Source: Nitrospira defluvii (lineage in GTDB: Bacteria > Nitrospirota > Nitrospiria > Nitrospirales > Nitrospiraceae). From it: 64,000 nucleotides of DNA. Both the position numbers and the translations under genes were made by a program. Location: NCBI GenBank assembly GCA_000196815.1, contig FP929003.1, positions 62,001 through 126,000 on the forward strand. Reading direction: 5' to 3'. Under the pieces are notes generated by a model. That model saw only the letters and a list, made by a program, of their open reading frames with translations, did not search any database and was not told the origin of the DNA. This document shows positions 1-64,000 of this stretch, piece by piece (position 1 is the stretch's first letter; each line of letters starts with the position of its first letter).

Positions 1-747
1 GAGGCTGATCCGGATGCGGGCAGCTATCGCTACCGCAGTCCGCAGAACGGGCGAGCTGTCGTGCAACCACTGAGCGCGATTGCGTTGTGCGGCATCCAGA
101 TTGCGCCGTGGCTGGCCGATCTGGCCACGCTGATCGGTATCGAAGATCGGCAGCGCTCCAGTCGTCAGTGCCGCACCCCGAACCATCTCTGGCACCTCGG
201 CGAGCTACGCATTGCGGGGACGCACGATTTTGCTCCGGTGTTCGTTGCCCGAGCGTGGGGTCGCGTACCGGTGAGCGAAATGCTGTCAACGCTCAATGAT
301 CCGTTCTGGCCCCGTGGCGGCATCGTGTTACGGCATCAGCGAGATTCAGTCGAGCTGCCCCGCGACCATGTCATGCGTGGGCTCCACGAGTTTGTTCGCG
401 TGGACGACGGCCAGAACGTTTTCGACGCGAGCGCATTCGACAGGGTTCTGCGTGGCTTCGTCACGCCCAGCGGTGAGCCGGAGCCAGTGGAATTTTTGCA
501 AGGCAATCGGCTGAAGTTGCCGCACTTTCCCGAGTCGCGCGAGCTGTCTGCGGAACGGGCCAAGATCATCAAGCAGATGTGGAGTGTCGACGGGAGGGCC
601 GCGCCCGAGATGTCCTGGGCCGAGGTCAATAGGATCGTCAACACGGGCTACCAGTCGTTCGATGACGCCTTCGGAGGCAAGGCCGAACGCGAGGACGTGA
701 TCGCGTTGGTCAGGCGCGGCAAATACCGGGTACGACGCAACCCATAA
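1..747 (+). CDS. Hypothetical phage protein, 5' end cut by the window edge
   Basis: The reading frame is open from base 1, so the gene starts left of the window; about 248 residues are visible. The first in-frame start-like codon (GTG at 61) has no clear ribosome site and is probably internal. I recognise no domain. The protein is soluble-looking, with a basic C-terminus. It runs in the same direction as the replication genes that follow and is probably an early phage gene. Function unknown. Confidence 0.6.
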   Translation, partial: EADPDAGSYRYRSPQNGRAVVQPLSAIALCGIQIAPWLADLATLIGIEDRQRSSRQCRTPNHLWHLGELRIAGTHDFAPVFVARAWGRVPVSEMLSTLNDPFWPRGGIVLRHQRDSVELPRDHVMRGLHEFVRVDDGQNVFDASAFDRVLRGFVTPSGEPEPVEFLQGNRLKLPHFPESRELSAERAKIIKQMWSVDGRAAPEMSWAEVNRIVNTGYQSFDDAFGGKAEREDVIALVRRGKYRVRRNP

Positions 748-770
748 ATCCGCCCATAAATAGAACCAGA

Positions 771-789
771 CACGGGCCATAAACCCGTG
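771..789 (+). other. Short perfect hairpin between early genes
   Basis: Six-base arms CACGGG and CCCGTG enclose the loop CCATAAA, in the 85-base gap between the first gene and the HTH gene. There is no T-run after it, so it is at best a weak terminator or an mRNA structure. The element CCCATAAAT occurs twice just upstream (about 751 and 763). Confidence 0.35.
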
Positions 790-832
790 CGGAGACTTCG
801 ATGTGCCCATTTCATCTAGGAGGCACATCGAA

Positions 833-1096
833 ATGCAAACCCAAGTTCCAGCAACCCAAACCGGTCGGGACTCTTTCCGATCCAATCCCAGCGGTGCCGT
901 GTGCATCGCCCTCGACGAAAACGAGCTTTCCATCCGCTGGGGGCTCTCCGTCAAGACCCTGCGCCGCTGGCGTCAGGAACAGCTCGGCCCGATCTACTGC
1001 AAGCTCGGTCGCCGGGTCACCTACCTCCTGCACGAAATCGAAGCCTTCGAGCGCCGCGTCTCGCGCTACTCGAGCTTCACTCGTGCGTACCAGTGA
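833..1096 (+). CDS. Small helix-turn-helix DNA-binding protein (excisionase/MerR-like)
   Basis: An 87-residue protein. The central segment (ELSIRWGLSVKTLRRWR, about residues 30-47) reads as a helix-turn-helix, followed by GRRVTYLLHEIEAFE, the wing/helix pattern of excisionase-like and MerR-like winged helices. The ATG at 833 is chosen because AGGAGG lies 9 bases upstream; ATG-like codons further 5' have no site. Likely role: early phage regulator or excisionase/replication accessory protein. It is followed 11 bases later by the next early gene. The specific target is unknown. Confidence 0.6.
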   Translation: MQTQVPATQTGRDSFRSNPSGAVCIALDENELSIRWGLSVKTLRRWRQEQLGPIYCKLGRRVTYLLHEIEAFERRVSRYSSFTRAYQ

Positions 1097-1107
1097 GGAG
1101 GACGGCC

Positions 1108-1590
1108 ATGAGCGATCTGACCATCTTCCCCGCCGACATCGCCGAGATGTCCGTGAACCAACTGGCCGCGCTGCCGCCCGAGCAGAAACGCGAGGTCGAC
1201 AAGAACCTCGATGCCGCCATCGACTGGCTCAAGAAGGCCCGCACCAAGTTCGATGCAGCACTGGATCAGTGCTACGGCGAGCAGGCTCGCGCCGCGCTGC
1301 ATGAATCCGGCCGCGACTTCGGTACCGCCCACATCAGCGACGGCCCGCTGCGCATCAAGTTCGAGTTGCCCAAGAAGGTCAGCTGGAATCAGAAGCAGTT
1401 GGCGGAAATCGCCGAGCGCATCGTCGCCTCTGGTGAAAAGGTCGAGGGTTACCTCGACATCAAGCTCGCGGTATCCGAATCGAAATACACCAACTGGCCT
1501 CCGGCACTGCAACAGCAATTCGCCGCAGCGCGCACGGTCGATTCCGGCAAACCGTCCTTCACCCTGAGTACCGAAGGGGGTGAAGCATGA
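1108..1590 (+). CDS. Conserved phage early protein, function unknown
   Basis: A 160-residue, acidic, helix-rich protein. The start at 1108 follows GAGGAG at a good distance. Its TGA overlaps the ATG of the next gene (ATGA at 1587-1590), so it is translationally coupled to the P-loop ATPase. No catalytic motif is seen. The position next to the recombination/replication ATPase suggests an accessory role in phage DNA metabolism, which is inference only. Confidence 0.6.
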   Translation: MSDLTIFPADIAEMSVNQLAALPPEQKREVDKNLDAAIDWLKKARTKFDAALDQCYGEQARAALHESGRDFGTAHISDGPLRIKFELPKKVSWNQKQLAEIAERIVASGEKVEGYLDIKLAVSESKYTNWPPALQQQFAAARTVDSGKPSFTLSTEGGEA

Positions 1591-2432
1591 AACAGCTCCC
1601 CATCGTGTCCGCTGTCGAGCGCATGGCTGAACGCAAGGGCGTGAAGCTCTTGATGCTCGGCAAGTCTGGCATTGGCAAGACCTCCCGGCTCAAAGACCTC
1701 GACCCGGCGACCACCTTGTTCCTCGACATCGAGGCAGGCGACTTGGCTGTGGCCGACTGGCCGGGCGACACCATCCGTCCGGCGTCTTGGCCAGAGAGCC
1801 GCGACTTTTTCGTGTTCCTCGCGGGCCCGGACAAGTCTCTGCCGCCGGAGAGTGCGTTTTCGCAGGCGCACTACGACCACGTCATCGAGAAGTTTGGCGA
1901 TGCGACGCAGCTTGATCGTTACCAGACCTTCTTCCTGGACTCCATCACGCAACTGTCCCGGCAGTGCTTTGCGTGGTGCAAGACGCAGCCCGGTGCGGTC
2001 AGCGACCGTTCTGGCAAGCCTGATCTGCGCGCGGCCTACGGCCTGCTCGGCCAGGAAATGATCGGCGCGCTGACCCACCTGCAGCACGCACGCGGCAAGA
2101 ACGTGGTGTTCGTGGCGATCCTCGATGAACGCCTCGATGACTACAACCGCAAGGTGTTCGTCCCGCAGATCGAAGGCAGCAAAACCAGTCTGGAGCTGCC
2201 CGGCATCGTGGATGAGGTCGTGACGCTGGCCGAGATCAGAGCCGAGGACGGTACGTCGTACCGCGCCTTCGTCACGCACACCGTCAATCCCCACGGTTTT
2301 CCGGCCAAAGACCGCAGCGGTCGTCTCGACCTGCTGGAGCCACCGCATCTCGGCGCGCTGATCGCCAAGTGCGCGGGCGCATCCGCCACGCCCGTCAGCG
2401 CCACCCCCACACACATCGAATCTCAGGAGTAA
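1587..2432 (+). CDS. Phage P-loop ATPase, Sak4/RecA-like nucleotide-binding protein
   Basis: A 281-residue protein with Walker A GKSGIGKTS near residues 26-34 and a Walker B-like strand ending FFLDSI near residue 115. This layout matches the phage nucleotide-binding (AAA_24/Sak4-like) family, which handles single-stranded DNA in recombination and replication. It overlaps the previous gene by 4 bases and precedes an SSB-like gene and an exonuclease, a typical phage recombination set. I assign the P-loop NTPase fold with confidence; the recombinase role is inferred from context. Confidence 0.75.
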   Translation: MKQLPIVSAVERMAERKGVKLLMLGKSGIGKTSRLKDLDPATTLFLDIEAGDLAVADWPGDTIRPASWPESRDFFVFLAGPDKSLPPESAFSQAHYDHVIEKFGDATQLDRYQTFFLDSITQLSRQCFAWCKTQPGAVSDRSGKPDLRAAYGLLGQEMIGALTHLQHARGKNVVFVAILDERLDDYNRKVFVPQIEGSKTSLELPGIVDEVVTLAEIRAEDGTSYRAFVTHTVNPHGFPAKDRSGRLDLLEPPHLGALIAKCAGASATPVSATPTHIESQE

Positions 2433-2437
2433 TCACC

Positions 2438-3082
2438 ATGAACAGCCAATCCACCAGCAGCAACTGGAACGACTTCAACGATGCCGAATCGCAGCAGTCC
2501 GGCTTTGATTTGATCCCCAAGGGCACCGTTGTCCCGGTGCGCATGACCATCAAGCCCGGTGGTTATGACGATGCCAATCAAGGCTGGGGTGGCGGTTACG
2601 CCACCGAGTCCTTCGACACCGGCTCCATCTACCTCGCTGCCGAATTCGTGGTCACTGCCGGTGATCACGCCAAGCGCAAGATGTGGTCGAACATCGGCTT
2701 GCACTCGCAGAAGGGGCCGACCTGGGGCCAGATGGGGCGCAGCTTCATCCGTGCCGCGCTGAACAGCGCACGCAACGTCCACCCGCAGGACAACTCCCCG
2801 CAAGCATCCACAGCGCGCCGCATCCAGGGCTTCCACGAACTGGATGGCCTGGAGTTCTTGGCTCGCGTCGACATCGAGAAGGACGCCAAGGGTCAAGACC
2901 GCAACGTGGTCAAGCTGGCGGTCGAGCCTGACCACCCGGACTACGCCAAGTTGAAGGGTGTGCCGCCGAAGGGCAATCCGGGCGGCGGCAACTCCGGCGC
3001 TCCGGCGCAGGCCACCCCGGCTTACGCCGCATCCACCCAGCAACGCGCGCCAGTGACGGGCAAACCGTCCTGGGCTCAGTGA
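2438..3082 (+). CDS. Phage protein with SSB-like architecture (possible DUF669-type partner of the ATPase)
   Basis: 214 residues. The first ~150 residues are a compact beta-rich region. The last ~50 are a flexible tail rich in Gly, Pro, Ala and Gln, as in many single-strand-binding proteins, though the last residues (KPSWAQ) lack the acidic SSB tip. The ATG at 2438 follows CAGGAGT. It sits directly after the P-loop ATPase, where DUF669-like ssDNA-binding partners are often found. A role in ssDNA binding is inferred from layout, not from a diagnostic motif. Confidence 0.5.
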   Translation: MNSQSTSSNWNDFNDAESQQSGFDLIPKGTVVPVRMTIKPGGYDDANQGWGGGYATESFDTGSIYLAAEFVVTAGDHAKRKMWSNIGLHSQKGPTWGQMGRSFIRAALNSARNVHPQDNSPQASTARRIQGFHELDGLEFLARVDIEKDAKGQDRNVVKLAVEPDHPDYAKLKGVPPKGNPGGGNSGAPAQATPAYAASTQQRAPVTGKPSWAQ

Positions 3083-3092
3083 GGAGGCAGCC

Positions 3093-3947
3093 ATGAACGC
3101 ATCCGTACTCACTGCCAGCCACTACGGCGTCGTGCGCTTCGGCGATCTGCAATGCGAGGCCGTCGTCCTCAAGGGCGGCGAGCGTGGCTACGTTCGCCGC
3201 CAACTGGCCAAGCTGCTCGGCTTCCACGAGACGCACAAGGGTGGCCGTTTTGCTCGATTCCTGGCCGATTTCGCACCTAACTCCTTGTCGGAATTGGAGA
3301 AAACTCGTGAGCCGATTCTGTTGCCCTCGGGACGGCAGGCGCAGTTCTTCCCGGCAGGAATCATCGCCGACGTCGCATCGGCGGTGGTCAGCGCCGCCAT
3401 CAACGGCACGCTGCACAAGGCCCGCCAGGGCATCGTGCCTAACTGCATGAAGATCATGCGCGCGCTGGCCACCACCGGCGAGGTCGCACTGATCGACGAG
3501 GCGACGGGCTACCAGTACCACCGTGCGCCCGACGCGCTACAGGAGTTGATTTCCAAGTTGCTGCGCCAGTCGTGCGCCTCGTGGGAGCGTCGCTTCCACC
3601 CGGACTACTACCGCGCGATCTACCGGCTGTTTGGCTGGAAGTACCAAGGGCATGACCAGAACCCGCCGCACGTTGTCGGTCAGATCACGCAGCGCTGGGT
3701 CTACGGCCCGGTGTTGCCCGCCGACCTGATCGACGAGATCCGTGTTCGCAAGGGCATCTCGCAAAAGCACCACCAGTGGTTGTCCGACCAAGGACTCGCC
3801 CGCCTGGAAACGCAGATTCACGCGGTGACGGCCATTGCGCGCAGTTCGACCTGCTACCGCGACTTCAACCATCGCTGCACAGCGGCATTTGCGGGCGGTT
3901 CGCTGCAACTGGCACTGCTGGCGGACGAACTTGAGGAGGTGGCGTGA
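3093..3947 (+). CDS. P63C domain protein
   Basis: 284 residues. The C-terminal half (RHFHPDYY-type segment, then IYRLFGWKY, and the YGPVLP strand) matches my memory of the P63C domain of phages and mobile elements. The N-terminal half resembles an antirepressor or DNA-binding cap. The domain's biochemical function is not established. ATG 3093 has GAGGAGG upstream. The stop overlaps the GTG start of the next gene (GTGA). A phage regulatory or antirepressor role is plausible. Confidence 0.7.
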   Translation: MNASVLTASHYGVVRFGDLQCEAVVLKGGERGYVRRQLAKLLGFHETHKGGRFARFLADFAPNSLSELEKTREPILLPSGRQAQFFPAGIIADVASAVVSAAINGTLHKARQGIVPNCMKIMRALATTGEVALIDEATGYQYHRAPDALQELISKLLRQSCASWERRFHPDYYRAIYRLFGWKYQGHDQNPPHVVGQITQRWVYGPVLPADLIDEIRVRKGISQKHHQWLSDQGLARLETQIHAVTAIARSSTCYRDFNHRCTAAFAGGSLQLALLADELEEVA

Positions 3948-4444
3948 AATGCTGGGTCTGCAAACGTCAAGCTCGCGGTTACGGACACACGGACGGTCGA
4001 TTCAAGACCGCCGACCCACGCCGCTACGTCATCGACTGGGTGTTCTGCTCGCGTCGCTGCCAGGACGCGTTTCACGCGCTTTACGGCAACTGGCAGCGCG
4101 CCAAGGATGGTCGCATCGACAAGATGGAGGTCGCCATGATCGATCCGTCTGATGTCGAACTGGCGGCGATGCGCCGGTGCCTCAAGGCCTTCGGCGAGGC
4201 AGCTGGCGAAATCGGCTTCACCAAGCCGCTGGGCGACTACTCCGAAGCCGAGGCACTGCGCGTCATCGATGCCATCGTCACCTGCTGGTCGGACGCGATG
4301 GTCGCGCACCATGAGGAAAGCAAGTTCCCACCCGTGCGGGGCTTGCCGCCAACGCCCGATCCGCTGGCACCCGACGTCGCCAATCCGTTCGCCGATCTGG
4401 AGGATGACCTGCCTTGGGACGAGCCGAAGGGGAAGAAGCCATGA
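3944..4444 (+). CDS. DUF6511-like zinc-finger protein
   Basis: 166 residues with an N-terminal CxxC (CWVC, residues 3-6) and a later CSRRC (about residue 33), a likely zinc site. The rest is helical with an acidic, proline-rich C-terminus. GTG start at 3944, preceded by GAGGAGG and overlapping the P63C stop. Its own stop overlaps the next ATG (ATGA at 4441-4444). I recall this as a phage family of unknown function (DUF6511); the family name is from memory. Confidence 0.6.
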   Translation: MKCWVCKRQARGYGHTDGRFKTADPRRYVIDWVFCSRRCQDAFHALYGNWQRAKDGRIDKMEVAMIDPSDVELAAMRRCLKAFGEAAGEIGFTKPLGDYSEAEALRVIDAIVTCWSDAMVAHHEESKFPPVRGLPPTPDPLAPDVANPFADLEDDLPWDEPKGKKP

Positions 4445-5178
4445 TCGACTTCAACTCCTCATCGAGTCTCTCCGGTCAGATCACTGCGCTGGTCGACGCC
4501 GGAATGCAGCAAGCGCGCACGCGTCAGTCCGAACGCCAGTACCTCGGGGCCTCGCGCCTCGGTGTGGCCTGCGAGCGCGCGCTGCAATTCGAGTACGCCA
4601 AGGCTTCCGTCGACCACGGGCGCGACCATTCCGGACGGCTGCTGCGAATTTTCGAACGCGGCCACGTCATGGAGGACTGCATGGTGGCGTGGCTGCGGGA
4701 TGCGGGTTTCGATCTACGCACTCGCAAGGATGACGGCGAGCAGTTCGGTTTCTCGGTGGCCGATGGCCGCCTGCAGGGCCACATCGACGGCGTCATCGTG
4801 GGCGGCCCCGAAGGATTCGCCTATCCCGCGCTCTGGGAATGCAAGTGCTTGGGCAACAAGTCCTGGAGCGATCTGGACAAGAAGGGGCTAGCCATCTCCA
4901 AGCCCGTCTACGCCGCGCAAGTGGCGATCTACCAAGCCTATCTCGAACTGCACGAGCACCCGGCGATCTTCACGGCGCTCAACGCCGACACGATGGAGGT
5001 CTACACCGAGCTCGTGCCCTTTGACGCAGCACTGGCCCAACGTATGTCGGATCGGGCGGTGAAGGTCATCACGGCGACCGAGGCGGGAGAACTCCTGCCG
5101 CGCGCCTTCCATGACTTGACCCACTTTGAATGCCGGATGTGCGCGTGGCAAGACCGCTGCTGGAGGACACAAGCATGA
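4441..5178 (+). CDS. PD-(D/E)XK exonuclease, Cas4/RecB-like, with a probable Fe-S cluster
   Basis: 245 residues. The nuclease core is visible as GHIDGVIV (Asp of motif II, near residue 119) and ALWECKCLG (E-x-K of motif III, near residue 137). Cysteines near the N-terminus (GVACERA) and a C-terminal CxxCx5C (CRMCAWQDRC) match the four-cysteine Fe-S arrangement of Cas4/AddB-type nucleases. Likely a phage 5'-3' exonuclease for recombination, working with the upstream ATPase and SSB-like protein. Four-base overlaps at both ends show coupling. Confidence 0.75.
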   Translation: MIDFNSSSSLSGQITALVDAGMQQARTRQSERQYLGASRLGVACERALQFEYAKASVDHGRDHSGRLLRIFERGHVMEDCMVAWLRDAGFDLRTRKDDGEQFGFSVADGRLQGHIDGVIVGGPEGFAYPALWECKCLGNKSWSDLDKKGLAISKPVYAAQVAIYQAYLELHEHPAIFTALNADTMEVYTELVPFDAALAQRMSDRAVKVITATEAGELLPRAFHDLTHFECRMCAWQDRCWRTQA

Positions 5179-5429
5179 CCGACAACACCAACTCAACCGC
5201 TGGCATCGAACCGATGATCGACGCCAAGCAGGCGGCGGCCGCGCTTCGTCTGCCGTACTACTGGTTCGCCGACCACGCGATGCGCACCAAGTACCGGATT
5301 CCGCACTACTTGATGGGCGGTCTGGTGCGCTACCGGCTTTCCGAGCTCTCTGCGTGGGCTGCTCGCAGCACCGTCGTCCAGGACCGTGATACCGACGACG
5401 CGGATGTACTTGCCGAGGGAGCCGAATGA
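5175..5429 (+). CDS. Small helix-turn-helix protein (excisionase-like)
   Basis: 84 residues. DAKQAAAALRLPYYWF reads as the first helices of an excisionase/MerR-like winged helix, followed by the wing (YRIPHYLMGGLVRYRLSEL) and a final helix. It overlaps the exonuclease stop (ATGA at 5175-5178), and its own stop overlaps the primase start. Architecturally like the 833-1096 protein, but with little sequence similarity by eye. Probably an accessory DNA-binding subunit for replication. Confidence 0.55.
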   Translation: MTDNTNSTAGIEPMIDAKQAAAALRLPYYWFADHAMRTKYRIPHYLMGGLVRYRLSELSAWAARSTVVQDRDTDDADVLAEGAE

Positions 5430-7717
5430 TCGACTTCAACGACACAACACAGCCTGCGGAGCACAACAGGGAATCTGAACGCGACGAGATTCGCGCGGAG
5501 CTGCTTGCGCGTCTGGAATCGGTGCTGACCACGATGTTCCCAGCGGGCAAGAAGCGCCGGGGCAAGTTCCTGATCGGCGACATCCTTGGCAGCCCGGGCG
5601 ACAGCCTCGAAGTGGTACTCGAAGGGGAAAAAGCCGGTCTGTGGACGGATCGCGCAACGGGCGATGGCGGCGACATCTTTGCGCTGATCGCGGCCTACCT
5701 CGGAACCAACGTCCATAGCGACTTTCCTCGGGTACTGGAAGGGGCTGCTGATTTGCTTGGGCGCTCGCGGTCGGTGCCTGTACGCCGAACCAAGAAGGAG
5801 GCCCCGGTCGACGACCTCGGCCCGGCCACGGCCAAGTGGGACTACTTCGATGTCACTGGCAAGCTGATCGCGGTCGTCTACCGCTATGACCCACCGGGTG
5901 GCAAGAAGGAATTCCGCCCGTGGGACGCCAAGCGCCGCAAGATGGCCCCACCGGAGCCGCGTCCGCTGTACAACCAGCCGGGGTTGGCCGCTGCCAGTCA
6001 CGTCGTGCTGGTCGAGGGCGAGAAATGCGCGCAGGCCCTGATCGCCATCGGCGTGGTGGCAACCACGGCCATGCATGGTGCAAATGCTCCCGTCGACAAG
6101 ACCGACTGGTCGCCGCTGGCGGGCAAGTCGGTGCTGATCTGGCCCGACCGCGATGCGCCGGGGTGGGACTACGCCGACCGCGCGTCACAAGCGATCCTGA
6201 ACGCAGGCGCGACCACCGTCGCCATCCTGATGCCACCCGACGACAAGCCTGAGGGCTGGGACGCCGCCGATGCCATCCCGGAAGACTTCGACGTCGGCGG
6301 CTTTCTGGCCGTCGGCGAGCGGATGCCCGTGATGCGCTCGGTGGAGGAAACACCATCTCCTGACTTGCTGAACGGCATCGACTGGACGACGGAGGATGGT
6401 CTGTCCACCGCTTTCACGCGCCGCTATGGCGAGGACTGGCGCTATTGCGCGCTGTGGGGCAAGTGGCTGGTCTGGACGGGGGTGCGCTGGAATCCCGATC
6501 AGGTGCTCTACGTCTCGCACCTCGCACGTGGCATCTGCCGCAACGCATCGCTGAAGGCTGACACACCGAGGCTCAAGGGCAAGCTGGCCAGTTCCGCCAC
6601 CATCTCCTCGGTCGAGAAGATCGCGCGCTCCGATCCGAAGCACGCATCCACCGCTGAGGAATGGGACGCCGACGTCTGGGCGCTCAACACCCCCGGTGGC
6701 GTGGTCGATCTGCGCACGGGCCGGATGCGCCCGCACCGACGCGATGACCGGATGACCAAGGTGACCACGGCCACGCCGCAGGGCAATCCGGACAGCGCCT
6801 GCCCGACGTGGCGGGGGTTCCTGACGGACGTTACCGGTGGCGATGCCGACTTGATGGCCTACCTGCAACTGATGGTCGGCTACTGCCTGACTGGCGTGAC
6901 CAGCGAGCACGCGCTGTTCTTCCTGTACGGCACGGGCGCGAACGGCAAGTCGGTGTTCGTCAACGTGCTGACCACCATTCTGGGCGACTACGCGGCCAAC
7001 GCGCCGATGGACACGTTCATGGAGGCGCGCACCGACCGGCACCCGACCGATCTGGCGGGCCTGCGCGGCGCACGCTTCGTGTCGTCCATCGAAACCGAGC
7101 AAGGGCGACGCTGGAACGAGTCCAAGGTCAAGGCCATCACCGGTGGCGACAAGGTGTCCGCGCGCTTCATGCGCCAGGACTTCTTCGAGTACCTGCCGCA
7201 GTTCAAGTTGGTGATCGCGGGCAACCACAAGCCCTCAATCCGAAACGTGGACGAGGCGATGAAGCGGCGACTGCACCTGATCCCGTTCACGGTGACGATC
7301 CCGCCCGAGCGCCGCGACGGCAGGCTGACCGAAAAGCTGCTCAAGGAACGCGATGGGATTCTGGCGTGGGCGGTCGAGGGCTGCAGCCGCTGGCAACGCC
7401 AGGGCTTGAAGCCGCCCGCCAGCGTGGTGTCGGCGACCGAGGAGTATTTCGAGGCCGAGGACGCGCTCGGGCAGTGGATCGAAGAACGCTGTCTGCTGGC
7501 CAAATCCCACCGCGAAGGCGTCTCCGAACTGTTCGCCGACTGGCGCGAATGGGCCGAACGCGCGGGCGAGTACGTGGGCTCAGTCAAGCGCTTCTCGGAG
7601 CTGATGGCGACTCGTAAGTTCGAGAAGTGTCGGCTGACCGGAGGGGCTCGCGCTATCGCGGGTATCGCCCTCAGGCCCAAGCCGCACAGCAACGCCTACC
7701 CCTACCGCGATGACTGA
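5426..7717 (+). CDS. Phage primase-helicase (TOPRIM + D5/P4-type SF3 helicase)
   Basis: 763 residues. The N-terminal part carries a TOPRIM-like fold (VVLVEGEKCAQAL near 195-207, then IWPDRDAPG near 238-246). The C-terminal part is a superfamily 3 helicase with Walker A GTGANGKSVF near residue 503, then Walker B/sensor segments (VSSIETEQG, KLVIAGNHKP). This is the P4 alpha / D5_N primase-helicase type that opens the phage origin and primes synthesis. No zinc-finger domain is visible at the N-terminus. It ends just before a large inverted repeat that may be part of the origin. Confidence 0.9.
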   Translation: MIDFNDTTQPAEHNRESERDEIRAELLARLESVLTTMFPAGKKRRGKFLIGDILGSPGDSLEVVLEGEKAGLWTDRATGDGGDIFALIAAYLGTNVHSDFPRVLEGAADLLGRSRSVPVRRTKKEAPVDDLGPATAKWDYFDVTGKLIAVVYRYDPPGGKKEFRPWDAKRRKMAPPEPRPLYNQPGLAAASHVVLVEGEKCAQALIAIGVVATTAMHGANAPVDKTDWSPLAGKSVLIWPDRDAPGWDYADRASQAILNAGATTVAILMPPDDKPEGWDAADAIPEDFDVGGFLAVGERMPVMRSVEETPSPDLLNGIDWTTEDGLSTAFTRRYGEDWRYCALWGKWLVWTGVRWNPDQVLYVSHLARGICRNASLKADTPRLKGKLASSATISSVEKIARSDPKHASTAEEWDADVWALNTPGGVVDLRTGRMRPHRRDDRMTKVTTATPQGNPDSACPTWRGFLTDVTGGDADLMAYLQLMVGYCLTGVTSEHALFFLYGTGANGKSVFVNVLTTILGDYAANAPMDTFMEARTDRHPTDLAGLRGARFVSSIETEQGRRWNESKVKAITGGDKVSARFMRQDFFEYLPQFKLVIAGNHKPSIRNVDEAMKRRLHLIPFTVTIPPERRDGRLTEKLLKERDGILAWAVEGCSRWQRQGLKPPASVVSATEEYFEAEDALGQWIEERCLLAKSHREGVSELFADWREWAERAGEYVGSVKRFSELMATRKFEKCRLTGGARAIAGIALRPKPHSNAYPYRDD

Positions 7718-7727
7718 CCAATCCGGG

Positions 7728-7821
7728 CGAGTGACGGATTTGACGGGTTTCCTGATTGACGCGCTACACGTGCGCGCACGTAAAGGACGTTGTCCTGAAA
7801 ACCCGTCGCATCCGTCACTCG
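7728..7821 (+). repeat. Large inverted repeat between primase-helicase and resolvase
   Basis: Two 23-base arms (7728-7750 and 7799-7821) pair at 21 of 23 positions. The 48-base centre holds a perfect 14-base palindrome ACGTGCGCGCACGT (7768-7781) and a second small stem AGGAC/GTCCT just after it. The structure lies in the non-coding gap before the RuvC-like resolvase start and just inside a possible longer N-terminal extension. Candidate replication origin, cruciform or resolvase site; no T-run to make it a terminator. Confidence 0.6.
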
Positions 7822-7844
7822 CCCACCCGAAATGGAGCAAGACG

Positions 7845-8309
7845 ATGAACACAACAATCCTGGCCCTTGATCTGGGCACACACACCGGGTGGGCGTTGCA
7901 GCACCTGGATGGCACCACAACCAGCGGTACCGAGCATTTCAAACCGCAACGATTCGAGGGCGGCGGAATGCGATTCCTTCGATTCAAGCGCTGGCTCAAT
8001 GAACTGCTCTCGACCAGCAACCACATCAACGCGGTCTTCTTTGAGGAAGTCCGACGGCACGCGGGCGTCGATGCGGCGCACGCCTACGGCGGCTTCATGG
8101 GTCATCTGACCGCGTGGTGTGAGCATCACAACATCCCATACCAAGGCGTTCCGGTCGGCACGATCAAGAAGCACGCGACCGGCAAGGGCAATGCGGGCAA
8201 GGAGGAAATGATCGCATCCGTCCGCAAACGTGGTCATGCACCGGCCGACGACAACGAAGCCGACGCGCTGGCCCTGCTGCACTGGGCTGTCGAGACGCAG
8301 GAGGTGTGA
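7845..8309 (+). CDS. RuvC-like Holliday-junction resolvase
   Basis: 154 residues with the RNase H/RuvC pattern: first strand ILALDLGTHTGWAL (catalytic Asp), second acid in VFFEEVRR, and C-terminal acids in ADDNEADALALLHW. This matches the phage RuvC-like resolvases that cut branched DNA before packaging. ATG 7845 is preferred for its GGAG 7 bases upstream and because the family starts just before LALD. An in-frame ATG at 7710 would add 45 residues that merely translate the inverted repeat. Confidence 0.85.
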   Translation: MNTTILALDLGTHTGWALQHLDGTTTSGTEHFKPQRFEGGGMRFLRFKRWLNELLSTSNHINAVFFEEVRRHAGVDAAHAYGGFMGHLTAWCEHHNIPYQGVPVGTIKKHATGKGNAGKEEMIASVRKRGHAPADDNEADALALLHWAVETQEV

Positions 8310-8310
8310 C

Positions 8311-8514
8311 GTGAAGGTTCCGACACCCCAATACCGCTGTCCCCTCGGTCGGCTGCAACCCCAAACCACGGATCTGGACGCCATCAAGGAACGTGGCTGG
8401 CGCGACCAGCACATCTTGGTGGTCAACGCGTCCGACGAACGTCTGGACTTCATCGAGCGCGAGATCGTGCGCCGCATTGGTGAACGGCTGTACGGAGGGC
8501 CACATCATGGCTGA
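8311..8514 (+). CDS. Small phage protein, function unknown
   Basis: 67 residues starting with GTG at 8311, one base after the resolvase stop, with AGGAGGT about 6 bases upstream. Mixed helix with a basic and acidic C-terminus (FIEREIVRRIGERLY). Its end overlaps the next gene by 8 bases, which supports it as a translated gene of the early operon. No recognised domain. Confidence 0.55.
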   Translation: MKVPTPQYRCPLGRLQPQTTDLDAIKERGWRDQHILVVNASDERLDFIEREIVRRIGERLYGGPHHG

Positions 8515-8935
8515 CCGTCACACCACTTGGACGATTGAGGATGTGGCTGCACGGTTTGAGGATGCAGCCACCACCGGACGACGCCTGCCTCCTGTGCGTG
8601 TGCAGGGCTACTTCAATTGCTGGCCTGCCTTCGCTCGCAAAGAGTGGGAAGCCTTTGCTGCGGACGAGAAGGTGTACCGCCCCTTCCCACCCAGTCCCGA
8701 TGCCATCGACCGGATGCTGGAGACAATGCGCTGGGTGCAATGGCTGGAGGTCGAGCAGCGCCACCTCGTGTGGATGCGCGCGAAGCGATACGGCTGGCGG
8801 GAGATCACGATTCGCTTCGCCTGCGACCGCACCACGGCGTGGCGACGCTGGCAACGGGCACTGGAGATCGTGGCGGCACAACTCAACAGCGATGGCGTGC
8901 GATTGCCTTCCAAAAACGTGGGCAATTTAGGGTAA
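8507..8935 (+). CDS. Helix-turn-helix protein, DUF6362-like
   Basis: 142 residues. The C-terminal half (VEQRHLVWMRAKRYGWREITIRFACDRTTAWRRWQRAL) reads as a sigma-like or resolvase-like helix-turn-helix. It starts at ATG 8507, inside the previous gene. I recall a phage/prophage family (DUF6362) with this shape, usually at the end of the early region, but the name is from memory. Possible late-gene regulator or small-terminase-like DNA binder. Followed by a 318-base gap. Confidence 0.6.
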   Translation: MADRHTTWTIEDVAARFEDAATTGRRLPPVRVQGYFNCWPAFARKEWEAFAADEKVYRPFPPSPDAIDRMLETMRWVQWLEVEQRHLVWMRAKRYGWREITIRFACDRTTAWRRWQRALEIVAAQLNSDGVRLPSKNVGNLG

Positions 8936-9120
8936 TGCTTGCCGCATTTGTCCTCGCCTTGCCTTGCTTGTCCGTTTCGAGGCCCGACAGCCCTGCAACA
9001 AAACAGCCCGGTCGAGGGTAGTATTTCAGCTATCTTCTGGACAGCGGTGACGGTTGAGGAAGTGGCCCAAGGCAAAAGGGGTCCTTCCTGGCCAAAACCC
9101 AATGCGGGGGGCGACAGCGC

Positions 9121-9195
9121 GACGCTTTTTTAGCGTCAGGGTGCGAACCAAGGTTCGCACGGTTCGCAGTTCGCACCCCGTCAGTTCGCACCAAC
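9121..9195 (+). repeat. Hairpins and TTCGCAC repeats in the 318-base gap before the methyltransferases
   Basis: The gap 8936-9253 has no convincing gene. It holds a hairpin GACGCT/AGCGTC (9121-9137) and a perfect 9-base palindrome GTGCGAACC-AA-GGTTCGCAC (9141-9160). The core GTTCGCA then recurs downstream at about 9162, 9169 and 9184. The clustered copies look like binding sites for a regulator or replication protein, placed just upstream of the ParB-methyltransferase genes. Confidence 0.5.
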
Positions 9196-9201
9196 CACAC
9201 C

Positions 9202-9233
9202 AACCCGCCCACGGTTTTCCGTCGGCGGGTTTT
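9202..9233 (+). terminator. Intrinsic terminator-like hairpin
   Basis: AACCCGCC (9202-9209) pairs with GGCGGGTT (9224-9231), with an inner stem ACGG/CCGT around TTTT, and is followed by a short T stretch. It would end transcription of the early genes just before the methyltransferase pair. A very similar hairpin occurs at 33958-33980. Confidence 0.6.
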
Positions 9234-9253
9234 CCATTTCTGGGACGCCAATT

Positions 9254-10663
9254 TTGAACACACTCAACGTCGAGTACCGCAAGGTCGAGGCGCTGATTCC
9301 CTACGCCCGCAATCCGCGCACGCATACCGAGGATCAGGTGGCCAAGATCGCCGCCAGCATCGTCGAGTACGGCTGGACGAACCCGGTACTGGTGGACGGC
9401 GACAACGGGATCATCGCGGGTCATGGTCGTCTGGCCGCCGCGCGCAAGCTGGGTCTGGATCAGGTGCCGATCATCGAACTGGCCCATCTGTCGCCGACGC
9501 AGAAGCGCGCCTACGTCATCTCCGATAACCGGCTGGCGCTCGACGCGGGTTGGAATGAGGAACTGCTGGCGTTGGAGCTGGCCGAGTTGTCCGAGGCTGG
9601 GTACGACCTTGCTCTGACGGGATTCGAGGATGCCGAGATCGATGCATTGCTCGCAGACGGCGTGGTTTCCGATGACGCAGACCAGGGGCAGGATGCAGAC
9701 GACACGGACACTGCTGATGACGTGCCCGATGCGCCGGTCGTCCCGGTGTCGCGCATCGGCGATGTCTGGGCCATTGGTCAGCACCGCCTGATCTGCGGCG
9801 ATGCTACTGATTCGTCCGTCGTCGCCACGCTGATGCAAGGCGACGCGGCACGGCTCTGCTTCACCTCACCGCCTTACGGCAACCAGCGCGACTACACCTC
9901 CGGCGGCGTCAAGGATTGGGATGGCCTGATGCGCAGCGTGTTCGGCCTTGTGCCGATGGCCGACGACGGCCAGGTACTGGTCAACCTCGGGCTGATCCAT
10001 CGCGACAACGAAGTCATCGCGTATTGGGATGGCTGGCTCGACTGGATGCGCACCCAAGGCTGGCGGCGCTTCGCGTGGTACGTCTGGGATCAGGGGCCGG
10101 GGATGCCCGGCGACTGGCAAGGGCGACTGGCTCCGAGCTTCGAGTTTGTTTTTCACTTCAACCGCGCCAGCCTCAAACCCAACAAGATCGTGCCCTGCAA
10201 GCACGCGGGGCTGGAATCGCATCTGCGCGCCGATGGCTCGTCCACGGCGATGCGTGGCAAGGACGGTGAAGTCGGCGGCTGGACACACAAGGGCCAGCCG
10301 ACGCAGGACACACGGATTCCAGACTCGGTGATCCGCGTGATGCGCCACAAGGGCAAGATCGGTCAGGACATCGACCACCCCGCCGTGTTCCCGGTAGCGC
10401 TGCCGGAGTTCGTGATCGAGGCCTATACGGACACGGGCGACCTCGTGTTCGAACCTTTCGGCGGCAGCGGTACGACGATGCTGGCCGCGCAGCGCACTGG
10501 TCGCGTCTGCCGCACAGTCGAGATCGCACCGGAGTACGTGGACGTCGCCATCAAACGCTTCCAGCAGAACCACCCCGGTGTGCCTGTCACTTTGCTGGCC
10601 ACGGGTCAGTCCTTCGACGACGTGGCCGACGACCGTCTGGTCACCACGGAGGCTGCGCAATGA
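9254..10663 (+). CDS. ParB-like domain fused to a DNA methyltransferase with TSPPY motif
   Basis: 469 residues. Residues ~5-100 form a ParB/sulfiredoxin-like domain (NPRTHTEDQVAKIAASI, then IIAGHGRLAAARKLG). After an acidic linker (~135-165) comes a methyltransferase with motif IV TSPPYG near residue 204 and motif I FEPFGGSGTT near the C-terminus, a beta-class order. SPPY favours an N4-cytosine enzyme. The start is TTG at 9254 with only a weak site, so it is uncertain. It overlaps the next paralogue by 4 bases. Probable role: phage DNA modification against host restriction. Confidence 0.85.
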   Translation: MNTLNVEYRKVEALIPYARNPRTHTEDQVAKIAASIVEYGWTNPVLVDGDNGIIAGHGRLAAARKLGLDQVPIIELAHLSPTQKRAYVISDNRLALDAGWNEELLALELAELSEAGYDLALTGFEDAEIDALLADGVVSDDADQGQDADDTDTADDVPDAPVVPVSRIGDVWAIGQHRLICGDATDSSVVATLMQGDAARLCFTSPPYGNQRDYTSGGVKDWDGLMRSVFGLVPMADDGQVLVNLGLIHRDNEVIAYWDGWLDWMRTQGWRRFAWYVWDQGPGMPGDWQGRLAPSFEFVFHFNRASLKPNKIVPCKHAGLESHLRADGSSTAMRGKDGEVGGWTHKGQPTQDTRIPDSVIRVMRHKGKIGQDIDHPAVFPVALPEFVIEAYTDTGDLVFEPFGGSGTTMLAAQRTGRVCRTVEIAPEYVDVAIKRFQQNHPGVPVTLLATGQSFDDVADDRLVTTEAAQ

Positions 10664-11901
10664 ACGCCTCGTGGTTTGCCGACAAGATCGAGCAATGGCC
10701 GACAGCCAAACTGCTGCCCTATGCTCGCAACGCCCGCACCCACTCGGATGATCAGGTGGCGCAGATTGCAGCATCGATTGCCGAGTTTGGATTCACCAAT
10801 CCGATCCTGGCCGGTAGCGACGGCATCATCGTCGCCGGACACGGGCGGCTCGCCGCCGCTCAGAAACTCGGGTTGGATGTGGTGCCGGTGGTCGTGCTCG
10901 ACCATCTGAGCGCCACGCAGCGCCGGGCGCTGGTGATCGCGGACAACCGCATCGCCGAGAACGCGGGCTGGGACGACGCCATGCTGCGCATCGAGATTGC
11001 AACCCTGCAGGACGATGACTTCGACGTGTCGCTCACCGGCTTCGATGTCGATGCGCTGGCCGAACTGATGGCGGGCGATGAGCCGGACAACGATGGCCAG
11101 AGCGACGAGGATGCGGTGCCGGAGGTTGGTGAGACGCCGATCTCCCGCCCGGGTGATGTCTGGATCATGGGGTCGCACCGCCTACTGTGCGGCGACTCGA
11201 CCGTGGCCGAGAGCTACGACGTTTTGCTGCAGGGCTCGCCGGTGGACATGGTGTTCACCGATCCGCCGTACAACGTGAACTACGCCAACAGCGCCAAGGA
11301 CAAGATGCGCGGCAAGGATCGCGCGATCCTCAACGACAACTTGGGCGACGGCTTCTACGACTTCTTGCTGGCGGCGCTGACCCAGATGGTGACGCACTGC
11401 CGGGGTGGCATCTACGTGGCGATGTCATCCAGCGAACTGGATGTGCTGCAGTCGGCCTTTCGTGCCGCCGGGGGAAAGTGGTCGACCTTCATCATCTGGG
11501 CCAAGAACACTTTTACGCTGGGGCGCGCCGACTATCAGCGCCAGTACGAACCGATCCTGTACGGCTGGCCAGAGGGTGCGCAACGCCATTGGTGCGGTGA
11601 CCGCGACCAGGGCGACGTGTGGAACATCAAGAAGCCGCAGAAGAATGATCTGCACCCGACGATGAAGCCGGTGGAGTTGGTGGAACGGGCGATCCGCAAT
11701 TCGAGCCGCCCCGGCAACGTGGTGCTCGATCCCTTCGGCGGTTCCGGCACGACGCTGATCGCTGCCGAGAAGTCGGGGCGTGTGGCGCGCCTAATTGAAC
11801 TCGATCCGAAGTACGTGGACGTGATTGTGCGCCGGTGGGAGGACTTCACCGGCAAGCAGGCTATCCGCGAGGCGGCAGACCAGGAGGTGTGCGCCAGTTG
11901 A
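10660..11901 (+). CDS. ParB-like domain fused to a DNA methyltransferase with DPPYN motif
   Basis: 413 residues, the same two-domain plan as its upstream neighbour: ParB-like part (IIVAGHGRLAAAQKLG), then a methyltransferase with DPPYN near residue 201 and DPFGGSGTT near residue 350. DPPY favours N6-adenine methylation, so the pair may set two different marks. ATG at 10660 overlaps the previous stop (ATGA). The last 41 bases overlap the end of the convergent gene 11861-12085. The ParB-like domain may aid DNA scanning; that is inference. Confidence 0.85.
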   Translation: MNASWFADKIEQWPTAKLLPYARNARTHSDDQVAQIAASIAEFGFTNPILAGSDGIIVAGHGRLAAAQKLGLDVVPVVVLDHLSATQRRALVIADNRIAENAGWDDAMLRIEIATLQDDDFDVSLTGFDVDALAELMAGDEPDNDGQSDEDAVPEVGETPISRPGDVWIMGSHRLLCGDSTVAESYDVLLQGSPVDMVFTDPPYNVNYANSAKDKMRGKDRAILNDNLGDGFYDFLLAALTQMVTHCRGGIYVAMSSSELDVLQSAFRAAGGKWSTFIIWAKNTFTLGRADYQRQYEPILYGWPEGAQRHWCGDRDQGDVWNIKKPQKNDLHPTMKPVELVERAIRNSSRPGNVVLDPFGGSGTTLIAAEKSGRVARLIELDPKYVDVIVRRWEDFTGKQAIREAADQEVCAS

Positions 11902-12085
11902 ATGGGCGCGTGGGTTGCTGGGCTTCTTCTTCCTCAGCGATGCGCCGCAGCAGCTGCATCGTGGCCAGATCGCGGGGTAGCGCTGTGCACATCACGCGCA
12001 CAGCCTGTTCGATGGAGACGTCAGGACGCCGGTTGGCGATCAGCCAACGCAGTGCCTGCTCCCGCTCGGTGGCAGGCGTTCTCAT
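11861..12085 (-). CDS. Small phage accessory protein
   Basis: 74 residues, helix-rich with an acidic stretch (IAEEEEAQQ). Its ATG at 12085 overlaps the stop of the upstream minus-strand gene (ATGA), so it is coupled to it. Its 3' end overlaps the convergent methyltransferase gene by 41 bases. No recognised domain. I call it from the coupling and the amino-acid composition, as it is short. Confidence 0.5.
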   Translation of the reverse strand: MRTPATEREQALRWLIANRRPDVSIEQAVRVMCTALPRDLATMQLLRRIAEEEEAQQPTRPFNWRTPPGLPPRG

Positions 12086-12450
12086 CAGGCGGCCAGTTCG
12101 TCGCAGATGTCGCAGTGGATCACAAAGCCCGTCAGATAAGGCAGGCCGCGCGGGATGCCGTATTGCTTGCTGGTCTGGCGGCCAATCGTCCAGCCCATCC
12201 AGCGTTGGGTGGCAGCGTTGATGGCATCCGCTGGGGTCTGTCCTTGGTACAACCCGTTTTGCACATCGTCCGCAAAGTGACGTCCGTGGCGGCTGTCGAG
12301 GAAGATCCGCACCGACTCGAGGGTCTGGCCCGTGGCGTCCGAGATGGCGTTCAGTGCCAAGGGCCACGCGTCGCTGGCGTGTTCGTTCATCGTGCCCCAG
12401 AAACCCCAATCGGTGTTCTGGGTGGCGGGGATTTGCGTGGTGGTGTTCAT
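12085..12450 (-). CDS. Conserved phage accessory protein, function unknown
   Basis: 121 residues beginning MNTTTQIPATQNTDWGFWGT; start 12450 is preceded by AAGGAG. Features include a tryptophan-rich centre (TQRWMGWTIGRQTSK) and a C-terminal CDIC motif. I recall similar proteins in proteobacterial prophages and mobile elements, without a known function. An upstream copy of the TTGGCTT-N7-AACAGCGCGTT motif (12490-12515) probably marks its promoter region. Confidence 0.65.
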   Translation of the reverse strand: MNTTTQIPATQNTDWGFWGTMNEHASDAWPLALNAISDATGQTLESVRIFLDSRHGRHFADDVQNGLYQGQTPADAINAATQRWMGWTIGRQTSKQYGIPRGLPYLTGFVIHCDICDELAA

Positions 12451-12489
12451 CGTGGGCTCCTTGGGGTTGATCGTTGCGACACCCGTAGT

Positions 12490-12515
12490 AACGCGCTGTT
12501 CAATTGAGAAGCCAA
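12490..12515 (-). promoter_or_regulatory. Copy 1 of a shared upstream motif
   Basis: Read on the minus strand: TTGGCTT, 7 variable bases, then GAACAGCGCGTT. It lies 40 bases upstream of the ATG at 12450. If TTGGCT acts as a -35 element, a 17-base spacer leads to a weak -10-like hexamer (GTTACT here). Identical spacing is seen in three other copies (13107-13132, 13410-13435, 47125-47150). Confidence 0.6.
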
Positions 12516-12547
12516 GCGCGGGTTCGCCTCTTTCTCGATCTTTCTGA

Positions 12548-13069
12548 TCAGGCAATGCGATAGATGCGCTCGCCGCCTTGCGCCTTGTCGGACGTGATGG
12601 TCAGACCGAGTTTTTTCTTGAAGGCTCCGGCGAAAGTGCCGCGCACGGTGTGTGCCTGCCAGCCGGTGGCATCAACGATCTGCTGCACCGTTGCGCCTTC
12701 GGGGCGCTGCAGCATCCGGAGCACTGCGGCCTGCTTGCTGTTCTCGCGGGTGCGCGGCTTGGCCTGCTCGGTAGTGGTGCCCTTGGCCCACGTGGCCTCT
12801 GCTGCCGTCACGGCGGCCTCGATCTCGGGGTCGACGACCAAAGGCGCAGGCGCGGGACGGGCGCGCCCCATCGCGTCGTAGCCCTCGGCGGCGACGAACC
12901 AGTGGGTGCCGTCCGTAGTGATCAGGGCGCGGTTGAACAGGCCGTCGAGCACCTTCTTGCGTGCGCCGCCTTTGATGTTGTCAGGGAACCAGTCGATCTT
13001 GCCGTTGGTGTGCTTGAGGGCGTAGGCCAGGATCGCGTGCTGGGCTGGGGTCAGTTGGGTGGTGGTCAT
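12548..13069 (-). CDS. DUF3489 domain protein (winged-helix-like)
   Basis: 173 residues. The C-terminal ~65 residues (KQAAVLRMLQRPEGATVQQIVDATGWQAHTVRG and GLTITSDK) are the DUF3489 signature, which reads as a winged helix-turn-helix. The N-terminal part (TPAQHAILAYALKHT) is a second helix-turn-helix-like region. The ATG at 13069 has AAGGAG 6 bases upstream; a longer frame to 13132 would translate the regulatory motif. Common in proteobacterial prophages; likely DNA binding, target unknown. Confidence 0.8.
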   Translation of the reverse strand: MTTTQLTPAQHAILAYALKHTNGKIDWFPDNIKGGARKKVLDGLFNRALITTDGTHWFVAAEGYDAMGRARPAPAPLVVDPEIEAAVTAAEATWAKGTTTEQAKPRTRENSKQAAVLRMLQRPEGATVQQIVDATGWQAHTVRGTFAGAFKKKLGLTITSDKAQGGERIYRIA

Positions 13070-13106
13070 TTGCTGCTCCTTCGATGCGGTTGATGACGAC
13101 GTGATG

Positions 13107-13132
13107 AACGCGCTGTTCGGAAGGCAAGCCAA
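13107..13132 (-). promoter_or_regulatory. Copy 2 of the shared upstream motif
   Basis: TTGGCTT-N7-GAACAGCGCGTT on the minus strand, 38 bases upstream of the DUF3489 start at 13069. The adjacent AGCCAAG/CTTGGCT hairpin (13127-13149) overlaps it and could also end transcription from the upstream 68-residue gene. Confidence 0.6.
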
Positions 13133-13163
13133 GCGCTTTCTGCTTGGCTCTGTTGCTTCTCGA

Positions 13164-13370
13164 TCAGTCGCGGGCGATATCTGCTTCAGTTGGCGCGGGG
13201 AGCGAAATGCCCACTTCGACGCCCGCCTTGAAGGCCGCTTCCAGCGCGTCCCGGATGCACCAGACCGCCGTGTCGTGGAAGTCGAGGCTGTCTGAGCTGC
13301 GGGTTTCCAGCGTTTCGATGCCGAGGTGCTTCTGGGCGATCAGGGTGAGGATGGTGTCGATCTGGTTCAT
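13164..13370 (-). CDS. Small conserved protein, DUF6900-like
   Basis: 68 residues beginning MNQIDTILTLIAQKHLGIET, with SDSLDFHDTAVWCIRDALEAAFKAG following. I recall this helical family (DUF6900 from memory) next to DUF3489 genes in mobile elements. Start 13370 follows AAAGGA. It has its own upstream copy of the shared motif at 13410-13435. Function unknown. Confidence 0.65.
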   Translation of the reverse strand: MNQIDTILTLIAQKHLGIETLETRSSDSLDFHDTAVWCIRDALEAAFKAGVEVGISLPAPTEADIARD

Positions 13371-13409
13371 GGCGGGTTCCTTTCGGGATGTGGTTGGCGT
13401 GACGTGATG

Positions 13410-13435
13410 AACGCGCTGTTCCCGATGGAAGCCAA
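13410..13435 (-). promoter_or_regulatory. Copy 3 of the shared upstream motif
   Basis: TTGGCTT-N7-GAACAGCGCGTT on the minus strand, 40 bases upstream of the ATG at 13370. It sits in the divergent gap before the terminase genes (13371-13489), so it could also influence the start of the late operon. Confidence 0.6.
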
Positions 13436-13489
13436 GCTCAATTCGCCGGAATGACGAACAAATGATTGAAGGTGCCCCGAAGGGGAAAT

Positions 13490-14026
13490 ATGGGTATTTC
13501 GATTCGTGCCTACGCACGCCACAGAGGGGTGTCCGATGCGGCGGTGCGCAAGGCCATCGCTGCGGGGCGCGTCACACCGGAGGCAGACGGAACCATTGAT
13601 GCCGAGCGCGTCGACCGCGAATGGGCGCGCAACTCCGATGCGCCGCGCAACGGAACGGCCACCCGCGCCGTCAAGGTCGCCGTGCCGGAATCCAGCGGCA
13701 CCACGGGTGACGGGCCTGCCGCATTGCCAACAGGCGGCACGTCCTTGCTGCAGGCGCGCACCGTCAACGAGGTGGTCAAGGCGCAGACCAACAAAGTGCG
13801 TCTGGCCCGCCTCAAGGGCGAGCTGGTGGATAGGCCGCAGGCCATCGCCCACGTTTTCAAACTGGCGCGCTCCGAGCGCGATGCGTGGCTGAACTGGCCC
13901 GCGCGCATTTCGGCGCAGATGGCCGCCAAGCTCAATGTTGATCCGCACACGATGCACATCGCCCTGGAGGCAGCCGTGCGTGAGCACCTGCAGGAACTGG
14001 GCGAGATGCGCCCGAGGGTGGATTGA
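13490..14026 (+). CDS. Phage terminase small subunit (Nu1-like)
   Basis: 178 residues. The N-terminus (AYARHRGVSDAAVRKAIAAGRV) is a winged helix-turn-helix like the DNA-binding domain of lambda Nu1, and the helical remainder would mediate oligomer formation. Start 13490 follows AGGGGA. Its TGA overlaps the ATG of the large subunit (TGATG at 14024-14028), the usual coupling of terminase pairs. It recognises phage DNA for packaging. Confidence 0.8.
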   Translation: MGISIRAYARHRGVSDAAVRKAIAAGRVTPEADGTIDAERVDREWARNSDAPRNGTATRAVKVAVPESSGTTGDGPAALPTGGTSLLQARTVNEVVKAQTNKVRLARLKGELVDRPQAIAHVFKLARSERDAWLNWPARISAQMAAKLNVDPHTMHIALEAAVREHLQELGEMRPRVD

Positions 14027-15984
14027 TGGACATGGATTACGAAGGCGCGGCAGAAATCGAACGCGCGTGGCGCGAAGGGCTGACCCCAGACCCGCTGCTC
14101 ACGGTGTCCGAATGGTCAGATCGCCACCGGATGCTCTCCAGCAAGGCCTCTGCCGAACCGGGTCGCTGGCGCACCAGCCGCACGCCATACCTGAAAGCGA
14201 TCATGGATTGCCTGTCGCCGACCTCCCCGGTTGAGCGCGTGGTGTTCATGAAGGCGGCGCAGCTTGGCGCGACCGAGATGGGGTCGAACTGGATCGGCTA
14301 CGTGATCCATCACGCACCCGGGCCGATGATGGCGGTGTGGCCGACAGTGGAGATGGCCAAGCGCAACTCCAAGCAGCGGATCGATCCGCTGATCGAGGAG
14401 TCGTCGGCACTGGCTGAACTGATTGCACCGGCGCGCAGCCGGGATTCGGGTAACACCATCCTGGCCAAGGAGTTCCGGGGTGGCGTGCTGGTGATGACCG
14501 GGGCCAACAGCGCGGTCGGACTGCGCTCGATGCCGGTGCGCTACCTGTTCCTCGACGAGGTCGACGGCTACCCGCTGGACGTCGAGGGTGAAGGCGACGC
14601 GATCTCGCTGGCCGAGGCGCGCACGCGCACCTTTGCGCGACGCAAGATTTTCATCGTCTCGACGCCGACGATCTCGGGCGCAAGCGCCATCGAGCGCGAG
14701 TACGAAGCCAGCGATCAGCGCCGGTACTTCGTGCCGTGCCCACATTGCTCGCATCGGCAGTGGCTGCGCTTCGAGCAGCTGCGCTGGGACAAGGGCCAAC
14801 CGGAAACCGCCGCCTACATCTGCGAGTCGTGCGATACCGCGATTGCCGAGCACCACAAAACCTGGATGCTGGAGCACGGTGAGTGGCGCGCGATGATCAC
14901 CGATGGCCAGGGCAAGACGGCGGGGTTTCACCTGTCGTCGCTGTACAGCCCGGTGGGCTGGCGTGCTTGGCGCGAGATTGCCGCTGCTTGGGAGAGCGCA
15001 GTCAGCAAGGAATCCGGCTCGGCGGCTGCCATCAAAACTTTCAAGAACACCGAGCTGGGCGAATCTTGGGTCGAGGAAGGCGAAGCACCGGACTGGCAAC
15101 GGCTGGTCGAGCGCCGCGAGGATTACCGGATTGGCTCCGTGCCACCGGGCGGATTGCTGCTGGTGGGCGCAGCCGACGTGCAGAAGGATCGCATCGAGGC
15201 GTCGGTCTGGGCCTTCGGGCGCTGCAAGGAATCCTGGTTGGTCGAGCACCGGGTGCTGATGGGCGATACCGCCCGCGACACGGTGTGGAAACGCCTCGCT
15301 GAAATGGTGGCCGAGAACTGGACGCACGCCTCCGGCGCAGCGATGCCGCTGGCGCGCTTTGCGCTGGACACCGGCTTTGCCACGCAGGAGGCCTACGCCT
15401 TCGTGCGGGCCTGCCGCGATCCGCGTGTGATGGCGGTCAAGGGCGTCGCGCGTGGCGCGGCGCTGATCGGCACGCCAACCGCCATCGATGTCTCGCAGGG
15501 CGGCAAGAAGCTGCGCCGGGGCATCAAGGTGTTCTCGGTCGCCGGTGGCATCGCCAAGCTGGAGTTCTACAACAACCTGCGCAAGAGCGCCGATGTTGGC
15601 GAGGACGGATTGACCACGGTGTTTCCAGCCGGGTTCGTCCACCTGCCCAAGATCGACGCCGAGTTCATCCAGCAACTCTGCGCCGAGCAGTTGATCACCC
15701 GCCGCGACCGCAACGGCTTCCCGGTGCGCGAGTGGCAAAAGATGCGCGAGCGCAATGAGGCGCTCGACTGTTACGTCTACGCCCGCGCGGCCGCTTCGGC
15801 GGCGGGACTGGATCGTTTCGAGGAACGCCACTGGCGGGAACTGGAGCGACAACTGGGCTTGGCAAGTCCGTCACCTCCAGAACAACCAATCGAATCAAGC
15901 AACGAGGCCACCCAACGCGGTGGCCTCGCTGTTTCTGGCACCACCCCACGTCGGCGCGTCATCAAGAGCCGCTGGCTGTCCTGA
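14026..15984 (+). CDS. Phage terminase large subunit, lambda GpA family
   Basis: 652 residues. The ATPase part shows the adaptor/Walker region FMKAAQLGATEMGSN near residue 76 and Walker B LFLDEVDGYP near 175. A zinc-like CPHC...CESC sits near 237-270. The nuclease part begins at GAADVQKDRIEA near 380. Size and order match the GpA packaging motor that cuts and pumps DNA into the prohead. It heads the late operon. Confidence 0.92.
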   Translation: MDMDYEGAAEIERAWREGLTPDPLLTVSEWSDRHRMLSSKASAEPGRWRTSRTPYLKAIMDCLSPTSPVERVVFMKAAQLGATEMGSNWIGYVIHHAPGPMMAVWPTVEMAKRNSKQRIDPLIEESSALAELIAPARSRDSGNTILAKEFRGGVLVMTGANSAVGLRSMPVRYLFLDEVDGYPLDVEGEGDAISLAEARTRTFARRKIFIVSTPTISGASAIEREYEASDQRRYFVPCPHCSHRQWLRFEQLRWDKGQPETAAYICESCDTAIAEHHKTWMLEHGEWRAMITDGQGKTAGFHLSSLYSPVGWRAWREIAAAWESAVSKESGSAAAIKTFKNTELGESWVEEGEAPDWQRLVERREDYRIGSVPPGGLLLVGAADVQKDRIEASVWAFGRCKESWLVEHRVLMGDTARDTVWKRLAEMVAENWTHASGAAMPLARFALDTGFATQEAYAFVRACRDPRVMAVKGVARGAALIGTPTAIDVSQGGKKLRRGIKVFSVAGGIAKLEFYNNLRKSADVGEDGLTTVFPAGFVHLPKIDAEFIQQLCAEQLITRRDRNGFPVREWQKMRERNEALDCYVYARAAASAAGLDRFEERHWRELERQLGLASPSPPEQPIESSNEATQRGGLAVSGTTPRRRVIKSRWLS

Positions 15985-16002
15985 CCTTCAAAGGAGATTT
16001 TC

Positions 16003-16494
16003 ATGAGTCTTGCTACCAGTATCGAAAGCCTGGTCATTCGCGTCGCGCAGGAGTTCAACGACGTCCGCGCCAAGGCAGGCAACCTTGCCAACCTCACCAC
16101 CACCGACAAGTCGAATCTGGTCGCGGCCATCAACGAGCTGCAAGCTGCTGTGGTGTCCTCGACGGTAATTGATGACGCACAGATCGCAACGACAAGCACT
16201 TACTCGTCCAACAAAATCGTCTCGCTGCTCGATGCGCTCAAGACTGAAATCTTGGGCGGTGCCGATGCGGCCTACGACACGCTGGTGGAAATCCAGCAAC
16301 TGCTGCAGAACGGCACCAGTGGTCTGGACGCTTTGCTCGCCGCCGTCAACAACCGCGTGCGCTTCGATGCCGCACAGTCGCTGACGGTTGCCGAACAACT
16401 TCAGGCCCGCAGCAACATCGGCGCTGTCGCGGCCAGCGATGTCGGCAACACCGACACCGACTTCGTCGCGGTCTTTGTGGGTGCGCTGGTCTGA
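16003..16494 (+). CDS. Tail-fibre-like virion protein
   Basis: 163 residues with the segment LTTTDKSNLVAAINEL near residue 36, typical of phage tail-fibre and baseplate spike proteins, followed by repeats rich in Ala, Asn and Ser. AAGGAG precedes ATG 16003. Its placement between terminase and head-joining genes is unusual for a fibre protein, so it may instead be a head fibre. Its stop overlaps the next start (TGATG). Confidence 0.6.
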   Translation: MSLATSIESLVIRVAQEFNDVRAKAGNLANLTTTDKSNLVAAINELQAAVVSSTVIDDAQIATTSTYSSNKIVSLLDALKTEILGGADAAYDTLVEIQQLLQNGTSGLDALLAAVNNRVRFDAAQSLTVAEQLQARSNIGAVAASDVGNTDTDFVAVFVGALV

Positions 16495-16886
16495 TGAGCC
16501 TCGCATCGCGGATCAGTGCGCTGGCCAGCCGTGTCGGGCTCGAGGTCAAGACCAAGATCGACGCTACCCATCCCGGCTTGGCCCGCGCGTGGGTGTGCTT
16601 CGGCTATGTCGGCTCGCAAATCGTCGTGCGCGCATCGCACAACGTGGCCAGCGTCACCCGATTGGGGTCAGGCCGCTACCGCGTGACCTTCGCCACCGCC
16701 ATGCCGGATGCCAACTACTGCTGGACGGCTCTCGCCCGCAGCAGCACCAACACCGGCACGCAGCGCATCGCCATCGTGCGATCCACCACCGACCAGAAGA
16801 CCGCCCAGTACGTCGACATCAGTTGTGCCACCACGTCCGCATCCTTCGACGACTCCTCCGAAATCAACCTCACGGTGTACCGCTAA
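16494..16886 (+). CDS. Virion fibre or decoration-like protein
   Basis: 130 residues, rich in Ser, Thr and Ala, with an alternating strand pattern (SVTRLGSGRYRVTFATAMPD) resembling the C-terminal beta domains found on phage fibres. Coupled to both neighbours by one-base overlaps. It likely works with the preceding fibre-like protein. No diagnostic motif is seen, so this is a context-based call. Confidence 0.55.
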   Translation: MSLASRISALASRVGLEVKTKIDATHPGLARAWVCFGYVGSQIVVRASHNVASVTRLGSGRYRVTFATAMPDANYCWTALARSSTNTGTQRIAIVRSTTDQKTAQYVDISCATTSASFDDSSEINLTVYR

Positions 16887-17107
16887 TGGCCTACACACAA
16901 GCACACCTCGATGCGCTGGAAGCCGCGCTGGTCAAAGGCGAAAAGCGCGTGACCTTTGGTGACAAGACCGTCGAGTACCGCAGCGTCGATGAACTCAAGG
17001 CCGCCATCGCGGTGGTCAAGCGCGACATCTTTGAACAGGCCGCCGCCACCGGCCTATGGCCTGGTGCGCCGCGCCAGATCCGTGTCACCACGGGCAAGGG
17101 GTTCTGA
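16886..17107 (+). CDS. Head-tail joining protein gpW
   Basis: 73 residues, the size of lambda gpW. The pattern YTQAHLDALEAALVKGEKRV...DKTVEYRSVDELKAAI is the gpW signature. It would sit between portal and tail connector and stabilise packaged DNA. ATG 16886 overlaps the upstream TAA, and its TGA overlaps the portal ATG, the standard gpW-portal order. Confidence 0.88.
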   Translation: MAYTQAHLDALEAALVKGEKRVTFGDKTVEYRSVDELKAAIAVVKRDIFEQAAATGLWPGAPRQIRVTTGKGF

Positions 17108-18594
17108 TGGCTTGGTATTCAAAAATCCGCAGCCTGTTCGGCCAGTCGCCCATCCACGAAGCAGCAGGTCGCGGACGGCGATCCCTTGCGTGGATGCCGG
17201 GCAATCCCGGTGCCGTGGCGGCCATGCTCGCCACCTCCAACGAGCTGCGCGTCAAATCCCGCGACCTTGTTCGCCGCAATGCGTGGGCCAATGCCGGTAT
17301 CGAGGCCTTCGTCTCCAACGCGGTCGGCACCGGCATCAAGCCGCAGGCGATGGCCAAGGACGAAGCCTTTCGTGCTGACGTGCAAGCACTGTGGCGCGAC
17401 TGGACGGAACAAGCTGACGCCACCGGGCAGACCGATTTCTACGGCTTGCAGGCGTTGGCTGCCCGCGCGATGTGCGAAGGCGGCGAATGTCTGATTCGGT
17501 TGCGACCCCGCCGCCCCGAGGATGGTCTGGTCGTTCCACTGCAGTTGCAGTTGCTCGAGGCCGAACACCTGCCGCTGAATCTCAACACGGAGCTGCCGTC
17601 CGGCAATGTCGTGCGCTCGGGCATCGAGTTCGATTTGATGGGGCGACGTGTGGCCTACCACCTGTACCGCTCGCACCCCGAGGATGGCCGACTGGCACCA
17701 ATGTCCGGGCAAGGTGGCATGGACACCGTGCGTATCGACGCGCGGGAAATCATCCATCTGTACCGCGTCCTGCGCCCCGGACAGATTCGCGGCGAGCCGT
17801 GGTTGGCCCGTGCCTTGGTCAAGCTAAACGAGCTGGATCAGTACGACGATGCCGAACTGGTGCGCAAGAAAACCGCCGCGATGTTTGCAGGCTTCGTCAC
17901 GCGACTCTCACCCGAGGACAACCTGCTCGGTGAGGGAATCCCGGATGACGCCGGTGTGGCGATGGCTGGTCTGGAACCCGGCACGATGCAAATCCTGGAG
18001 CCCGGCGAGGACGTGAAGTTCTCCGACCCCGCCGATGTCGGCGGCAGCTACGCCGAGTTTCTGCGTGCGCAATTTCGGGCCGTGGCTGCGGCCATCGGAA
18101 TCACCTACGAGCAGCTGACAGGCGATCTCTCCGGGGTCAATTACTCGTCCATCCGGGCCGGGATGCTGGAGTTTCGCCGTCGCACCGAAGCCATCCAGCA
18201 CGGTGTGCTGGTGCATCAGCTCTGCCGCCCCGTCTGGAATGCGTGGCTCGATCAGGCAGTGCTGGCCGGTGCGCTGACGGCACCGGGCTATGCCCGCCGC
18301 CGCCGCGAGTACGCCGCCTGCAAATGGATTCCGCAGGGTTGGCAATGGGTCGATCCGGAGAAGGAATTCAAGGCGATGTTGCTGGCGATCCGCGCCGGTC
18401 TGATGAGCCGTTCTGAAGCGATTTCGGCCTTCGGCTACGACGCCGAGGACGTCGACCGCGAAATCGCCGCCGACAACCAACGAGCCGATGACCTCGGCCT
18501 GATTTTCGACTCCGATCCGCGCCGCACTTCCAAGGATGGCGGCAGCGCTGAACCCAACTCGCAGGCCACCGACAGCAACGCTTCGTCCGCCTGA
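17107..18594 (+). CDS. Phage portal protein, lambda GpB family
   Basis: 495 residues. Conserved family features include the early helix with RDLVRRNAWANAGIEAFVSNAVGTGI and the crown/clip region with QLTGDLSGVNYSSIRAG. The portal is the dodecameric DNA gate at the head vertex and docks the terminase. The start at 17107 overlaps the gpW stop. Its position after gpW and before an S49 protease matches lambda. Confidence 0.92.
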   Translation: MAWYSKIRSLFGQSPIHEAAGRGRRSLAWMPGNPGAVAAMLATSNELRVKSRDLVRRNAWANAGIEAFVSNAVGTGIKPQAMAKDEAFRADVQALWRDWTEQADATGQTDFYGLQALAARAMCEGGECLIRLRPRRPEDGLVVPLQLQLLEAEHLPLNLNTELPSGNVVRSGIEFDLMGRRVAYHLYRSHPEDGRLAPMSGQGGMDTVRIDAREIIHLYRVLRPGQIRGEPWLARALVKLNELDQYDDAELVRKKTAAMFAGFVTRLSPEDNLLGEGIPDDAGVAMAGLEPGTMQILEPGEDVKFSDPADVGGSYAEFLRAQFRAVAAAIGITYEQLTGDLSGVNYSSIRAGMLEFRRRTEAIQHGVLVHQLCRPVWNAWLDQAVLAGALTAPGYARRRREYAACKWIPQGWQWVDPEKEFKAMLLAIRAGLMSRSEAISAFGYDAEDVDREIAADNQRADDLGLIFDSDPRRTSKDGGSAEPNSQATDSNASSA

Positions 18595-18604
18595 AGGAAT
18601 CCCA

Positions 18605-19819
18605 ATGACACTGCTACCGCATATGGCGGCGCGCATCTTTGGCGCGCCGCTGCTGATCCATCGGCCAAAACTCGAAGTCATCCTCGCCGTCCTGGGGCCA
18701 CGCATCGGCTTGTCTGAGAACGGCACGCCGATTCCGTCACCCACCACGCGCAGCCCGCCAGTCGCAGGCGGCAGCATCGCCGTCTTGCCGATCTACGGCA
18801 CCTTGGTGCGGCGAACCGTGGGGTTGGAGGCGGCATCCGGGCTGACCAGTTACCAGGACATCGCCGCACAGATCGATACCGCCATCGCCGATCCGGCAGT
18901 GGCCGCCATCGTGCTCGACATCGACAGCCCGGGCGGCGAGTCCGGTGGTGTGTTCGATCTGGCCGACCGCGTTCGCGCAGCGGCGCAGGTCAAGCCGGTC
19001 TGGGCGCTGGCCAATGACATGGCGTATTCGGCGGCTTACGCCATCGGTTCGGCCGCCAGCCGCTTCTTTGTCACCCGCACGGGCGGTGTCGGATCGATTG
19101 GCGTCATTGCCATGCACGCCGACCAATCGGTGCGTGATGCGCAGGATGGCGTCCGCTACACGACCGTCTTTGCCGGAGCGCGCAAGAACGATCTCAACCC
19201 GCACGAGCCGATCTCGGACGAGGCACACGCCTTTCTCAAAAGCGAGGTGGATCGGATTTACGGACTGTTCGTCGACACGGTCGCCAGCCACCGCAGCCTG
19301 AGCAGCGAAGCAGTGCGCGCAACCGAGGCGGGCGTGTTCTTTGGCAATGACGCTGTCGCGGCGGGCCTGGCCGATGCCGTCGGCAATTTCGACGATGTGC
19401 TGAACGAGCTCGTCGCATCACTTTCACCACCACCTGCGCTGTCGGCAGCGGCTGCGGCGCTGGGCAATCTTCACCAACCACGACTGGAGCATTTCATGAA
19501 TGAACCCGGAACCACTGCTGACCCTGGGGTTGGCGCTGATCCTGATCGCGATCCTGTGTCGCCCGCGCCAATGACCATCGACGACGCGCAAGAAGTCGCC
19601 GAGCTTTGCGCTCTGGCGGGCTGCCCCGACCGCATTGCCGGTTTTCTGGCGGCACGCACTCCGGCCACCAAGGTGCGCAGCCAGCTGCTGGTCGCTCGCG
19701 CCAGCGGTCAGGAGATCAGCAGCCTGATCACTCCGAGCGCCGCCACGTCGGCAACGCAATCCCTCAACGACAACCCCTTGGTGCTGGCGGCTCGCGCCCG
19801 CGCCGGACAGGAGAAATGA
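18605..19819 (+). CDS. S49 (ClpP-like) prohead protease with fused scaffold region
   Basis: 404 residues. Residues ~60-290 form an S49/SppA-like protease: IVLDIDSPGGESGG, then the nucleophile region NDMAYSAAYAIGSAA, and the general-base Lys in GARKNDLNPHEP. The C-terminal ~110 residues are low-complexity and helical, like the lambda C/Nu3 scaffold segment. It would process head proteins in the prohead. A gap of only 1 base separates it from the decoration gene. Confidence 0.88.
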   Translation: MTLLPHMAARIFGAPLLIHRPKLEVILAVLGPRIGLSENGTPIPSPTTRSPPVAGGSIAVLPIYGTLVRRTVGLEAASGLTSYQDIAAQIDTAIADPAVAAIVLDIDSPGGESGGVFDLADRVRAAAQVKPVWALANDMAYSAAYAIGSAASRFFVTRTGGVGSIGVIAMHADQSVRDAQDGVRYTTVFAGARKNDLNPHEPISDEAHAFLKSEVDRIYGLFVDTVASHRSLSSEAVRATEAGVFFGNDAVAAGLADAVGNFDDVLNELVASLSPPPALSAAAAALGNLHQPRLEHFMNEPGTTADPGVGADPDRDPVSPAPMTIDDAQEVAELCALAGCPDRIAGFLAARTPATKVRSQLLVARASGQEISSLITPSAATSATQSLNDNPLVLAARARAGQEK

Positions 19820-19820
19820 C

Positions 19821-20198
19821 ATGCCCGCTATGACTGAAGGCCTCAATCTCGGCGACCTCTTGAAGTACGAAGCACCGAATCTCTACTCGCGTGATCAGGT
19901 CACGGTCGGCGCAGGCCAGAGCCTCCTGCTCGGTACGGTGGTCGGTCTTGTGACGGCCACCGCGAAGCTCAAGCAGATCGATCCGTCGGCCACCGACGGC
20001 AGCCAGTACGCCGCTGGTGTGCTGATGCAAGGCGTGGACGCCACCCTCATTGACCGCGATGACGGACTGATGCTGGCCCGCCACGCCATCGTCGCCGATC
20101 ACGCGCTGGCGTGGCCCGCCGCCATCACCACCGCCGAGAAGCAAGCTGCCATCGCGCAGCTCAAGAGCCTCGGCATCCTCGTTCGCAAAGGAGTCTGA
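19821..20198 (+). CDS. Head decoration protein, lambda GpD-like
   Basis: 125 residues with the pattern of the lambda D family: an early YSRDQVTVGAGQSLLLGTVVG beta region and AAGVLMQGVDAT, followed by a helical end. It sits as trimers on the expanded capsid and stabilises it. Gene order (protease, decoration, capsid) is as in lambda. Confidence 0.85.
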   Translation: MPAMTEGLNLGDLLKYEAPNLYSRDQVTVGAGQSLLLGTVVGLVTATAKLKQIDPSATDGSQYAAGVLMQGVDATLIDRDDGLMLARHAIVADHALAWPAAITTAEKQAAIAQLKSLGILVRKGV

Positions 20199-20200
20199 CC

Positions 20201-21205
20201 ATGAACAATGTTTTCGAGAATCCCGCTTTCTCGATGTCGGCGCTGACCGCTGCCATCAACATCCTGCCCAACAACTACGGGCTGATGGAGAGCATGGGGC
20301 TGTTTCCGCCCAAGCCGGTGCGCTTCCGTTCGGTGGCCGTAGAAGAAAAGAACGGCATCCTGACGCTGCTGCCAACGATGCCGGTCGGCTCTCCCGGTAC
20401 GGTAGGTGTACGCGGCAAACGCAAGCTGCGCTCCTTTGCCATTCCGCACATTCCGCACGACGACGTGGTGCTGCCGGAGGAAGTGCAAGGCATCCGCGCC
20501 TTCGGTTCGGAAACCGAAGTGCAAACTGTTGCAGCGGTCATGGCCGAGCACCTGCAGACCATGCGCAACAAGCACGCCATCACACTAGAGCACCTGCGGG
20601 TTGGTGCGCTGAAGGGCGTCATCCTCGATGCGGACGGCTCAGATCTGTACAACCTGTTCGACCTGTTCGAAATTACACCGAAGGTCGTCAATTTCCAGCT
20701 CGGAAGCGCGGGCACCGATATCAAGAAGAAGTGTCTCGACCTCAAGCGCTACCTGGAGAAGAACCTCAAGGGCGAGCGGATGACAGGGGTTCACTGTCTG
20801 GTATCGCCAGAGTTCTTCGACGCGTTCACCAGCCACGAGAAGGTCATCGAGGCTTATCACCGCTGGCAGGACGGTCAGGTCTTGCGCACCGATATGCGCT
20901 CGGGCTTCCCGTTCGCAGGCATCACCTTCGAGGAGTACGCGGGCGAAGCCAGTGATGGCGACGACAACGTGCGTCGCTTCATCGAGGCAGGCGAAGGCCA
21001 CGCCTTCCCACTGGGTACGGTGGACACCTTCGCCACCTACTTTGCGCCCGCCGATTTCAATGAAACGGCGAACACGCTGGGACAACCCTTGTACGCCAAG
21101 CAGGAGCCGCGCAAGTTCGACCGGGGCACCGATGTCCACACCCAATCCAACCCGCTGCCGATGTGCCATCGGCCTGCCGTGCTGGTGAAGGTTCTGGCGA
21201 CCTGA
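20201..21205 (+). CDS. Major capsid protein, lambda GpE family
   Basis: 334 residues, close to the 341 of lambda E. Typical segments: the beginning FSMSALTAAIN, then VEEKNGILTLLP, and the late LPMCHRPAVLVKVLAT. ATG 20201 follows AAAGGAG, so the longer upstream frame is not used. It forms the icosahedral shell with a HK97-like fold. Its stop overlaps the next start. Confidence 0.92.
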   Translation: MNNVFENPAFSMSALTAAINILPNNYGLMESMGLFPPKPVRFRSVAVEEKNGILTLLPTMPVGSPGTVGVRGKRKLRSFAIPHIPHDDVVLPEEVQGIRAFGSETEVQTVAAVMAEHLQTMRNKHAITLEHLRVGALKGVILDADGSDLYNLFDLFEITPKVVNFQLGSAGTDIKKKCLDLKRYLEKNLKGERMTGVHCLVSPEFFDAFTSHEKVIEAYHRWQDGQVLRTDMRSGFPFAGITFEEYAGEASDGDDNVRRFIEAGEGHAFPLGTVDTFATYFAPADFNETANTLGQPLYAKQEPRKFDRGTDVHTQSNPLPMCHRPAVLVKVLAT

Positions 21206-21486
21206 TGCTGGCCATCGAGTCGTTCTACGAAGCGGCGCGACGATCTGGACTGCTGACGGCGGTCACGGTGGGCACTGCCACCGTGTATTGCGCCTTCCGC
21301 GCCCCGGACGAAACCGTGCTCGATGGCTTTGCGCTGTCACGCGACTACCAGATCGACTACCCGGCGGTGTGGCTGACGCTCGCTGCGGGTGACACCGTCG
21401 AAATTGCGGGCAGCAGCTATCAGGTGCGCGACGTGCGTGCCATCGGCGACGGCACCGAGCGGCGCGCCTCACTCTCCCAACTCTAA
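21205..21486 (+). CDS. Head-tail connector (gpFII-like)
   Basis: 93 residues, beta-rich, with WLTLAAGDTVEIAGSSYQVRDVRAIGDGTE resembling the lambda FII and related connector folds. Located right after the capsid gene, as in lambda. It would form the joint for tail attachment. The family call rests on size, position and this strand pattern. Confidence 0.65.
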   Translation: MLAIESFYEAARRSGLLTAVTVGTATVYCAFRAPDETVLDGFALSRDYQIDYPAVWLTLAAGDTVEIAGSSYQVRDVRAIGDGTERRASLSQL

Positions 21487-21496
21487 GGACATCGCC

Positions 21497-21922
21497 ATGA
21501 ACTCCGTCCGCGAGCGCGTCTTGCGGGAGGTCGTCGCACGCCTGTCATCTGCGATTGCATCCGTTCCAGTGCTACGCATGCCAGCCGTGCCGGTCACCCG
21601 CGAGGCCAGTCCTGCGCTGCTGCTATTCGTCGATGGCGACAGCATCACCGCCCACGCCAACCACCTCGTCGACCGGCTGTTGATCGTCCGAGTCGCTGTG
21701 GTGGCGCGCGGTGCGGACGCCTTCGACGTTGCCGACCTCGCGCTGGTGGCGGCGCACGCAGCCTTGCTGGCCGACCCGAATCTGGGCGGTCTGGCCATCG
21801 CCGTGCGCGAGATCGACTGCGAGTGGGAGTTCGACGACGCCGACGCCGGGGCCGTCGCACTCCCAGCCCGCTACGAAATCCGCTACCGCACCCACGCCAT
21901 TGATCTAACCCAAACAGGATGA
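21497..21922 (+). CDS. Tail terminator-like minor tail protein (gpU-like)
   Basis: 141 residues. The beginning VRERVLREVVARLSSAIASVP and the strand-helix alternation fit the tail-terminator / minor tail U family, which caps the tail tube. It sits in the expected position between the connector and tail-tube genes. Identity by eye is weak, so another connector role is possible. Confidence 0.6.
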   Translation: MNSVRERVLREVVARLSSAIASVPVLRMPAVPVTREASPALLLFVDGDSITAHANHLVDRLLIVRVAVVARGADAFDVADLALVAAHAALLADPNLGGLAIAVREIDCEWEFDDADAGAVALPARYEIRYRTHAIDLTQTG

Positions 21923-21926
21923 ACCC

Positions 21927-22130
21927 ATGCACATCGAACTACTGAAACCCCACACCCATGCAGGCAAGCGCCTCGCCGTGGGTGATCGCCTTGATCTTCC
22001 CGATGCCAGTGGACGCTGGCTGATCGCGCAGGGCGTGGCCAAGGCTGCTACGGCGTCCGCCACACCCACCACTGATGCCAAACCCACCCGCCGTGATGCC
22101 ACGTCCGGCACCACCATCCAAGGAGACTGA
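21927..22130 (+). CDS. Small phage protein, tail region
   Basis: 67 residues. The first ~40 form a small beta domain (HIELLKPHTHAGKRLAVGDRLDL); the C-terminus is Thr/Ala-rich and disordered. Similar small proteins commonly precede tail-tube genes in siphophages; the function is not known. Gap to the tail-tube gene 2 bases. Confidence 0.6.
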   Translation: MHIELLKPHTHAGKRLAVGDRLDLPDASGRWLIAQGVAKAATASATPTTDAKPTRRDATSGTTIQGD

Positions 22131-22132
22131 AC

Positions 22133-22885
22133 ATGGCTTACTTTTCCGGACAAGGCCGCGTCTACATCGGCGCACGTGATGAACTCGGCAACCCGGCCGG
22201 ACTGACCTTCGTCGGTAACGTGCCCGAGCTGAAGGTGTCGCTGTCGGTGGACACCATCGAGCACCAGGAAGCGCAGTCGGGCCAGCGCCTGACCGACCTG
22301 CAACTCATCAAGACCAAGAAGGGCGAGTTCGCCTGCACGCTGGAAGAACTGATCGCCACCAATCTGGCGCTCGCGCTCTACGGCACCACGACCACCATCA
22401 CCCCTGGCACCGTCACTGGCGAGTTGCTGCCCAACCCGGTCACGCCGGGCAGTCTGTACCCGCTGGCCATGCAAAACGTGTCCGCCGTGCAGGTGCAGGA
22501 CTCCGATGCCACGCCCCAGACGCTCCCGGTCAGCCAGTACAGCGTCAATGCCAAGCACGGTTCACTGGTGGTGCTCGATGCCACGTCGGGCGGCCCGTAC
22601 ACCGAGCCGTTCACCGTCGATTACGCCTATGGCGCGGCGCAGAGCACGGCGATGTTCACCCAGCCCTTGCCCGAGCGCTGGATTCGCTTCGAGGGGCTCA
22701 ACACCGCCGACGGCAACCGCGAGGTGGTGATCGACCTCTACCGCGTGGCCATCAACCCGGCCAAGGAACTCTCGATCATCACGGACGAACTGCTGAAGTT
22801 CGAGCTGTCGGGCCAAGTACTGGCGGATCTGACCAAGCCAGTCGGCGGTGATCTCGGTCAATTCGGACGTCTGGTGCTGCTGTGA
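22133..22885 (+). CDS. Major tail tube protein
   Basis: 250 residues. The early segment VYIGARDELGNPAGLTFVGNVPELKVSLS and the beta-sandwich pattern match siphophage tail tube proteins. A middle domain (about 100-170) looks like the extra Ig-like or insertion domain of this group. AAGGAG precedes ATG 22133. Its stop overlaps the tail chaperone start (TGATG). Confidence 0.8.
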   Translation: MAYFSGQGRVYIGARDELGNPAGLTFVGNVPELKVSLSVDTIEHQEAQSGQRLTDLQLIKTKKGEFACTLEELIATNLALALYGTTTTITPGTVTGELLPNPVTPGSLYPLAMQNVSAVQVQDSDATPQTLPVSQYSVNAKHGSLVVLDATSGGPYTEPFTVDYAYGAAQSTAMFTQPLPERWIRFEGLNTADGNREVVIDLYRVAINPAKELSIITDELLKFELSGQVLADLTKPVGGDLGQFGRLVLL

Positions 22886-23286
22886 TGGACGGCTTCAAGA
22901 CCTTCCCCCCTGAGCCTGTGGTCGTGACGCTGTCCGGTACCGCGCTGGAACTGACGCCGATCCGGCTGGGCGAGTTGCCACGGCTGCTGGCCGTGGTGCG
23001 TCCGCTGGCCGAGGAAATCACCAGTGATCCGGACTGGATGGCGCTGCTGGGGCGGCACGGCGATGCCGTGCTCGATCTGCTGGCGATCACCACCCGGCGC
23101 GAACGCGCGTGGATCAATGACCTGTCGCTGGAGGACGCCGTTCTTCTGGCCGCTGCCGTGTTCGAGGTGAATGCGGATTTTTTCGTGGCGCACGTCGTCC
23201 CGGCGATTCAGGGCGCGGCCCAGCGACTCGCCCCGACGCTGCGCTCGCTGACGAACTCGGGTGGGACGCTGCCGTCGCCCGCCTGA
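22885..23286 (+). CDS. Tail assembly chaperone, unshifted form (gpG-like)
   Basis: 133 residues; begins MDGFKTFPPEPVVVTLSG, with a helical core after it. In long-tailed phages this protein binds the tape measure before tube assembly. The frame contains T TTT TTC at 23178-23184 (codons GAT TTT TTC), where a -1 shift would give the longer form ending at 23471. The unshifted frame ends at 23286. Confidence 0.8.
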   Translation: MDGFKTFPPEPVVVTLSGTALELTPIRLGELPRLLAVVRPLAEEITSDPDWMALLGRHGDAVLDLLAITTRRERAWINDLSLEDAVLLAAAVFEVNADFFVAHVVPAIQGAAQRLAPTLRSLTNSGGTLPSPA

Positions 23287-23471
23287 TCCGCGCCGGTCAC
23301 CGCCTGGGCGACGTGATGGCCTACACGCTCACGCAGGCGCAAGCCTTTCTGGAAGCCGACGGCCAGATCGAACGGCAGCAACTTGCCCAGTTGCTCGGCA
23401 TCCATGCCGTGGCTGCCCAGGGCGAGAAGCGTGGCATCGAACAACTGCAACGCGATCTTCTGAAGGACTAA
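22885..23471 (+). CDS. Tail assembly chaperone, -1 frameshifted form (gpGT-like)
   Basis: Join of 22885-23184 and 23184-23471, 195 residues. After the slip at TTC the -1 frame reads open to TAA at 23471, passing through ADELGWDAAVARLIRAGH and ending in a helical tail (GEKRGIEQLQRDLLKD). This second part is the T-like domain and has no good start of its own. The layout mirrors lambda G/GT, in which the shifted product bridges tube and tape measure. Frameshifting itself is predicted, not shown. Confidence 0.75.
23178..23184 (+). other. Programmed -1 frameshift slippery heptamer T TTT TTC
   Basis: TTTTTTC, correctly phased for the chaperone frame (GA T TTT TTC). Both tRNAs could re-pair after a one-base backward slip. 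The following GC-rich sequence could form a stimulatory structure; I have not folded it. Confidence 0.75.
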
Positions 23472-23474
23472 CCC

Positions 23475-24116
23475 ATGCGTCTCTCGCTCACCACCACCGG
23501 CTTGCTGGACCCGCGCCAGTTGGCGGCGTGGAGTACCGAGCGGCGTCGTGCCATCCACACCGCTGTCGCCAAGGGCATGCAATCGGGCGGGCGTGAAGTG
23601 CGTGATGCGGCGCGATCCGAGATGCGCAGTGCTTTCACCGTCAAGCGCAACAGCTTCATCTCCTCGATGGGCGTGAAGGTGTTCGACAAGAAGCCCGAAC
23701 TGCTGCCCGCCCTGCTGGTGGGCAGCAAGATCCCGTGGCTCGGTCTGCACGAAAAAGGCGGCACGGTCAGCGGCAATCTGCTGATCCCGCTGCTGCCCGG
23801 ACGCATCGGCCCCAAGCGCTTCAAAGCGGTCATCGACGGTCTGATGCGCTCGGGCAATGCCTTCTTCATCGAGAAGAACGGTCGCGTGCTGCTGATGGCC
23901 GAGAACATCAAAGAGAACGCATCGCAACTCAACCGCTTCAAGCGTGCCGAGCGCGGGCGCACTGGCGCGAAGCAGATCAAGCGCGGTCAGGAAATCCCCA
24001 TCGCCGTGCTGGTCAAGCGCGTCGATCTCAAACGACGACTGAATCTGGCGGGCGGCGTACAACGTGCGCTCCCTGCCTTGGCGCGGGCGATTCAACAAGA
24101 ACTGGACAAAGTCTGA
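23475..24116 (+). CDS. DUF6441-like minor tail protein
   Basis: 213 residues, strongly basic. Segments such as HEKGGTVSGNLLIPLLPGRIGPKRFK and a C-terminal VDLKRRLNLAGGVQRALPALA match a phage family I recall as DUF6441, found just before tape measure genes. It could serve as a tail completion or gpZ-like protein. Coupled to the tape measure gene by overlap TGATG. Confidence 0.65.
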   Translation: MRLSLTTTGLLDPRQLAAWSTERRRAIHTAVAKGMQSGGREVRDAARSEMRSAFTVKRNSFISSMGVKVFDKKPELLPALLVGSKIPWLGLHEKGGTVSGNLLIPLLPGRIGPKRFKAVIDGLMRSGNAFFIEKNGRVLLMAENIKENASQLNRFKRAERGRTGAKQIKRGQEIPIAVLVKRVDLKRRLNLAGGVQRALPALARAIQQELDKV

Positions 24117-26821
24117 TGGCAAGCAATCGTGCCCAAATCCTGATCAGTGCCGTCGACCAGACCAAGACCGCCTTCGACTCGATCAAGCGGGGCTTGGGCG
24201 GCCTCACCGATACGGCCAAGAGCGTCAACGGGGTACTGGCCAACCTCGGCGTGGGCGTTTCGCTGGCGGGCATCGGGGCCATGATCAAGTCCAGCATCGA
24301 TTCGGCGGATGCGCTGGACGAGATGGCGCAGCGTACCGGCATTGCCGTCGAATCGCTGTCGCTGCTGGTGCCTGCTGCCGAGTTGTCGGCGGTGTCCACC
24401 GAGAAGTTCGAAGCCGGGCTCAAGAAGCTGGCCACCGGCATGCTGGAGGCCGCGACCGGCTCGGAGGCGTCGGCACAGAACTTCGAAGCGCTGGGTGTGG
24501 CTGTCCAGAACCAGGACGGCACCCTACGCGACAGCGAACAGGTATTGCTGGATCTGGCCGACCGCTTCCAGGCCATGCCCGATGGCGCTGAGAAAGCGGC
24601 TTTGGCTGTCGATATCTTCGGCAAAGCCGGTGCGGAGATGATCCCCTTCCTGAACCAAGGGCGGGAGGGCATTGGTGCGCTGAAGCAGGAGGCGGCTGAA
24701 CTCGGGTTGCAGTTGTCCGCTGACACCGCCGCACAGGCGGGCAATTTCAACGACGCGCTCGACAAGCTGAAGCTGGCCACCCAGAGCATCGGCAACCAGA
24801 TCATCGCCTCCTTGCTGCCTGCGCTGAATGACATGGCCGGTGGCATGGTCGAGTCGGCCAAGCAAGGCGGCACGCTGCGGGTGATTCTGGACGGCATCGT
24901 GTTGGTGCTCAAGACGCTGGCCCTCGGTGCCGCCACCGTCGGCAAGGCCTTCGTCGCCTTGGGCGAAGCCATTGGCGCGGGTGTCGCCGCCGCTGTGGAG
25001 GCGCTCAAGGGCAACACCGAAGGGGCCAAGGCCATTATTGCCGACCTCAAAGGCAATCTGGTCAAACGGCTGGATGAACTGGCGTCCTTCCGTGACAGCC
25101 TGTTCGACCCCAAGCCCATCGAGGTCAAGGCACCCAAGATCCAGGCCGATCCGGAATTGCTTCAACGCCTGACCAAGCCCAAAGCCGTCAAGCCAGCGCA
25201 GGACACGACCGGCGCGCAAACCACGCTGATGAAAGCGCAGCTGGACGCCGAGTTCGCCCTGCTCAAGGACGGCCTGGCCCGGCAACAAACTGCGCTGGAC
25301 GCTGCACTCGAAGACCGTCTGGTTTCGGTGCGCGACTACTACACGCAGAAAACGGCCCTCGAGCAACGCGAGGTTGATGCCGAGATTGCCCGCAAGCAGC
25401 AGGAACTGGCCCGCAGTCAGCAAGTCGTCACCACCGGCAAATCGGAAAACGACCGCCTGAAAGCCAAGGCCGAGGTCGCCAAGGCGGAAGCGGACCTCAT
25501 CACGCTCAACAACCGGCGCACGGACATCGAGCAGGCCAATGCCCGCAAGGCGGCACAAGCCGAGCGCGAATTGGCCGACGCCTTGGCGCAGGCACGTGAG
25601 GAACTGGCACAGATCACCGGCACGGCGACGGATACCGACCGGCAAGCCGCCATCGAGCGCAGCTACCGCGATCTACGGGCGCGACTGGCGGCAGAAAGCG
25701 ATGCCGACGGCGTGTCGCTCATTGATCGGCTGATCAATGTGAAAGCGGCGCAGGCCAATCTGGCGGCGCTGGAAGCCCAATGGCGGCAGGTCACCGAGCG
25801 TCTGCGCAATGCGCAGGAGGCGATCCAGACCCAGCAACAGGCTGGACTACTGACCGAAGCACAGGCGCGTCAGCAGATCGTGGCCCTGCAACAGCAATCG
25901 GCCACCGAGATGGAGCGTTTGTTGCCGACCATGCAACAGGCGGCGCAGGCCATCGGGCCGGATGCGGTGATTCGGGTACAAGCGTGGCGCAACGAGCTGG
26001 ATCGCACCAAGCTCACGGTCGATGAAATGGCCCCGCTGTGGAATCGCATCGGCGAGAGCTTCGGCGGTGCGCTCAACGGGATGATCACCGGCGCGCAGAC
26101 CTGGCGCAGTGCCTTGGCGAGCATCTTTCAGCAGGTGGCCGATGCCTTCCTGCAGCAAATCGTGATCCAGCCCTTCCAGCAGTGGATCGCCATGCAGGCG
26201 CGGATGCTGGCGCTCAAGCTCGGCTTCATCCAGCAGGAGCAGACCGTCGATGCGGCGGCCAGCGCCGCCAAGGTCGCGCAAAAGACCACCGAAACCACCG
26301 CCGTGGTGTCGATGGATGCAGCCAAGGCAGGAGCCGGGGCGGCAGCCTCGCAAGCCTCGATTCCCATCGTTGGCCCGGGACTGGCCATTGCCGCAATGGT
26401 GGCGATGGTCGCCGCGGTCATGGCGCTCTTGGGCGGCATCAAGAAGTTCGCGGGCGGCGGTCTGGTCTCCGGGCCGGGCAGCGCTACATCGGATTCGATC
26501 CCGGCGCGTCTCTCAGCAGGCGAGTACGTAGTGCGTGCTGCCGCCGTGCGCCAGGTCGGTGTGGCCTTCCTCGATTCGCTCAACGGCTTGTCGGCAGGCC
26601 CGCGTTTCAAGGGCGGCGAATTGGCCTTCGCAGCAGGTGGGCTGGTTCCGGAAGTGAAAGTGCCTCCTGCACAGCCGCAGATGAACCAAGCGGTGCGCAT
26701 CGTCAACGCCATCGATCCCGGCGTGACCCACGACCACCTGCAGTCGCCTGCCGGAGAGCGGGTCATCGTCAACATCATCGGGCGCAATGCACGGGCCATC
26801 CGCTCGGCGCTGCAAAGCTGA
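24116..26821 (+). CDS. Tail tape measure protein
   Basis: 901 residues. Hydrophobic Gly/Ala-rich N-terminal region (LGVGVSLAGIGAMIKSSIDSADALDEMAQRTGI) and a central coiled-coil (~375-620) rich in Ala, Glu, Gln and Lys. The C-terminal hydrophobic segment (PGLAIAAMVAMVAAVMALLGG) precedes the common end motif GGLVSGPGSATSDSIPARLSAGEYVV. It sets tail length; at about 1.5 angstrom per residue a tail near 135 nm is expected. The true start is ATG 24116, not the longer upstream frame. Confidence 0.9.
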   Translation: MASNRAQILISAVDQTKTAFDSIKRGLGGLTDTAKSVNGVLANLGVGVSLAGIGAMIKSSIDSADALDEMAQRTGIAVESLSLLVPAAELSAVSTEKFEAGLKKLATGMLEAATGSEASAQNFEALGVAVQNQDGTLRDSEQVLLDLADRFQAMPDGAEKAALAVDIFGKAGAEMIPFLNQGREGIGALKQEAAELGLQLSADTAAQAGNFNDALDKLKLATQSIGNQIIASLLPALNDMAGGMVESAKQGGTLRVILDGIVLVLKTLALGAATVGKAFVALGEAIGAGVAAAVEALKGNTEGAKAIIADLKGNLVKRLDELASFRDSLFDPKPIEVKAPKIQADPELLQRLTKPKAVKPAQDTTGAQTTLMKAQLDAEFALLKDGLARQQTALDAALEDRLVSVRDYYTQKTALEQREVDAEIARKQQELARSQQVVTTGKSENDRLKAKAEVAKAEADLITLNNRRTDIEQANARKAAQAERELADALAQAREELAQITGTATDTDRQAAIERSYRDLRARLAAESDADGVSLIDRLINVKAAQANLAALEAQWRQVTERLRNAQEAIQTQQQAGLLTEAQARQQIVALQQQSATEMERLLPTMQQAAQAIGPDAVIRVQAWRNELDRTKLTVDEMAPLWNRIGESFGGALNGMITGAQTWRSALASIFQQVADAFLQQIVIQPFQQWIAMQARMLALKLGFIQQEQTVDAAASAAKVAQKTTETTAVVSMDAAKAGAGAAASQASIPIVGPGLAIAAMVAMVAAVMALLGGIKKFAGGGLVSGPGSATSDSIPARLSAGEYVVRAAAVRQVGVAFLDSLNGLSAGPRFKGGELAFAAGGLVPEVKVPPAQPQMNQAVRIVNAIDPGVTHDHLQSPAGERVIVNIIGRNARAIRSALQS

Positions 26822-26840
26822 ATTTTTAGGGGAAAGTCCA

Positions 26841-27899
26841 ATGGCACTTCTGTTCATCGACGGTTTCGATCACTACGACCCGCAGGCCGTGGACAGCTTT
26901 GGCGATCCGTGGCTTGCGCGTGGCAAAGCTGCGTATCTGTCACCGCAGGCCACCAGGATCAATGGCCGTCGTCCGTCCTCCTATGCCCTGCGTTTGCCGG
27001 AAGGTTCTGGTGGTGGCTACGTCAAGAACCTCGACGCCACCAAGACCAGCCTGATCGTCGGGGCGGCCATTCGCGTGGTCTCCTTTGAAAACACCTACAC
27101 CGAGCCACTGCTGCTGGGCGTGCGTGACGCCAACTCGCAGGTCGCGCATCTCGTGAAAATCGGCGAGGACGGTCGGCTCAAGCTCTACCGCTGGCAATAC
27201 GGCTATGACCAGTTGATCTCTGTCTCAGTCGCAAGCGCTCCGGCGCGCGGCTGGCACTACATCGAGTTGCAGGTTACGCAAGGCACCAGCAACGGCATTC
27301 TGTCAGTGCGCATCAACGGCATCCTGGCCATACAGATGACTGCGCAGAACACCATCCAGGGCGGTGGCCAATTGCTCACGGCATTTGTGGGTGCCGTGCC
27401 CGGACAGAGCTGTCCGCTCACCATCGACGTCGACGACTTCTATATCGCCGACACCAGCGGCACGATCAACAACACCTTTCTCGGTGATGTGCGCGTCGAT
27501 GCCTTGCAGGCACAGGCTGATGGCAGCCTGAACCAGTGGGCCGCAAGCCCGGTCGGCACTGCCGCATGGGAAGCCGTGAGCGACGAGGACGAGGTCACGT
27601 CGCTCAGTGCGCCCAGTGCCGGTCTGCGTCAGTCCTTCGATGTCGAGCCGCTGCCGGTGATGGCCACGCCCGCCATCTACGGCGTCCAGCTCACGATGCT
27701 GGCGCGCAAAACCGACGCCGGTCTGGGCAAGGTCAAAGGCCTCGTGGTCAGTGGTGCGCAAAGCGCCGTCAGCACCGACATCATCCTGCAGGAGCAACTG
27801 GCCTGGCAGAGCACGCTGTTCGAGCGTAATCCGAACGGCAACGTGCAGTGGACGGAGGCCGCCTTCAATGCCGCTGAGTTCGGCGTGGAGTCGGCATGA
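26841..27899 (+). CDS. Tail protein with lectin-like domain
   Basis: 352 residues starting MALLFIDGFDHYD. The first ~225 residues show the strand pattern of a concanavalin A-like fold (WHYIELQVTQGTSNGILSVRINGI, then IDVDDFYIADTSG), common on phage tail tips. AGGGGAAAG precedes the ATG. It probably belongs to the distal tail and may contact host glycans; binding is inferred. Its stop overlaps the next start (ATGA). Confidence 0.65.
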   Translation: MALLFIDGFDHYDPQAVDSFGDPWLARGKAAYLSPQATRINGRRPSSYALRLPEGSGGGYVKNLDATKTSLIVGAAIRVVSFENTYTEPLLLGVRDANSQVAHLVKIGEDGRLKLYRWQYGYDQLISVSVASAPARGWHYIELQVTQGTSNGILSVRINGILAIQMTAQNTIQGGGQLLTAFVGAVPGQSCPLTIDVDDFYIADTSGTINNTFLGDVRVDALQAQADGSLNQWAASPVGTAAWEAVSDEDEVTSLSAPSAGLRQSFDVEPLPVMATPAIYGVQLTMLARKTDAGLGKVKGLVVSGAQSAVSTDIILQEQLAWQSTLFERNPNGNVQWTEAAFNAAEFGVESA

Positions 27900-29470
27900 C
27901 GGATCGCGTCCTCGTTCAAGACCTCGCGGAGGTTTCCAGCAAGCCAACGCCGGGAAGCGAACTACCCGTTTTTCAGAGTGAGGTGCTCTCGCGCGCCACC
28001 TTCGGGGCGAGCGCAGCCAGCTTCACGCCGGAAACAGCTGTCGCTCCGCTGCCGCCCAATCTGGCGGCCAGCCTGCTGGCGGAATCCTTGGCGGGCCCCT
28101 GGCCACCCATCGATGCACCGACGTTCTTGGTCGAAGTGTTGCGCCGGGACACGGCCTCGAGCGCCATCGTCGCCACCGGTATGAATGCCTTTGGCGACCA
28201 GCCTTGGCCGGATGCGCAACGCGGCGTGTTTGCCTTCCGTCATGATTGGATGGAGCCCCTCGTCGAACGGCTGGAGTGGCAGACCAGCGTCACGCGGCTG
28301 GCCAGCGGCAACGAATCCCGGCAGGCACGCCGCCGCATTCCCCGGCGCTGGCTCACCTACAAAGTAGGCAACGCCCGCCAGACCGATGCCCTGGTGGCCG
28401 ACTGGCTGGCCGATCATCTGGGCCAGGCCGCGTGGTGGCCCCTGCCACAGTACGCCGTTCATCTCACTGAGAACGCTGAGGAGGGCGCGCTGACTCTCGG
28501 GGTGTCGGAGGCTGACTGGCGGCGCTTTGGCCCACCGGCTGCCGCGCTGCGTCTGACCTATGACGGCGTGCAGGGCTGGGACAGCGACGAACGCTGGGTG
28601 CTGATCATTGCGCCCGAGGGCTGGCAAGTCGCCCAACTCAGCGACGTGGAAACCGATCTGCTGTGGCTGGCCGAACCCTTGGCGCGTGCTGCCGGAGCCG
28701 GTAGCAGCGTGATGCCCTTGGTGTGGGGACGCGCTGTCGATCCGGCGGACTTGACCCAGTGGGTGCCGGGGATGGTCGGCGGCAGCGTCACCACGACTGT
28801 CACGCCCGCGCAAACGCCGGACATGGATGCACTCGACGACGCGTGGCTCGACGAGATTCCGGTCTGGCCCGATGGCAACTGGCGTGACGATCCGACGGCC
28901 GTAGCTCTTGCCACGATCACCCGACAAGACTTCTCGCCCGCAGATCCGTGGGTGCGCCGGGACGATCCCTGGGCGACGACAGCTTTGCAACGGCGCTATC
29001 TGGCCAGCTCACTCGATGAAATCGAGATCTGGCGGGCGCGGTTGTGGCAAACCCAAGGCCGTCTGGAAGCCTTCTGGCTGCCCGATGGCTTGGCTCCGAT
29101 CCTGTGGGTGACGGCAGAGGCCGATCCCGAAGATGGCTACCTGCGCGTGGATGGCAAAGATATCTCCGCGCGAATTTCGGATTTTTGGCATCGCCCCGCC
29201 GCCTGCTTGATCGTGCATCCAGACGGCTATCGGCAGTACGCCCTGACGGCGACCTGCCATCTGGATCAAGGCGGTGTGCTGGTGCTGCGCTCGGGCCTCG
29301 ACGACTGGGTGCCCACGGGCAGCCGCGTCATTCGCCTCGTGCGCTGCCGCCTTGACCACGATGCCATCGATCTGTACTGGCACAGCCCGACGCTGCTGGA
29401 GATCACCCTGACCGCACGTCAGTTGCCCGAACCACGCGGTAACGACCGCATTACCTACGAGCCCGCCTGA
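27896..29470 (+). CDS. Large distal tail protein
   Basis: 524 residues, tryptophan-rich and acidic, with paired similar half-structures (FRHDWMEPLVERLEWQTSVTRLASGNESRQARR near 105, then WRARLWQTQGRLEAFWLPDG near 385). Both segments resemble distal-tail/baseplate proteins that join the tail tube to the tip. It lies just upstream of the BR0599-type gene, as in many siphophages of this kind. Name uncertain; structural role likely. Confidence 0.65.
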   Translation: MTDRVLVQDLAEVSSKPTPGSELPVFQSEVLSRATFGASAASFTPETAVAPLPPNLAASLLAESLAGPWPPIDAPTFLVEVLRRDTASSAIVATGMNAFGDQPWPDAQRGVFAFRHDWMEPLVERLEWQTSVTRLASGNESRQARRRIPRRWLTYKVGNARQTDALVADWLADHLGQAAWWPLPQYAVHLTENAEEGALTLGVSEADWRRFGPPAAALRLTYDGVQGWDSDERWVLIIAPEGWQVAQLSDVETDLLWLAEPLARAAGAGSSVMPLVWGRAVDPADLTQWVPGMVGGSVTTTVTPAQTPDMDALDDAWLDEIPVWPDGNWRDDPTAVALATITRQDFSPADPWVRRDDPWATTALQRRYLASSLDEIEIWRARLWQTQGRLEAFWLPDGLAPILWVTAEADPEDGYLRVDGKDISARISDFWHRPAACLIVHPDGYRQYALTATCHLDQGGVLVLRSGLDDWVPTGSRVIRLVRCRLDHDAIDLYWHSPTLLEITLTARQLPEPRGNDRITYEPA

Positions 29471-29472
29471 CC

Positions 29473-30261
29473 ATGAGCCAGAATCCTTTGCAGGAGGTGG
29501 AGCTGTATGCCTTCGCCAGCAACAGCGCGCAGTTCTACCTGACGCCGCACGAATTCGACGTTGATCTGGATGGCAATCTGTACGCAAGCCTGTCCATCGA
29601 ACGCAACGAGCTGGCACTGGGTGCTGAAGCCGCCAAATCGGCGCTGGATCTGAAACTGCCACCCGACTGCGATCTCGTGCGCCACCTGCTGGCCACGTCG
29701 CTCACCGGGGATACCACCTCGGTCACCTTGCGGATCGGACGGCGCGACTCCTGGGGCGACTACTGGTGGATCTCGGGCACGCGCTGGATGGGCCGGGTGC
29801 TGGGCGTAGAGGTCGCTGACGATGTCGCTCGCGTTCGCTGCGAGTCGGCGCAAGTCAGTCTCAAACGTATCGGATTGCGGCGGCTCTACAGCCGCAAGTG
29901 CTCCCACGTTCTTTATTCCTCGGCCTGCGGGGCTTCGCCGATGACAGCCAGCGCCTTCGTCCTGGAGGTCTATGGCCGCAGTGTCGAACTCGATGGTGGT
30001 GTACCGGGTTGGGTCAGCGGCGGCCTGGCCGGTGGCTGGCTACAAACCCCGGACGGTGCGCGCCACATGATCATCGGCGACTACGGCAGCGGCGTCGAGC
30101 TGCTGTATCCAGCGGCCCTTGAGCCCGGCACGGAAGTGCTGCTGACCGTCGGCTGCGATCACAGCACGGCCACCTGTCAGACGCGCTTCGACAACCTCGA
30201 CAACTACGGCGGCTTTCCCGCCATCCCAAGCAAGAACCCGTTCTCGACAGGCGTGTTCTGA
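29473..30261 (+). CDS. Phage BR0599-family tail tip protein (DUF2163)
   Basis: 262 residues. The diagnostic C-terminus is present: paired cysteines (CSHVLYSSACG), a later CDHSTATCQTRFDN, and NYGGFPAIPSKNPF. This family is found between tail tip genes in Rhodobacter gene-transfer-agent-like and related tails, and is thought to be part of the baseplate hub. Gap of 2 bases to the previous gene. Confidence 0.82.
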   Translation: MSQNPLQEVELYAFASNSAQFYLTPHEFDVDLDGNLYASLSIERNELALGAEAAKSALDLKLPPDCDLVRHLLATSLTGDTTSVTLRIGRRDSWGDYWWISGTRWMGRVLGVEVADDVARVRCESAQVSLKRIGLRRLYSRKCSHVLYSSACGASPMTASAFVLEVYGRSVELDGGVPGWVSGGLAGGWLQTPDGARHMIIGDYGSGVELLYPAALEPGTEVLLTVGCDHSTATCQTRFDNLDNYGGFPAIPSKNPFSTGVF

Positions 30262-30279
30262 ATCCCCGGAGAAATCGCC

Positions 30280-30507
30280 ATGTGGTACCTCGTCGTCATC
30301 GTGGTGGCGGCGCTGGTTTCGGTCGCGCTCGCGCCGAAGCCGCCCGAGCCCAAACCGGCATCGCTGTCCGATGTCGATGCCCCAACCGCAGAAGAAGGCA
30401 GACCGATTCCCGTCGTGTTCGGCACCGTGCTGCTGCGCGGCGCGAACGTGGTCTGGTACGGCGATCTGGAAGCCGAGCCGATCCGCAAGAAAGGCGGCAA
30501 GAAATGA
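30280..30507 (+). CDS. Small tail-module protein with N-terminal membrane segment
   Basis: 75 residues. Residues 2-18 (WYLVVIVVAALVSVALA) form a hydrophobic helix, followed by a Pro-rich linker and a short conserved part (RPIPVVFGTVLLRGANVVWYGD) that resembles the beginning of tail tip/J-type proteins. It may be a companion of the tip protein. Its stop overlaps the next ATG (ATGA). Confidence 0.6.
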   Translation: MWYLVVIVVAALVSVALAPKPPEPKPASLSDVDAPTAEEGRPIPVVFGTVLLRGANVVWYGDLEAEPIRKKGGKK

Positions 30508-30710
30508 GCACCAGCGTGATCGTCACTATCGACGACGTGCGCGCCGTCGGCCTGTGCGTGAACGGCTCGCGTACATGGTTCGAGCGGCATGGCCTGGACT
30601 TCCGCGCCTTTCTGCGGAAGGGACTTGATGCCGAAACCCTGCTGGCCACGAATGACGCGATGGCGCTGCGCGTGGTCGAGCACGCGCGTACCCGGCAGGA
30701 GATGCACTGA
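30504..30710 (+). CDS. Small phage tail-module protein
   Basis: 68 residues: STSVIVTIDDVRAVGLCVNGSRTWFERHG is a compact domain seen in several prophages before the J-type gene. No known function. Coupled upstream by ATGA and downstream by TGATG, so clearly part of the tail operon. Confidence 0.6.
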   Translation: MSTSVIVTIDDVRAVGLCVNGSRTWFERHGLDFRAFLRKGLDAETLLATNDAMALRVVEHARTRQEMH

Positions 30711-32983
30711 TGGGTGGCAGCAGCAAGAAGCAAACCGTCGGCTACCGCTACCGGATGGGATTGCACCTGGTGCTATGCCAGGGGCCGGTCGATGCCGTGC
30801 AGGAGATCCAGATGGGCGACCGCACTGCGTGGGGTGATGCCGACCGTGCGCCGCTGTCCAGCGGGCACGGCCTGACCACTCTCAGCATCAACAAGCCCAC
30901 GCTGTTTGGTGGTGACGAGCGTGAAGGTGGCGTAGTCGGCAACATCGATGTACTGCCTGGTGGCTCTGGACAGGGACGCAACGACTATCTGATGAGCCGC
31001 CTTGGCAGCGCCATTCCAGCCTTCCGGGGCGTGCTGTCCTTGGTTGCGCGCAAGATCCTGTTCGCGGCCAACAACCCCTACATCAAGCCGTGGGCAGTGC
31101 GCGTGCGCCGTTTCACGGCGGGTTGGAACGACTACCCGTGGATGGAGTGGAACGCCGAAGTCCGTGCCTGGGATAACAATCAGGGCCGCGAGATCAGTGT
31201 CGGCATGAACCCAGCCCACATCCTGGTGCAATGCCTGACCGATCCGCACTGGGGCATGGGCTACCCGCAGGACAGCATCGGCTGGAGCTTCTGGAATGCA
31301 GCATGGGCCCTGTCGGACGAAGGCTTTGGTCTGAATCTGATCTGGACGCGCCAGCAGCCCATCGAGAGCTTCATCAGTCAGGTCATCGACCACATCGGCG
31401 GCATCCTCTACACCGACCCTGAGCAGGGCACGTTTGAGCTCAAGCTGCTGCGCGACGACTACTGGATCGACAGTCTGCCGCAGTTAGGGCCGGACGAGAT
31501 CGTGCGGCTGGAGCGTTTCGAGCGCGCGCAATGGGGTGAACTGCCCAACGAGCTGACCGTGGTCTACACCGACTGGCAAACCGGCGGTGATGCCACGGTC
31601 ACGGTTGAGAACCTGGCCGCCATCCAGTTGCAAGGCGGCGTGATCAATCAGCGCCGCGACTACCCAGGTGTCAACTATGGCCCTCTGGCCGCGCGTCTGG
31701 CGCTGCGAGATTTGCGTGCTTTGGGTTCACCCCTGGCGCGGATGAGCCTGACCGTGGCACCCGACACGCTGGAACGCGCGCCGCTGCCCGGTGACGTGTT
31801 CCTGCTCAACTGGCCGCGCTTGGGCATCGACCAGATGGTGGTGCGCGTGACCGGCATCGACACCGGCACACTGGGGTCATCTGAGTGGCGCATCGAGGCG
31901 ATGGAAGATGTGTTCGGGCTGGATAACGCGGTGCTGGCACCGCCACCACCGATCATCGACGAGCCAACCCTGGAGCCGCTGCCGCCCGCGTTGGTGCTGG
32001 CGGTGGAAATTCCGTACTGGGAACTGGCGCGCACCTTGTCACGAGCCGAACTGGACTACCTGACCGACACCGATGCTGCGCTTGGCGCATTGGCCGCAGT
32101 GGGTGGTGCGGGCCAGCTCAATTGGCAGCTCGCCACCGGTGCCTCGGCCAGTGATATCGCCAGCGTGGCCAGCGAGGACTACGCGCCACTTCTCACGATC
32201 GATGTGGCACTGCCTGCCAGTGAGGCTGTTGCCGTCGGTGTGCCAGTGACCGCCATCAGTCAGCCGGAAAGGCTGACCGTGGGCGACTATGCCTATCTGG
32301 CCGATGGCAGCGGAGCAATCCGCGAAGCCGTCGCTGTCCTTGACTTCGATACCGCTGCGGCCACCCTTGTCCTTGCACGCGGTGTGCTCGACACCACACC
32401 CCAAGCACATGCCTCGGGGACTCGGTTGATCGGCGTTGGTGAATGGCTGGCGTCGGAGGGCGCTGAGCGCGCCCCGGGCGAGTCGGTGTTCGTGGGCGCG
32501 ATCCCGCGCACATCGACCGATCAGGGCGATCCTGTGCTGGCCACCAATGGGCAGCCGATTGTGCTGACCGGTCGGCAGGCTTTGCCGTACCCACCCGGTC
32601 GTATCCGCCTCAATGGCCAGACCGAGCCTGTCGTGGTGGGCGGTGACCTCACCGTCGCGTGGGCCCATCGCGACCGCACGCAGCAGACAGCCTATCTCGT
32701 GCAGCAAGACGAGGGCGACATCGGGCCGGAGCTGGGCGTGACCTACACGCTGCGCATCCGCAATCGCAGCAACGTGCTGGTTCGTACTGAGACGGGGCTG
32801 CTCGGCACCACTTACCTGTGGACGGCAGCAGTGGCCGCGCTGGATGCCGGTGCGCTGGGTGACCGCATCACGGTGGAGATCAGTGCCGAGCGCGATGGTT
32901 TGAGCAGCTGGCAGCCGCAGGTGCGGGTCATGGATCGCGCGGGCTACGGCCTGCGCTGGGGACAGTATTGGGGAGGTGTGTGA
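30710..32983 (+). CDS. Tail tip / host-specificity protein (J-like)
   Basis: 757 residues. The first ~400 residues match the central hub region of J-type tip proteins (KPWAVRVRRFTAGWN, GMNPAHILVQCLTDPHWGMGYP, IGGILYTDPEQGTFELKLLRDDYW). The C-terminal part (about 520-757) is made of beta modules, likely Ig/fibronectin-like, that would point at the receptor. It forms the tail tip and decides adsorption. Coupled to both neighbours by overlap. Confidence 0.85.
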   Translation: MGGSSKKQTVGYRYRMGLHLVLCQGPVDAVQEIQMGDRTAWGDADRAPLSSGHGLTTLSINKPTLFGGDEREGGVVGNIDVLPGGSGQGRNDYLMSRLGSAIPAFRGVLSLVARKILFAANNPYIKPWAVRVRRFTAGWNDYPWMEWNAEVRAWDNNQGREISVGMNPAHILVQCLTDPHWGMGYPQDSIGWSFWNAAWALSDEGFGLNLIWTRQQPIESFISQVIDHIGGILYTDPEQGTFELKLLRDDYWIDSLPQLGPDEIVRLERFERAQWGELPNELTVVYTDWQTGGDATVTVENLAAIQLQGGVINQRRDYPGVNYGPLAARLALRDLRALGSPLARMSLTVAPDTLERAPLPGDVFLLNWPRLGIDQMVVRVTGIDTGTLGSSEWRIEAMEDVFGLDNAVLAPPPPIIDEPTLEPLPPALVLAVEIPYWELARTLSRAELDYLTDTDAALGALAAVGGAGQLNWQLATGASASDIASVASEDYAPLLTIDVALPASEAVAVGVPVTAISQPERLTVGDYAYLADGSGAIREAVAVLDFDTAAATLVLARGVLDTTPQAHASGTRLIGVGEWLASEGAERAPGESVFVGAIPRTSTDQGDPVLATNGQPIVLTGRQALPYPPGRIRLNGQTEPVVVGGDLTVAWAHRDRTQQTAYLVQQDEGDIGPELGVTYTLRIRNRSNVLVRTETGLLGTTYLWTAAVAALDAGALGDRITVEISAERDGLSSWQPQVRVMDRAGYGLRWGQYWGGV

Positions 32984-33579
32984 TGGAGCCGCGCATCGAT
33001 GTTCATCTGCTCACCCTGAACGAGCCTGCCGAATGGCGGGAGGCCTGCATCGCCAGCCTCGAGGACGCACCGATCCAGTTGCACGTTTTGCCCGGCGTTC
33101 CGGGGCGTATCGGCGAGGCACGCGCGGCAGGCTATGCACAAGGCACGCTGCCGCTGGTGTCCTTTGTCGATCCCGACGATTTGTACGAAGCCAGTGCCTT
33201 CACACAACTGGCCGATGCGCTGGATGCCTGCCCGCAGGCCGTGATGGTCTACACCGACGAAGCACTGACCGACGAGAACGGCCACGACATCGCGGTGCGG
33301 CGTCTGGCCTACAGCCGTTGGCAGCACGCGAACAGCGCCAGTCACGTGCACGGCCTGATCGTGATGCGTCGATCCGTCGTCGAAGCCGTGCTCAAGGAAA
33401 CCACCGACCTCAACAACTTCGCCGACTGGCTGCTGACCCTGCTCGTAGCCAAGCGCGGTGGCGTGCTGTACCTGCCCATCGTCGGGCGTCATTGGCGGCA
33501 GCACCCACAGCAAAGTCATCGCACCGGCGACCCGGACGCCGTCCGGCGCATTCGCCACGCATCGAATCTCTGGAGATAA
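32983..33579 (+). CDS. GT2-like glycosyltransferase domain protein in the tail module
   Basis: 198 residues. It begins IDVHLLTLNEPAEWREACIAS and contains LPLVSFVDPDDLYEASAF near residue 60, the nucleotide-sugar/metal DxD-type motif (DPDD) of GT-A fold family 2 enzymes. YTDEALTDENG follows near 88. No membrane helix is seen. GGGAGG precedes ATG 32983, which overlaps the J-gene stop. It may glycosylate a virion or host component; the substrate cannot be read from the sequence. Confidence 0.75.
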   Translation: MEPRIDVHLLTLNEPAEWREACIASLEDAPIQLHVLPGVPGRIGEARAAGYAQGTLPLVSFVDPDDLYEASAFTQLADALDACPQAVMVYTDEALTDENGHDIAVRRLAYSRWQHANSASHVHGLIVMRRSVVEAVLKETTDLNNFADWLLTLLVAKRGGVLYLPIVGRHWRQHPQQSHRTGDPDAVRRIRHASNLWR

Positions 33580-33582
33580 ACC

Positions 33583-33933
33583 ATGTCATCAACCGATCCG
33601 AACCTTGGACTCAACTACGGCTGGACGCTCGGCGAGAGCGGCTGGGACACCGGCATGGACGCCAACCTCAAACGCCTCGGCGTAGTGGTCGGCCTGTCCG
33701 TGAAAGACCGCGACCTGACCACGCCACCGACCAGCCCCGCCAATGGCGACCGCTACATCGTCCCCACCGCTGCCACCGGCGTGTGGGCAGGCAAGACCAA
33801 CCAGATCGCCGTGCGCATCGATGGCACGTGGGAGTTCCATCCGCCCAAGGTGGGCTGGCTTTGCTACATCGAGGACGAGGCCAAGCTCTCGGCTTACAAG
33901 TCCACCGGCTGGAGCGCTGGCATCGCCATCTGA
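33583..33933 (+). CDS. DUF2793 family tail protein
   Basis: 116 residues: NLGLNYGWTLGESGWDTGMDANLKRLG and TSPANGDRYIVPTAATGVWAGKTNQIA are the DUF2793 hallmarks, and WEFHPPKVGWLCYIEDEAKL ends it. The family occurs at the ends of phage tail modules, probably as a virion surface protein. Followed by a terminator-like hairpin. Confidence 0.85.
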   Translation: MSSTDPNLGLNYGWTLGESGWDTGMDANLKRLGVVVGLSVKDRDLTTPPTSPANGDRYIVPTAATGVWAGKTNQIAVRIDGTWEFHPPKVGWLCYIEDEAKLSAYKSTGWSAGIAI

Positions 33934-33957
33934 TTTTCATCCCTTCGCAACCAACTG

Positions 33958-33980
33958 AACCCGCCCACGAGGCGGGTTTT
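33958..33980 (+). terminator. Intrinsic terminator after the tail genes
   Basis: AACCCGCC (33958-33965), loop CACGA, GGCGGGTT (33971-33978), then more T. It separates the tail operon from the lysis genes. Stem nearly identical to that at 9202-9231. Confidence 0.7.
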
Positions 33981-33999
33981 GCATTTCTGGAGAACACAA

Positions 34000-34308
34000 A
34001 TGACCGAACCCGAGCAACACGCGCCCGCAGCGATCGTGGAGAACATGCTTTTGCTGCGCCGCGAGGACTTCGACGAATTGCTCGACCGCGCCGCTGAACG
34101 CGGTGCCGAGCGTGTGCTGTCCCATCTCGGCCTCGAAAACGGCCACGCCGCGAAGGACATCCGCGAGCTGCGCGACCTGCTGGAAGCCTGGCGCGATGCC
34201 CGTCGCACGGCGTGGCAGACCACCATCAAGGTTGTGACCACCGGCATCCTGGCCGCGCTGCTGGTTGGTGCCGCCATCAAGTTGAAGCTGATGGGAGGCG
34301 CGCCATGA
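34000..34308 (+). CDS. DUF6127-like protein with C-terminal membrane helix
   Basis: 102 residues. The N-terminal two thirds are a charged helix (REDFDELLDRAAERGAERVLSHLG), and residues ~80-97 (VVTTGILAALLVGAAIKLKL) are one membrane segment. GGAG lies 8 bases before ATG 34000. It is coupled to the holin by ATGA. The position first in the lysis cassette suggests a holin partner or antiholin; the family name is from memory. Confidence 0.65.
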   Translation: MTEPEQHAPAAIVENMLLLRREDFDELLDRAAERGAERVLSHLGLENGHAAKDIRELRDLLEAWRDARRTAWQTTIKVVTTGILAALLVGAAIKLKLMGGAP

Positions 34309-34532
34309 CCGCCAAGCCGAAACTCTCTCTCCTCGACGACTGGCGGCGGGTCGCGCGCCGCGCCTGGAGCGTCCGCCTGTCTATCGTCGCCGCCATCTTC
34401 ACGGCGGCGGAAGTGGTGGTGCCGCTGTTCGGTGATGTATTGCCGCGCGGTGTGTTCGTGCTGCTGGCCTTCAGCGCCAGCATCGGCGCGGCCGTAGCCC
34501 GCTTGGTCGCGCAGCCCGAGATGCATCGATGA
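34305..34532 (+). CDS. Holin-like membrane protein
   Basis: 75 residues with two hydrophobic helices (about 26-44 IVAAIFTAAEVVVPLFGD and 48-66 GVFVLLAFSASIGAAVARL), a short turn, and a basic N-terminus. This is the two-helix layout of class II holins. It sits directly before the endolysin and overlaps it (ATGA). Confidence 0.75.
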   Translation: MTAKPKLSLLDDWRRVARRAWSVRLSIVAAIFTAAEVVVPLFGDVLPRGVFVLLAFSASIGAAVARLVAQPEMHR

Positions 34533-35029
34533 TCCGGCGGCCGCAAAGACGCACCGTGGCTGCGCTGACGCTGTCCGCCGCCGCGCTGGTGGGCATCGTG
34601 CTGCACGAGGGCTACACCGAGCGCGCGGTGATCCCGGTCAAGGGTGATGTGCCGACCATCGGGTTCGGCACGACATCGGGCGTGAAGATCGGCGACACCA
34701 CCACGCCGACGAAGGCGCTGGCCCGGGCACTCACCGACGTGCAGCAGTTCGAGGGTGCATTGAAGCAATGCGTCACCGTCCCGCTGGCCCAGCACGAGTA
34801 CGACGCGTTGGTGAGCTTTTCCTACAACGTGGGCAGCCGCGCGTTCTGCCAGTCCACGCTGGTCAGGAAGCTCAACGCCGAGGACTACGCGGGAGCCTGC
34901 GCTGAGCTGCTGCGCTGGCGCTTCTTTCAGGGCAAAGACTGCGCGCTGCCCACCAACGCGCGCCTGTGCGGCGGGCTGGCTACACGGCGAGAAGCCGAAT
35001 ACCGGCAGTGCATCGGGGAGGCGTCATGA
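34529..35029 (+). CDS. SAR-type endolysin, GH24 lysozyme
   Basis: 166 residues. Weakly hydrophobic Ala-rich segment at 9-25 after a basic start, as in signal-arrest-release endolysins. The catalytic Glu (HEG, residue 27) follows immediately, then GDVPTIGFGTT and later YDALVSFSYNVGSRAFCQSTL, both GH24 lysozyme blocks. Extra cysteines could regulate activation. It cleaves the glycan backbone of peptidoglycan. ATGA overlaps at both ends. Confidence 0.88.
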   Translation: MIRRPQRRTVAALTLSAAALVGIVLHEGYTERAVIPVKGDVPTIGFGTTSGVKIGDTTTPTKALARALTDVQQFEGALKQCVTVPLAQHEYDALVSFSYNVGSRAFCQSTLVRKLNAEDYAGACAELLRWRFFQGKDCALPTNARLCGGLATRREAEYRQCIGEAS

Positions 35030-35523
35030 GCGTGATTCCGTGGCCATACCGGCTGTTGACCTTTGCGGCGCTCGGAGTCGCCCTGGTTGGCTTTGGCTGG
35101 ATCAAGGGGGCGAGCCACGTTCAAGCGCAATGGGATGCCGCCATCCAGCAACAAGCCCTCCAGACCGCCGCCGCCCGCGAGCGGCAGGCGCAAGCCACCG
35201 TCAAGGTCGTCACCCAGTACGTCGACCGCGTCCGCGTCGTCCGTGAGAAGGGCGACACCATCATCAAGGAAATTCCCGTCTATGTGCCCGTTCAAGCCGA
35301 TGCTGCTTGCACTATCAACCGGGGCTTTGTGCGCCTGCACGACGCTGCCGCCGCCGGTGAGCTGCCCGAGCCCGCCAGAGATGCTGATGCGGCCGCCGCA
35401 GGCATTGCGCTCTCTGCCGTCGCCGGAACACTTGCCGCCAACTACCAAACCTGCCACGAAAACGCCGAGCAACTGAGGGCGTTGCAAGTGTGGGTCGGGG
35501 AGATGACAGGAGGCACCAAGTAG
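35026..35523 (+). CDS. Inner-membrane spanin, Rz-like
   Basis: 165 residues: N-terminal membrane helix (LLTFAALGVALVGFGWIKG, residues 10-28), then a long Ala/Gln/Arg-rich coiled coil (~35-85) typical of Rz i-spanins. A second reading frame inside it (35282-35476) encodes the lipoprotein partner. Together they fuse inner and outer membranes at lysis, which implies a Gram-negative host envelope. Confidence 0.78.
   Translation: MSVIPWPYRLLTFAALGVALVGFGWIKGASHVQAQWDAAIQQQALQTAAARERQAQATVKVVTQYVDRVRVVREKGDTIIKEIPVYVPVQADAACTINRGFVRLHDAAAAGELPEPARDADAAAAGIALSAVAGTLAANYQTCHENAEQLRALQVWVGEMTGGTK
35282..35476 (+). CDS. Outer-membrane spanin, Rz1-like, nested in the Rz gene
   Basis: 64 residues in the +1 frame relative to Rz. 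It begins MCPFKPMLLALSTGALCAC; the lipobox-like L-C-A-C would leave a lipidated Cys. The mature part is proline-rich (TTLPPPVSCPSPPE), as Rz1 proteins are. A second in-frame ATG at 35300 gives a shorter signal peptide. Fully embedded Rz1 genes are well known in lambda-like phages. Confidence 0.7.
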   Translation: MCPFKPMLLALSTGALCACTTLPPPVSCPSPPEMLMRPPQALRSLPSPEHLPPTTKPATKTPSN

Positions 35524-35572
35524 CAAGCCAGGAGTCGTCGTAGACGCCCACTGATTCGAGGATCAAATATAT

Positions 35573-36430
35573 TTAAACGCCATTCTTGACCGTCTGTATG
35601 TCAAAAAGATTTATCTTATTGATCTTCTCCTCGTGAATCACGATGGTCAGCTTGGCCGGATACTTAAAGCGCATTTCACTGATCCTAAACGTCCAAAGCA
35701 TAATCTTCAGTAAATCCTCGTCACTGATGAGCTTATGCCCCTTGATGCGGGTAATGCCAGAACCGAATATTGTAGTTGACACGCTCCTCTGGCCATAGAT
35801 CGAGTTAACTCTATCCCAGAAATTAATTAAGAACTCCAAATATTCCGGCATAGTAAGCACGGCCTTGTTGTCCTCATCAAACTTACTAAATGCGGCAAGC
35901 AAGAATTCCTCGTAAACACATATTGTTCCGATTTTATACCGCTTTTTCTTTCCGGCTCGCCTGTTTTGATTTTCGCCGATTATCTCATCGTCCTGAAATT
36001 GATAATTCTCAATGTAATTGTCCAAATCAGCGACAGGCGTCTTTAGGATTTGCTTTACAAACATGCCATTGACAGATCTACTGGAGATGACTCTTTCATC
36101 GACCAAGGTGTCAAAGTATTCGTTGAAGGCAATCACCTTAAGCCCCGGCTGCTGAAATATATCCCCAGCAACAACATTAACCTCACTCCCTTCGATGTTG
36201 ATTGATACATTCCTGAGTCGATTAGACCAAACCCACACAGCAATATAGACGACGAGGAATGCTGCCACAAAAGCAGCAGCCTTATACCAAAGGCCATAGC
36301 TCGGCGCGGGCAAGCAGTCTTTTGGTATGTCGACAAATGGAAAAACAAAGGAAAGGAAGACACTTACGGCAGTAGCGTACTTGTAGAAGGTAGCTAATAG
36401 CCGTCGGTCAAAGAAGGCCACCTTTGTCAT
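35573..36430 (-). CDS. thsA: Thoeris type II effector: transmembrane-macro protein (ThsA-like)
   Basis: 285 residues. Two membrane helices (about 18-33 and 49-67) are followed by a macro-like domain: GSEVNVVAGDIFQQPGLKVI, then FNEYFDTLVDERVISSRSVNG near 100-120. This matches the ThsA_Macro (DUF6430) pattern as I know it. In type II Thoeris the macro domain senses an ADP-ribose-type signal made by the TIR partner and the membrane part damages the membrane. It lies 25 bases after thsB. Base composition is clearly AT-richer than the flanks. Confidence 0.8.
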   Translation of the reverse strand: MTKVAFFDRRLLATFYKYATAVSVFLSFVFPFVDIPKDCLPAPSYGLWYKAAAFVAAFLVVYIAVWVWSNRLRNVSINIEGSEVNVVAGDIFQQPGLKVIAFNEYFDTLVDERVISSRSVNGMFVKQILKTPVADLDNYIENYQFQDDEIIGENQNRRAGKKKRYKIGTICVYEEFLLAAFSKFDEDNKAVLTMPEYLEFLINFWDRVNSIYGQRSVSTTIFGSGITRIKGHKLISDEDLLKIMLWTFRISEMRFKYPAKLTIVIHEEKINKINLFDIQTVKNGV

Positions 36431-36455
36431 GCTTCACTTCCCTTCATAAGCACAG

Positions 36456-37025
36456 TCAGGGTTTGTAGAAGAAGACCCCGGAATCTCCTTTGGTTCCCAC
36501 CATGAACTTTGCATTGTTAAGCGCCTTCTCTATCACGGATTTCTTATTCGGCACATGGAGAGTCGGCACGGAACTCATTGAGTCACGAAATATTGGAAGT
36601 TTGTCCCAGAGATTCTTTACTGCTTGCTTGAGGGCCTGATTGTCAGCGGTCAGTAGGTCTGACTCAGATGCATACTCGGGATAGACTACGATGACCGGAA
36701 GACCCTGGTCATTAATTCCGTAGTCGATTTCCTCTCTCAATGCTCGTGAGTTGGCAGTAGTAGAACTCAAGAACAGAACGATATTCTTGGAGTTTCGGAG
36801 GCGCTCCCTCAGTCTAGGCTTCAGAGTCGTTTCCCAATCACTCCCGTCACGTACGTTGTATGTTTTGTCATGAGAGTCATTGAAGGGAAAAACCGAATCC
36901 TGCCCCTTCCACATGCGTAGCTGGTTATAGTAAAAAAAATCGCGCGTAGCGTGAGCACCGAGTGCGCTTGGATTGAAGGGCTCGGTAACATAGAAAGCCG
37001 AGTAGTTGCCGTTTCTATATGCCAT
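36456..37025 (-). CDS. thsB: Thoeris TIR-like signalling protein (ThsB-like, DUF1863)
   Basis: 189 residues. FYYNQLRMWKGQDSVFPFND near 28-47 and LRERLRNSKNIVLFLSSTTANSRALREEIDYG near 75-105 are the MTH538-type TIR-like fold, with the glutamate in REEIDYG in the position of the TIR catalytic acid. ATG 37025 is preferred (GGGAG 5 bases upstream) over GTG 37031. TIR ThsB proteins make an NAD-derived signal upon phage infection. First gene of the pair; transcribed away from the DUF499 operon junction. Confidence 0.82.
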   Translation of the reverse strand: MAYRNGNYSAFYVTEPFNPSALGAHATRDFFYYNQLRMWKGQDSVFPFNDSHDKTYNVRDGSDWETTLKPRLRERLRNSKNIVLFLSSTTANSRALREEIDYGINDQGLPVIVVYPEYASESDLLTADNQALKQAVKNLWDKLPIFRDSMSSVPTLHVPNKKSVIEKALNNAKFMVGTKGDSGVFFYKP

Positions 37026-37041
37026 TGTCACTCCCGTTGAA

Positions 37042-37215
37042 AGTTTGGATTTTGAAAAGTAGATCGCAGACCACGACCGACCGCAGCATCACGAAAGCCG
37101 ACCGGTATTTGCCCGCCGTGTAGCAGCTCAATACCTCGGAGAATTATTCCCTGCTGCGCGCATCGAAGATTTGACTCGCGCGCTGTTCTATCGAGTACTC
37201 GTCCAGCATCGTCAT
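37042..37215 (-). pseudogene. Decayed next gene of the defence operon, cut at the Thoeris junction
   Basis: On the minus strand an ATG at 37215 overlaps the helicase stop (ATGA), exactly like a coupled operon gene. It reads DEYSIEQRASQIFDARSRE, then TAA (37144-37146), and continues in the same frame as FSEVLSCYTAGKYRSAFVM and on to VVVCDLLFKIQ. This looks like the start of a conserved helical protein in which a Tyr-like codon became a stop. Protein-like sequence ends where the Thoeris gene begins. Family unknown; I recall similar starts in hypothetical proteins. Confidence 0.65.
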
Positions 37216-39950
37216 CCCGTCCAAGCCGTAGTCATCAGCACTGCGAAGTCTCGCCGTGACAGCACCTCGGAACAATCCCGCCAGTCTTTCTCCGGTGGCT
37301 CCATCGTGCCCGTATAGCGCAGGTCAAATCCCGTCGCCTCTTTCTGAGCATTGATGAACTCGTCCATCTTTTCCCCGAGGGTCTCGATGTCCTCGATCCA
37401 TTCGTCCTTGATAGTGTCAGGGACTGATCCAAACAAGTCGTAGCGATTGCGCATCCGCTCCGACAGGCGTTCGTAGATCTTCTCGTCCACGGTTTGCTCA
37501 TTCACTAGGTTGAGCATATCCACGGTTTCGCGCTTCTGGCCGAAGCGCTTGATGCGTCCGATCCTCTGTTCGAGGCGAGTCGGATTCCACGGCAAATCAA
37601 TATTGATCAAGGTGCCCAGCGTTTGAAGGTTGAGACCTTCGCAGGCCGCATCTGTAGCAACCATGATGCGGATCTCGTGTTCAGCCACCATTTTTTTGAG
37701 CGTTTCCCGCTCGCACGTCACGCTATCGCCACGTTGATACAAACGACTGCGGCCTGCACCAGCGTACAGGCCAATTGCCTCATCCGGGTACCGCGCAGCT
37801 AACTCGTCGGCGACCCACTTTGCCGTGTCGTAGTACTGACTGAAGATAATGACCCCGAGCTCGCGCCACTTTTCTTTTTCCAGGTAATGGATAACGGCGT
37901 TGAGTTTTGGGTCTTCCTCAATGTGCTCTAGGCGACTGATCAGCCGGAGCAAAACCTCGCGCTCTTCGCCGCTTTCAACCTTCAGATCACCTTCTTGCTC
38001 ATCTTCCTCTTGGTGGATCGTCCGGCCCTCCAAAAGCATCCTGGCGGTACTGAGTCCTGCCTGAATGCTGGAGCAAATGCGTTGCTCCATGAGGTTTTTC
38101 ATGAACCCGCCGCCCTTGCCGCGCTTACCGAGTGCCTTACCAAACAAGCGCGCCTCTCGATAGGCTTCACGGAAGTTCTCATTGGTTCGCAGGGCCTTGG
38201 CTTCAAATAGCGCATCGAACCAACGTGGGTCGCCTACAAGCTGGCGATTTGGATGAACGTCGACACCGACCTTAGTCAACAGTCCAGCCTCTTCGAGGCT
38301 GACGCGTTTGCGCAATACGACGTGACGCACCAATGGATTCTCTCGCTGGAATAGGGTGGCACCCGAAATTCGGCGCTCCAACTCATCTTCCAGGATCTCC
38401 CGGGTATCCTCCGTCAGATCTGTAGCTGTCTTGGTGGTTTGCCATTCCCCGTTGACAAGCCCCAAGTCCTGACGAATAGCGCTGAACAGCTTTCTCGCTC
38501 GCGGTTCTTGGGTGGAGTCAACCAGTGGTAAAGGCGATCTCAGCAGTTGCCAAGCAAATCCAACATCAGTGACCTCTTGCTCCCCGGAAAGGATAGGCAG
38601 CACTTCACGAGGCCGGTGCCACGGCGCAAAGTCATTGCCGAGGACAAAGTTGCCTTTGCCTTGATGGAGAATGCCGATCAAGTCCCATAAGTCCTCGGGC
38701 TGGGTCTGAACCGGCGTCGCAGTGCCCAGAAGAACGTGATCTGAGCGCGCCGCAATCTCACGCATGAACGCTAGCAGTTCATTCGGGGAGCCTGCATCCT
38801 TGCCAAAGCCTTGGCGACTGCGCGCCTTGTGGGCTTCATCAAGGATGACCAAACCGAATCGCAGGCCCAGGAGGTGCTGTTTCTCCAGGGAGTCCCGCAT
38901 CATCAGGCCAGTGGAGACAATCCCAATCCGCAAGGGGCACTTGGCTATCTGCTCGCGGCCTGCAGGTGAGATTACGCGTTCATCAGTGTCCAGCCAAACC
39001 TTGCGCAAGGTGTCCCAGCGCGCACAGGGGATCGCCAGCTTATCGATCATCTCTGTCTGCCATTGTTCGCACAGGGTGGCCGGAGCAAAGATCACCACTG
39101 GCTTGCGCGCCTGGTTTTCTCGATCCGCCAGCAAACAAAGTGTCAGCGCTGCGGTACCGAGGGACAGCGTCTTTCCGAGCCCCACCTCATCGGCCAGCAG
39201 CAGCCTCACTACTTTGTGCTGTTGGTGGTGGCGCAGGCACTCGGTGATAAACCCCTGCTGCCAAGGCTGTAGAGACAATCCCTCGCGGTAAAGAGGCGAT
39301 TCGATTAAGGCCGCTGGTGCGAGATTCTCCTCTTCGTCGATCTCGTCGAAGAACACCTCGCGGCGGTAGCCACGCCGATGGACCTCCCGGATGACCACCT
39401 GCGGAAGCGGTCGAGCCGCATTCCACAAAAACTCGAACTCTTCCTCAATCCAGGCGACCCCCTCGGGGGACTCGTCTTCCCACAATATCTCGTAGTGCCG
39501 CTGCCAGCCGCTGCGGGTCTCATTCATCGAGCCGATGAAGCCCAACTTGCGGCCGTCAGCCAGCTCGATGACTCCCGCCTTACCATGCACGAAGCCGCAG
39601 ATGTTGTCTGGAGCCACGCGCACGGCCTGACCATGCTTCTGCAAGAAGGTGTCTAAGCGACGGTAGCGATCTCGATTGAGCAAGGCCTCTGCTTCGATAG
39701 CCTTCTCGTTCCAACGCCCCATCATCTTGGCTTCGCGTAGCTGCGCCACCTTCAGATCGTCGGGGTGGATGTCCACGTTGCAGACAATCTTGACCTCAGG
39801 AATGGTCTCCAGCAGTTCGTTGGCGACCTCAAACAGCGAGCTTGTGAAGTAGCCAGCGATACGCTTATAGCTGCGAGCCCCCTGCAGATGCTGCAACAGG
39901 AAGCTCGCGTCGAGCCGATGGGTCCGGGAGGAGAAGCGCCGGATCGACAT
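37212..39950 (-). CDS. SNF2-type helicase with N-terminal phospholipase D-like domain (defence operon)
   Basis: 912 residues. Residues ~1-185 form a PLD-like nuclease half: FVHGKAGVIELADGRKLGFIGSMNETRSG carries the H-x-K and GSMN parts of a HKD-type site. The SNF2 helicase follows: Walker A ADEVGLGKT near 253, DEAH in ILDEAHKAR near 373, and the C-terminal lobe with ATDAACEGLNLQ and QRIGRIKRFGQK near 780-810. It would translocate on and perhaps cut phage DNA. It lies 4 bases after the methyltransferase gene, with a weak ribosome site. Confidence 0.85.
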   Translation of the reverse strand: MSIRRFSSRTHRLDASFLLQHLQGARSYKRIAGYFTSSLFEVANELLETIPEVKIVCNVDIHPDDLKVAQLREAKMMGRWNEKAIEAEALLNRDRYRRLDTFLQKHGQAVRVAPDNICGFVHGKAGVIELADGRKLGFIGSMNETRSGWQRHYEILWEDESPEGVAWIEEEFEFLWNAARPLPQVVIREVHRRGYRREVFFDEIDEEENLAPAALIESPLYREGLSLQPWQQGFITECLRHHQQHKVVRLLLADEVGLGKTLSLGTAALTLCLLADRENQARKPVVIFAPATLCEQWQTEMIDKLAIPCARWDTLRKVWLDTDERVISPAGREQIAKCPLRIGIVSTGLMMRDSLEKQHLLGLRFGLVILDEAHKARSRQGFGKDAGSPNELLAFMREIAARSDHVLLGTATPVQTQPEDLWDLIGILHQGKGNFVLGNDFAPWHRPREVLPILSGEQEVTDVGFAWQLLRSPLPLVDSTQEPRARKLFSAIRQDLGLVNGEWQTTKTATDLTEDTREILEDELERRISGATLFQRENPLVRHVVLRKRVSLEEAGLLTKVGVDVHPNRQLVGDPRWFDALFEAKALRTNENFREAYREARLFGKALGKRGKGGGFMKNLMEQRICSSIQAGLSTARMLLEGRTIHQEEDEQEGDLKVESGEEREVLLRLISRLEHIEEDPKLNAVIHYLEKEKWRELGVIIFSQYYDTAKWVADELAARYPDEAIGLYAGAGRSRLYQRGDSVTCERETLKKMVAEHEIRIMVATDAACEGLNLQTLGTLINIDLPWNPTRLEQRIGRIKRFGQKRETVDMLNLVNEQTVDEKIYERLSERMRNRYDLFGSVPDTIKDEWIEDIETLGEKMDEFINAQKEATGFDLRYTGTMEPPEKDWRDCSEVLSRRDFAVLMTTAWTG

Positions 39951-39954
39951 TCAC

Positions 39955-42918
39955 TTAGGCCCCAAACCGCAGGTTCTTGAGGCGTGCCCCCAGCACTTCA
40001 GCACCGGCGCGGACTTGCTCTTCCGGGGCTTTGCGTTCAATAAAGGCCAACAAATCCACCAGCAGTGAGCGGACCTCGAGGAAGTCGGCCATTTCGGCCT
40101 GCAATTGGCTGACGATGGCCTGCGGTTCGGTTTCCGCCAACACCTGTTGCACGCCAATGATCAAGCGCCCGAGTCGAGTGGCACCGAGCTCGGTGCTGTC
40201 GGTCAAGTCGCGGGAGGCAAACTCGGGCACGCGCTTCAGTCGAGCTTGATTGGCCGCCATACTGCCCATCACTCGGCTGTAGTCCTCAACCCGGAAGGCC
40301 TTGGCAAAGTTCTGATAGTTGTCGAGCTTGGCCGCGCCCGTAGTTTCCATGTCCATCATGCGCAGCATGAAGCGCTCGATACCCGTCAGCTTGGCCCAGG
40401 TGTCGGCTGCCAGACCCTCGGGCACCAGTAGACTGTTGGCCGCTTCTGCCGCCTGTTGGACGATTTCATCGACCACTGTGACCTCGCCGCGCACGCGTGG
40501 GCGCAGTGCGAAAGCAGTCACGTCCTCGCCACCAATTTGCGTATAGGCCGTCAGTACCTTAAGCGCGGCGGCGTAACCTGCCATCTGCAAGTCGGAGTCG
40601 TTGAAAACGGGCTCGCCGTGTTTGCTCTTCACCTCGTCGTTGAGGTGCATCATCGTTTCAATCTGACGCTGCACTTCGCTGCGCACGGCAGGAAGGATGC
40701 GTTGCTTGAAGCCTGCACGATCACCTGCAGCACGCTTCTTCAGCATCAGAATCACGGTGCCCTGTACGTAGCCACCTTTCTTCAACTCGGACGTCGTCTC
40801 GGTGGCGATGTACCAGGCTGCCACGACCTGCAAGCCAGCAGCCCAGAAGATGCCGACCATGTCCGACCAAACACCCGTGTCCTGGTGGGTGAACATCACG
40901 CACTGCATGCCGTTGTCGGGCATGTGATCCGCCATCGCCTTGTAGGCGGCGACCATTCCGCGCCGGAAGTCCTCACCCGAACCCTTGATGGCAAGTGCGC
41001 GGCGTGAATCCCACACCCACTCGTCAAATGGCTTGGGTGGGTTCTTGCGCAGCCAGGCGATGAAAAACTCAGTGATCTCGTGGTAGTTCACCGCGTCGGC
41101 ATAAGGCGGATCGGTGATCCAGAGCTCACAACTCTGCGTCGGTCGCTCCGCAGGCGCAGACACGATGGAGCGCTCCACGGCAGGCAGTGGGGCATCCGCC
41201 ATCTTGAACGAGGAGGCCCCGAAGCCAGCCCACGCGCGCGTTGCGTAGTTATAGAAAGTGTTGAGGGCTTGGTTAGAGAAGACGCCGACAGGGCCTCCCA
41301 ACCCGCCACCTTGGCTGGGCTTCCACCGACTCAGCTTGGCATTAAAGTCTGCTGCCTTGGCAACGTTTAACCAGCCAAGTGGAGCCGATGGAGAACTCTT
41401 CCAGGCTTTCAGGGTGATCGCTTGTATGAGGATTTGTCGCGCATTGAACAGATGGTGCCAATGCGTCCAGCCGCGCGTGCGAATTGGCTCGTCGGTCTTG
41501 TCCCCTGGCTCGATGGCCATATCCGGTGCGAGCCCCTCTGCCTGCCATTGGGCTAGATTGTTGGCGACCAGCTTTTCAACTTTCTGCTCGCGTGCGAGGT
41601 CGGCCTCGGTCACCGTGGAGAAATAGGTGATCTGCCGCGACGCATTGATGGACTTCTTGGTGATCCACTGGATGGCGTAGAGGCGCTCCTGAAAGATGTC
41701 ATCGGGTCGTGGATGAAACTCATCTTTCTCCCAACGACGCAGGCGATTGCCGGTATTGCCATCCGCATCACGGAAATCACCGCGCAGCGTCTTGATCGGT
41801 GAGCGATAGGTGCGACCGTTGAGGGTGTAGACCATGTCCCCGTCTTGTACGGTGCCCTTATCGGCAGCCGCGATCTGTGCTGCAGATGCTCCCGTGACGA
41901 CTTCGATGTCGAAACGCTTGTTCTTCTCGTCAGGGATGAGCTTCGCAACCGCGCCTTGTTTGGGCGAGATCACCCAACTCGGCGAGAGCGGAATCATCCA
42001 CCCGGTTTCAGGACAACGCGTCTCCAGACAATAAAGGTACGCCTTGGCACGGTTGCCTTTCTCGTCATGTTCGACGCCTAGTTTGGTGATCTCCTTGTCG
42101 ATCACATCAAACACAGCCTGTTGATCCCGATCAATCTCTGCCCGGCGCTCGGGGGAGGCTCCGATGACATTGAGTGCGCCCCAGGTCAGCATGCACGCAA
42201 TCGGGTTCAAATCGGAGGCATAGGCGTCGCAGCCAATGCGTGCTGCTTCAAAGGGAATCGAACCACCGCCACTGAAGGTATCACCGGCCCTCGGCCGATG
42301 GCCGTAGCGCAGCATGCCCAGTTGTTCAACCAGTTCGGCAATGTTGTTGGCGTTGATGCCTAAATGCGCGTAATGCTGGTTAACGGCCTCCCACGCCGGA
42401 GCGTAAAGCCATTCCTGATCCACTTCTTCGGGGCGTTTGCCCAGACCGGCCTTTTCCTCGTAGCTACCAAAGGTCACCAATGCTCTGCGATAGAGCACCA
42501 GCTTGTCATCGTCGGTGATGTCGCGCCGCCAGCCCCGTCCGGAAAAATAGCGCTCGGGGTCGCTGATGGGGATCAGTTCCTGCAAGCGCGTCGCGGACAG
42601 CGCGTTTTCAGCTAGCGCACGCCTTGCGAGGCTTTCCTCATCGAAGGCCATCAACTTCTCGAACACCGCGAGGTCTTGTTCAGGGTCGTCAGTCGCGGGC
42701 AGCAGGCTGCCAAGCACGATGGCGCGCACCAGGATCAGAGGTTTACGCCCTTTCCAATAGGAACCCAACCCAGTCAGCGTCTGGGCAGCAACCGCTTTAC
42801 GTTCGGCTTGCGCCTCGAACGAGACTTTTTGCGCAGGGAACACCGATTCAATCAGGGCCGGTGCGTCCTTGAGCGCCAGCGGAACTAGGGGAGTTGTTGT
42901 TCTTACCGCTTCATTCAT
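39955..42918 (-). CDS. DUF1156 adenine-specific DNA methyltransferase (defence operon)
   Basis: 987 residues. Motif I is DTFSGGGSIPFEAARIGCDAYASDLNP near residues 218-245, and motif IV DPPYADAVNYHE sits near 605. The DUF1156 N-terminus (LIESVFPAQKVSFEAQAERKA) and the long insert between motifs fit this anti-phage-associated family. It probably marks host DNA at N6-adenine so that the helicase/ATPase partners spare it. Gap of 3 bases to the DUF3780 gene and 4 to the helicase. Confidence 0.88.
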   Translation of the reverse strand: MNEAVRTTTPLVPLALKDAPALIESVFPAQKVSFEAQAERKAVAAQTLTGLGSYWKGRKPLILVRAIVLGSLLPATDDPEQDLAVFEKLMAFDEESLARRALAENALSATRLQELIPISDPERYFSGRGWRRDITDDDKLVLYRRALVTFGSYEEKAGLGKRPEEVDQEWLYAPAWEAVNQHYAHLGINANNIAELVEQLGMLRYGHRPRAGDTFSGGGSIPFEAARIGCDAYASDLNPIACMLTWGALNVIGASPERRAEIDRDQQAVFDVIDKEITKLGVEHDEKGNRAKAYLYCLETRCPETGWMIPLSPSWVISPKQGAVAKLIPDEKNKRFDIEVVTGASAAQIAAADKGTVQDGDMVYTLNGRTYRSPIKTLRGDFRDADGNTGNRLRRWEKDEFHPRPDDIFQERLYAIQWITKKSINASRQITYFSTVTEADLAREQKVEKLVANNLAQWQAEGLAPDMAIEPGDKTDEPIRTRGWTHWHHLFNARQILIQAITLKAWKSSPSAPLGWLNVAKAADFNAKLSRWKPSQGGGLGGPVGVFSNQALNTFYNYATRAWAGFGASSFKMADAPLPAVERSIVSAPAERPTQSCELWITDPPYADAVNYHEITEFFIAWLRKNPPKPFDEWVWDSRRALAIKGSGEDFRRGMVAAYKAMADHMPDNGMQCVMFTHQDTGVWSDMVGIFWAAGLQVVAAWYIATETTSELKKGGYVQGTVILMLKKRAAGDRAGFKQRILPAVRSEVQRQIETMMHLNDEVKSKHGEPVFNDSDLQMAGYAAALKVLTAYTQIGGEDVTAFALRPRVRGEVTVVDEIVQQAAEAANSLLVPEGLAADTWAKLTGIERFMLRMMDMETTGAAKLDNYQNFAKAFRVEDYSRVMGSMAANQARLKRVPEFASRDLTDSTELGATRLGRLIIGVQQVLAETEPQAIVSQLQAEMADFLEVRSLLVDLLAFIERKAPEEQVRAGAEVLGARLKNLRFGA

Positions 42919-42921
42919 TTT

Positions 42922-43554
42922 TCATTCGTTCCCAAATAGGTCCAAGGTCGGGCGGTCGCTGTCGTCGCCCGCGCGTTGACGCCGCGCCTTGGGTTGCAGC
43001 AGTTCGCTTTGTGCGACGTCGCCTAGCGCGTGGCGCAACGCCAACCGCCAACCTTTGTCACTGTCGTTGATGCCGCCTGTGCTCATGGCCGTCATGCCAA
43101 AGAGCCACCAGCGCTCTTCGGGGCGCAGCGCCAGCCAATTCCTCACGGCGACCGGCACTTTCTCAATCTCCATGTGTTCCACGGCCCACGCGAGGACACA
43201 GAGCTCCTTGCCCAACAGTCTGTCCACTGGGTTGTCGCCGACTTTCCAGGCGCTAGGCTTGAGCCCGTGCCCATTGAGCCGGGCATTGAATGCGCGCTGA
43301 ACTTCTGAGCGGATGGCCGTCCAGCGTGGTCGATCCAGCAACACGCGGTCGATAACCGCGTGCTCATCGGCGGTGGCTTGCATGCCGAGGTACTCACTTA
43401 TCTGCACGCGCCCGGTGTTGCTCCGAGGAATGATGACCTTGAAGTGATGCGGGTCCGAGGTGGCAGGCACGCCAAAGCCCAGCGTAGGGTGCAGACTCTT
43501 CTGCCCGACCGCTTTGCTTTTTGCCGCGCTGCTTGCCGCCTTGGATTTAGTCAT
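42922..43554 (-). CDS. DUF3780 protein (defence operon)
   Basis: 210 residues, starting at ATG 43554 with AGGAG upstream; the longer frame to 43659 would overlap the DUF499 gene. Lys/Ala-rich beginning, then TLGFGVPATSDPHHFKVIIPRS, EHMEIEKVPVAVRNWLALRPEERWWLFGMTAM, and a charged end. The family is known only by its place next to DUF499 and DUF1156 genes; no catalytic residues can be named. Likely an accessory or bridging subunit. Confidence 0.8.
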   Translation of the reverse strand: MTKSKAASSAAKSKAVGQKSLHPTLGFGVPATSDPHHFKVIIPRSNTGRVQISEYLGMQATADEHAVIDRVLLDRPRWTAIRSEVQRAFNARLNGHGLKPSAWKVGDNPVDRLLGKELCVLAWAVEHMEIEKVPVAVRNWLALRPEERWWLFGMTAMSTGGINDSDKGWRLALRHALGDVAQSELLQPKARRQRAGDDSDRPTLDLFGNE

Positions 43555-43558
43555 CTCT

Positions 43559-46500
43559 TTAGTTCTCCTGAATAACGTCGCCGGGCTTGAGCTCAATGCC
43601 CACCAGCTTGGCGAACTCTTTGGCAGCAAATCCGGTATCGAACTGGATGCCATCGGCAATGGTGATGGCGACCGGCGCTTGGTCTTCGTTCAACACCTGA
43701 CGAAGGCTGTTCACCACACCCTCAATCATTGCTGCGGTTACTTCTCGCTCTTGAAAGCGAATGGTCACAGTGTTTTCACCCTCGCCAATCTCAATGCGGA
43801 CACCCTTAAAGCGAGTGCCCGGCTGATCACGGAAGCGGTTGATGACGCCATAGACACGGTCAGTGGTGTCGAGCGCGACTCGCTTGGATTGCAGCTTGGC
43901 TGGCTTGGTGTCAACAATCTGAACCGTCTTGTCGCCACTTGCAGGAACCTGAAAGTCCGCTGTCTTGTTGGCTTCACCAGCGCGTGCATAGACCAAGAGG
44001 CGTACCGCTTGAGGCCCGATCTCGAACGGCCCCTCGTAGGGCGTGCCGTCCTTGGGATTGGAACCATCCAGCGTGTAGAACAGATCTGCCTTGGGCGTGC
44101 TCGCCAGGGTGATGCGCCGCTTGTCAGCGGCTGGATCAACCTGGTGGCGAATCTTGAGATCGGCAGTCCACCGAACAGGCGCACCGGTTTCGTACTGGCC
44201 GGTCTGATCTTTAGCCAGGAAGTAGAGCGTGCCTTCTCCGGTCGTGAAGCTATCGAGATCGTCCACCGCTTTCCCGGTAACCAGTTCCTCTGGCCGGGTT
44301 GCATAAACGACCATTGGGCTTTCGCCTGCGTGCCGAGGGGTGAGACTCAAGATGGTCTCGCCGGTGTCGGGATGGCTACCGACCACGGAGACGTTGACAG
44401 TGGTCTTGTCTTTGGGGAACGGTCCTTTTTCGACATACCCATCCTCACCCAATCGCCAGCGACCCTGCTTCAGTGCCTCCGTCTTGAGGGTGTCCATACC
44501 GCCGCTACCGGGCATCCAGGGCCAAACGGGATTGCTCTTGGCACGGCTGACGACGTCCTTCCACGGGGTGCGCCGGTTGTCCTTACCTGATGGCCAGAGG
44601 TATTCCTCAGCCATCGCAAAGTATTCATTAAAGTTCTCGGCGAGATCGGCTGCGAGTTTGTAGTTGGCGCGCGGACTGGCGAGCAGGGATTCGATCTGAG
44701 CCTCAGCGGATTGATCTCCTTTACCCAGCTTCAACCCGTTGTCGATGGTGACTGGCGCGAGAAACTCGCGCCCATCCAGATCATCAACACTGGGGAAGTA
44801 GACGCGGTTGTATGCTGCCGACAGGGCTTTCTCGAAGCGATCTTCGGCTTCTTCCATTCGGTCGCGTGCTTCCTCAAAAAGCGTGTCGCCAGCCTTCAGC
44901 CGTTTATGAATCTGCTCAATGGCATAGAGCTCCCGCAGGCGATCCTCGACCGCATCAGCCATATGACTGTCCTGGCCTGTAAGCACAAGCAGGTTGTTCT
45001 TCTCCTGCTGGTAGTCGAAGAAGTTCTGCAGTTCGCTCGGTGGCACCTTGCCGTCTGGCTTGATGACAATTAGCGTTCGCGGCCCGGTGAGCTTCAGCTC
45101 GTCTAGCTTTGGCAGTACCTGCACATCCTGATAGGCGTTGCGCCGCTCGGGCTGCAGGATGCCAGTCAGTCGGTTAATGAGCGCCTGGTCAACCTTGGGC
45201 TGCGGTACTTCCTTGGCGTTGCGTTCGATTTGGCGCGAGAGGTTTTCGGTTTCCTTGATGAAGAAACGCTGATCCTCGCGGTGGAGATACCACGCGTGCT
45301 CACGGAGTCGTTGCAGCGCCTGGAGAAATTCATCCGCCTTGCGGTTGGGCGCGGCCAAGAACTCGATGATCTCGCTGTCGGACAAGCCAATTCGCCCACC
45401 GACTGCGCGAGACAAGGACGATGCCAATAGCAGCGTCATCACTTGCTGGGCGGCATCGCCGTCCAGTTCGTCATCGATGGTTTCCGCGATGGCATTACCG
45501 TTGTCAGCGATGTCGCGGGTAAGAGCTGGCATCAGCTTTGGCGCGATGCGTTCGATCTCGTCTTTGACTTGATCGTCATTGAGTGCCAAATGCTGGGTGC
45601 CGATGAGGAATACGTCGTCTGCCTCCCGTTCCGCAACACTTTTCAATAAGCGGGCGGTGAACTGCATCAAGCCACGGGTCTGGCGGAAGCCTTCGTTCTC
45701 TTTGAACAGGGCGACCAGATGCTTGAATGAGGGATGGAACGGATAGGTCTCGCGAACTTGCTCGGCAATCTGTTCCAGGCTGGCGGCGACAATGTAGCCC
45801 CCATCTTCGGCCTTCTTGATCTGCTGGGCGTATTCGTCGGCGATGTCGGCGATGACGCGCTCGTCGGGAAGTTCGTCAATCAGTCGCTTCTTGAGGATCT
45901 CGTAGATCTCATTACCGGCCAATTGCACCGGCGTGATCGTCATTGCCTGGCGGCGGGTCTCCTGCTGCAGATTGGAAATGGCATCCCCGAGGGCCTTGGT
46001 CTGCGCTTTGTAGCTGCCGGAGAGGTTGGCGACGACGATGGCACAGTTGGGCAGCTCAAGCGCTGCACTCATCAAGCTGCTGAGACTGTAAACCACCATG
46101 TTGGCGAGCGTGCCCTGACCAAACACCTGGGTGCTGGCGTTGTCGAGGTAGGGGGGCAACTCGTCGAGCAAGATCAGTGTGGGCTTGTCCCCAATGATTT
46201 CTTTCCACTGACGTTGGTCGACCGCTTTGGGACCATTGACCCAGTAGGGCTTGATGGCCTCGGCTTCGCCTAGCTGCGTCGCGATTTCGCCCCAGATGTA
46301 GTTGTCGGGGTTGTTGCGACCGTTGAAAGCGGCGATGCGGGCCTGACCGAAATCCACGCGATCACTCAAGTCAGTGGCAAGGACTTCCGGACGCAGATGA
46401 GGATGCCGCGCCAGCAGACCAAGTGCGATCATCATGTGCGTCTTACCGCCACCCATTGCTTGGGTCAGTTCGAAGACGGCCTGATCAGACTTACCGGACA

Positions 46501-46681
46501 GGCGCAGTAGGCCTTCGCGGAAGAGTTGCTCCATGCCGTGCGTGACGAAGTTGCGCGAGAAGAACTCTCGACCGTCACCCGCGTCATGAATCAGATCGGC
46601 CAGGTTCTCGATGCCCTGACTCATCCGGTAGTCTTGAATGACCGGATTGAACCGGCAGGCCTGCTTAACCGTCTTGATCAT
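43559..46681 (-). CDS. DUF499 P-loop ATPase (defence operon)
   Basis: 1040 residues from ATG 46681 (MIKTVKQACRFNPVIQDYRM). Walker A MGGGKTHMMIALG near residue 72 and Walker B LILLDELPPYL near 165. The C-terminal half contains a domain with LFYTLDGSNPKDGTPYEGPFEIG, like a chitobiase/HYR-type beta module. The protein is comparable in size and role to BrxC/PglY ATPases. ATGA overlap with the upstream RHH gene; the long frame above 46681 is not used. It likely couples sensing to methylase/helicase action. Confidence 0.85.
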   Translation of the reverse strand: MIKTVKQACRFNPVIQDYRMSQGIENLADLIHDAGDGREFFSRNFVTHGMEQLFREGLLRLSGKSDQAVFELTQAMGGGKTHMMIALGLLARHPHLRPEVLATDLSDRVDFGQARIAAFNGRNNPDNYIWGEIATQLGEAEAIKPYWVNGPKAVDQRQWKEIIGDKPTLILLDELPPYLDNASTQVFGQGTLANMVVYSLSSLMSAALELPNCAIVVANLSGSYKAQTKALGDAISNLQQETRRQAMTITPVQLAGNEIYEILKKRLIDELPDERVIADIADEYAQQIKKAEDGGYIVAASLEQIAEQVRETYPFHPSFKHLVALFKENEGFRQTRGLMQFTARLLKSVAEREADDVFLIGTQHLALNDDQVKDEIERIAPKLMPALTRDIADNGNAIAETIDDELDGDAAQQVMTLLLASSLSRAVGGRIGLSDSEIIEFLAAPNRKADEFLQALQRLREHAWYLHREDQRFFIKETENLSRQIERNAKEVPQPKVDQALINRLTGILQPERRNAYQDVQVLPKLDELKLTGPRTLIVIKPDGKVPPSELQNFFDYQQEKNNLLVLTGQDSHMADAVEDRLRELYAIEQIHKRLKAGDTLFEEARDRMEEAEDRFEKALSAAYNRVYFPSVDDLDGREFLAPVTIDNGLKLGKGDQSAEAQIESLLASPRANYKLAADLAENFNEYFAMAEEYLWPSGKDNRRTPWKDVVSRAKSNPVWPWMPGSGGMDTLKTEALKQGRWRLGEDGYVEKGPFPKDKTTVNVSVVGSHPDTGETILSLTPRHAGESPMVVYATRPEELVTGKAVDDLDSFTTGEGTLYFLAKDQTGQYETGAPVRWTADLKIRHQVDPAADKRRITLASTPKADLFYTLDGSNPKDGTPYEGPFEIGPQAVRLLVYARAGEANKTADFQVPASGDKTVQIVDTKPAKLQSKRVALDTTDRVYGVINRFRDQPGTRFKGVRIEIGEGENTVTIRFQEREVTAAMIEGVVNSLRQVLNEDQAPVAITIADGIQFDTGFAAKEFAKLVGIELKPGDVIQEN

Positions 46682-46872
46682 GAACGCTCTCCACTCTTGT
46701 TCTCGGTTTCGGAGTCGGGGATGGCAATGCCTCGCTGCTCGCAGTAGCCACGAATCAAGACCTCGATCATGTTCGCGATGGAGCGATGCTCCGCGTGAGC
46801 TGCGACGCGCAATGCCTCCTTCAAGCTCGGATCGATCCGAAAGGTCAGCGTGGCGGTTTTGCTGTTGGCCAT
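46678..46872 (-). CDS. Ribbon-helix-helix (Arc/CopG-like) regulator
   Basis: 64 residues from ATG 46872. KTATLTFRIDPSLKEALRVAAHAEHRSIANMIEVLIRGYCEQRG is a clear ribbon-helix-helix: one strand, then two helices. AGGAG precedes the ATG. It overlaps the DUF499 start by 4 bases, so it leads the operon and probably represses it by binding the phased repeats at 46889-46915. Confidence 0.8.
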   Translation of the reverse strand: MANSKTATLTFRIDPSLKEALRVAAHAEHRSIANMIEVLIRGYCEQRGIAIPDSETENKSGERS

Positions 46873-46888
46873 AGCCTCTCCTGACTCC

Positions 46889-46915
46889 ACTGCAAATGTA
46901 CTGCATTCTACAGCA
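46889..46915 (-). promoter_or_regulatory. Candidate operator of the defence operon (phased hexamer repeats)
   Basis: On the plus strand, ACTGCA at 46889 and 46900 and ACAGCA at 46910, spaced 11 and 10 bases, one helical turn apart. They lie 17 bases upstream of the RHH start. Ribbon-helix-helix dimers typically bind such tandem short repeats, so autoregulation is likely. Confidence 0.55.
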
Positions 46916-47124
46916 TTGCTCATCCTCCAACAAGAAGTCGGCGTCTGCCGTCAATCGTGCGGGGGTTGGTCGGGCAGGAGCGAAGAACTGCGACGTGGCA
47001 CCCCTGGCTTGGCGAAAAAGCTGCGCGCCAACGCCAACCTTCTTGGAGGGGTGGCTTGAGGCGAGTGGAACCATGAGGAATGCCATTCAGGAGTCGTGGA
47101 CCGTAAGGGTGCAGGGACTCCATG

Positions 47125-47150
47125 AACGCGCTGTTTAACCAAGAAGCCAA
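47125..47150 (-). promoter_or_regulatory. Copy 4 of the shared upstream motif, in the defence island
   Basis: TTGGCTT-N7-AAACAGCGCGTT on the minus strand, with the same spacing as the three phage copies at 12.5-13.4 kb. It lies about 250 bases upstream of the RHH gene. The intervening stretch 46920-47124 has one short, unconvincing reading frame. Confidence 0.5.
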
Positions 47151-47264
47151 GTGCCGGATGTGCGATTCGGCCAAATCGTTGAATCCACGCCCTCAAGGCC
47201 AAGGCGTTACCATCTGGCTCGGCAAACGGACGCGGGTTCGGTTCCGTGTTCCGCCACCAAACAA

Positions 47265-47450
47265 AGCTCGCTCGACCCGGAGCCAATGATGATGGTTCCG
47301 GGCGACGGGATAAACTCCTTCTAGAGTATCTCTCTTTTTCGTGCGACCCCGCGCCTTCAATGGGCGCGGGGTACGTTACGTAAGTGAGCCTTCTTCCCCA
47401 GCTCGCTCGACCCAGAGACAGTACGAATGGTTCGGGGCGATGGGGTGAAC
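47265..47450 (+). repeat. 51-base imperfect direct repeat flanking a GC hairpin
   Basis: 47265-47315 and 47400-47450 align without gaps at 40 of 51 positions; both begin AGCTCGCTCGACCC. Between them lies a perfect 10-base stem ACCCCGCGCC / GGCGCGGGGT (47346-47372, loop TTCAATG). This is in the 680-base gap between the defence operon and the toxin-antitoxin pair (46873-47580), where I see no gene. Structure and repeat suggest a regulatory RNA, att-like site or remnant of a mobile element. Confidence 0.5.
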
Positions 47451-47540
47451 CACCTCAAGTCGCTCCATTCTTTTCATAGTATCCAGTCCGGCACGAACGG
47501 CAAGCCATTCTGCGGCCATCTGTAGCATTAAGACTAAAAA

Positions 47541-47558
47541 AAGACTATATTAAGTCTT
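47541..47558 (+). promoter_or_regulatory. Candidate promoter/operator of the toxin-antitoxin operon
   Basis: AAGACT (47541-47546) and AGTCTT (47553-47558) form an inverted repeat around TATATT, a good -10-like hexamer, 23 bases before the antitoxin ATG. An extra AAGACT lies at 47530-47535. Phd-type antitoxins usually bind such palindromes to repress their own operon. Confidence 0.55.
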
Positions 47559-47580
47559 GCAGGATCAAGGGAGTAAGACC

Positions 47581-47868
47581 ATGCGCTATTCGTCTCAAGT
47601 CAAACCCATCAGTTATCTGAAGGCGAACGCCGCCGAAGTGCTGACGCGGTTGTCCGAGCAACGTGAGCCCTTGGTCATCACGCAGAACGGCGAAGCCAAG
47701 GCTGTGCTGCAGGACGTGGCGTCGTTCGAAGAAACTCAAGAGACCCTGGCGCTGCTCAAGATCTTGGCGCTTGGCAACCAGGATGTAGAAGCCGGTCGAG
47801 TCAAGCCGGTGGCCGACGTGGTGAACCGCCTGCGGGCCAAGCGGGTGGATGCCGGCCGTGATGCGTGA
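47581..47868 (+). CDS. Phd/YefM-family antitoxin
   Basis: 95 residues from ATG 47581 (AAGGGAG upstream). YSSQVKPISYLKANAAEVLTRLSEQREPLVITQNGEAKAVLQDV is the Phd/YefM DNA-binding and toxin-binding pattern. Its TGA and the toxin ATG share one base (TGATG), the coupled arrangement of such pairs. It neutralises the ParE-like toxin and represses the operon. Confidence 0.88.
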   Translation: MRYSSQVKPISYLKANAAEVLTRLSEQREPLVITQNGEAKAVLQDVASFEETQETLALLKILALGNQDVEAGRVKPVADVVNRLRAKRVDAGRDA

Positions 47869-48209
47869 TGGTGACGAAACCGAAACGCTACGAAGTCCTG
47901 CTCACCCGGAGCGCTGAACAAGATCTGGAATCCATTCACAACTACATCGCGGAATTCGACTCCCTGGCACACGCCAACGGCCTTCTTGATCAGCTGATGC
48001 GGGTCGTAGAAGGTCTGGCCCGGTTTCCAGAGCGTGGCAGTTATCCAAAAGAACTTGCGGCTCTGGGCATCGAGGAATACCGCCAGACTGTGTTCAAGCC
48101 CTACCGGGTGATCTACCGCGTCATGGGCAGGCAAGTCGTCATCTATCTCATCATCGATGGACGGCGGGATATGCAGTCCCTGCTGGCCCGACGATTGCTC
48201 GGTGCTTGA
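47868..48209 (+). CDS. RelE/ParE-family toxin
   Basis: 113 residues. YEVLLTRSAEQDLESIHNYIAEFDS, then LARFPERGSYPKELAALGIEEYRQTVFKPYRVIYRVMGRQVVIYLIIDGRRDMQSLL, is the ParE fold: central strands with conserved Arg/Tyr and a C-terminal DxRRDM block. ParE toxins poison gyrase; RelE relatives cut mRNA. ParE is favoured by the missing RelE catalytic set, but this is uncertain. It stabilises the island or acts in abortive defence. Confidence 0.85.
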   Translation: MVTKPKRYEVLLTRSAEQDLESIHNYIAEFDSLAHANGLLDQLMRVVEGLARFPERGSYPKELAALGIEEYRQTVFKPYRVIYRVMGRQVVIYLIIDGRRDMQSLLARRLLGA

Positions 48210-48761
48210 CAGGCAGCAATCCGTTCCAATTTTCATAAGTTTGGGGGCAGTGGTCTCACGGTCAACCACTCTCCATCAAATCGCCGGGCCCGGATGTGCT
48301 CCAGGCCATTTTTCCCCCGGCACTCCCCGCCAGAGTCCAGGTACAAGCCGCACATTCTCCTACAGGCTGTAGTCAGCGGAAAGTCGCGCCTTCTGTGACC
48401 CTAGTTGCGGAACTGTCGCTCTGGTAGACTGGCGCCGGTTTGAGTCAGGCCTAGGAAAACGAACCTGACCTCGGGAGGCTGTATTTGAGCCTGGAAGGAC
48501 CACACTGCATTTTCTAACTTGGCTCAAAACGCGGCCTATCGAGAGTGCTTGAGCCCAGCCAATATACCAAACGGTCAGATTTTTGGCCTAAGCCGTTGTC
48601 AGGACAATGGTTTCTGTTTGGCTCAGCGTCGAGGTGTGAACCAAGAGGATGAGCCAAAACGCTCAGAGGATATGAATGCGCTCTCCACGGCAGCAGGCCG
48701 AGGTGAGAGGAGGTACGTCGGGATGTGTCTGTATTTCCGATCCAGAGTGGTGAGCAGGTAA
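48210..48761 (+). promoter_or_regulatory. 552-base gap upstream of hsdR with TTGGCTCA repeats
   Basis: No convincing gene. TTGGCTCA occurs at 48519-48526 and 48618-48625, each preceded by TTTCT, and its inverse TGAGCCAA at 48650-48657; a related TTGAGCC is at 48549. The copies lie upstream of hsdR and could bind a regulator that delays restriction. A clear -35/-10 pair is not obvious. Confidence 0.4.
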
Positions 48762-51179
48762 ATGAGCATGAATGAGGCGGACACCCGCTACCACCTCATC
48801 GATCCCGTCTTGCGCGAGAAGGGCTACGTAAGCCGCGAGTGCATCACGCTGGAGACTGTGCTCACTCCAGCACCGGTTGAACCGAGCGGCCCCAAGGGTC
48901 GCAGGCGTAGGGGGCCTGGGCGTACCGACTATCTCCTGTGCGTCCAGGTAGGCGATATGCCGAAGGCTCTGCCCGTAGCCGTGCTCGAGGCCAAGAAGGA
49001 AACCGACGATCCGCTCAAGGGTATGCAGCAAGCGCGCGGGTATGCCGACACGCTGCGCTTCAACGTAAAGTACGTCTTTGCCACCAACGGCCACAGGTAT
49101 GGTGAGTATGACCGCTTCACGAAATTGATCAACGGTCCATTTCAGTTCAGCGATTTTCCCGCGCATCCGGATCTCACGGCACGGTACGCCAAAGACAGTG
49201 GCATCGACCTGACCAGACCCGAAGCCACCATGCTGTTCCAGGCCGACAGTCCGGCATGGTCGCAGAGTCGCTACTATCAGGACGCAGCCATCCGTGCGGC
49301 ATTCGCGAAACTTCTGCGCGATGGACAGTCCGGCAAGCCCCCGCGCGTGCTGCTCACGCTCGCCACAGGGGCCGGCAAGACGATCATTGCTACCAACCTG
49401 TTGTGGCGCCTCGCGCAGGCCGGGCAGCTACCTAAGCCCGCCCTGTTCTTATGCGATCGAGATGAGCTGCGCACCCAGGCCTACAACAAGCTCAGCGCGG
49501 CATTCGGAGCCAATGCTCGTATCGTCGAAACGGAGGGGGGCCAGAACGCGGCCAGGAACGCCCGCATCCATATCGCTACCTACCAAACTCTGGGCTTGGA
49601 CGACGGCAATCCGACGGACGGTGGTTTCGCCAGCTTCCTCACCGAACATTACGGTCAGGATGCCTTCAGCGTCATCATCATCGACGAATGCCACCGCTCG
49701 GCCTGGGGGCGCTGGTCGGAAGTGCTGCGGCGCAATCCCAATGCCATCCACATCGGCCTGACGGCCACCCCGCGCAAACTGGAGGAGTCAGACAAGGCCA
49801 GCAAGGAAGACCAGGAGATCACCGCCAACAACCGCCAGTACTTTGGCGAGCCGGTCTATGAATACACGTTGATTCAGGCTCAGGAAGACGGCTACCTGGC
49901 TGCCTGCGAAATCGTCAAGCGGAAGGCCAGTATCGACAGCGCCGCGTTCACGAAGGAAGAAGTGCTTAAAGCCGGGGCCAAGAACATCAAGACCGGCAAG
50001 CCGCTCACCGAAGCCGATCTGACCAAGGATGAATACACAGGCAAGGATTTCGACGATGAACTCTTCATCGAGCTGCGAACCCCCAAAATGTGCGCAGACC
50101 TATTCACACTGTTGTGCGAGAACGGCGGGCCGGAACAAAAGGTCATCATCTTCTGCACCCGCGAGATCCATGCCGACCGCGTGGCGCAGCACATGAACAA
50201 TTTCTATGTGCGCTGGTGTCGGGAGAACGGGAAGGAGCTCAAGGACCATTACGCCTTCAAGTGTATGGGTGGGGCCAACAACGGAGCCGACCTCATCGAA
50301 CCGATGCGCGGATCGAGTGAGCGCGCCTTCATCGCCTGTACCGTGGATTTGCTGGAAGCCGGGGTAGACATCGAGCGTCTGAATGCCGTGGTGTTCTTTC
50401 GCTATCTGCAGTCGCCCATCAAGTTCTACCAGATGGTCGGACGCGGCACGCGCATCCACGAGGAAACGCAGAAGTACAAGTTTTGGCTCTACGACTACAC
50501 CGATGTCACCAGCCTGTTCGGCACGGAGTTGATTTCCAAGCCGCCGCGACCTGGGGGCGGGGGCAAGGGTGGCGGTGAAGGGCCTGGTGGCGGCGGCGGA
50601 GACGACGGCCCAGCCGTGGGAGAGATCGGCGGACAGCGCGTTATCGTATACCCGCAGGGCCGGTTCATTCTCACCTGCCGCGAGGGCCGCGACCTGCCAA
50701 TTCCCGTGGACGAATATCGTCGCGAGATGATCCAGCGCGTCTTGTCGGAAGCGCATAACCTTGACGAATTCCGTCAGCTCTGGATCGAGGCACAGAAGCG
50801 CCGCAGCCTCATCGACCACCTGCTGGGCGACAACTTCAGCCCGGATGTCATCCGGGAAATCGACCAGATGACCGACTTCGACCTCTACGACTTTTTCGGC
50901 CACCACGGCTACCACGCCCGAGCATTGAAGCGCCCGGAACGTGGCGCGCTGTACATCAGCGGCAACCAACCTTGGTTTGCCGACATGGACCCTCAAGCCG
51001 GCACCGTACTCAAGGGGTTGGGACACCAGTTCGCAGCAGGCGGCACAGATGCGTTGGAAACCCCGGCACTGTGGGAAGTACCCGAAATCAGGCTAGCCGG
51101 CGGACTCGATGTGCTGCGCGCGCTCGGCAGACCGACGGACGTCATGCGCGAGGCGAAGGGAAGGTTGTTCGGGGTATGA
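48762..51179 (+). CDS. hsdR: Type I restriction enzyme, R subunit
   Basis: 805 residues. The N-terminal nuclease domain (DYLLCVQVGDMPKALPVAVLEAKKE, PD-ExK-like EAKK) is followed by a SF2 helicase: Walker A ATGAGKTII near 207, DECH box IIIDECHRSAWGR near 306, and QMVGRGTR near 562. A Gly-rich linker (about 600-620) leads to an EcoEI-type C-terminal domain. It translocates and cuts unmodified DNA. Two starts are possible (48762 or 48768); ribosome sites are weak. ATGA overlap with hsdS. Confidence 0.92.
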   Translation: MSMNEADTRYHLIDPVLREKGYVSRECITLETVLTPAPVEPSGPKGRRRRGPGRTDYLLCVQVGDMPKALPVAVLEAKKETDDPLKGMQQARGYADTLRFNVKYVFATNGHRYGEYDRFTKLINGPFQFSDFPAHPDLTARYAKDSGIDLTRPEATMLFQADSPAWSQSRYYQDAAIRAAFAKLLRDGQSGKPPRVLLTLATGAGKTIIATNLLWRLAQAGQLPKPALFLCDRDELRTQAYNKLSAAFGANARIVETEGGQNAARNARIHIATYQTLGLDDGNPTDGGFASFLTEHYGQDAFSVIIIDECHRSAWGRWSEVLRRNPNAIHIGLTATPRKLEESDKASKEDQEITANNRQYFGEPVYEYTLIQAQEDGYLAACEIVKRKASIDSAAFTKEEVLKAGAKNIKTGKPLTEADLTKDEYTGKDFDDELFIELRTPKMCADLFTLLCENGGPEQKVIIFCTREIHADRVAQHMNNFYVRWCRENGKELKDHYAFKCMGGANNGADLIEPMRGSSERAFIACTVDLLEAGVDIERLNAVVFFRYLQSPIKFYQMVGRGTRIHEETQKYKFWLYDYTDVTSLFGTELISKPPRPGGGGKGGGEGPGGGGGDDGPAVGEIGGQRVIVYPQGRFILTCREGRDLPIPVDEYRREMIQRVLSEAHNLDEFRQLWIEAQKRRSLIDHLLGDNFSPDVIREIDQMTDFDLYDFFGHHGYHARALKRPERGALYISGNQPWFADMDPQAGTVLKGLGHQFAAGGTDALETPALWEVPEIRLAGGLDVLRALGRPTDVMREAKGRLFGV

Positions 51180-52345
51180 CATCTCCACTCATATTCCCCT
51201 TGTCGGACGTCGCCGACATTTCCTCCGGCATTACGTTGGGCCGAAAAACGAAGGAGAGCGAACTTACCGAAGTGCCTTATTTACGAGTGGCGAATGTCCA
51301 GGACGGACATTTGTTACTTGGCGATCTCAAGATGATTGCAGCGACCCGCAGGGAGGCCGAAAAATGGGCTTTGAAAGACGGCGACTTGTTGCTCACCGAA
51401 GGTGGCGACCTCGATAAGCTCGGACGAGGTGCTTGCTGGCGTGAGCAACTGCCGTTGTGTATTCATCAAAATCATATCTTCCGGGTCAGGTTGCCTGCAG
51501 ATCGCTACGACGCCGACTTCGTGTCATTCCAGATCGGATCGCCGTATGGAAAGGCGTACTTTCTGGCACACGCTAAGAAGACGACAGGCATTGCTTCAAT
51601 CAATCAGCGTGTGCTTGGCGCGTTCCCCTTAGTTTCGCCCCCGATTGCTGAGCAACACCGCATCGCCGTCCGGCTGAAAGCCCAACTGGCCGAAGTGGAC
51701 CGCGCGCGCCAAGCGGCGCAGGCGCAGTTGCGAGAAGTAGCCCGTCTTGCTGATAGCATCGTGCTCAATAGCATCCGTCAGCATCCGAATGATCGGCATG
51801 ATCTGGGCAGTGTTTTGAACGAAGTCAAAAACGGTATCGGCGCAGCGTGGGCTGAATATCGCGTGCTTGGCGCAACACGTGATGGGCTAGCGCCCGCGAA
51901 GGAACCGCCGGGCAAACACGCGCCCAAGTATAAGCCAGCTTTCCCCGGAACGGTATTCTATAACCCGATGCGCATCTTGATCGGCTCAATCGCCTTTGTA
52001 GATGACGACGATGCGCCAGGCATCACCAGCCCAGACTATGTGGCTTTGACGGGCAAATCCGACAAGGTCGATTCGAGATGGTTCTACTACTGGCTACGTT
52101 CGCCACTTGGTGCGCAGTGCATCATTTCGCTGGCGAGAGGCGCGGTCCGGGAGCGTATGTTGTTCAATCGCTTATCCGAAGGTGAAATTGAATTGCCACG
52201 TTATCCCGTGCAACAACGGGCATCGGTCGCGCTCAAAGAACTGAAGCCGTTGCGACAAGCAATTGAGTGCCAGCTTGCCGAGATCGAACGCCTCCCGCAA
52301 CGCCTTCTCGCCCAGGCCTTCAACAACGTGGCGGCCAGGCCATGA
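51176..52345 (+). CDS. hsdS: Type I restriction enzyme, S (specificity) subunit
   Basis: 389 residues from ATG 51176, which overlaps the hsdR stop; the longer frame upstream lies within hsdR. Two target-recognition halves are seen, each ending in a helical spacer: PPIAEQHRIAVRLKAQLAEVDRARQAAQAQL near 155-190 and VALKELKPLRQAIECQLAEIERLPQRLL at the end. These set the two half-sites of the recognition sequence, which cannot be predicted by eye. ATGA overlap with the DUF1016 gene. Confidence 0.88.
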   Translation: MTSPLIFPLSDVADISSGITLGRKTKESELTEVPYLRVANVQDGHLLLGDLKMIAATRREAEKWALKDGDLLLTEGGDLDKLGRGACWREQLPLCIHQNHIFRVRLPADRYDADFVSFQIGSPYGKAYFLAHAKKTTGIASINQRVLGAFPLVSPPIAEQHRIAVRLKAQLAEVDRARQAAQAQLREVARLADSIVLNSIRQHPNDRHDLGSVLNEVKNGIGAAWAEYRVLGATRDGLAPAKEPPGKHAPKYKPAFPGTVFYNPMRILIGSIAFVDDDDAPGITSPDYVALTGKSDKVDSRWFYYWLRSPLGAQCIISLARGAVRERMLFNRLSEGEIELPRYPVQQRASVALKELKPLRQAIECQLAEIERLPQRLLAQAFNNVAARP

Positions 52346-53355
52346 CCACCACGCCGCAACCCGCCGATTTCGCCGACATCGCGCAACTGATTGCCACGGC
52401 CCGGCAACGTGCCGTCCAGGCAGTTAATACTACGCTGATCGAGTTGTATTGGCAGATCGGCGAACACATCAGCCGAAAAATTGCCGCCTCGGAATGGGGC
52501 GATGGCGTGGTGGATCAACTGGCCCGCTATCTGGCCCAGAGGCAACCGGGACTGCGCGGGTTTACCCGCCGAAACCTGTTTAGAATGCGGCAGTTCTACG
52601 AGGCCTATGCGGGCAACGAATTAGTGTCACCACTGGTGACACAATTGCCGTGGACGCACCACCTCATCATCCTGAGCCAGAGCAAGCGAGCGGAGGAACA
52701 AGCGTTCTATGTGCGTCTGGCGGTGCAGGAAAAGTGGAGCAAACGGCAACTGGAACGCCAGTGCAAGGCGGCGCTGTTCGAGCGCACGGTGCTGACACCG
52801 ACAAAGGTGTCGGCTGTGCTGTCAGACGCGCACCCGGAAGCGGCCAGCGTCTTCAAAGACAGCTATCTAATCGAGTTCCTTGATCTTCCCCAGGGCCATG
52901 CCGAAACCGACCTGCATCGCGGCTTGCTCTTGCGGCTTAAGGATTTTTTGATCGAGCTGGGGCGCGATTTCTGTTTTGTGGGCAGCGAATATCCGGTACA
53001 GGTCGGTGGGCGTGACTTCGCGCTGGACCTGTTGTTCTTCCATCGCGGTCTGAATAGCCTGGTGGCCATCGAACTGAAAGTCGGACGCTTCGAGCCGGAA
53101 TACCTGGGCAAGCTGAATTTCTATTTGGAAGCCCTGGACCGGGACGTGAAGAAGCCGCACGAACGCCCGGCCATCGGTCTGTTGCTGTGTGCGAGCAAAG
53201 ACGACGAGGTGGTCGAGTACGCTCTGAGTCGCAGCACCTCGCCCGCGCTGATCGCCGAATACCAGACCCAACTGCCGGACAAAGCCTTGCTGCGGGCGAA
53301 GCTGCATGAGTTTTATTTGCAAAATACACATACAGCGAATGGGGATACCGACTGA
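52342..53355 (+). CDS. DUF1016 (YhcG-type) PD-(D/E)XK nuclease nested in the restriction operon
   Basis: 337 residues. The N-terminal half is the helical DUF1016 N domain (VQAVNTTLIELYWQIGEHIS, GFTRRNLFRMRQFYEAY). The C-terminal half is a PD-(D/E)XK nuclease with FALDLLFFHR (Asp) and LVAIELKVGRFEPEYLGKLNFYLEALD (E-x-K). It lies between hsdS and hsdM, coupled to hsdS by ATGA, so it is made with the RM subunits. It may add a second cutting activity or be an accessory restriction protein. Confidence 0.85.
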   Translation: MTTTPQPADFADIAQLIATARQRAVQAVNTTLIELYWQIGEHISRKIAASEWGDGVVDQLARYLAQRQPGLRGFTRRNLFRMRQFYEAYAGNELVSPLVTQLPWTHHLIILSQSKRAEEQAFYVRLAVQEKWSKRQLERQCKAALFERTVLTPTKVSAVLSDAHPEAASVFKDSYLIEFLDLPQGHAETDLHRGLLLRLKDFLIELGRDFCFVGSEYPVQVGGRDFALDLLFFHRGLNSLVAIELKVGRFEPEYLGKLNFYLEALDRDVKKPHERPAIGLLLCASKDDEVVEYALSRSTSPALIAEYQTQLPDKALLRAKLHEFYLQNTHTANGDTD

Positions 53356-53357
53356 AC

Positions 53358-55301
53358 ATGGTCCGCCGGAACAGCATTGTCAAACAACCCAAGGCCATCG
53401 CCTCCACCCAATCGCTCTCGGCCTTCGTCAAGAGCATCTGCGACGTGATGCGCCGATCGAATTGCGCCAGCGCGCTGCAATATGTGCCCGAGCTGACCTG
53501 GATTCTCTTCCTGCGCATCCTCGACGCGCAGGAGGCGCGGGACCAGGAAGCAGCCGAGGCGGTGGGCGCAAGCTTCGCGCCTGCGCTGCGGAGTCCCTAC
53601 CGCTGGCAGGACTGGGCTGCGCCGCCGCCCAAGAACGAGGCGGACAAGCCCGGCCATCCGAAGACGCCGGAGGGCAAACTCTTCGGCTGGAAGCGGCAGG
53701 CGTTATTCGCGGCTGGGGACGGTAAGCTGTTCGACTTCATCAACAAAGACCTGCTGCCGCATTTGCATAGTCTGGACTTGGACCCGCGCACTAACCTGCC
53801 CCGCAGCGGAGCCACCCCGAAGCAACGCATCATCGGCCGTATCATGACGGCGGTGGAGCGGGTGCGGGTGGATTCGGAATCCAACCTGCGCGACATCCTC
53901 GACAAGGTTGACGAGATCAGTATCGACCACCTAGACGACCAGCACTTCTTCACTCTGTCGCAGGTCTACGAAGACCTATTGCTAAAGATGGGTGAAAAGA
54001 ATTCCGACGGCGGCCAGTTCTTCACACCGCGCGAGGTGATCCGTGCGATGGTGCATACCGTGGACCCCTCATTAGGGCAGACGGTCTATGACCCCTGCTG
54101 CGGCACCGGCGGCTTTCTGGCCATTGCCTACGAGCATATCGCCCGCAAGCTTGGTAAGCGCGCAAACAGCACGGACCTCGATACCCTCAAGCACGACACG
54201 TTTTTTGGACGCGAGAAGGAGAACCTGGTTTTTCCTATCGCGCTGGCCAACCTGGTCTTGCACGGTATCGATCGGCCCAACTTGTGGCATGGCAACGCGC
54301 TGACGAAGCGGGCCACGTATGCGGCGCTGTTCGAGCAGGCTCCCAGGCAGTTCGACGTGATCCTGACCAATCCGCCTTTCGGCGGCAAAGAGGGGAAGGA
54401 CGCGCAAAAGAATTTCGCCTTCGAAACCAGCGCCACGCAGGTGCTGTTCCTGCAGGACATTTTGGCGGAGCTGGCTCCCAACGGCACCTGCGCCATGGTG
54501 TTGGACGAGGGGTTGCTGTTTCGCACCAACGAAAGCGCCTTCGTGGAGACCAAGCGCAAGTTGGTGGATGAATGCGATCTCTGGGCCATCGTCAGCCTGC
54601 CGGGTGGCGTCTTTTCGACTGCTGGCGCTGGTGTCAAGACGAACCTCTTGTTCTTCACCAAGGGCAAGAAGACTCAACGGATCTGGTACTACGATCTCTC
54701 GTCGGTGAAGGTGGGTAAGAAGACCCCGCTGACTCTGGCGCATTTTGGCTTTGCTCCAAATGGGACGCTGCTGGACGATGCGGCCCTGCCCGCTTCCTTG
54801 GTGGCGGAGTGGCGGGCCGATGAATCCAACAGCGGCACACGGTTTCCCAGCTACGCCCGCCTTCTGCCGCAGCGCGGCACCCCCAAAGGCGAGAGCCGCT
54901 ACTCCTGGACGGTGGACTTCGCTGCCCGCCGCGCGAAGGCGCGCGAAGAGATGCAGCCTCTGATGGATGGGGCGGCCAAGATCAAGGCCGAAGTGATGGA
55001 CCTGAAGGAACGGCTCAAGCGCCTGAGGAAACACAAAGCCGGCGAGGAGGCGCTTGCGGCGTTGGAGGTTCAGATTCGCGAGAAGGACAAGGCCGCGCGC
55101 GACCTCGAATCGCAGGCGGCTGCCATCGACGCGGCGGTGTTCGACCTGAAGGCGGTGAACCCCAACGCGGTGACCGTGGTCGATCAGCGCACGCCGGTCG
55201 AGATTATCGCCAACATCGACGGGCAAGGCCGCATCGTGGCAGAGGCGTTGGGGCGCTTGAAAGACCTACTGGCCGTCGACGCGCGTGCTGCATACGAATA
55301 G
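53358..55301 (+). CDS. hsdM: Type I restriction enzyme, M (methyltransferase) subunit
   Basis: 647 residues. Helical N-terminal domain, then motif I YDPCCGTGGFL near 243 and motif IV NPPFGGKEGKD near 338, the N6-adenine methyltransferase order of HsdM. The C-terminal ~110 residues are a coiled coil (about 535-600) that binds HsdS. It protects host DNA. Two bases after the DUF1016 stop; last gene of the operon and of the island. Confidence 0.92.
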   Translation: MVRRNSIVKQPKAIASTQSLSAFVKSICDVMRRSNCASALQYVPELTWILFLRILDAQEARDQEAAEAVGASFAPALRSPYRWQDWAAPPPKNEADKPGHPKTPEGKLFGWKRQALFAAGDGKLFDFINKDLLPHLHSLDLDPRTNLPRSGATPKQRIIGRIMTAVERVRVDSESNLRDILDKVDEISIDHLDDQHFFTLSQVYEDLLLKMGEKNSDGGQFFTPREVIRAMVHTVDPSLGQTVYDPCCGTGGFLAIAYEHIARKLGKRANSTDLDTLKHDTFFGREKENLVFPIALANLVLHGIDRPNLWHGNALTKRATYAALFEQAPRQFDVILTNPPFGGKEGKDAQKNFAFETSATQVLFLQDILAELAPNGTCAMVLDEGLLFRTNESAFVETKRKLVDECDLWAIVSLPGGVFSTAGAGVKTNLLFFTKGKKTQRIWYYDLSSVKVGKKTPLTLAHFGFAPNGTLLDDAALPASLVAEWRADESNSGTRFPSYARLLPQRGTPKGESRYSWTVDFAARRAKAREEMQPLMDGAAKIKAEVMDLKERLKRLRKHKAGEEALAALEVQIREKDKAARDLESQAAAIDAAVFDLKAVNPNAVTVVDQRTPVEIIANIDGQGRIVAEALGRLKDLLAVDARAAYE

Positions 55302-55446
55302 CACCAAGGGGACTCTTGAGTATCAGCAGGTGGCAGTCTTTGTTTCAATTTGAGTCGCCCTCCCGACTTCTGGTACAAGAGCCTCCGGTCTGGTCCGTCA
55401 GGCACTCTCCTGGCGGCGATATTCAACGACAGGGAGGAACGATGAC

Positions 55447-56010
55447 ATGGGTGACGATCTGTTGAAGTATCTCGGTCCGTTGGCGGCGTTGGCCGGTGTG
55501 TGGGAAGGCGATAAGGGCGCCGATGTGGCGCCTTCCGATGATCGAGGCACGGAACAGAATGCCTATCGTGAACGGTTGACCTTCGAGCCGTTCGGTCCGG
55601 TCAACAATCATGAACAACAGCTCTATGGCCTTCGTTATGCGACCGTGGCCTGGCGGTTGAGCGATGGGGCGCCGTTTCATGAAGAAACCGGCTACTGGCT
55701 GTGGGATGCGTCCGCAAAACAAGTGCTCCGTTGTTTCATCGTGCCGCGGGGAGTCACGGTGCTGGCCGGAGGAACCGTGGAGCCGGACGCCACGTCGTTT
55801 CAGATTTCGGCGGATGCCGGATCGGATACGTATGGCATCTGCTCGAACAAGTTTCTGGATCGCGAGTTCAAGACCGTCCGGTATGAACTCACGGTGACCC
55901 TGCACGGCCCGGACAGTTTCAGCTACCATGAAGACACGCAGCTGAAGATGAAGGGCCGAAGCGATCTCTTTCACCACACCGACACGAATCGAGTCACGCG
56001 AGTCGGGTAA
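55447..56010 (+). CDS. Nitrobindin-like heme-binding beta-barrel (FABP-like) protein
   Basis: 187 residues. LAGVWEGDKGAD near residue 16 is the G-x-W-x-G-x-G-like opening of THAP4/nitrobindin proteins. RERLTFEPFGPVNNHEQQLYGLRYATVAWRL, FHEETGYW and the final GRSDLFHHTDTNRV fit the barrel and its heme-side histidines. AGGGAGG precedes the gene. Such proteins bind ferric heme or fatty-acid-like ligands; a role in nitric-oxide or reactive-nitrogen handling would suit a nitrifier, but is inference. First chromosomal gene after the island. Confidence 0.7.
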   Translation: MGDDLLKYLGPLAALAGVWEGDKGADVAPSDDRGTEQNAYRERLTFEPFGPVNNHEQQLYGLRYATVAWRLSDGAPFHEETGYWLWDASAKQVLRCFIVPRGVTVLAGGTVEPDATSFQISADAGSDTYGICSNKFLDREFKTVRYELTVTLHGPDSFSYHEDTQLKMKGRSDLFHHTDTNRVTRVG

Positions 56011-56177
56011 CGTGGTCCGCGCTGTAGGAAAACAGGCCGCCCCTGTTCGCTTCTCTCACATGGCACTTGGTATAGTGACACAGAAAGGTTTCGCCTGATC
56101 CGGCCTTGATGGGCGTATCGTCAAGAAGTCAGGCAGCGGAACGATCTGTTCAGACGACCTCAGGAAGGAGGCTCGAT

Positions 56178-56588
56178 ATGCGAGGAATGTGGGTTGCAGT
56201 GGCAGGATTGGTGTTGGCGACCGGGTGCGCGGGGCTGCCGCAGACGTCGAGAACGGCGGTGATCCATGAGGTCAAATTTGAAGCCAACCTGGCGCCCGCG
56301 GATCTGACCGTACACGTCGGGGACGAAATCCGCTGGGTGAACCATCGGACGTTGCCCGTGCTCATCGACATCCCGGGATTGAGTTCGGATATGTTGTCCT
56401 GTGATCGAGGCTTCACCGGCATGATGGGAGGGGTGAGCGAGTTGAAGGAGTTAGAGCCGAGCAAAAGCGCGAGTCTTTGTTTCAGCAAACCCATCGTCAT
56501 CAGCTACAATGCGCGCATGCGATCGGCTGATCCAGGCGGGATGAAGATCGAGCCGGGCACCATCCGTGTCGTCGGCCCCGCCCAGTAG
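56178..56588 (+). CDS. Cupredoxin-like lipoprotein
   Basis: 136 residues from ATG 56178 (GGAAGGAG upstream). The signal peptide ends with the lipobox LATGC (C at residue ~16). HEVKFEANLAPADLTVHVGDEIRWVNHRTLPVLIDIPG is a cupredoxin-like strand pair; the later CFSKPIVISYN and PGTIRVVG complete a beta sandwich. The full Cys-His-Met copper site is not clear, so copper binding is uncertain. Envelope location expected. Confidence 0.7.
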   Translation: MRGMWVAVAGLVLATGCAGLPQTSRTAVIHEVKFEANLAPADLTVHVGDEIRWVNHRTLPVLIDIPGLSSDMLSCDRGFTGMMGGVSELKELEPSKSASLCFSKPIVISYNARMRSADPGGMKIEPGTIRVVGPAQ

Positions 56589-56974
56589 TCTGTGTGTACG
56601 CGGCTGACACCGCGCTACCTCCCCTTCGCCCCGGGGCTTGCAGTATAGCTCCGGGGTGCGAGCCGGCCCGCATTATTCACGACGGCTTCTACTGCACCCG
56701 CCGACCGGCCGCTCCGACAGGCCTGCCGGCGGGCGGGCTCGCCGCTCGATCGGTCAACAGACTGTGTTAAGTCTGCTTCCCTCCCTCCAGGCTCCGCACG
56801 CCCGTCTTGCTTGGCGTCTCGGCGGTTTCGTCGCGAACCCGTATGAATCATGCGGGCTAGATCCTCAGCCCAGAGATTTTGATTGTGCCGGATGTCGTCT
56901 CGGTCGGCGCGCATTGTCAGCGCGGCACTGTTGTGTCGGGCAGCGGCGGCCGTCTGGCTGTGCAGGCGTGAGGG
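56589..56974 (+). other. 386-base gap without a gene
   Basis: No supported reading frame between the lipoprotein and the convergent GH15 gene. Small hairpins occur (GCGG/CCGC near 56599, CCCCGG/CCGGGG near 56630-56660) that could end transcription of the lipoprotein gene. The rest is GC-rich and unstructured to my eye. Confidence 0.4.
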
Positions 56975-58759
56975 TTACAGTACTGTGGTCCAGGAGGGAC
57001 TGACGGCGAAGGCGGCATTGATCAGGCCGACGTGGGAGTAGGCTTGAGGAAAGTTTCCCAGCTGGGTGCGGGTTTCGGGAACGAAATGTTCTGAGAAGAG
57101 CCCCAGATGGTTTGCGCCCGTGAGCACCTGCGCCATGATCTGCTGCGCTTCAGCCATTCGTCCGAGCCGCGCGAGTCCCTGGACGACCCAGAAGGAACAG
57201 ATGACAAAGCTGGATTGCGGCCGGCCGAAATCGTCGGTGCGCAGGTAGCGGAAGTAGAAGCCGGTTTCCTTGCCGCCGGCTTGCACGGCCAGCGCGCGCG
57301 CGATGCTCTGCATCGTGGCTTCGCACACCTCCCGGTTTGGAAAGCCGAGAATTGCCGCCTGGGCCAGCGAGGCGTCGTAGGTGTCGTCTTTGGGGCCATT
57401 GCGCAGCGAGCCGTCTTTTGAGGCGGCCAGCAGCGCCTGTGCGGCGCGCGTGCGCGCCGCATCGAGGTCGAGCGTCAACGAAGGAAGACAGCCCGCCTTG
57501 TGCATGCGATGGGCCCGGTCGAGCCCCGCCCAGCACATCAGATTCGAGAACGAATGTTCCTGCCAGCCGTTGCGAATTTCCCACAGCCCCGCATCCGGCT
57601 GGGCGATGGTGCGGTCGCAGAGTCGGGCGAGGTTGGCGACGAGTTGTTCCTGATCTTTGGTGCGCAGGTCGTAGAAACGATTGTCGGAGAAGATCGGGGT
57701 CAGCGCGAGGACCAGTTCGCCGTAGACATCGTTTTGAATATGTTCGGCGGCCTGATTGTGATTGCGCACGGGCGCGCTGCCGCAGAAGCCGGCCCAGTTC
57801 CGGTGTTCGGTTTCCGGCAGCGGGAGATCCTGGCTGAGTGTATACACGGGCGCGAGTCGCTCCCGCGAATGTTCATGCGTATAAGCGATGTTGAGCAGGA
57901 ACTTGAGAAACCCTTCCATCTCCTCGAAGTGCCCGAGATTGTGGAAGGCGGTCAGGGAAAAATAGGCGTCACGCAGCCAGCAATATCGATAGTCCCAATT
58001 GCGCGGGCCGCCCGGCTCTTCCGGGAGGCTGGTGGTCAAGGCGGCCAGGATGGCGCCCGTGTCTTCATAACAATGGAGTTTGAGTGCGAGCGCGGACCGA
58101 ATGACTTCTTCTTGATGCAGCACGGGAATCGAGCAATGTTTCACCCACATGCGCCAGTAGCGGGTCGTCTGGTCGAGGAACTCGTGACTGACCTTGGCGA
58201 GATCGTCTTCGATACCCAGGCCCCAGGTGAGCGCAAAGTAGGTTTTCTCAGTCAGGGCGAAGGGGCGCTCCTCGTACAAATAGGTCAGGGGCATGTTGGT
58301 CAACAACCGGAGGTACTCCCCGCGGATGTCGTACCGGACGTGGCTGTTGCCGCGCATGCCTCGTGCGTATTCCTTTCCCCATCCCGTGACCGGGCGGCAG
58401 CTCACGCGGATGGAGGGAGTGCCGGCCAGCGGTTCGACGATGCGAAAGAGGGCGGCGGGACGGTAGACGCGGCCGTATTGTTCGAAGCGCGGGCAGAAGT
58501 CCGTGATCCTGAACGTGTCGCCCTTGGACGTGGAGACCTCGGTCACCAGGATATTTGTATTGGGGAGGTAGCGTTGCGTTGTCTTGACTTGAGCGGAGCT
58601 GGTAGGGCTTGATATGGAAAAGTGCCCTCCCTCCGGATCGAGGATTCGACCGAAGACCGGGTCGCTGTCCGGTCTCGGCAGACAGAGCCAGTCCACAGAC
58701 CCGCTTTCATGAATATGGGCGGAGACGTGGCAATTGCCGATGAGTCCGTAAGGGTACAT
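56975..58759 (-). CDS. Glycoside hydrolase family 15 enzyme (trehalase or glucoamylase type)
   Basis: 594 residues from MYPYGLIGNCHVSAHIHESG. GH15 hallmarks: SVDWLCLPRPDSDPVFG near the start, GGPRNWDYRYCWLRDA near 260, and LWEIRNGWQEHSFSNLMCWAGLDRA near 415-440 with the catalytic Glu. Bacterial members next to trehalose genes often hydrolyse trehalose. It diverges from the synthase gene 50 bases away, so synthesis and breakdown may share control. Start is not certain: GGAGG lies only 1 base before ATG 58759; ATG 58771 is possible. Confidence 0.85.
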   Translation of the reverse strand: MYPYGLIGNCHVSAHIHESGSVDWLCLPRPDSDPVFGRILDPEGGHFSISSPTSSAQVKTTQRYLPNTNILVTEVSTSKGDTFRITDFCPRFEQYGRVYRPAALFRIVEPLAGTPSIRVSCRPVTGWGKEYARGMRGNSHVRYDIRGEYLRLLTNMPLTYLYEERPFALTEKTYFALTWGLGIEDDLAKVSHEFLDQTTRYWRMWVKHCSIPVLHQEEVIRSALALKLHCYEDTGAILAALTTSLPEEPGGPRNWDYRYCWLRDAYFSLTAFHNLGHFEEMEGFLKFLLNIAYTHEHSRERLAPVYTLSQDLPLPETEHRNWAGFCGSAPVRNHNQAAEHIQNDVYGELVLALTPIFSDNRFYDLRTKDQEQLVANLARLCDRTIAQPDAGLWEIRNGWQEHSFSNLMCWAGLDRAHRMHKAGCLPSLTLDLDAARTRAAQALLAASKDGSLRNGPKDDTYDASLAQAAILGFPNREVCEATMQSIARALAVQAGGKETGFYFRYLRTDDFGRPQSSFVICSFWVVQGLARLGRMAEAQQIMAQVLTGANHLGLFSEHFVPETRTQLGNFPQAYSHVGLINAAFAVSPSWTTVL

Positions 58760-58809
58760 GCCTCCGACCATAAGAGATTTTGATCTCAAAGTAAACTGTA
58801 GGAGCAAAC
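58760..58809 (+). promoter_or_regulatory. Short divergent promoter region
   Basis: Fifty bases separate the GH15 and trehalose synthase starts, so both promoters must overlap here or lie inside the genes. The segment is AT-richer than its flanks, with TTTTGATCTCAAAGT (near 58779-58793); AGGAG sits just before the synthase ATG. Confidence 0.4.
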
Positions 58810-61041
58810 ATGCGGCTGTCCCTCCGGTTTATCCTTCCCCTCTTGCTGGTTTTGGGAGTCGTGGCGTATAGCGTCGTCCCCCTGGTCGATTCGCTGACGC
58901 TGAAGTGGTTCACGCGCGACCTCGAAAGCCGATCCAAATTGCTGGCCAGCACGATAGAAGTGCCGTTGGCGGACCTGGTCGTGTCACGTTCACGCACGAA
59001 GATCTTCGCCTACTTTCACAAAGTCATTCAGGACGAGCGGCTCTATGCGCTGGGTTTCTGCGATACGCAGCAGCGCCTGCTCTACCAGACGCTGACCTAT
59101 CCCGACCAACTGTCCTGCGAAAGTCTGGCGCACCTGGCGCCGGGCTCTTCGGAAGTGGTGGACTTCGCGCAAGGACCGCTGCACGTGGTGGTCGCGACCA
59201 TTCAGTCGGGGGGAAAAGTTCAGGGCCGACTGATGCTGGTCCACGATATGAGTTTTGTGCATCAGCGCAGCACCGATACGAAGTGGTACATCTTTTATCT
59301 CTTCGTCGGACTTGCCGGACTGATTTCCGCGGTGACGGTGCTCGTGGCGCAGCTCAGCTGGCGAGGTTGGGTGGCGGGAGTGCGGGCCATGTTGACCAGC
59401 AAGGGATTGGCGCCTGAATCCTCTGGAGCCCATTCGTCCGAACTGCATCCGGTGGCGCAGGATCTCCATGCGCTGGTGCGGGAATTGGAAGCCGATCGAC
59501 GAATGCGCGATGAAAGCCAGATCACCTGGAGTCCCGCCAGCCTCAAGACTATTCTGCATGAACATCTGTCGGGTGACGAAATTCTGATCGTCTCCAATCG
59601 CCAGCCCTACATCCACAATCGACGGGGACAGAAGATCGAGGTGCAACTGCCGGCCAGCGGGCTGGTGTCCGCCCTTGAGCCGGTGATGCGGGCTTGCTCA
59701 GGTGTGTGGATCGCCCACGGCAACGGTTCAGCGGACCGGGAAGTCGTGGATAGCCGCGACCATGTGCGCGTGCCGCCGGACCATCCTTCCTACGACATTC
59801 GTCGCATCTGGTTGTCGCCCGATGAGGAGTCTGGATTTTACTACGGCTTTTCCAATGAAGGCCTCTGGCCGCTCTGCCACAACGCGCATGTCCGTCCGAC
59901 GTTCCGGACCTCGGACTGGGAGCAGTATGTGGCCGTGAACGCACGATTCGCCCAGGCGGTGGTGGAAGAGGCGAAGACGGATGATCCGGTCGTCCTCGTG
60001 CAGGACTACCACTTTGCCTTGCTCCCGAAGATGGTGCGGGAGAAGCTTCCCAATGCCACCATTATCATGTTCTGGCATATTCCCTGGCCCAACTCCGAGA
60101 GCTACGGCATCTGCCCGTGGAGGCAGGAGATTCTGGAAGGCTTGCTCGGCAGCAGCATCGTCGGGTTCCACACCCGCGAGCACGGCAACCATTTCCTCTC
60201 CTGCATCGATCGCATCCTGGAAGCGCGCATCGATCGCGACAGTTCCACGGTATCCTACGGCGGGCGCCTCACGGCGGTGAACCCCTACCCGATTTCCATC
60301 GAATGGCCTTCGCGCTGGCTGGAGAATCAACGGCCGGTGCCGGACTGCCGGGTACATATCCGTGAGCGTCATGCCATGGGACCGGATCGGCTGGTGGGGA
60401 TCGGCGTCGACCGCTTGGACTACACCAAAGGCATCATCGAGCGATTTCTCGCCGTGGAACGATTGTTCGAGCTGCAGCCCGAGTGGGTCGGCAAGTTTTC
60501 CTTCATTCAGATCGCGGCGCCGAGCCGGACGATCATCGACCAGTACCAGCATTTCCACGACCAGGTCTATGCGCTGGCTGAGCGCATCAATAAGCGGTTC
60601 GGGCGCGAAGGGTATGAGCCGATCGTGCTGAAGGTGAAGCATCACGAGCCGCCGGATGTGTATGAGTATTACCGGGCCTCCGAGCTCTGCTTTGTCACGA
60701 GCCTGCATGACGGCATGAATCTGGTGGCGAAGGAATTCATCGCGGCCCGCGACGATGAACAAGGTGTGCTGATCCTCAGCCAGTTCACCGGAGCGGCGCA
60801 GGAGCTGCCGGAAGCGTTGGTGGTGAATCCCTACGATATCGACCAGTGCGCGGCGGCGTTGCACATGGCGCTCTCCATGACCCCGAAGGAGCAGCGCGCC
60901 CGTATGCGAAGCATGCGCGGACTGATTCAGGAGTTCAATGTGTACCGGTGGGCCGGTCGTATGTTGATGGATGCGGCCCGGATGCGCCGCCGTATCCGCG
61001 TGATGAAGCAAGTGGGGCAGGCTTCAGGACGGGGGCGGTAA
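58810..61041 (+). CDS. otsA: Membrane-anchored trehalose-6-phosphate synthase (GT20) with sensor-like N-terminus
   Basis: 743 residues, against ~460-480 for a plain OtsA. TM1 at 6-27 and TM2 at ~160-182 frame an outside domain (~30-155); a linker follows, and the GT20 domain starts near 258 ([10 protein letters not shown]). GT20 marks: [35 protein letters not shown] near 530, and [13 protein letters not shown] near 635. It joins UDP-glucose and glucose-6-phosphate. The CHASE-like front end suggests an envelope signal controls synthesis, which is inference. AGGAG lies before ATG 58810. Confidence 0.88.
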
Positions 61042-61049
61042 TCGCACCG

Positions 61050-61823
61050 ATGCAGGACGTGCTCAGCACCGCAGGCAAGCGTGTCCTCGATCGGCTGGCC
61101 GGTCAGGCCGAAGCGTTGTTTGCTTTCGATTTCGACGGCACGCTGGCACGAATCGTTCAGGACCGGCATGCCGCCGTTCTCACTCACCCCATTCGCGATG
61201 CCTTGCATGCCCTGGCAGTGACAGCGCCGACGGCGGTCATTTCGGGACGCTCACTTGCCGACCTCAGTCCGCGCGTGGACGGCATTCCCGCCCATCTCAT
61301 CGGCAATCACGGGCTCGAAGGGTTGCATACGTCGGAGCGTGTCATGCACCAGGCCCAAGATTGTTGCCGCGCCTGGTTGAAGACGATCTCCAAGGACGAG
61401 CGGAATCTGACGCGAGCGGGCGTGGTGGTGGAGGACAAAACCTATTCGGTCACCTTTCACTATCGGCAGGCTTGCTCACCGCAGGTTGCGCGTGAGGCGA
61501 TCTTTCATGCCGTGTCGATGTTGGCGCCTGCGCCAAGGCTCGTGTTGGGCAAAGCCGTGGTGAATGCCATCCCCTCCGGCAATCTCCATAAGGGGTCTGC
61601 GATGTTGGAGCTGATGCACCAGTTGAAGACGTCGGGCGCCTTATATGTCGGCGATGACGATACCGATGAGGACGTGTTTTCGCTTCCGGATGAGCGCATC
61701 GTCACGGTGCGCATCGGGAAGAAGGCTGCGTCTGCCGCACAATGGTATCTTGCGCGGCAGTCGCAGATCGGACTGTTGCTGCAATATCTGACCCGGATCC
61801 GAGGCCGTCTGGCGTCGGCCTAG
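61050..61823 (+). CDS. otsB: Trehalose-6-phosphate phosphatase (OtsB, HAD family)
   Basis: 257 residues from ATG 61050, 8 bases after the synthase stop. HAD motifs: FAFDFDGTLARIV near 26 (nucleophile Asp), VISGRSLADL near 64 with HLIGNHGLEG, a Lys region (FHAVSML...LGKAVVN), and LYVGDDDTDEDVF near 200. It removes the phosphate to give trehalose, completing the two-step pathway with the neighbouring synthase. Confidence 0.9.
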   Translation: MQDVLSTAGKRVLDRLAGQAEALFAFDFDGTLARIVQDRHAAVLTHPIRDALHALAVTAPTAVISGRSLADLSPRVDGIPAHLIGNHGLEGLHTSERVMHQAQDCCRAWLKTISKDERNLTRAGVVVEDKTYSVTFHYRQACSPQVAREAIFHAVSMLAPAPRLVLGKAVVNAIPSGNLHKGSAMLELMHQLKTSGALYVGDDDTDEDVFSLPDERIVTVRIGKKAASAAQWYLARQSQIGLLLQYLTRIRGRLASA

Positions 61824-61866
61824 CTCCTGAAACTCATCGACCCGACGCAGGAACCGGTGGGGCCTG

Positions 61867-62352
61867 CTAGGCTTCCTGGGCCGTCACTCCTTTTTTGTAC
61901 TGACCGTAGACGTACACAGGAATATTCAGGTCTTTTAAGGCCTGCTGGAGCAAGGGATAGACCTGCTCCCATTCCAGTCCGCCGACTCCCGTTGCCAGAC
62001 GAGGCAGCGCCACGCTTTTCACCTGATGTTCCTGTAGTTCCTTCTTCAACGCCTGGAGCGCATGGTTGACGTTGGGCAAGGTGGCCTTTCCGGGATGATC
62101 CTGATCGCTGGCCGGCGGTTCTTGCGTAAAGAGATTGATGATGACGGGGGAATTCGGGCCTTTCCAGGACCAGGCGCCGCCCGGTTTGGGATTGTAGGTT
62201 TGGCAATAGTGGCGAAAATCTTTGTACATGCCGGGCCACTGCTCACGGAGTGACAAGGCCAAGCCCTGCTTAAAATTGTCGTGGGGGGCAATGCCGTGTG
62301 CGATCGCGCCGGCGGTGGATAACAGGATGTCTCCGGTCACTTCCTTGAGCAT
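61867..62352 (-). CDS. Macro-domain protein (ADP-ribose binding or hydrolase)
   Basis: 161 residues. VTGDILLSTAGAIAHGIAPHDNFKQGLALSLRE is the first macro-domain block, VKSVALPRLATGVGGLEWEQV the later loop that holds the distal ribose. It is a stand-alone macro protein like YmdB or TARG1 types, which remove ADP-ribose or bind related nucleotides. Convergent with otsB across a 43-base gap. Unrelated in sequence to the Thoeris macro effector at 35.6 kb. Confidence 0.85.
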   Translation of the reverse strand: MLKEVTGDILLSTAGAIAHGIAPHDNFKQGLALSLREQWPGMYKDFRHYCQTYNPKPGGAWSWKGPNSPVIINLFTQEPPASDQDHPGKATLPNVNHALQALKKELQEHQVKSVALPRLATGVGGLEWEQVYPLLQQALKDLNIPVYVYGQYKKGVTAQEA

Positions 62353-62589
62353 GACTGACGCCTCCTTGATTTGGGAATACGATCATGTCTTATCACATAA
62401 GGCTGCGTCCGTTTTAATCAATGGAGCGGGGGGGAAGAAATTTAGTTCGCAGCCTGGAATGCGACTCGTTTCATCGCCGATAGAGTCGCTCGCCATGACA
62501 GCGTGCAGGCAGCTGTTTCATGAAGAGATCGTGCAGAAAAGCGCTGGTCCTGGTCAGTGGAGGGAGGCACTCTTGTGGAGAAGGATGAC

Positions 62590-63408
62590 ATGAAGGCCTA
62601 TCGCATCGAGCCCGGCTGCCGGCTGGCATTGAAACGGTTCGATCCCGATGACACCGGGGCATACAAGAAGAATGAAGATGGAAAAGCCAAGGCCAAGGCG
62701 GCAGCGGACGAACTCATTGCGACACTCGATCAATTGCAGGAGCGGCTCTATGCCAACGGCACGCACGCCCTCTTGATCGTGCTGCAGGGCATGGACACCA
62801 GCGGCAAGGACGGCACGATCAAGCACGTCATGTCTGGGGTCAATCCGCAAGGCTGCAAGGTGGTGTCGTTTAAACCACCCTCCGACGAAGAGTTGTCCCA
62901 CGACTTTCTCTGGCGTGTGCATCAGAAAGCGCCTCCCAAGGGCCAGATCGGGATCTTCAACCGCTCGCATTATGAAGACGTATTGATCACGCGGGTGCAT
63001 GGCTGGGTCTCGGACAAGGTGGTGAAGCGCCGGTTCAATCAGATCAAGGAATTCGAGGAACTCCTTGCCGAGAACGGGACGGCCATTCTGAAATGTTTCC
63101 TCCATATTTCGAAAGACGAACAGAAGGCCCGGCTGGAAGCCCGCATTCGCGATCCCGAAAAGCGGTGGAAATGGAATTCCGGGGATCTGGAAGAGCGCAA
63201 GCTGTGGGACGAGTATATGACGGCGTTCGAAGAGGTGATCGCGGCGACCAGCACCGAACAGGCCCCCTGGTATATCGTGCCGGCCAATCGAAAATGGTAT
63301 CGCAATCTCGTGGTGGCGGAACTGGTCGTTCAGGCGCTGACCGCGATGAAGCTCTCGACCCCTCCGGCTCCGAAGGGAGTGAATTTCAAGACGCTGAAGA
63401 TCGTCTAG
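62590..63408 (+). CDS. ppk2: PPK2-family polyphosphate kinase
   Basis: 272 residues from ATG 62590 (AAGGA 4 bases upstream; GTG codons at 62557 and 62575 are alternatives). Walker A VLQGMDTSGKDGTIKHVM near 70 and the NRSHYEDVLITRVH block near 125 are PPK2 signatures, followed by KCFLHISKDEQKARLEAR. It uses polyphosphate to phosphorylate nucleotides. The stop lies within the left end of the repeat element at 63405-63611. Confidence 0.9.
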   Translation: MKAYRIEPGCRLALKRFDPDDTGAYKKNEDGKAKAKAAADELIATLDQLQERLYANGTHALLIVLQGMDTSGKDGTIKHVMSGVNPQGCKVVSFKPPSDEELSHDFLWRVHQKAPPKGQIGIFNRSHYEDVLITRVHGWVSDKVVKRRFNQIKEFEELLAENGTAILKCFLHISKDEQKARLEARIRDPEKRWKWNSGDLEERKLWDEYMTAFEEVIAATSTEQAPWYIVPANRKWYRNLVVAELVVQALTAMKLSTPPAPKGVNFKTLKIV

Positions 63409-63611
63409 CAGGCTGCGGAAAAACTCGATTATTGCGTCATACGTCGCGTTTCGCACACGGGCCGTCTCGCGTCAGAATCGCCCGCAGGATGCGCAAAAAG
63501 GCCGTCCAGCAAGGCCGCAGCGAACGAAGAGGCGAATCGTACTCGTGCCGTACGGTGAGCTTCTGAGTGATGCGAGAACGCCGCTGGCGGACTTTTTCCG
63601 CATCCTGCTAG
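63405..63611 (+). repeat. MITE-like element with 22-base terminal inverted repeats
   Basis: The ends 63405-63426 and 63590-63611 are inverted copies matching at 20 of 22 positions, starting CTAGCAGG and carrying a GCGGAAAAA core. About 207 bases in total, no transposase. It overlaps the ppk2 stop codon at its left end. Most of the 314-base gap 63409-63722 is this element. Confidence 0.65.
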
Positions 63612-63722
63612 GCGTGGTGGCTCGCAGGGGCACGCTTGGCCGGTCCAGACTGGTTCCGGCCACTACACTCGGCTACACTGCAGCCTGTCTTGCAGGCGCT
63701 CGTCCAACCAGGAGTGTGAATC

Positions 63723-64000
63723 ATGCAGAGAACATGGCCGATTGTTGTCCCGACCGTTGCGCTGAGTCTCGCTCCCCTCTCTGCCCGCGCGGGTGAGTTT
63801 GAAGGCGTGCTCCACATGACGACCAGTCATGCGGACACCGATCTGAGGAGCGCGATGGACTGGTATCTCAAGGGTGACAAGGGCCGCATGGAAATGTCCC
63901 GCGGTGAAGGGCGCACGAGTGTCATGATCTTCGACGCCACGACCAGAACGATGCAGATGGCGATGCCCGGACAGAAGTCTTATATGGAATTCAGCTTGGC
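63723..64000 (+). CDS. Secreted protein, DUF4412-like, 3' end beyond the window
   Basis: 92 residues visible from ATG 63723. A signal peptide (about 1-23) ends ...APLSARA before GEFEGVL. The rest (MDWYLKGDKGRMEMSRGEG..., VMIFDATTRTMQMAMPGQKSYMEF) fits the DUF4412-type periplasmic proteins, which resemble LolA-like lipid binders. The gene continues past the window edge. The site before the ATG is a good GGAGTG. Confidence 0.6.
   Translation, partial: MQRTWPIVVPTVALSLAPLSARAGEFEGVLHMTTSHADTDLRSAMDWYLKGDKGRMEMSRGEGRTSVMIFDATTRTMQMAMPGQKSYMEFSL

Follow-up and report, generated by a model that had tools for sequence, protein, structure and literature searches.

A probable SF3-initiator-type replication origin with a conserved alternating purine/pyrimidine centre in a prophage of Nitrospira defluvii

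Introduction

Origins situated directly behind the gene of their own initiator have been described for several mobile elements. In PICIs the origin lies immediately 3′ of pri-rep and consists of an AT-rich region with a set of iterons on either side; that of EcCICFT073 was tested on a plasmid (PMC6092414). SaPI Rep and SCCmec Cch2 bind, through their C-terminal domain, iterons located just downstream of their own gene; binding by Cch2 survives deletion of inverted repeats and is abolished by deletion of direct repeats (PMC7581432). In phage P4 the crr region, which is required for replication and whose tandem repeats at 9-bp spacing are of type 1, is present in two copies in addition to a distant origin (ori1), and the SF3 primase-helicase (alpha) carries a C-terminal winged-helix origin-binding domain. 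Plasmid pRN1 depends on a stem-loop of 100 bp located 3′ of its SF3 prim-pol gene, and the authors of that work suggest an origin of this kind for the Bordetella phage BIP-1 as well; the structure rather than the sequence is reported to be kept, and iterons are denied (PMC4234260).

An inverted repeat in a prophage of N. defluvii, found in a stretch of 64 000 nucleotides (the window) that is part of a chromosome-sized contig, resembles these systems in some respects and departs from them in others. Like P4 crr, it stands directly 3′ of an SF3 primase-helicase gene and contains a tandem iteron pair at a 9-bp period followed by inverted repeats across the centre, and the neighbouring protein ends in a winged helix (modelled here). 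Unlike crr, which has an AT-rich centre with a longest alternating purine/pyrimidine run of 7 and TGTTCACC iterons, it carries TGAC-type boxes, and no counterpart of the second crr copy or of ori1 was found in the window. With the PICI and SaPI origins it shares the position right after the initiator and the two iteron sets around a centre; that centre is described there as AT-rich, whereas here it is GC-rich and alternating, in a prophage related to AcaML1. An inverted repeat of about 100 bp 3′ of an SF3 replication gene is also common to pRN1 and BIP-1, but in the present element the iterons are letter-specific and covary with the winged helix. On inspection by eye, no dyad of this kind was seen in the BPP-1 region. 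A query comprising the primase and RuvC genes was 97% covered by Acidithiobacillus phage AcaML1 at 70% DNA identity; AcaML1 has the same gene order, and its corresponding gap holds a dyad with an alternating tract of 20 nt; its winged helix is of another subclass, and no origin is annotated in the AcaML1 stretch examined.

An earlier note on this DNA had proposed that the nested repeat is an origin, a resolvase substrate or an attenuator. Here, we argue that the element is very probably the replication origin of the prophage, of the SF3-initiator kind and new in its centre. This reading is drawn from the dyad 3′ of the SF3 gene, the covariation of iterons and winged helix, the selected alternating tract, the exchange of the helicase in some relatives and the precedent of P4, PICI and SaPI.

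Materials and methods

The RuvC protein served to gather relatives, which gave 79 loci on genome contigs and 80 on viral contigs. Four of 161 loci (L030, L079, L085 and L143) were left out for missing upstream sequence, leaving 157, AcaML1 and the window counted in. A D5-type primase reaching residue 740 is present in 133 of these; the other 24 were set aside, among them the fragment L083 and two loci, L016 and L101, in which the element is present but the primase frame is broken. The automatic dyad test demanded a span of 80–112 and a score of at least 9. From the host's own order 11 D5/VapE loci were fetched, the window's own included; L444, L445, L446 and L449 contain no + strand ORF of 400 amino acids and so fall outside the comparison.

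Viral contigs were searched with the iteron letters alone (letter-specific scans), and class-agnostic scans used TGAC boxes plus 18 alternating bases; the latter demanded alternation and hence give no measure of the frequency of the tract outside the phage group. Among the matches listed, 250 of the 261 loci pooled from both kinds of scan carry the pattern. Some scan loci share contigs with the RuvC-gathered loci, and the sets are not independent.

For the covariation analysis, three of 40 rows (L053, L084 and L148) were excluded as other classes, giving 37 proteins in three iteron classes. L050 was assigned by hand to GCA; L117, L161, L008 and L054 were assigned by rule to GGAT, and L046 to CGA. 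Substitutions were counted over 43 pairs of relatives sharing no member, and pairs whose first member has a tract shorter than 14 were skipped.

Results

Organization of the element

The inverted repeat is larger than first reported. The arms of 23 bases at 21/23 identity described in the earlier note are exact (7728–7750 against 7799–7821), and they extend to arms of 26 bases, 24 of them paired, at 7725–7824. The primase-helicase stop codon and the RuvC-like gene are 127 nt apart; within this gap the element starts 7 nt past the stop codon, immediately 3′ of the predicted initiator gene, as is characteristic of SF3 origins. The features are as follows.

5426–7717, + strand: primase-helicase gene with D5_N and DUF5906 (SF3 helicase) domains and a C-terminal winged helix, predicted initiator (Pfam, PHROG, structure models)
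7433–7714, + strand: codons of residues 670–763, the winged-helix domain covarying with the iterons (covariation, trees, structure model)
7725–7824, no strand: whole dyad element, predicted origin (sequence, relatives)
7732–7739, + strand: left outer iteron TGACGGAT (iteron search)
7741–7748, + strand: left inner iteron TGACGGGT, 9-bp period (iteron search)
7765–7782, no strand: alternating pyrimidine/purine tract TACACGTGCGCGCACGTA (the only run of at least 15 in the window)
7784–7796, no strand: small stem AGGAC-GTT-GTCCT, not conserved (sequence, relatives' sequences)
7801–7808, − strand: right inner iteron, degenerate, CGACGGGT (sequence, arm comparison)
7810–7817, − strand: right outer iteron TGACGGAT (iteron search)
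7845–8309, + strand: RuvC-like resolvase gene, a neighbour (PHROG phrog_159; no tie to iteron class)

The element thus contains two inverted sets of tandem iterons, a second trait of SF3 origins (P4 was compared), and also a stem-loop 3′ of an SF3 replication gene, as in origins of the pRN1 type. Each arm consists of two direct TGAC-type boxes, spaced by 9 bp in most classes and by 10 bp in others, and the letters after TGAC vary among phages (GGAT, GCAG/GCAT, CGAA and rarer ones). The perfect 14-base palindrome noted previously, ACGTGCGCGCACGT, is found at 7768–7781. The small stem is likewise present at the place described, but it is not retained in the sequences of relatives. That the symmetry is not due to chance was borne out by folding: the z-scores of the segment are −6.6 (DNA) and −6.7 (RNA), and none of 200 shuffles was equally stable. 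Two occurrences of the arm motif were counted in the window and none in 100 shuffles.

The element is single-copy in the 4.3-Mb host genome, where no further copy was found as a repeat. Elsewhere in the window TGACGGRT occurs six times (4.8 expected) and forms no second iteron cluster, so that no P4-like second origin is seen there. The GC skew of the window has a weak local minimum only, near 4–6 kb, and was not counted as evidence. Rfam gave only sub-threshold microRNA-like or snoRNA-like matches to the element, and a real RNA family was rejected, these matches being taken as chance. The upstream protein belongs to the PHROG 'DNA primase', and a Pfam search of the downstream RuvC-like protein returned no match.

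Conservation among relatives

The dyad test was passed by 127 of the 133 D5-type loci; the repeat is thus neither absent nor degenerate in close relatives, the outcome that the earlier note had named as fatal to its proposal. The failures are L095 and five loci whose sequences still show a weaker dyad (L050–L052, L053 and L156). An alternating run of at least 14 is present in 125 of the 133 (the exceptions being L046, L053, L054, L057, L095 and L137–L139). L095, with a gap of 56 nt before RuvC, is the sole D5 locus of the 133 without a trace of the element, possibly owing to assembly loss or to a dead prophage.

Among the loci from the host's order, L440, L441 and L447 have dyads or repeats and no alternating run of 14, which indicates that the tract is not universal; in L439, L443 and L448 no clear iteron dyad and no long run was seen. 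Just downstream of the primase in nine distant D5 phages (TM4, Milly, Shadow1, B025, Javan40, Lilbooboo, Cassia, Rollins and RemusLoopin) no run exceeds 9, and inverted repeats or tandem iterons lacking the tract occur just 3′ of the D5 primases of Milly (L168), TM4 (L169), Shadow1 (L175), Listeria B025 (L170) and Javan40 (L171). The actinophage repeats at this position overlap an annotated small ORF. In L260 the element is found twice in tandem (4815–4899 and 4933–5017, 118 bp apart), which recalls the two 120-bp copies of P4 crr.

Iteron letters and the winged-helix domain

Comparison of the same gap in relatives, which the earlier note had recommended, revealed that the iteron letters change together with the winged helix at the C-terminus of the primase-helicase and follow none of the other sequences tested. 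With classes drawn after the sequences had been inspected, residues 681–763 separate same-class from different-class pairs with an AUC of 0.93, and the 32 best class-associated columns of the whole protein all fall within residues 677–763. The remaining parts of the primase-helicase give 0.54–0.67, and RuvC gives 0.56–0.58, though its gene starts about 20 nt from the element. On trees, the iteron class changes five times for the C-terminus, compared with eight for residues 1–320, 12 for residues 321–640, 11 for residues 1–640 and 11 for RuvC. In some phages residues 1–640 are 87–89% identical, yet the C-terminal domain is only 36–46% identical and the iterons differ.

Residue 721, located in the predicted recognition helix (codon 7586–7588), is lysine in 15 of 15 GGAT-class proteins and arginine in 11 of 12 of the GCA class (the exception is L060), while L008 and L054 combine a GCA-like domain with Lys721 and GGAT iterons. 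In this exploratory comparison of post hoc classes, the residue looks like a specificity residue in a recognition helix.

The C-terminal domain alone was modelled as a winged helix (pLDDT 87) with the H-E-H-H-E-E order of that fold. Structurally it matches RFX winged helices (Z = 9.8 and 9.3), the C-terminus of ASFV PrimPol and the P4 origin-binding domain 1ka8 (Z = 7.5, 76 residues aligned, r.m.s.d. 3.2); at the sequence level, a profile of the winged helix gave no significant match in the PDB. The winged-helix codons adjoin the element, and the covariation could therefore be partly co-transfer by linkage. RuvC, equally near on the other side, lacks the covariation, but asymmetric breakpoints may also produce such a pattern. 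From the covariation and the modelled fold, we infer that the winged helix binds the four iterons, and the RuvC-like protein is probably not the binder of the element.

The alternating tract at the centre

Over 40 non-redundant gaps the longest alternating run is 20.3 nt on average, whereas it averages 7.5 nt in windows placed at random in these loci; a tract of 14–28 nt is present in 36 of the 40 relatives. The centre of the dyad coincides with that of the tract (offset −1.4, s.d. 2.6 nt; 34 elements). Palindromy of the tract is 5.8, against 5.7 in shuffles that keep the alternation, and the 14-base palindrome is therefore a by-product of alternation; a hairpin formed by the tract was rejected on the same grounds. 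The nested symmetry described earlier thus stands as regards the dyad, while the property conserved in the palindrome is its alternation.

Substitutions within the tract comprise 41 transitions and five transversions, compared with 182 and 207 outside it (Fisher 1.3e-8). A mutational cause of this excess was considered and rejected, since fourfold primase sites in a locally alternating context in the same phages give 86 transitions and 179 transversions (2.6e-13 versus the tract). Judged from these sequence comparisons, selection is acting on alternation, not palindromy, and the letters change while the alternation stays.

The GC content of the tract follows that of the locus (r = 0.58) and is higher on average (0.68 versus 0.63, 36 tracts), unlike the AT-rich melting centre of the known SF3 origins, P4 crr and PICI. 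An alternating pyrimidine-purine run is the sequence feature expected of a Z-DNA-forming tract. Within it AT steps are depleted (three, 14 expected) and TA steps are not (20, 16 expected); the latter is neutral to slightly against Z-DNA and fits flexible pyrimidine-purine steps at least as well. Helical phasing of the span with tract length was rejected (correlation −0.02). Our literature searches turned up no SF3-type origin with a reported alternating or Z-DNA tract.

The gene with which the element travels

The letter-specific scans yielded 87 elements, of which 85 have a primase within 300 nt, 84 have RuvC and 85 have an alternating run of at least 14; the two without a primase lie close to contig ends. 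Among the matches listed in the pooled scans, an SF3 helicase lies within 300 nt of 240 of 250 elements (D5 in 233, VapE in seven), always with the element on its 3′ side (240 of 240), and a RuvC relative lies within 300 nt of 197 (193 + 4). Of the ten listed loci with no SF3 match, seven are near a contig end (L247, L371, L373, L374, L401, L411 and L416), four of these adjoining RuvC, and L267, L316 and L435 have interior elements with no SF3 match within 300 nt. The element of L267 (13300–13407) is low in GC and has an AT/TG alternating centre. According to Pfam searches of selected neighbours, the helicase is fused to Prim-Pol, CHC2, Toprim or no recognized primase domain.

The D5 helicase half is missing from 21 loci that share RuvC; 18 of them also share the N-terminal half of the primase (53–56% identity) and three have no primase match. 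In the two tested, the helicase half is AAA_25. In these 21 loci RuvC is preceded by two to nine TTGGCA/TGCCAA boxes, and no alternating run exceeds 8; each of the 133 D5 loci has at most one TTGGCA-type box. By this comparison the element is changing along with the helicase, not with RuvC. Arrays of the CAGTTGGCA box, often accompanied by a CTCCTACTACGTAGGAG palindrome, precede RuvC in L037–L043, L045, L047–L049, L066, L157–L160, L163–L165 and L167; the box-array loci, with the N-terminal half of the primase and another helicase, probably possess a different type of origin.

Discussion

Of the three functions offered in the earlier note, the origin gains strong support from the SF3 helicase near almost every listed element and from the winged-helix covariation; the other two fare badly. 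The long inverted repeat beside a resolvase gene and the 197 listed elements close to a RuvC relative speak for a cruciform or Holliday-junction substrate that the neighbouring RuvC-like enzyme would cut, perhaps in order to linearize or resolve replication products. A RuvC substrate site should, however, be constantly tied to the resolvase gene, and 53 of the 250 listed elements have no RuvC within 300 nt; the gene downstream of an element can be one for a terminase, portal protein, methylase or AbiEii. In addition, the RuvC letters do not track iteron class, the palindromy of the centre is explained by alternation alone and phages with another helicase half keep RuvC while replacing the element. 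No cruciform is needed to account for the arms, and this reading is most improbable. So is an RNA element between the primase and RuvC cistrons, whether attenuator, terminator or processing hairpin, despite a predicted transcript fold of −62 kcal/mol: no terminator-like site and no GC stem followed by a T-run is present in 7500–8100, the iteron letters follow a DNA-binding domain and it is not evident what purpose strict purine/pyrimidine alternation would serve in RNA. An RNA stem should moreover prefer G·U, and the first 20 arm pairs of 40 elements, two misregistered rows (L050 and L060) included, comprise 684 Watson–Crick pairs, 30 G·T, 29 A·C and 57 other mismatches. This lack of a G·T excess over A·C argues against a hairpin of either RNA or single-stranded DNA, and the arms appear to behave as duplex protein sites.

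A single-strand origin, in which the primase reads a hairpin on exposed single-stranded DNA as in the pRN1 stem-loop models, has the precedent of pRN1 itself. It is nevertheless unlikely here, given that the mismatches show no wobble bias, that each arm holds tandem direct iterons and that the winged helix rather than the primase domain covaries; the pRN1 pattern of conserved structure with free letters is not what the element displays, as its iterons are repeated, G·T and A·C are balanced and the tract is palindromic only through alternation. Inverted tandem sites in intergenic gaps are also typical of operators, and the element might be no origin but the binding site of a transcription factor, perhaps a repressor or the primase itself. 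We regard such an operator as very unlikely: no promoter-like site was found, the covarying partner is the initiator helicase, the listed sites lie 3′ of the helicase regardless of the following gene, and at this position PICI and SaPI have their origin and P4 has a region that replication requires.

For the replication origin, the following mechanism may be envisaged. The winged helix of the primase-helicase would dock on the four iterons, and two SF3 hexamers would assemble face to face on the dyad. The alternating tract would ease distortion of the duplex, either by left-handed flipping or through dense flexible pyrimidine-purine steps, whereupon the helicases would open the DNA, primers would be made and two forks would depart. 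RuvC is probably a co-transcribed neighbour that acts on replication intermediates rather than on the element. A more specific and distinctly tentative proposal is that selection in many SF3-helicase phages keeps a strictly alternating tract of 14–28 bp, whatever its letters, at the centre of the origin because the tract turns into left-handed Z-DNA, or undergoes an equivalent distortion, as the two opposed hexamers load. If it were true, a GC-rich conformational switch would replace the AT-rich melting site of the P4 and PICI origins.

In hundreds of viral contigs and prophages, the signature described here points to the probable origin. The pairing of iteron class with winged-helix residues offers a natural recognition code that is open to direct test. 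The tract, in turn, is a tractable genetic case of selection on purine/pyrimidine alternation itself, which makes the old question of whether Z-DNA-prone sequence has a role in bacterial replication accessible to experiment.

Two minor observations concern the wider window. The GC content falls to 0.505 at 36001–38000 and is lower thereafter, which may mark the end of the prophage or an inserted segment. Similar ORFs lie in tandem at 9254–10663 and 10660–11901, and their AcaML1 counterparts are annotated as DNA modification methylases.

Follow-up and report, generated by a model that had tools for sequence, protein, structure and literature searches.

PD-T7-3 is one of the systems selected for their ability to protect E. 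coli (Vassallo et al. 2022, PMC9519451), and it has been described as a single-gene system that had not turned up in defense islands (as cited in PMC10799925). A protein with a structure resembling that of PD-T7-3, BxaP, is encoded by a gene that type 3 BREX operons carry optionally, is protective alone, and is probably abortive (PMC10799925). Type-2 BREX-related (BR) systems carry many auxiliary effectors beside their cores, according to the account of Rakesh and Krishnan (2026, PMC12839542), where Thoeris, TIR, PD-T7, BxaP, and GIY-YIG are not named as partners in the main text. At the hotspots of P2-like phages, related prophages carry differing defense genes at a single shared position (PMC9519451). 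PD-T7-3, Thoeris, Type-2 BR systems, and prophage defense hotspots are each known already. What appears to be undescribed in the literature cited here, as a variation on an established theme, is a PD-T7-3 gene joined to a DUF499 operon and replaced there by Thoeris.

The stretch of DNA analyzed here, which we call the window, comprises 64,000 nucleotides of Nitrospira defluvii (contig FP929003.1, positions 62,001 to 126,000). Like the Type-2 BR systems set out in PMC12839542, the window encodes a DUF499 ATPase with an Fn3-like region, a DUF3780 protein, an adenine methyltransferase, and a PLD(HKD)-helicase together in one operon (Table 1). These four genes, the core of the system, are adjacent, co-directional, and of full length, and all score above the NCBIfam equivalog cut-offs. 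In the helicase, a PLDc_2 domain spans residues 19-176 (E 2.6e-11), with HxK at residue 122 and GSMN also present; a search of the helicase for the strict HxKx4D spacing found none. Behind the helicase lies a decayed frame that the earlier note, made from the sequence alone, had counted as the sixth gene of the operon; with four core genes present, it would be the fifth. The frame is followed by adjacent thsB and thsA genes, both full length, and then by the lysis module of a prophage. To the left of the lysis module are genes for tail proteins, a tape measure protein, capsid, head protease, portal, and terminase; the prophage is siphovirus-type.

The locus differs from the described systems in several ways. 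The decayed frame belongs to the PD-T7-3 family by profile, but the copy in the window is truncated and interrupted by a stop, and the family stands here at the end of an operon of several genes. Within type 3 BREX, BxaP is encoded between PglXI and BrxHII, whereas the gene in the window was last, after the PLD-helicase, and has been lost. The Thoeris pair directly follows the DUF499 operon, keeps a fixed distance from the prophage lysis genes, and takes the place of another defense gene. In contrast to the P2-like hotspots, the place adjoins siphovirus-type lysis genes, and exchange occurs at a point past the final core gene of an operon with several genes.

Table 1 Positions of the operon, remnant, Thoeris, and prophage features in the window, and of intact PD-T7-3 genes in the closest relatives.
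Feature	Sequence	Coordinates	Strand	Evidence or remark
DUF499 ATPase	Window	43559..47086	-	NF042962 1547.7 bits (cut-off 1200); P-loop GGGKT; Fn3-like domain
DUF3780 protein	Window	42922..43659	-	NF042961 287.2 bits (cut-off 200); true start probably later than first codon
DUF1156 adenine methyltransferase	Window	39955..42918	-	NF042963 1384 bits (cut-off 1000); DPPY motif
PLD-domain helicase	Window	37212..39950	-	NF042964 1223.6 bits (cut-off 1100); HxK, DEVGLGKT, DEAH, and GSMN motifs
ATGA overlapping helicase stop	Window	37212..37215	-	Not conserved in relatives
PD-T7-3 remnant	Window	37046..37209	-	Codons 1-55 of ~433, counted from start codon of intact relatives
TAA in-frame stop	Window	37144..37146	-	Codon 22 from conserved start, 24 from ATG at 37215; sense codon in intact relatives
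Left junction, PD-T7-3 homology to Thoeris cassette	Window	37040..37050	-	blastn similarity to three relatives stops at 37046-37051
thsB, TIR-like, full length	Window	36456..37025	-	PADLOC PDLC00421 E 6e-78; alignment with relatives; GGGAG precedes ATG
thsA, membrane/macro-domain effector, full length	Window	35573..36430	-	PADLOC PDLC00413 E 6e-119; Pfam ThsA_Macro; alignment with relatives
Right junction, in last codons of Rz-like gene	Window	35487..35523	+	Similarity ends at 35487 (L003), 35496 (L089), ~35510 (L092)
Prophage lysis module	Window	34529..35523	+	Phage lysozyme 34529-35029; Rz-like spanin 34966-35523
Intact PD-T7-3	L002 (Stutzerimonas chloritidismutans AW-1)	11443-12744
Intact PD-T7-3	L003	12742-14043
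Intact PD-T7-3	L004	12742-14046

The decayed frame is a remnant of PD-T7-3 and not a member of the family able to act. Read through its stop, the 65-residue product matches positions 2-56 of the 432-position PADLOC PD-T7-3 profile (PDLC04108, E 1.2e-20), far beyond chance, so the earlier note was right to see a protein-like frame here. An intact PD-T7-3, P0001, has a single match in the window, at 37209-37045 (89% identity, E = 2e-25; next best E = 0.7). Pfam and NCBIfam scans of the remnant found no credible family, and a RavZ_cat hit (E 0.045) was set aside as noise. By blastn and by per-base comparison, homology to PD-T7-3 stops near base 163 of the gene, equivalent to window position ~37046, which is within a few bases of 37042, where the earlier note had ended the frame. 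The remnant thus retains 55 codons with one stop, compared with an open frame of ~430 codons in full-length genes. Missing from it is the RX4-6H HEPN-type motif, which is assumed to be catalytic in the PD-T7-3 family by extension from HEPN proteins in general. In relatives, this motif reads RHLAAH and occupies residues 116-121, past the cut, so even if the stop were ignored, the remnant could not function as a HEPN protein. PD-T7-3 is homologous to the proteins in PDB entries 9wxf (12 chains), 9wx2, and 9wwz, which are named Dandelion or Dandelion-hepn; a literature search found no paper describing Dandelion.

Intact forms of the gene are found behind the same helicase, which bears out the reading of the frame as a decayed gene. 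A helicase scan limited to one genome per species yielded 80 operons, and the three closest to the window (L002, L003, and L004, with helicases 98-99% identical) each carry an intact gene that, in all three scanned, matches PD-T7-3 over positions 2-429 with E ~1e-168. A fourth intact copy occurs on a viral contig (L086), behind the same operon. An intact downstream gene matching both sides of the stop, the check that the earlier note had proposed, is therefore present in the four closest operons. The intact genes have 433-434 codons and start 2 bases past the helicase stop. In the window, the frame that opens at the ATGA at 37215 consists of 23 codons, TAA, and then 34 open codons to 37042, exactly as the earlier note had described it. 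In the intact relatives, the helicase stop is TAA and the ATG of the gene corresponds to window position 37209. The ATG at 37215 exists only because the helicase in the window ends in TGA, and by comparison with the start at 37209 used by the relatives, it is probably not the ancestral start.

Alignment with L003 shows what now occupies the place of the missing part. Window positions 47178-37046 align with L003 2775-12905 at 97% identity, and 35487-33195 with L003 14146-16455 at 89% identity, with the order and orientation of L003 kept on both flanks; the second block holds the prophage lysis module. Between these blocks, L003 has PD-T7-3 codons 57-433 and ~100 bp, where the window has thsB and thsA (about 35488-37045). 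The proposal that a gene was lost at the Thoeris junction is borne out by this synteny, with Thoeris standing where the lost part would be. The rest of PD-T7-3 is nowhere in the 4.3-Mb genome, where searches found neither a C-terminal piece nor a second copy; we therefore reject an insertion of Thoeris within PD-T7-3 and conclude that Thoeris replaced the lost part. The GC content is 45% in the Thoeris cassette, 58% in the operon, and 64.5% in the prophage. We consider it highly probable that the stub is what remains (codons 1-55, at the 5′ end) of an accessory PD-T7-3 gene that once closed a prophage-borne DUF499 operon, and that the stub decayed after Thoeris had replaced the rest. In the history that we propose, a foreign, AT-rich thsB-thsA cassette would have replaced everything from about codon 56 as far as the border of the prophage lysis module. 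Plasmid Thoeris loci, compared as possible donors of this cassette, match it in thsA and thsB only and not in their flanks, and no donor was found among them.

The exact Thoeris junction is a single known example, found neither in viral contigs nor in 28 other genomes of the genus. This lone occurrence, together with the resemblance of the prophage and operon to those of Proteobacteria in a Nitrospira host, could point to an assembly chimera or sequencing error, in which case PD-T7-3 would be intact in the real genome or Thoeris would lie at a locus of its own. However, the genome is a single contig, the flanks follow L003 on both sides, the remnant differs from its relatives by several changes beyond the stop, and the genome has no second copy of the gene, and we regard such an error as very unlikely. 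The helicase DNA of the window operon is 94-98% identical to that of proteobacterial copies, and the tail genes have up to 97% protein identity to viral contigs, which, as sequence identities, suggests recent cross-phylum transfer or mis-assembly.

After the replacement by Thoeris, the stub appears to have decayed, acquiring the stop and an excess of amino-acid changes. In the 56-codon remnant, the changes found only in the window comprise 5 that alter an amino acid, 4 that are silent, and 1 stop, while those in the 912-codon helicase comprise 3 that alter an amino acid and 21 that are silent (Fisher p = 0.02 for the excess in the remnant). One of the changes removes a conserved tryptophan, kept in 8/8 close relatives and in relatives from Agrobacterium vitis and Pantoea. 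For some of the differences in the stub, which adjoin the junction, allelic variation may be the cause instead of decay. The stop may have arisen before or after the truncation. A stub retained as a leader for thsB translation or transcript processing, or as a peptide of ~21-23 residues, might account for the frame overlapping the thsB start by 11 bases if the stop were absent, and for the lack of any promoter-like site found upstream of thsB. We judge this to be extremely improbable, as thsB has its own GGGAG, the stop removes coupling, amino-acid changes gather faster in the stub than in the helicase, and the arrangement is a single example.

The earlier note had taken the frame for a further subunit of the system, and in this it was partly correct: an operon gene was lost at the junction, but the distribution of the gene argues that it was not a DUF499 subunit. 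PD-T7-3 is carried by 3/80 genome operons and 1/7 viral loci, all in the closest clade, rather than by related operons in general. With P0001 as the query, no copy was found in the other 77 genome operons, although ~10 loci end too near the helicase to tell. PD-T7-3 genes 78-81% identical to P0001 also occur in four loci (L094-L097) behind another helicase, which best fits the BrxHI and HmaA models. In these loci the similarity begins sharply at the PD-T7-3 ATG, the helicase and PD-T7-3 frames touch or overlap, and a phage lysozyme gene adjoins in the opposite orientation. Standalone relatives are found on an A. vitis plasmid, between trbB and traG, and on a Pantoea plasmid, near tail genes. 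From its absence elsewhere, its association with another helicase, and its standalone occurrence, the DUF499 system should work without PD-T7-3, and the lost gene is, on these sequence comparisons, a portable, HEPN-type accessory and not a core subunit.

If the lost gene were instead an essential DUF499 subunit, the system in the window would be crippled and Thoeris would be its rescue or a mere passenger. Such a role would agree with the start of the intact genes 2 bases past the helicase stop, as for a co-translated gene, and with their presence in 4/4 of the closest operons. It is very unlikely, however, given that the other genome operons fetched show no copy, including those of many isolates with all four core genes, that PD-T7-3 is also found with another helicase and alone, and that the helicase of the window has gained 3 changing versus 21 silent substitutions. 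The small number of amino-acid changes in the core genes of the window indicates that these genes are still under selection or are very recent. With core genes above the equivalog cut-offs and their motifs retained, the core is expected to work without the lost gene. The DUF499 system of the window, which the earlier note had suggested might be crippled, is therefore probably not, its four core genes being full length.

We surveyed the position directly downstream of the helicase in 76 operons, from genomes and viral contigs and including a few duplicates, that had at least 1 kb of sequence past the helicase. In 45/76 operons, a co-directional frame that is 100 codons long or longer starts within 150 bp, with several singletons that look spurious. 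Recurrent families at this position are GIY-YIG/PDC-S14 (11 loci), PD-T7-3 (4), and Mrr-related proteins (4), followed by a DpnII/MboI-type restriction endonuclease, GmrSD, PDC-M41A, and a UvrD-like protein at two loci each; L091 encodes a patatin together with a CBASS cyclase. Differing accessory genes thus occupy the same place behind closely related cores. Lysozyme or other relatives of the lysis and tail module of this prophage are found at 12/80 genome loci and 7/7 viral loci. Taken as sequence comparisons, these observations support repeated exchange downstream of the helicase, with the window as one case, and the window looks like the exchange of a backup effector at this slot. The L002 and L003 operons offer a further comparison: their helicases differ by 7%, and their PD-T7-3 genes by ~10% in the first 100 bases and by ~1% after base ~102, a pattern that we read as an independent recombination point inside the 5′ part of PD-T7-3. 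Varied defense-type genes are also seen directly past the PLD-helicase in L015, L013, L021, L088, L091, L012, L040, and other loci.

A broader model, which we offer tentatively and judge to be nearly as apt to hold as to fail, is that prophage-borne Type-2 BREX-related operons have a recombination slot immediately behind the PLD-helicase that swaps second-line effectors (PD-T7-3, Thoeris, CBASS, Mrr, GmrSD, GIY-YIG, and DpnII/MboI-type nucleases) as cassettes under operon transcription, the breaks falling within the previous accessory gene. The window would then be a frozen exchange event, and PD-T7-3 and Thoeris would be functionally interchangeable partners of one core. In such an arrangement, the core methyltransferase, ATPase, and PLD-helicase could provide a first line resembling restriction-modification, in which, following PMC12839542, the methyltransferase would mark self DNA and the DUF499 ATPase and PLD-helicase would restrict unmarked DNA. 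PD-T7-3 could formerly have provided a HEPN-type, abortive second line, which Thoeris may now fill through a TIR signal and then its membrane/macro effector. Thoeris is probably transcribed with the operon, because the interval between the helicase and thsB contains no minus-strand promoter-like site and has terminator-like sites at chance level only, and it would be translated from its own ribosome-binding site. In the window, an anti-phage gene has given way to an unrelated one at a set position after an intact DUF499 core, and a relative syntenic on both sides preserves the alternative state; the window thereby offers a testable case for exchangeable backup effectors in BREX-like systems. 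It also links PD-T7-3, the function of which is unsettled and for which structures of Dandelion homologs have been solved, to DUF499 operons and to cargo adjacent to prophage lysis genes.

The surroundings of the operon include other genes of interest. A tmRNA gene (L113 11351-11701) lies ~7.8 kb left of the window, to the left of recombinase-like genes, and is a possible integration site; in the search for prophage attachment sites, the window contained no repeat of its 3′ end, and no direct repeat that was convincing came to light. Two neighboring phage genes at 9254-11901 (+) each encode a DNA methyltransferase with a fused ParB-like domain. A pair encoding a Phd/YefM antitoxin and a ParE toxin lies at 47557-48209 (+), immediately upstream of the DUF499 operon. 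A Type I restriction-modification locus (R, S, and M) occupies 48762-55301 (+), where a DUF1016/YhcG nuclease gene separates S from M.
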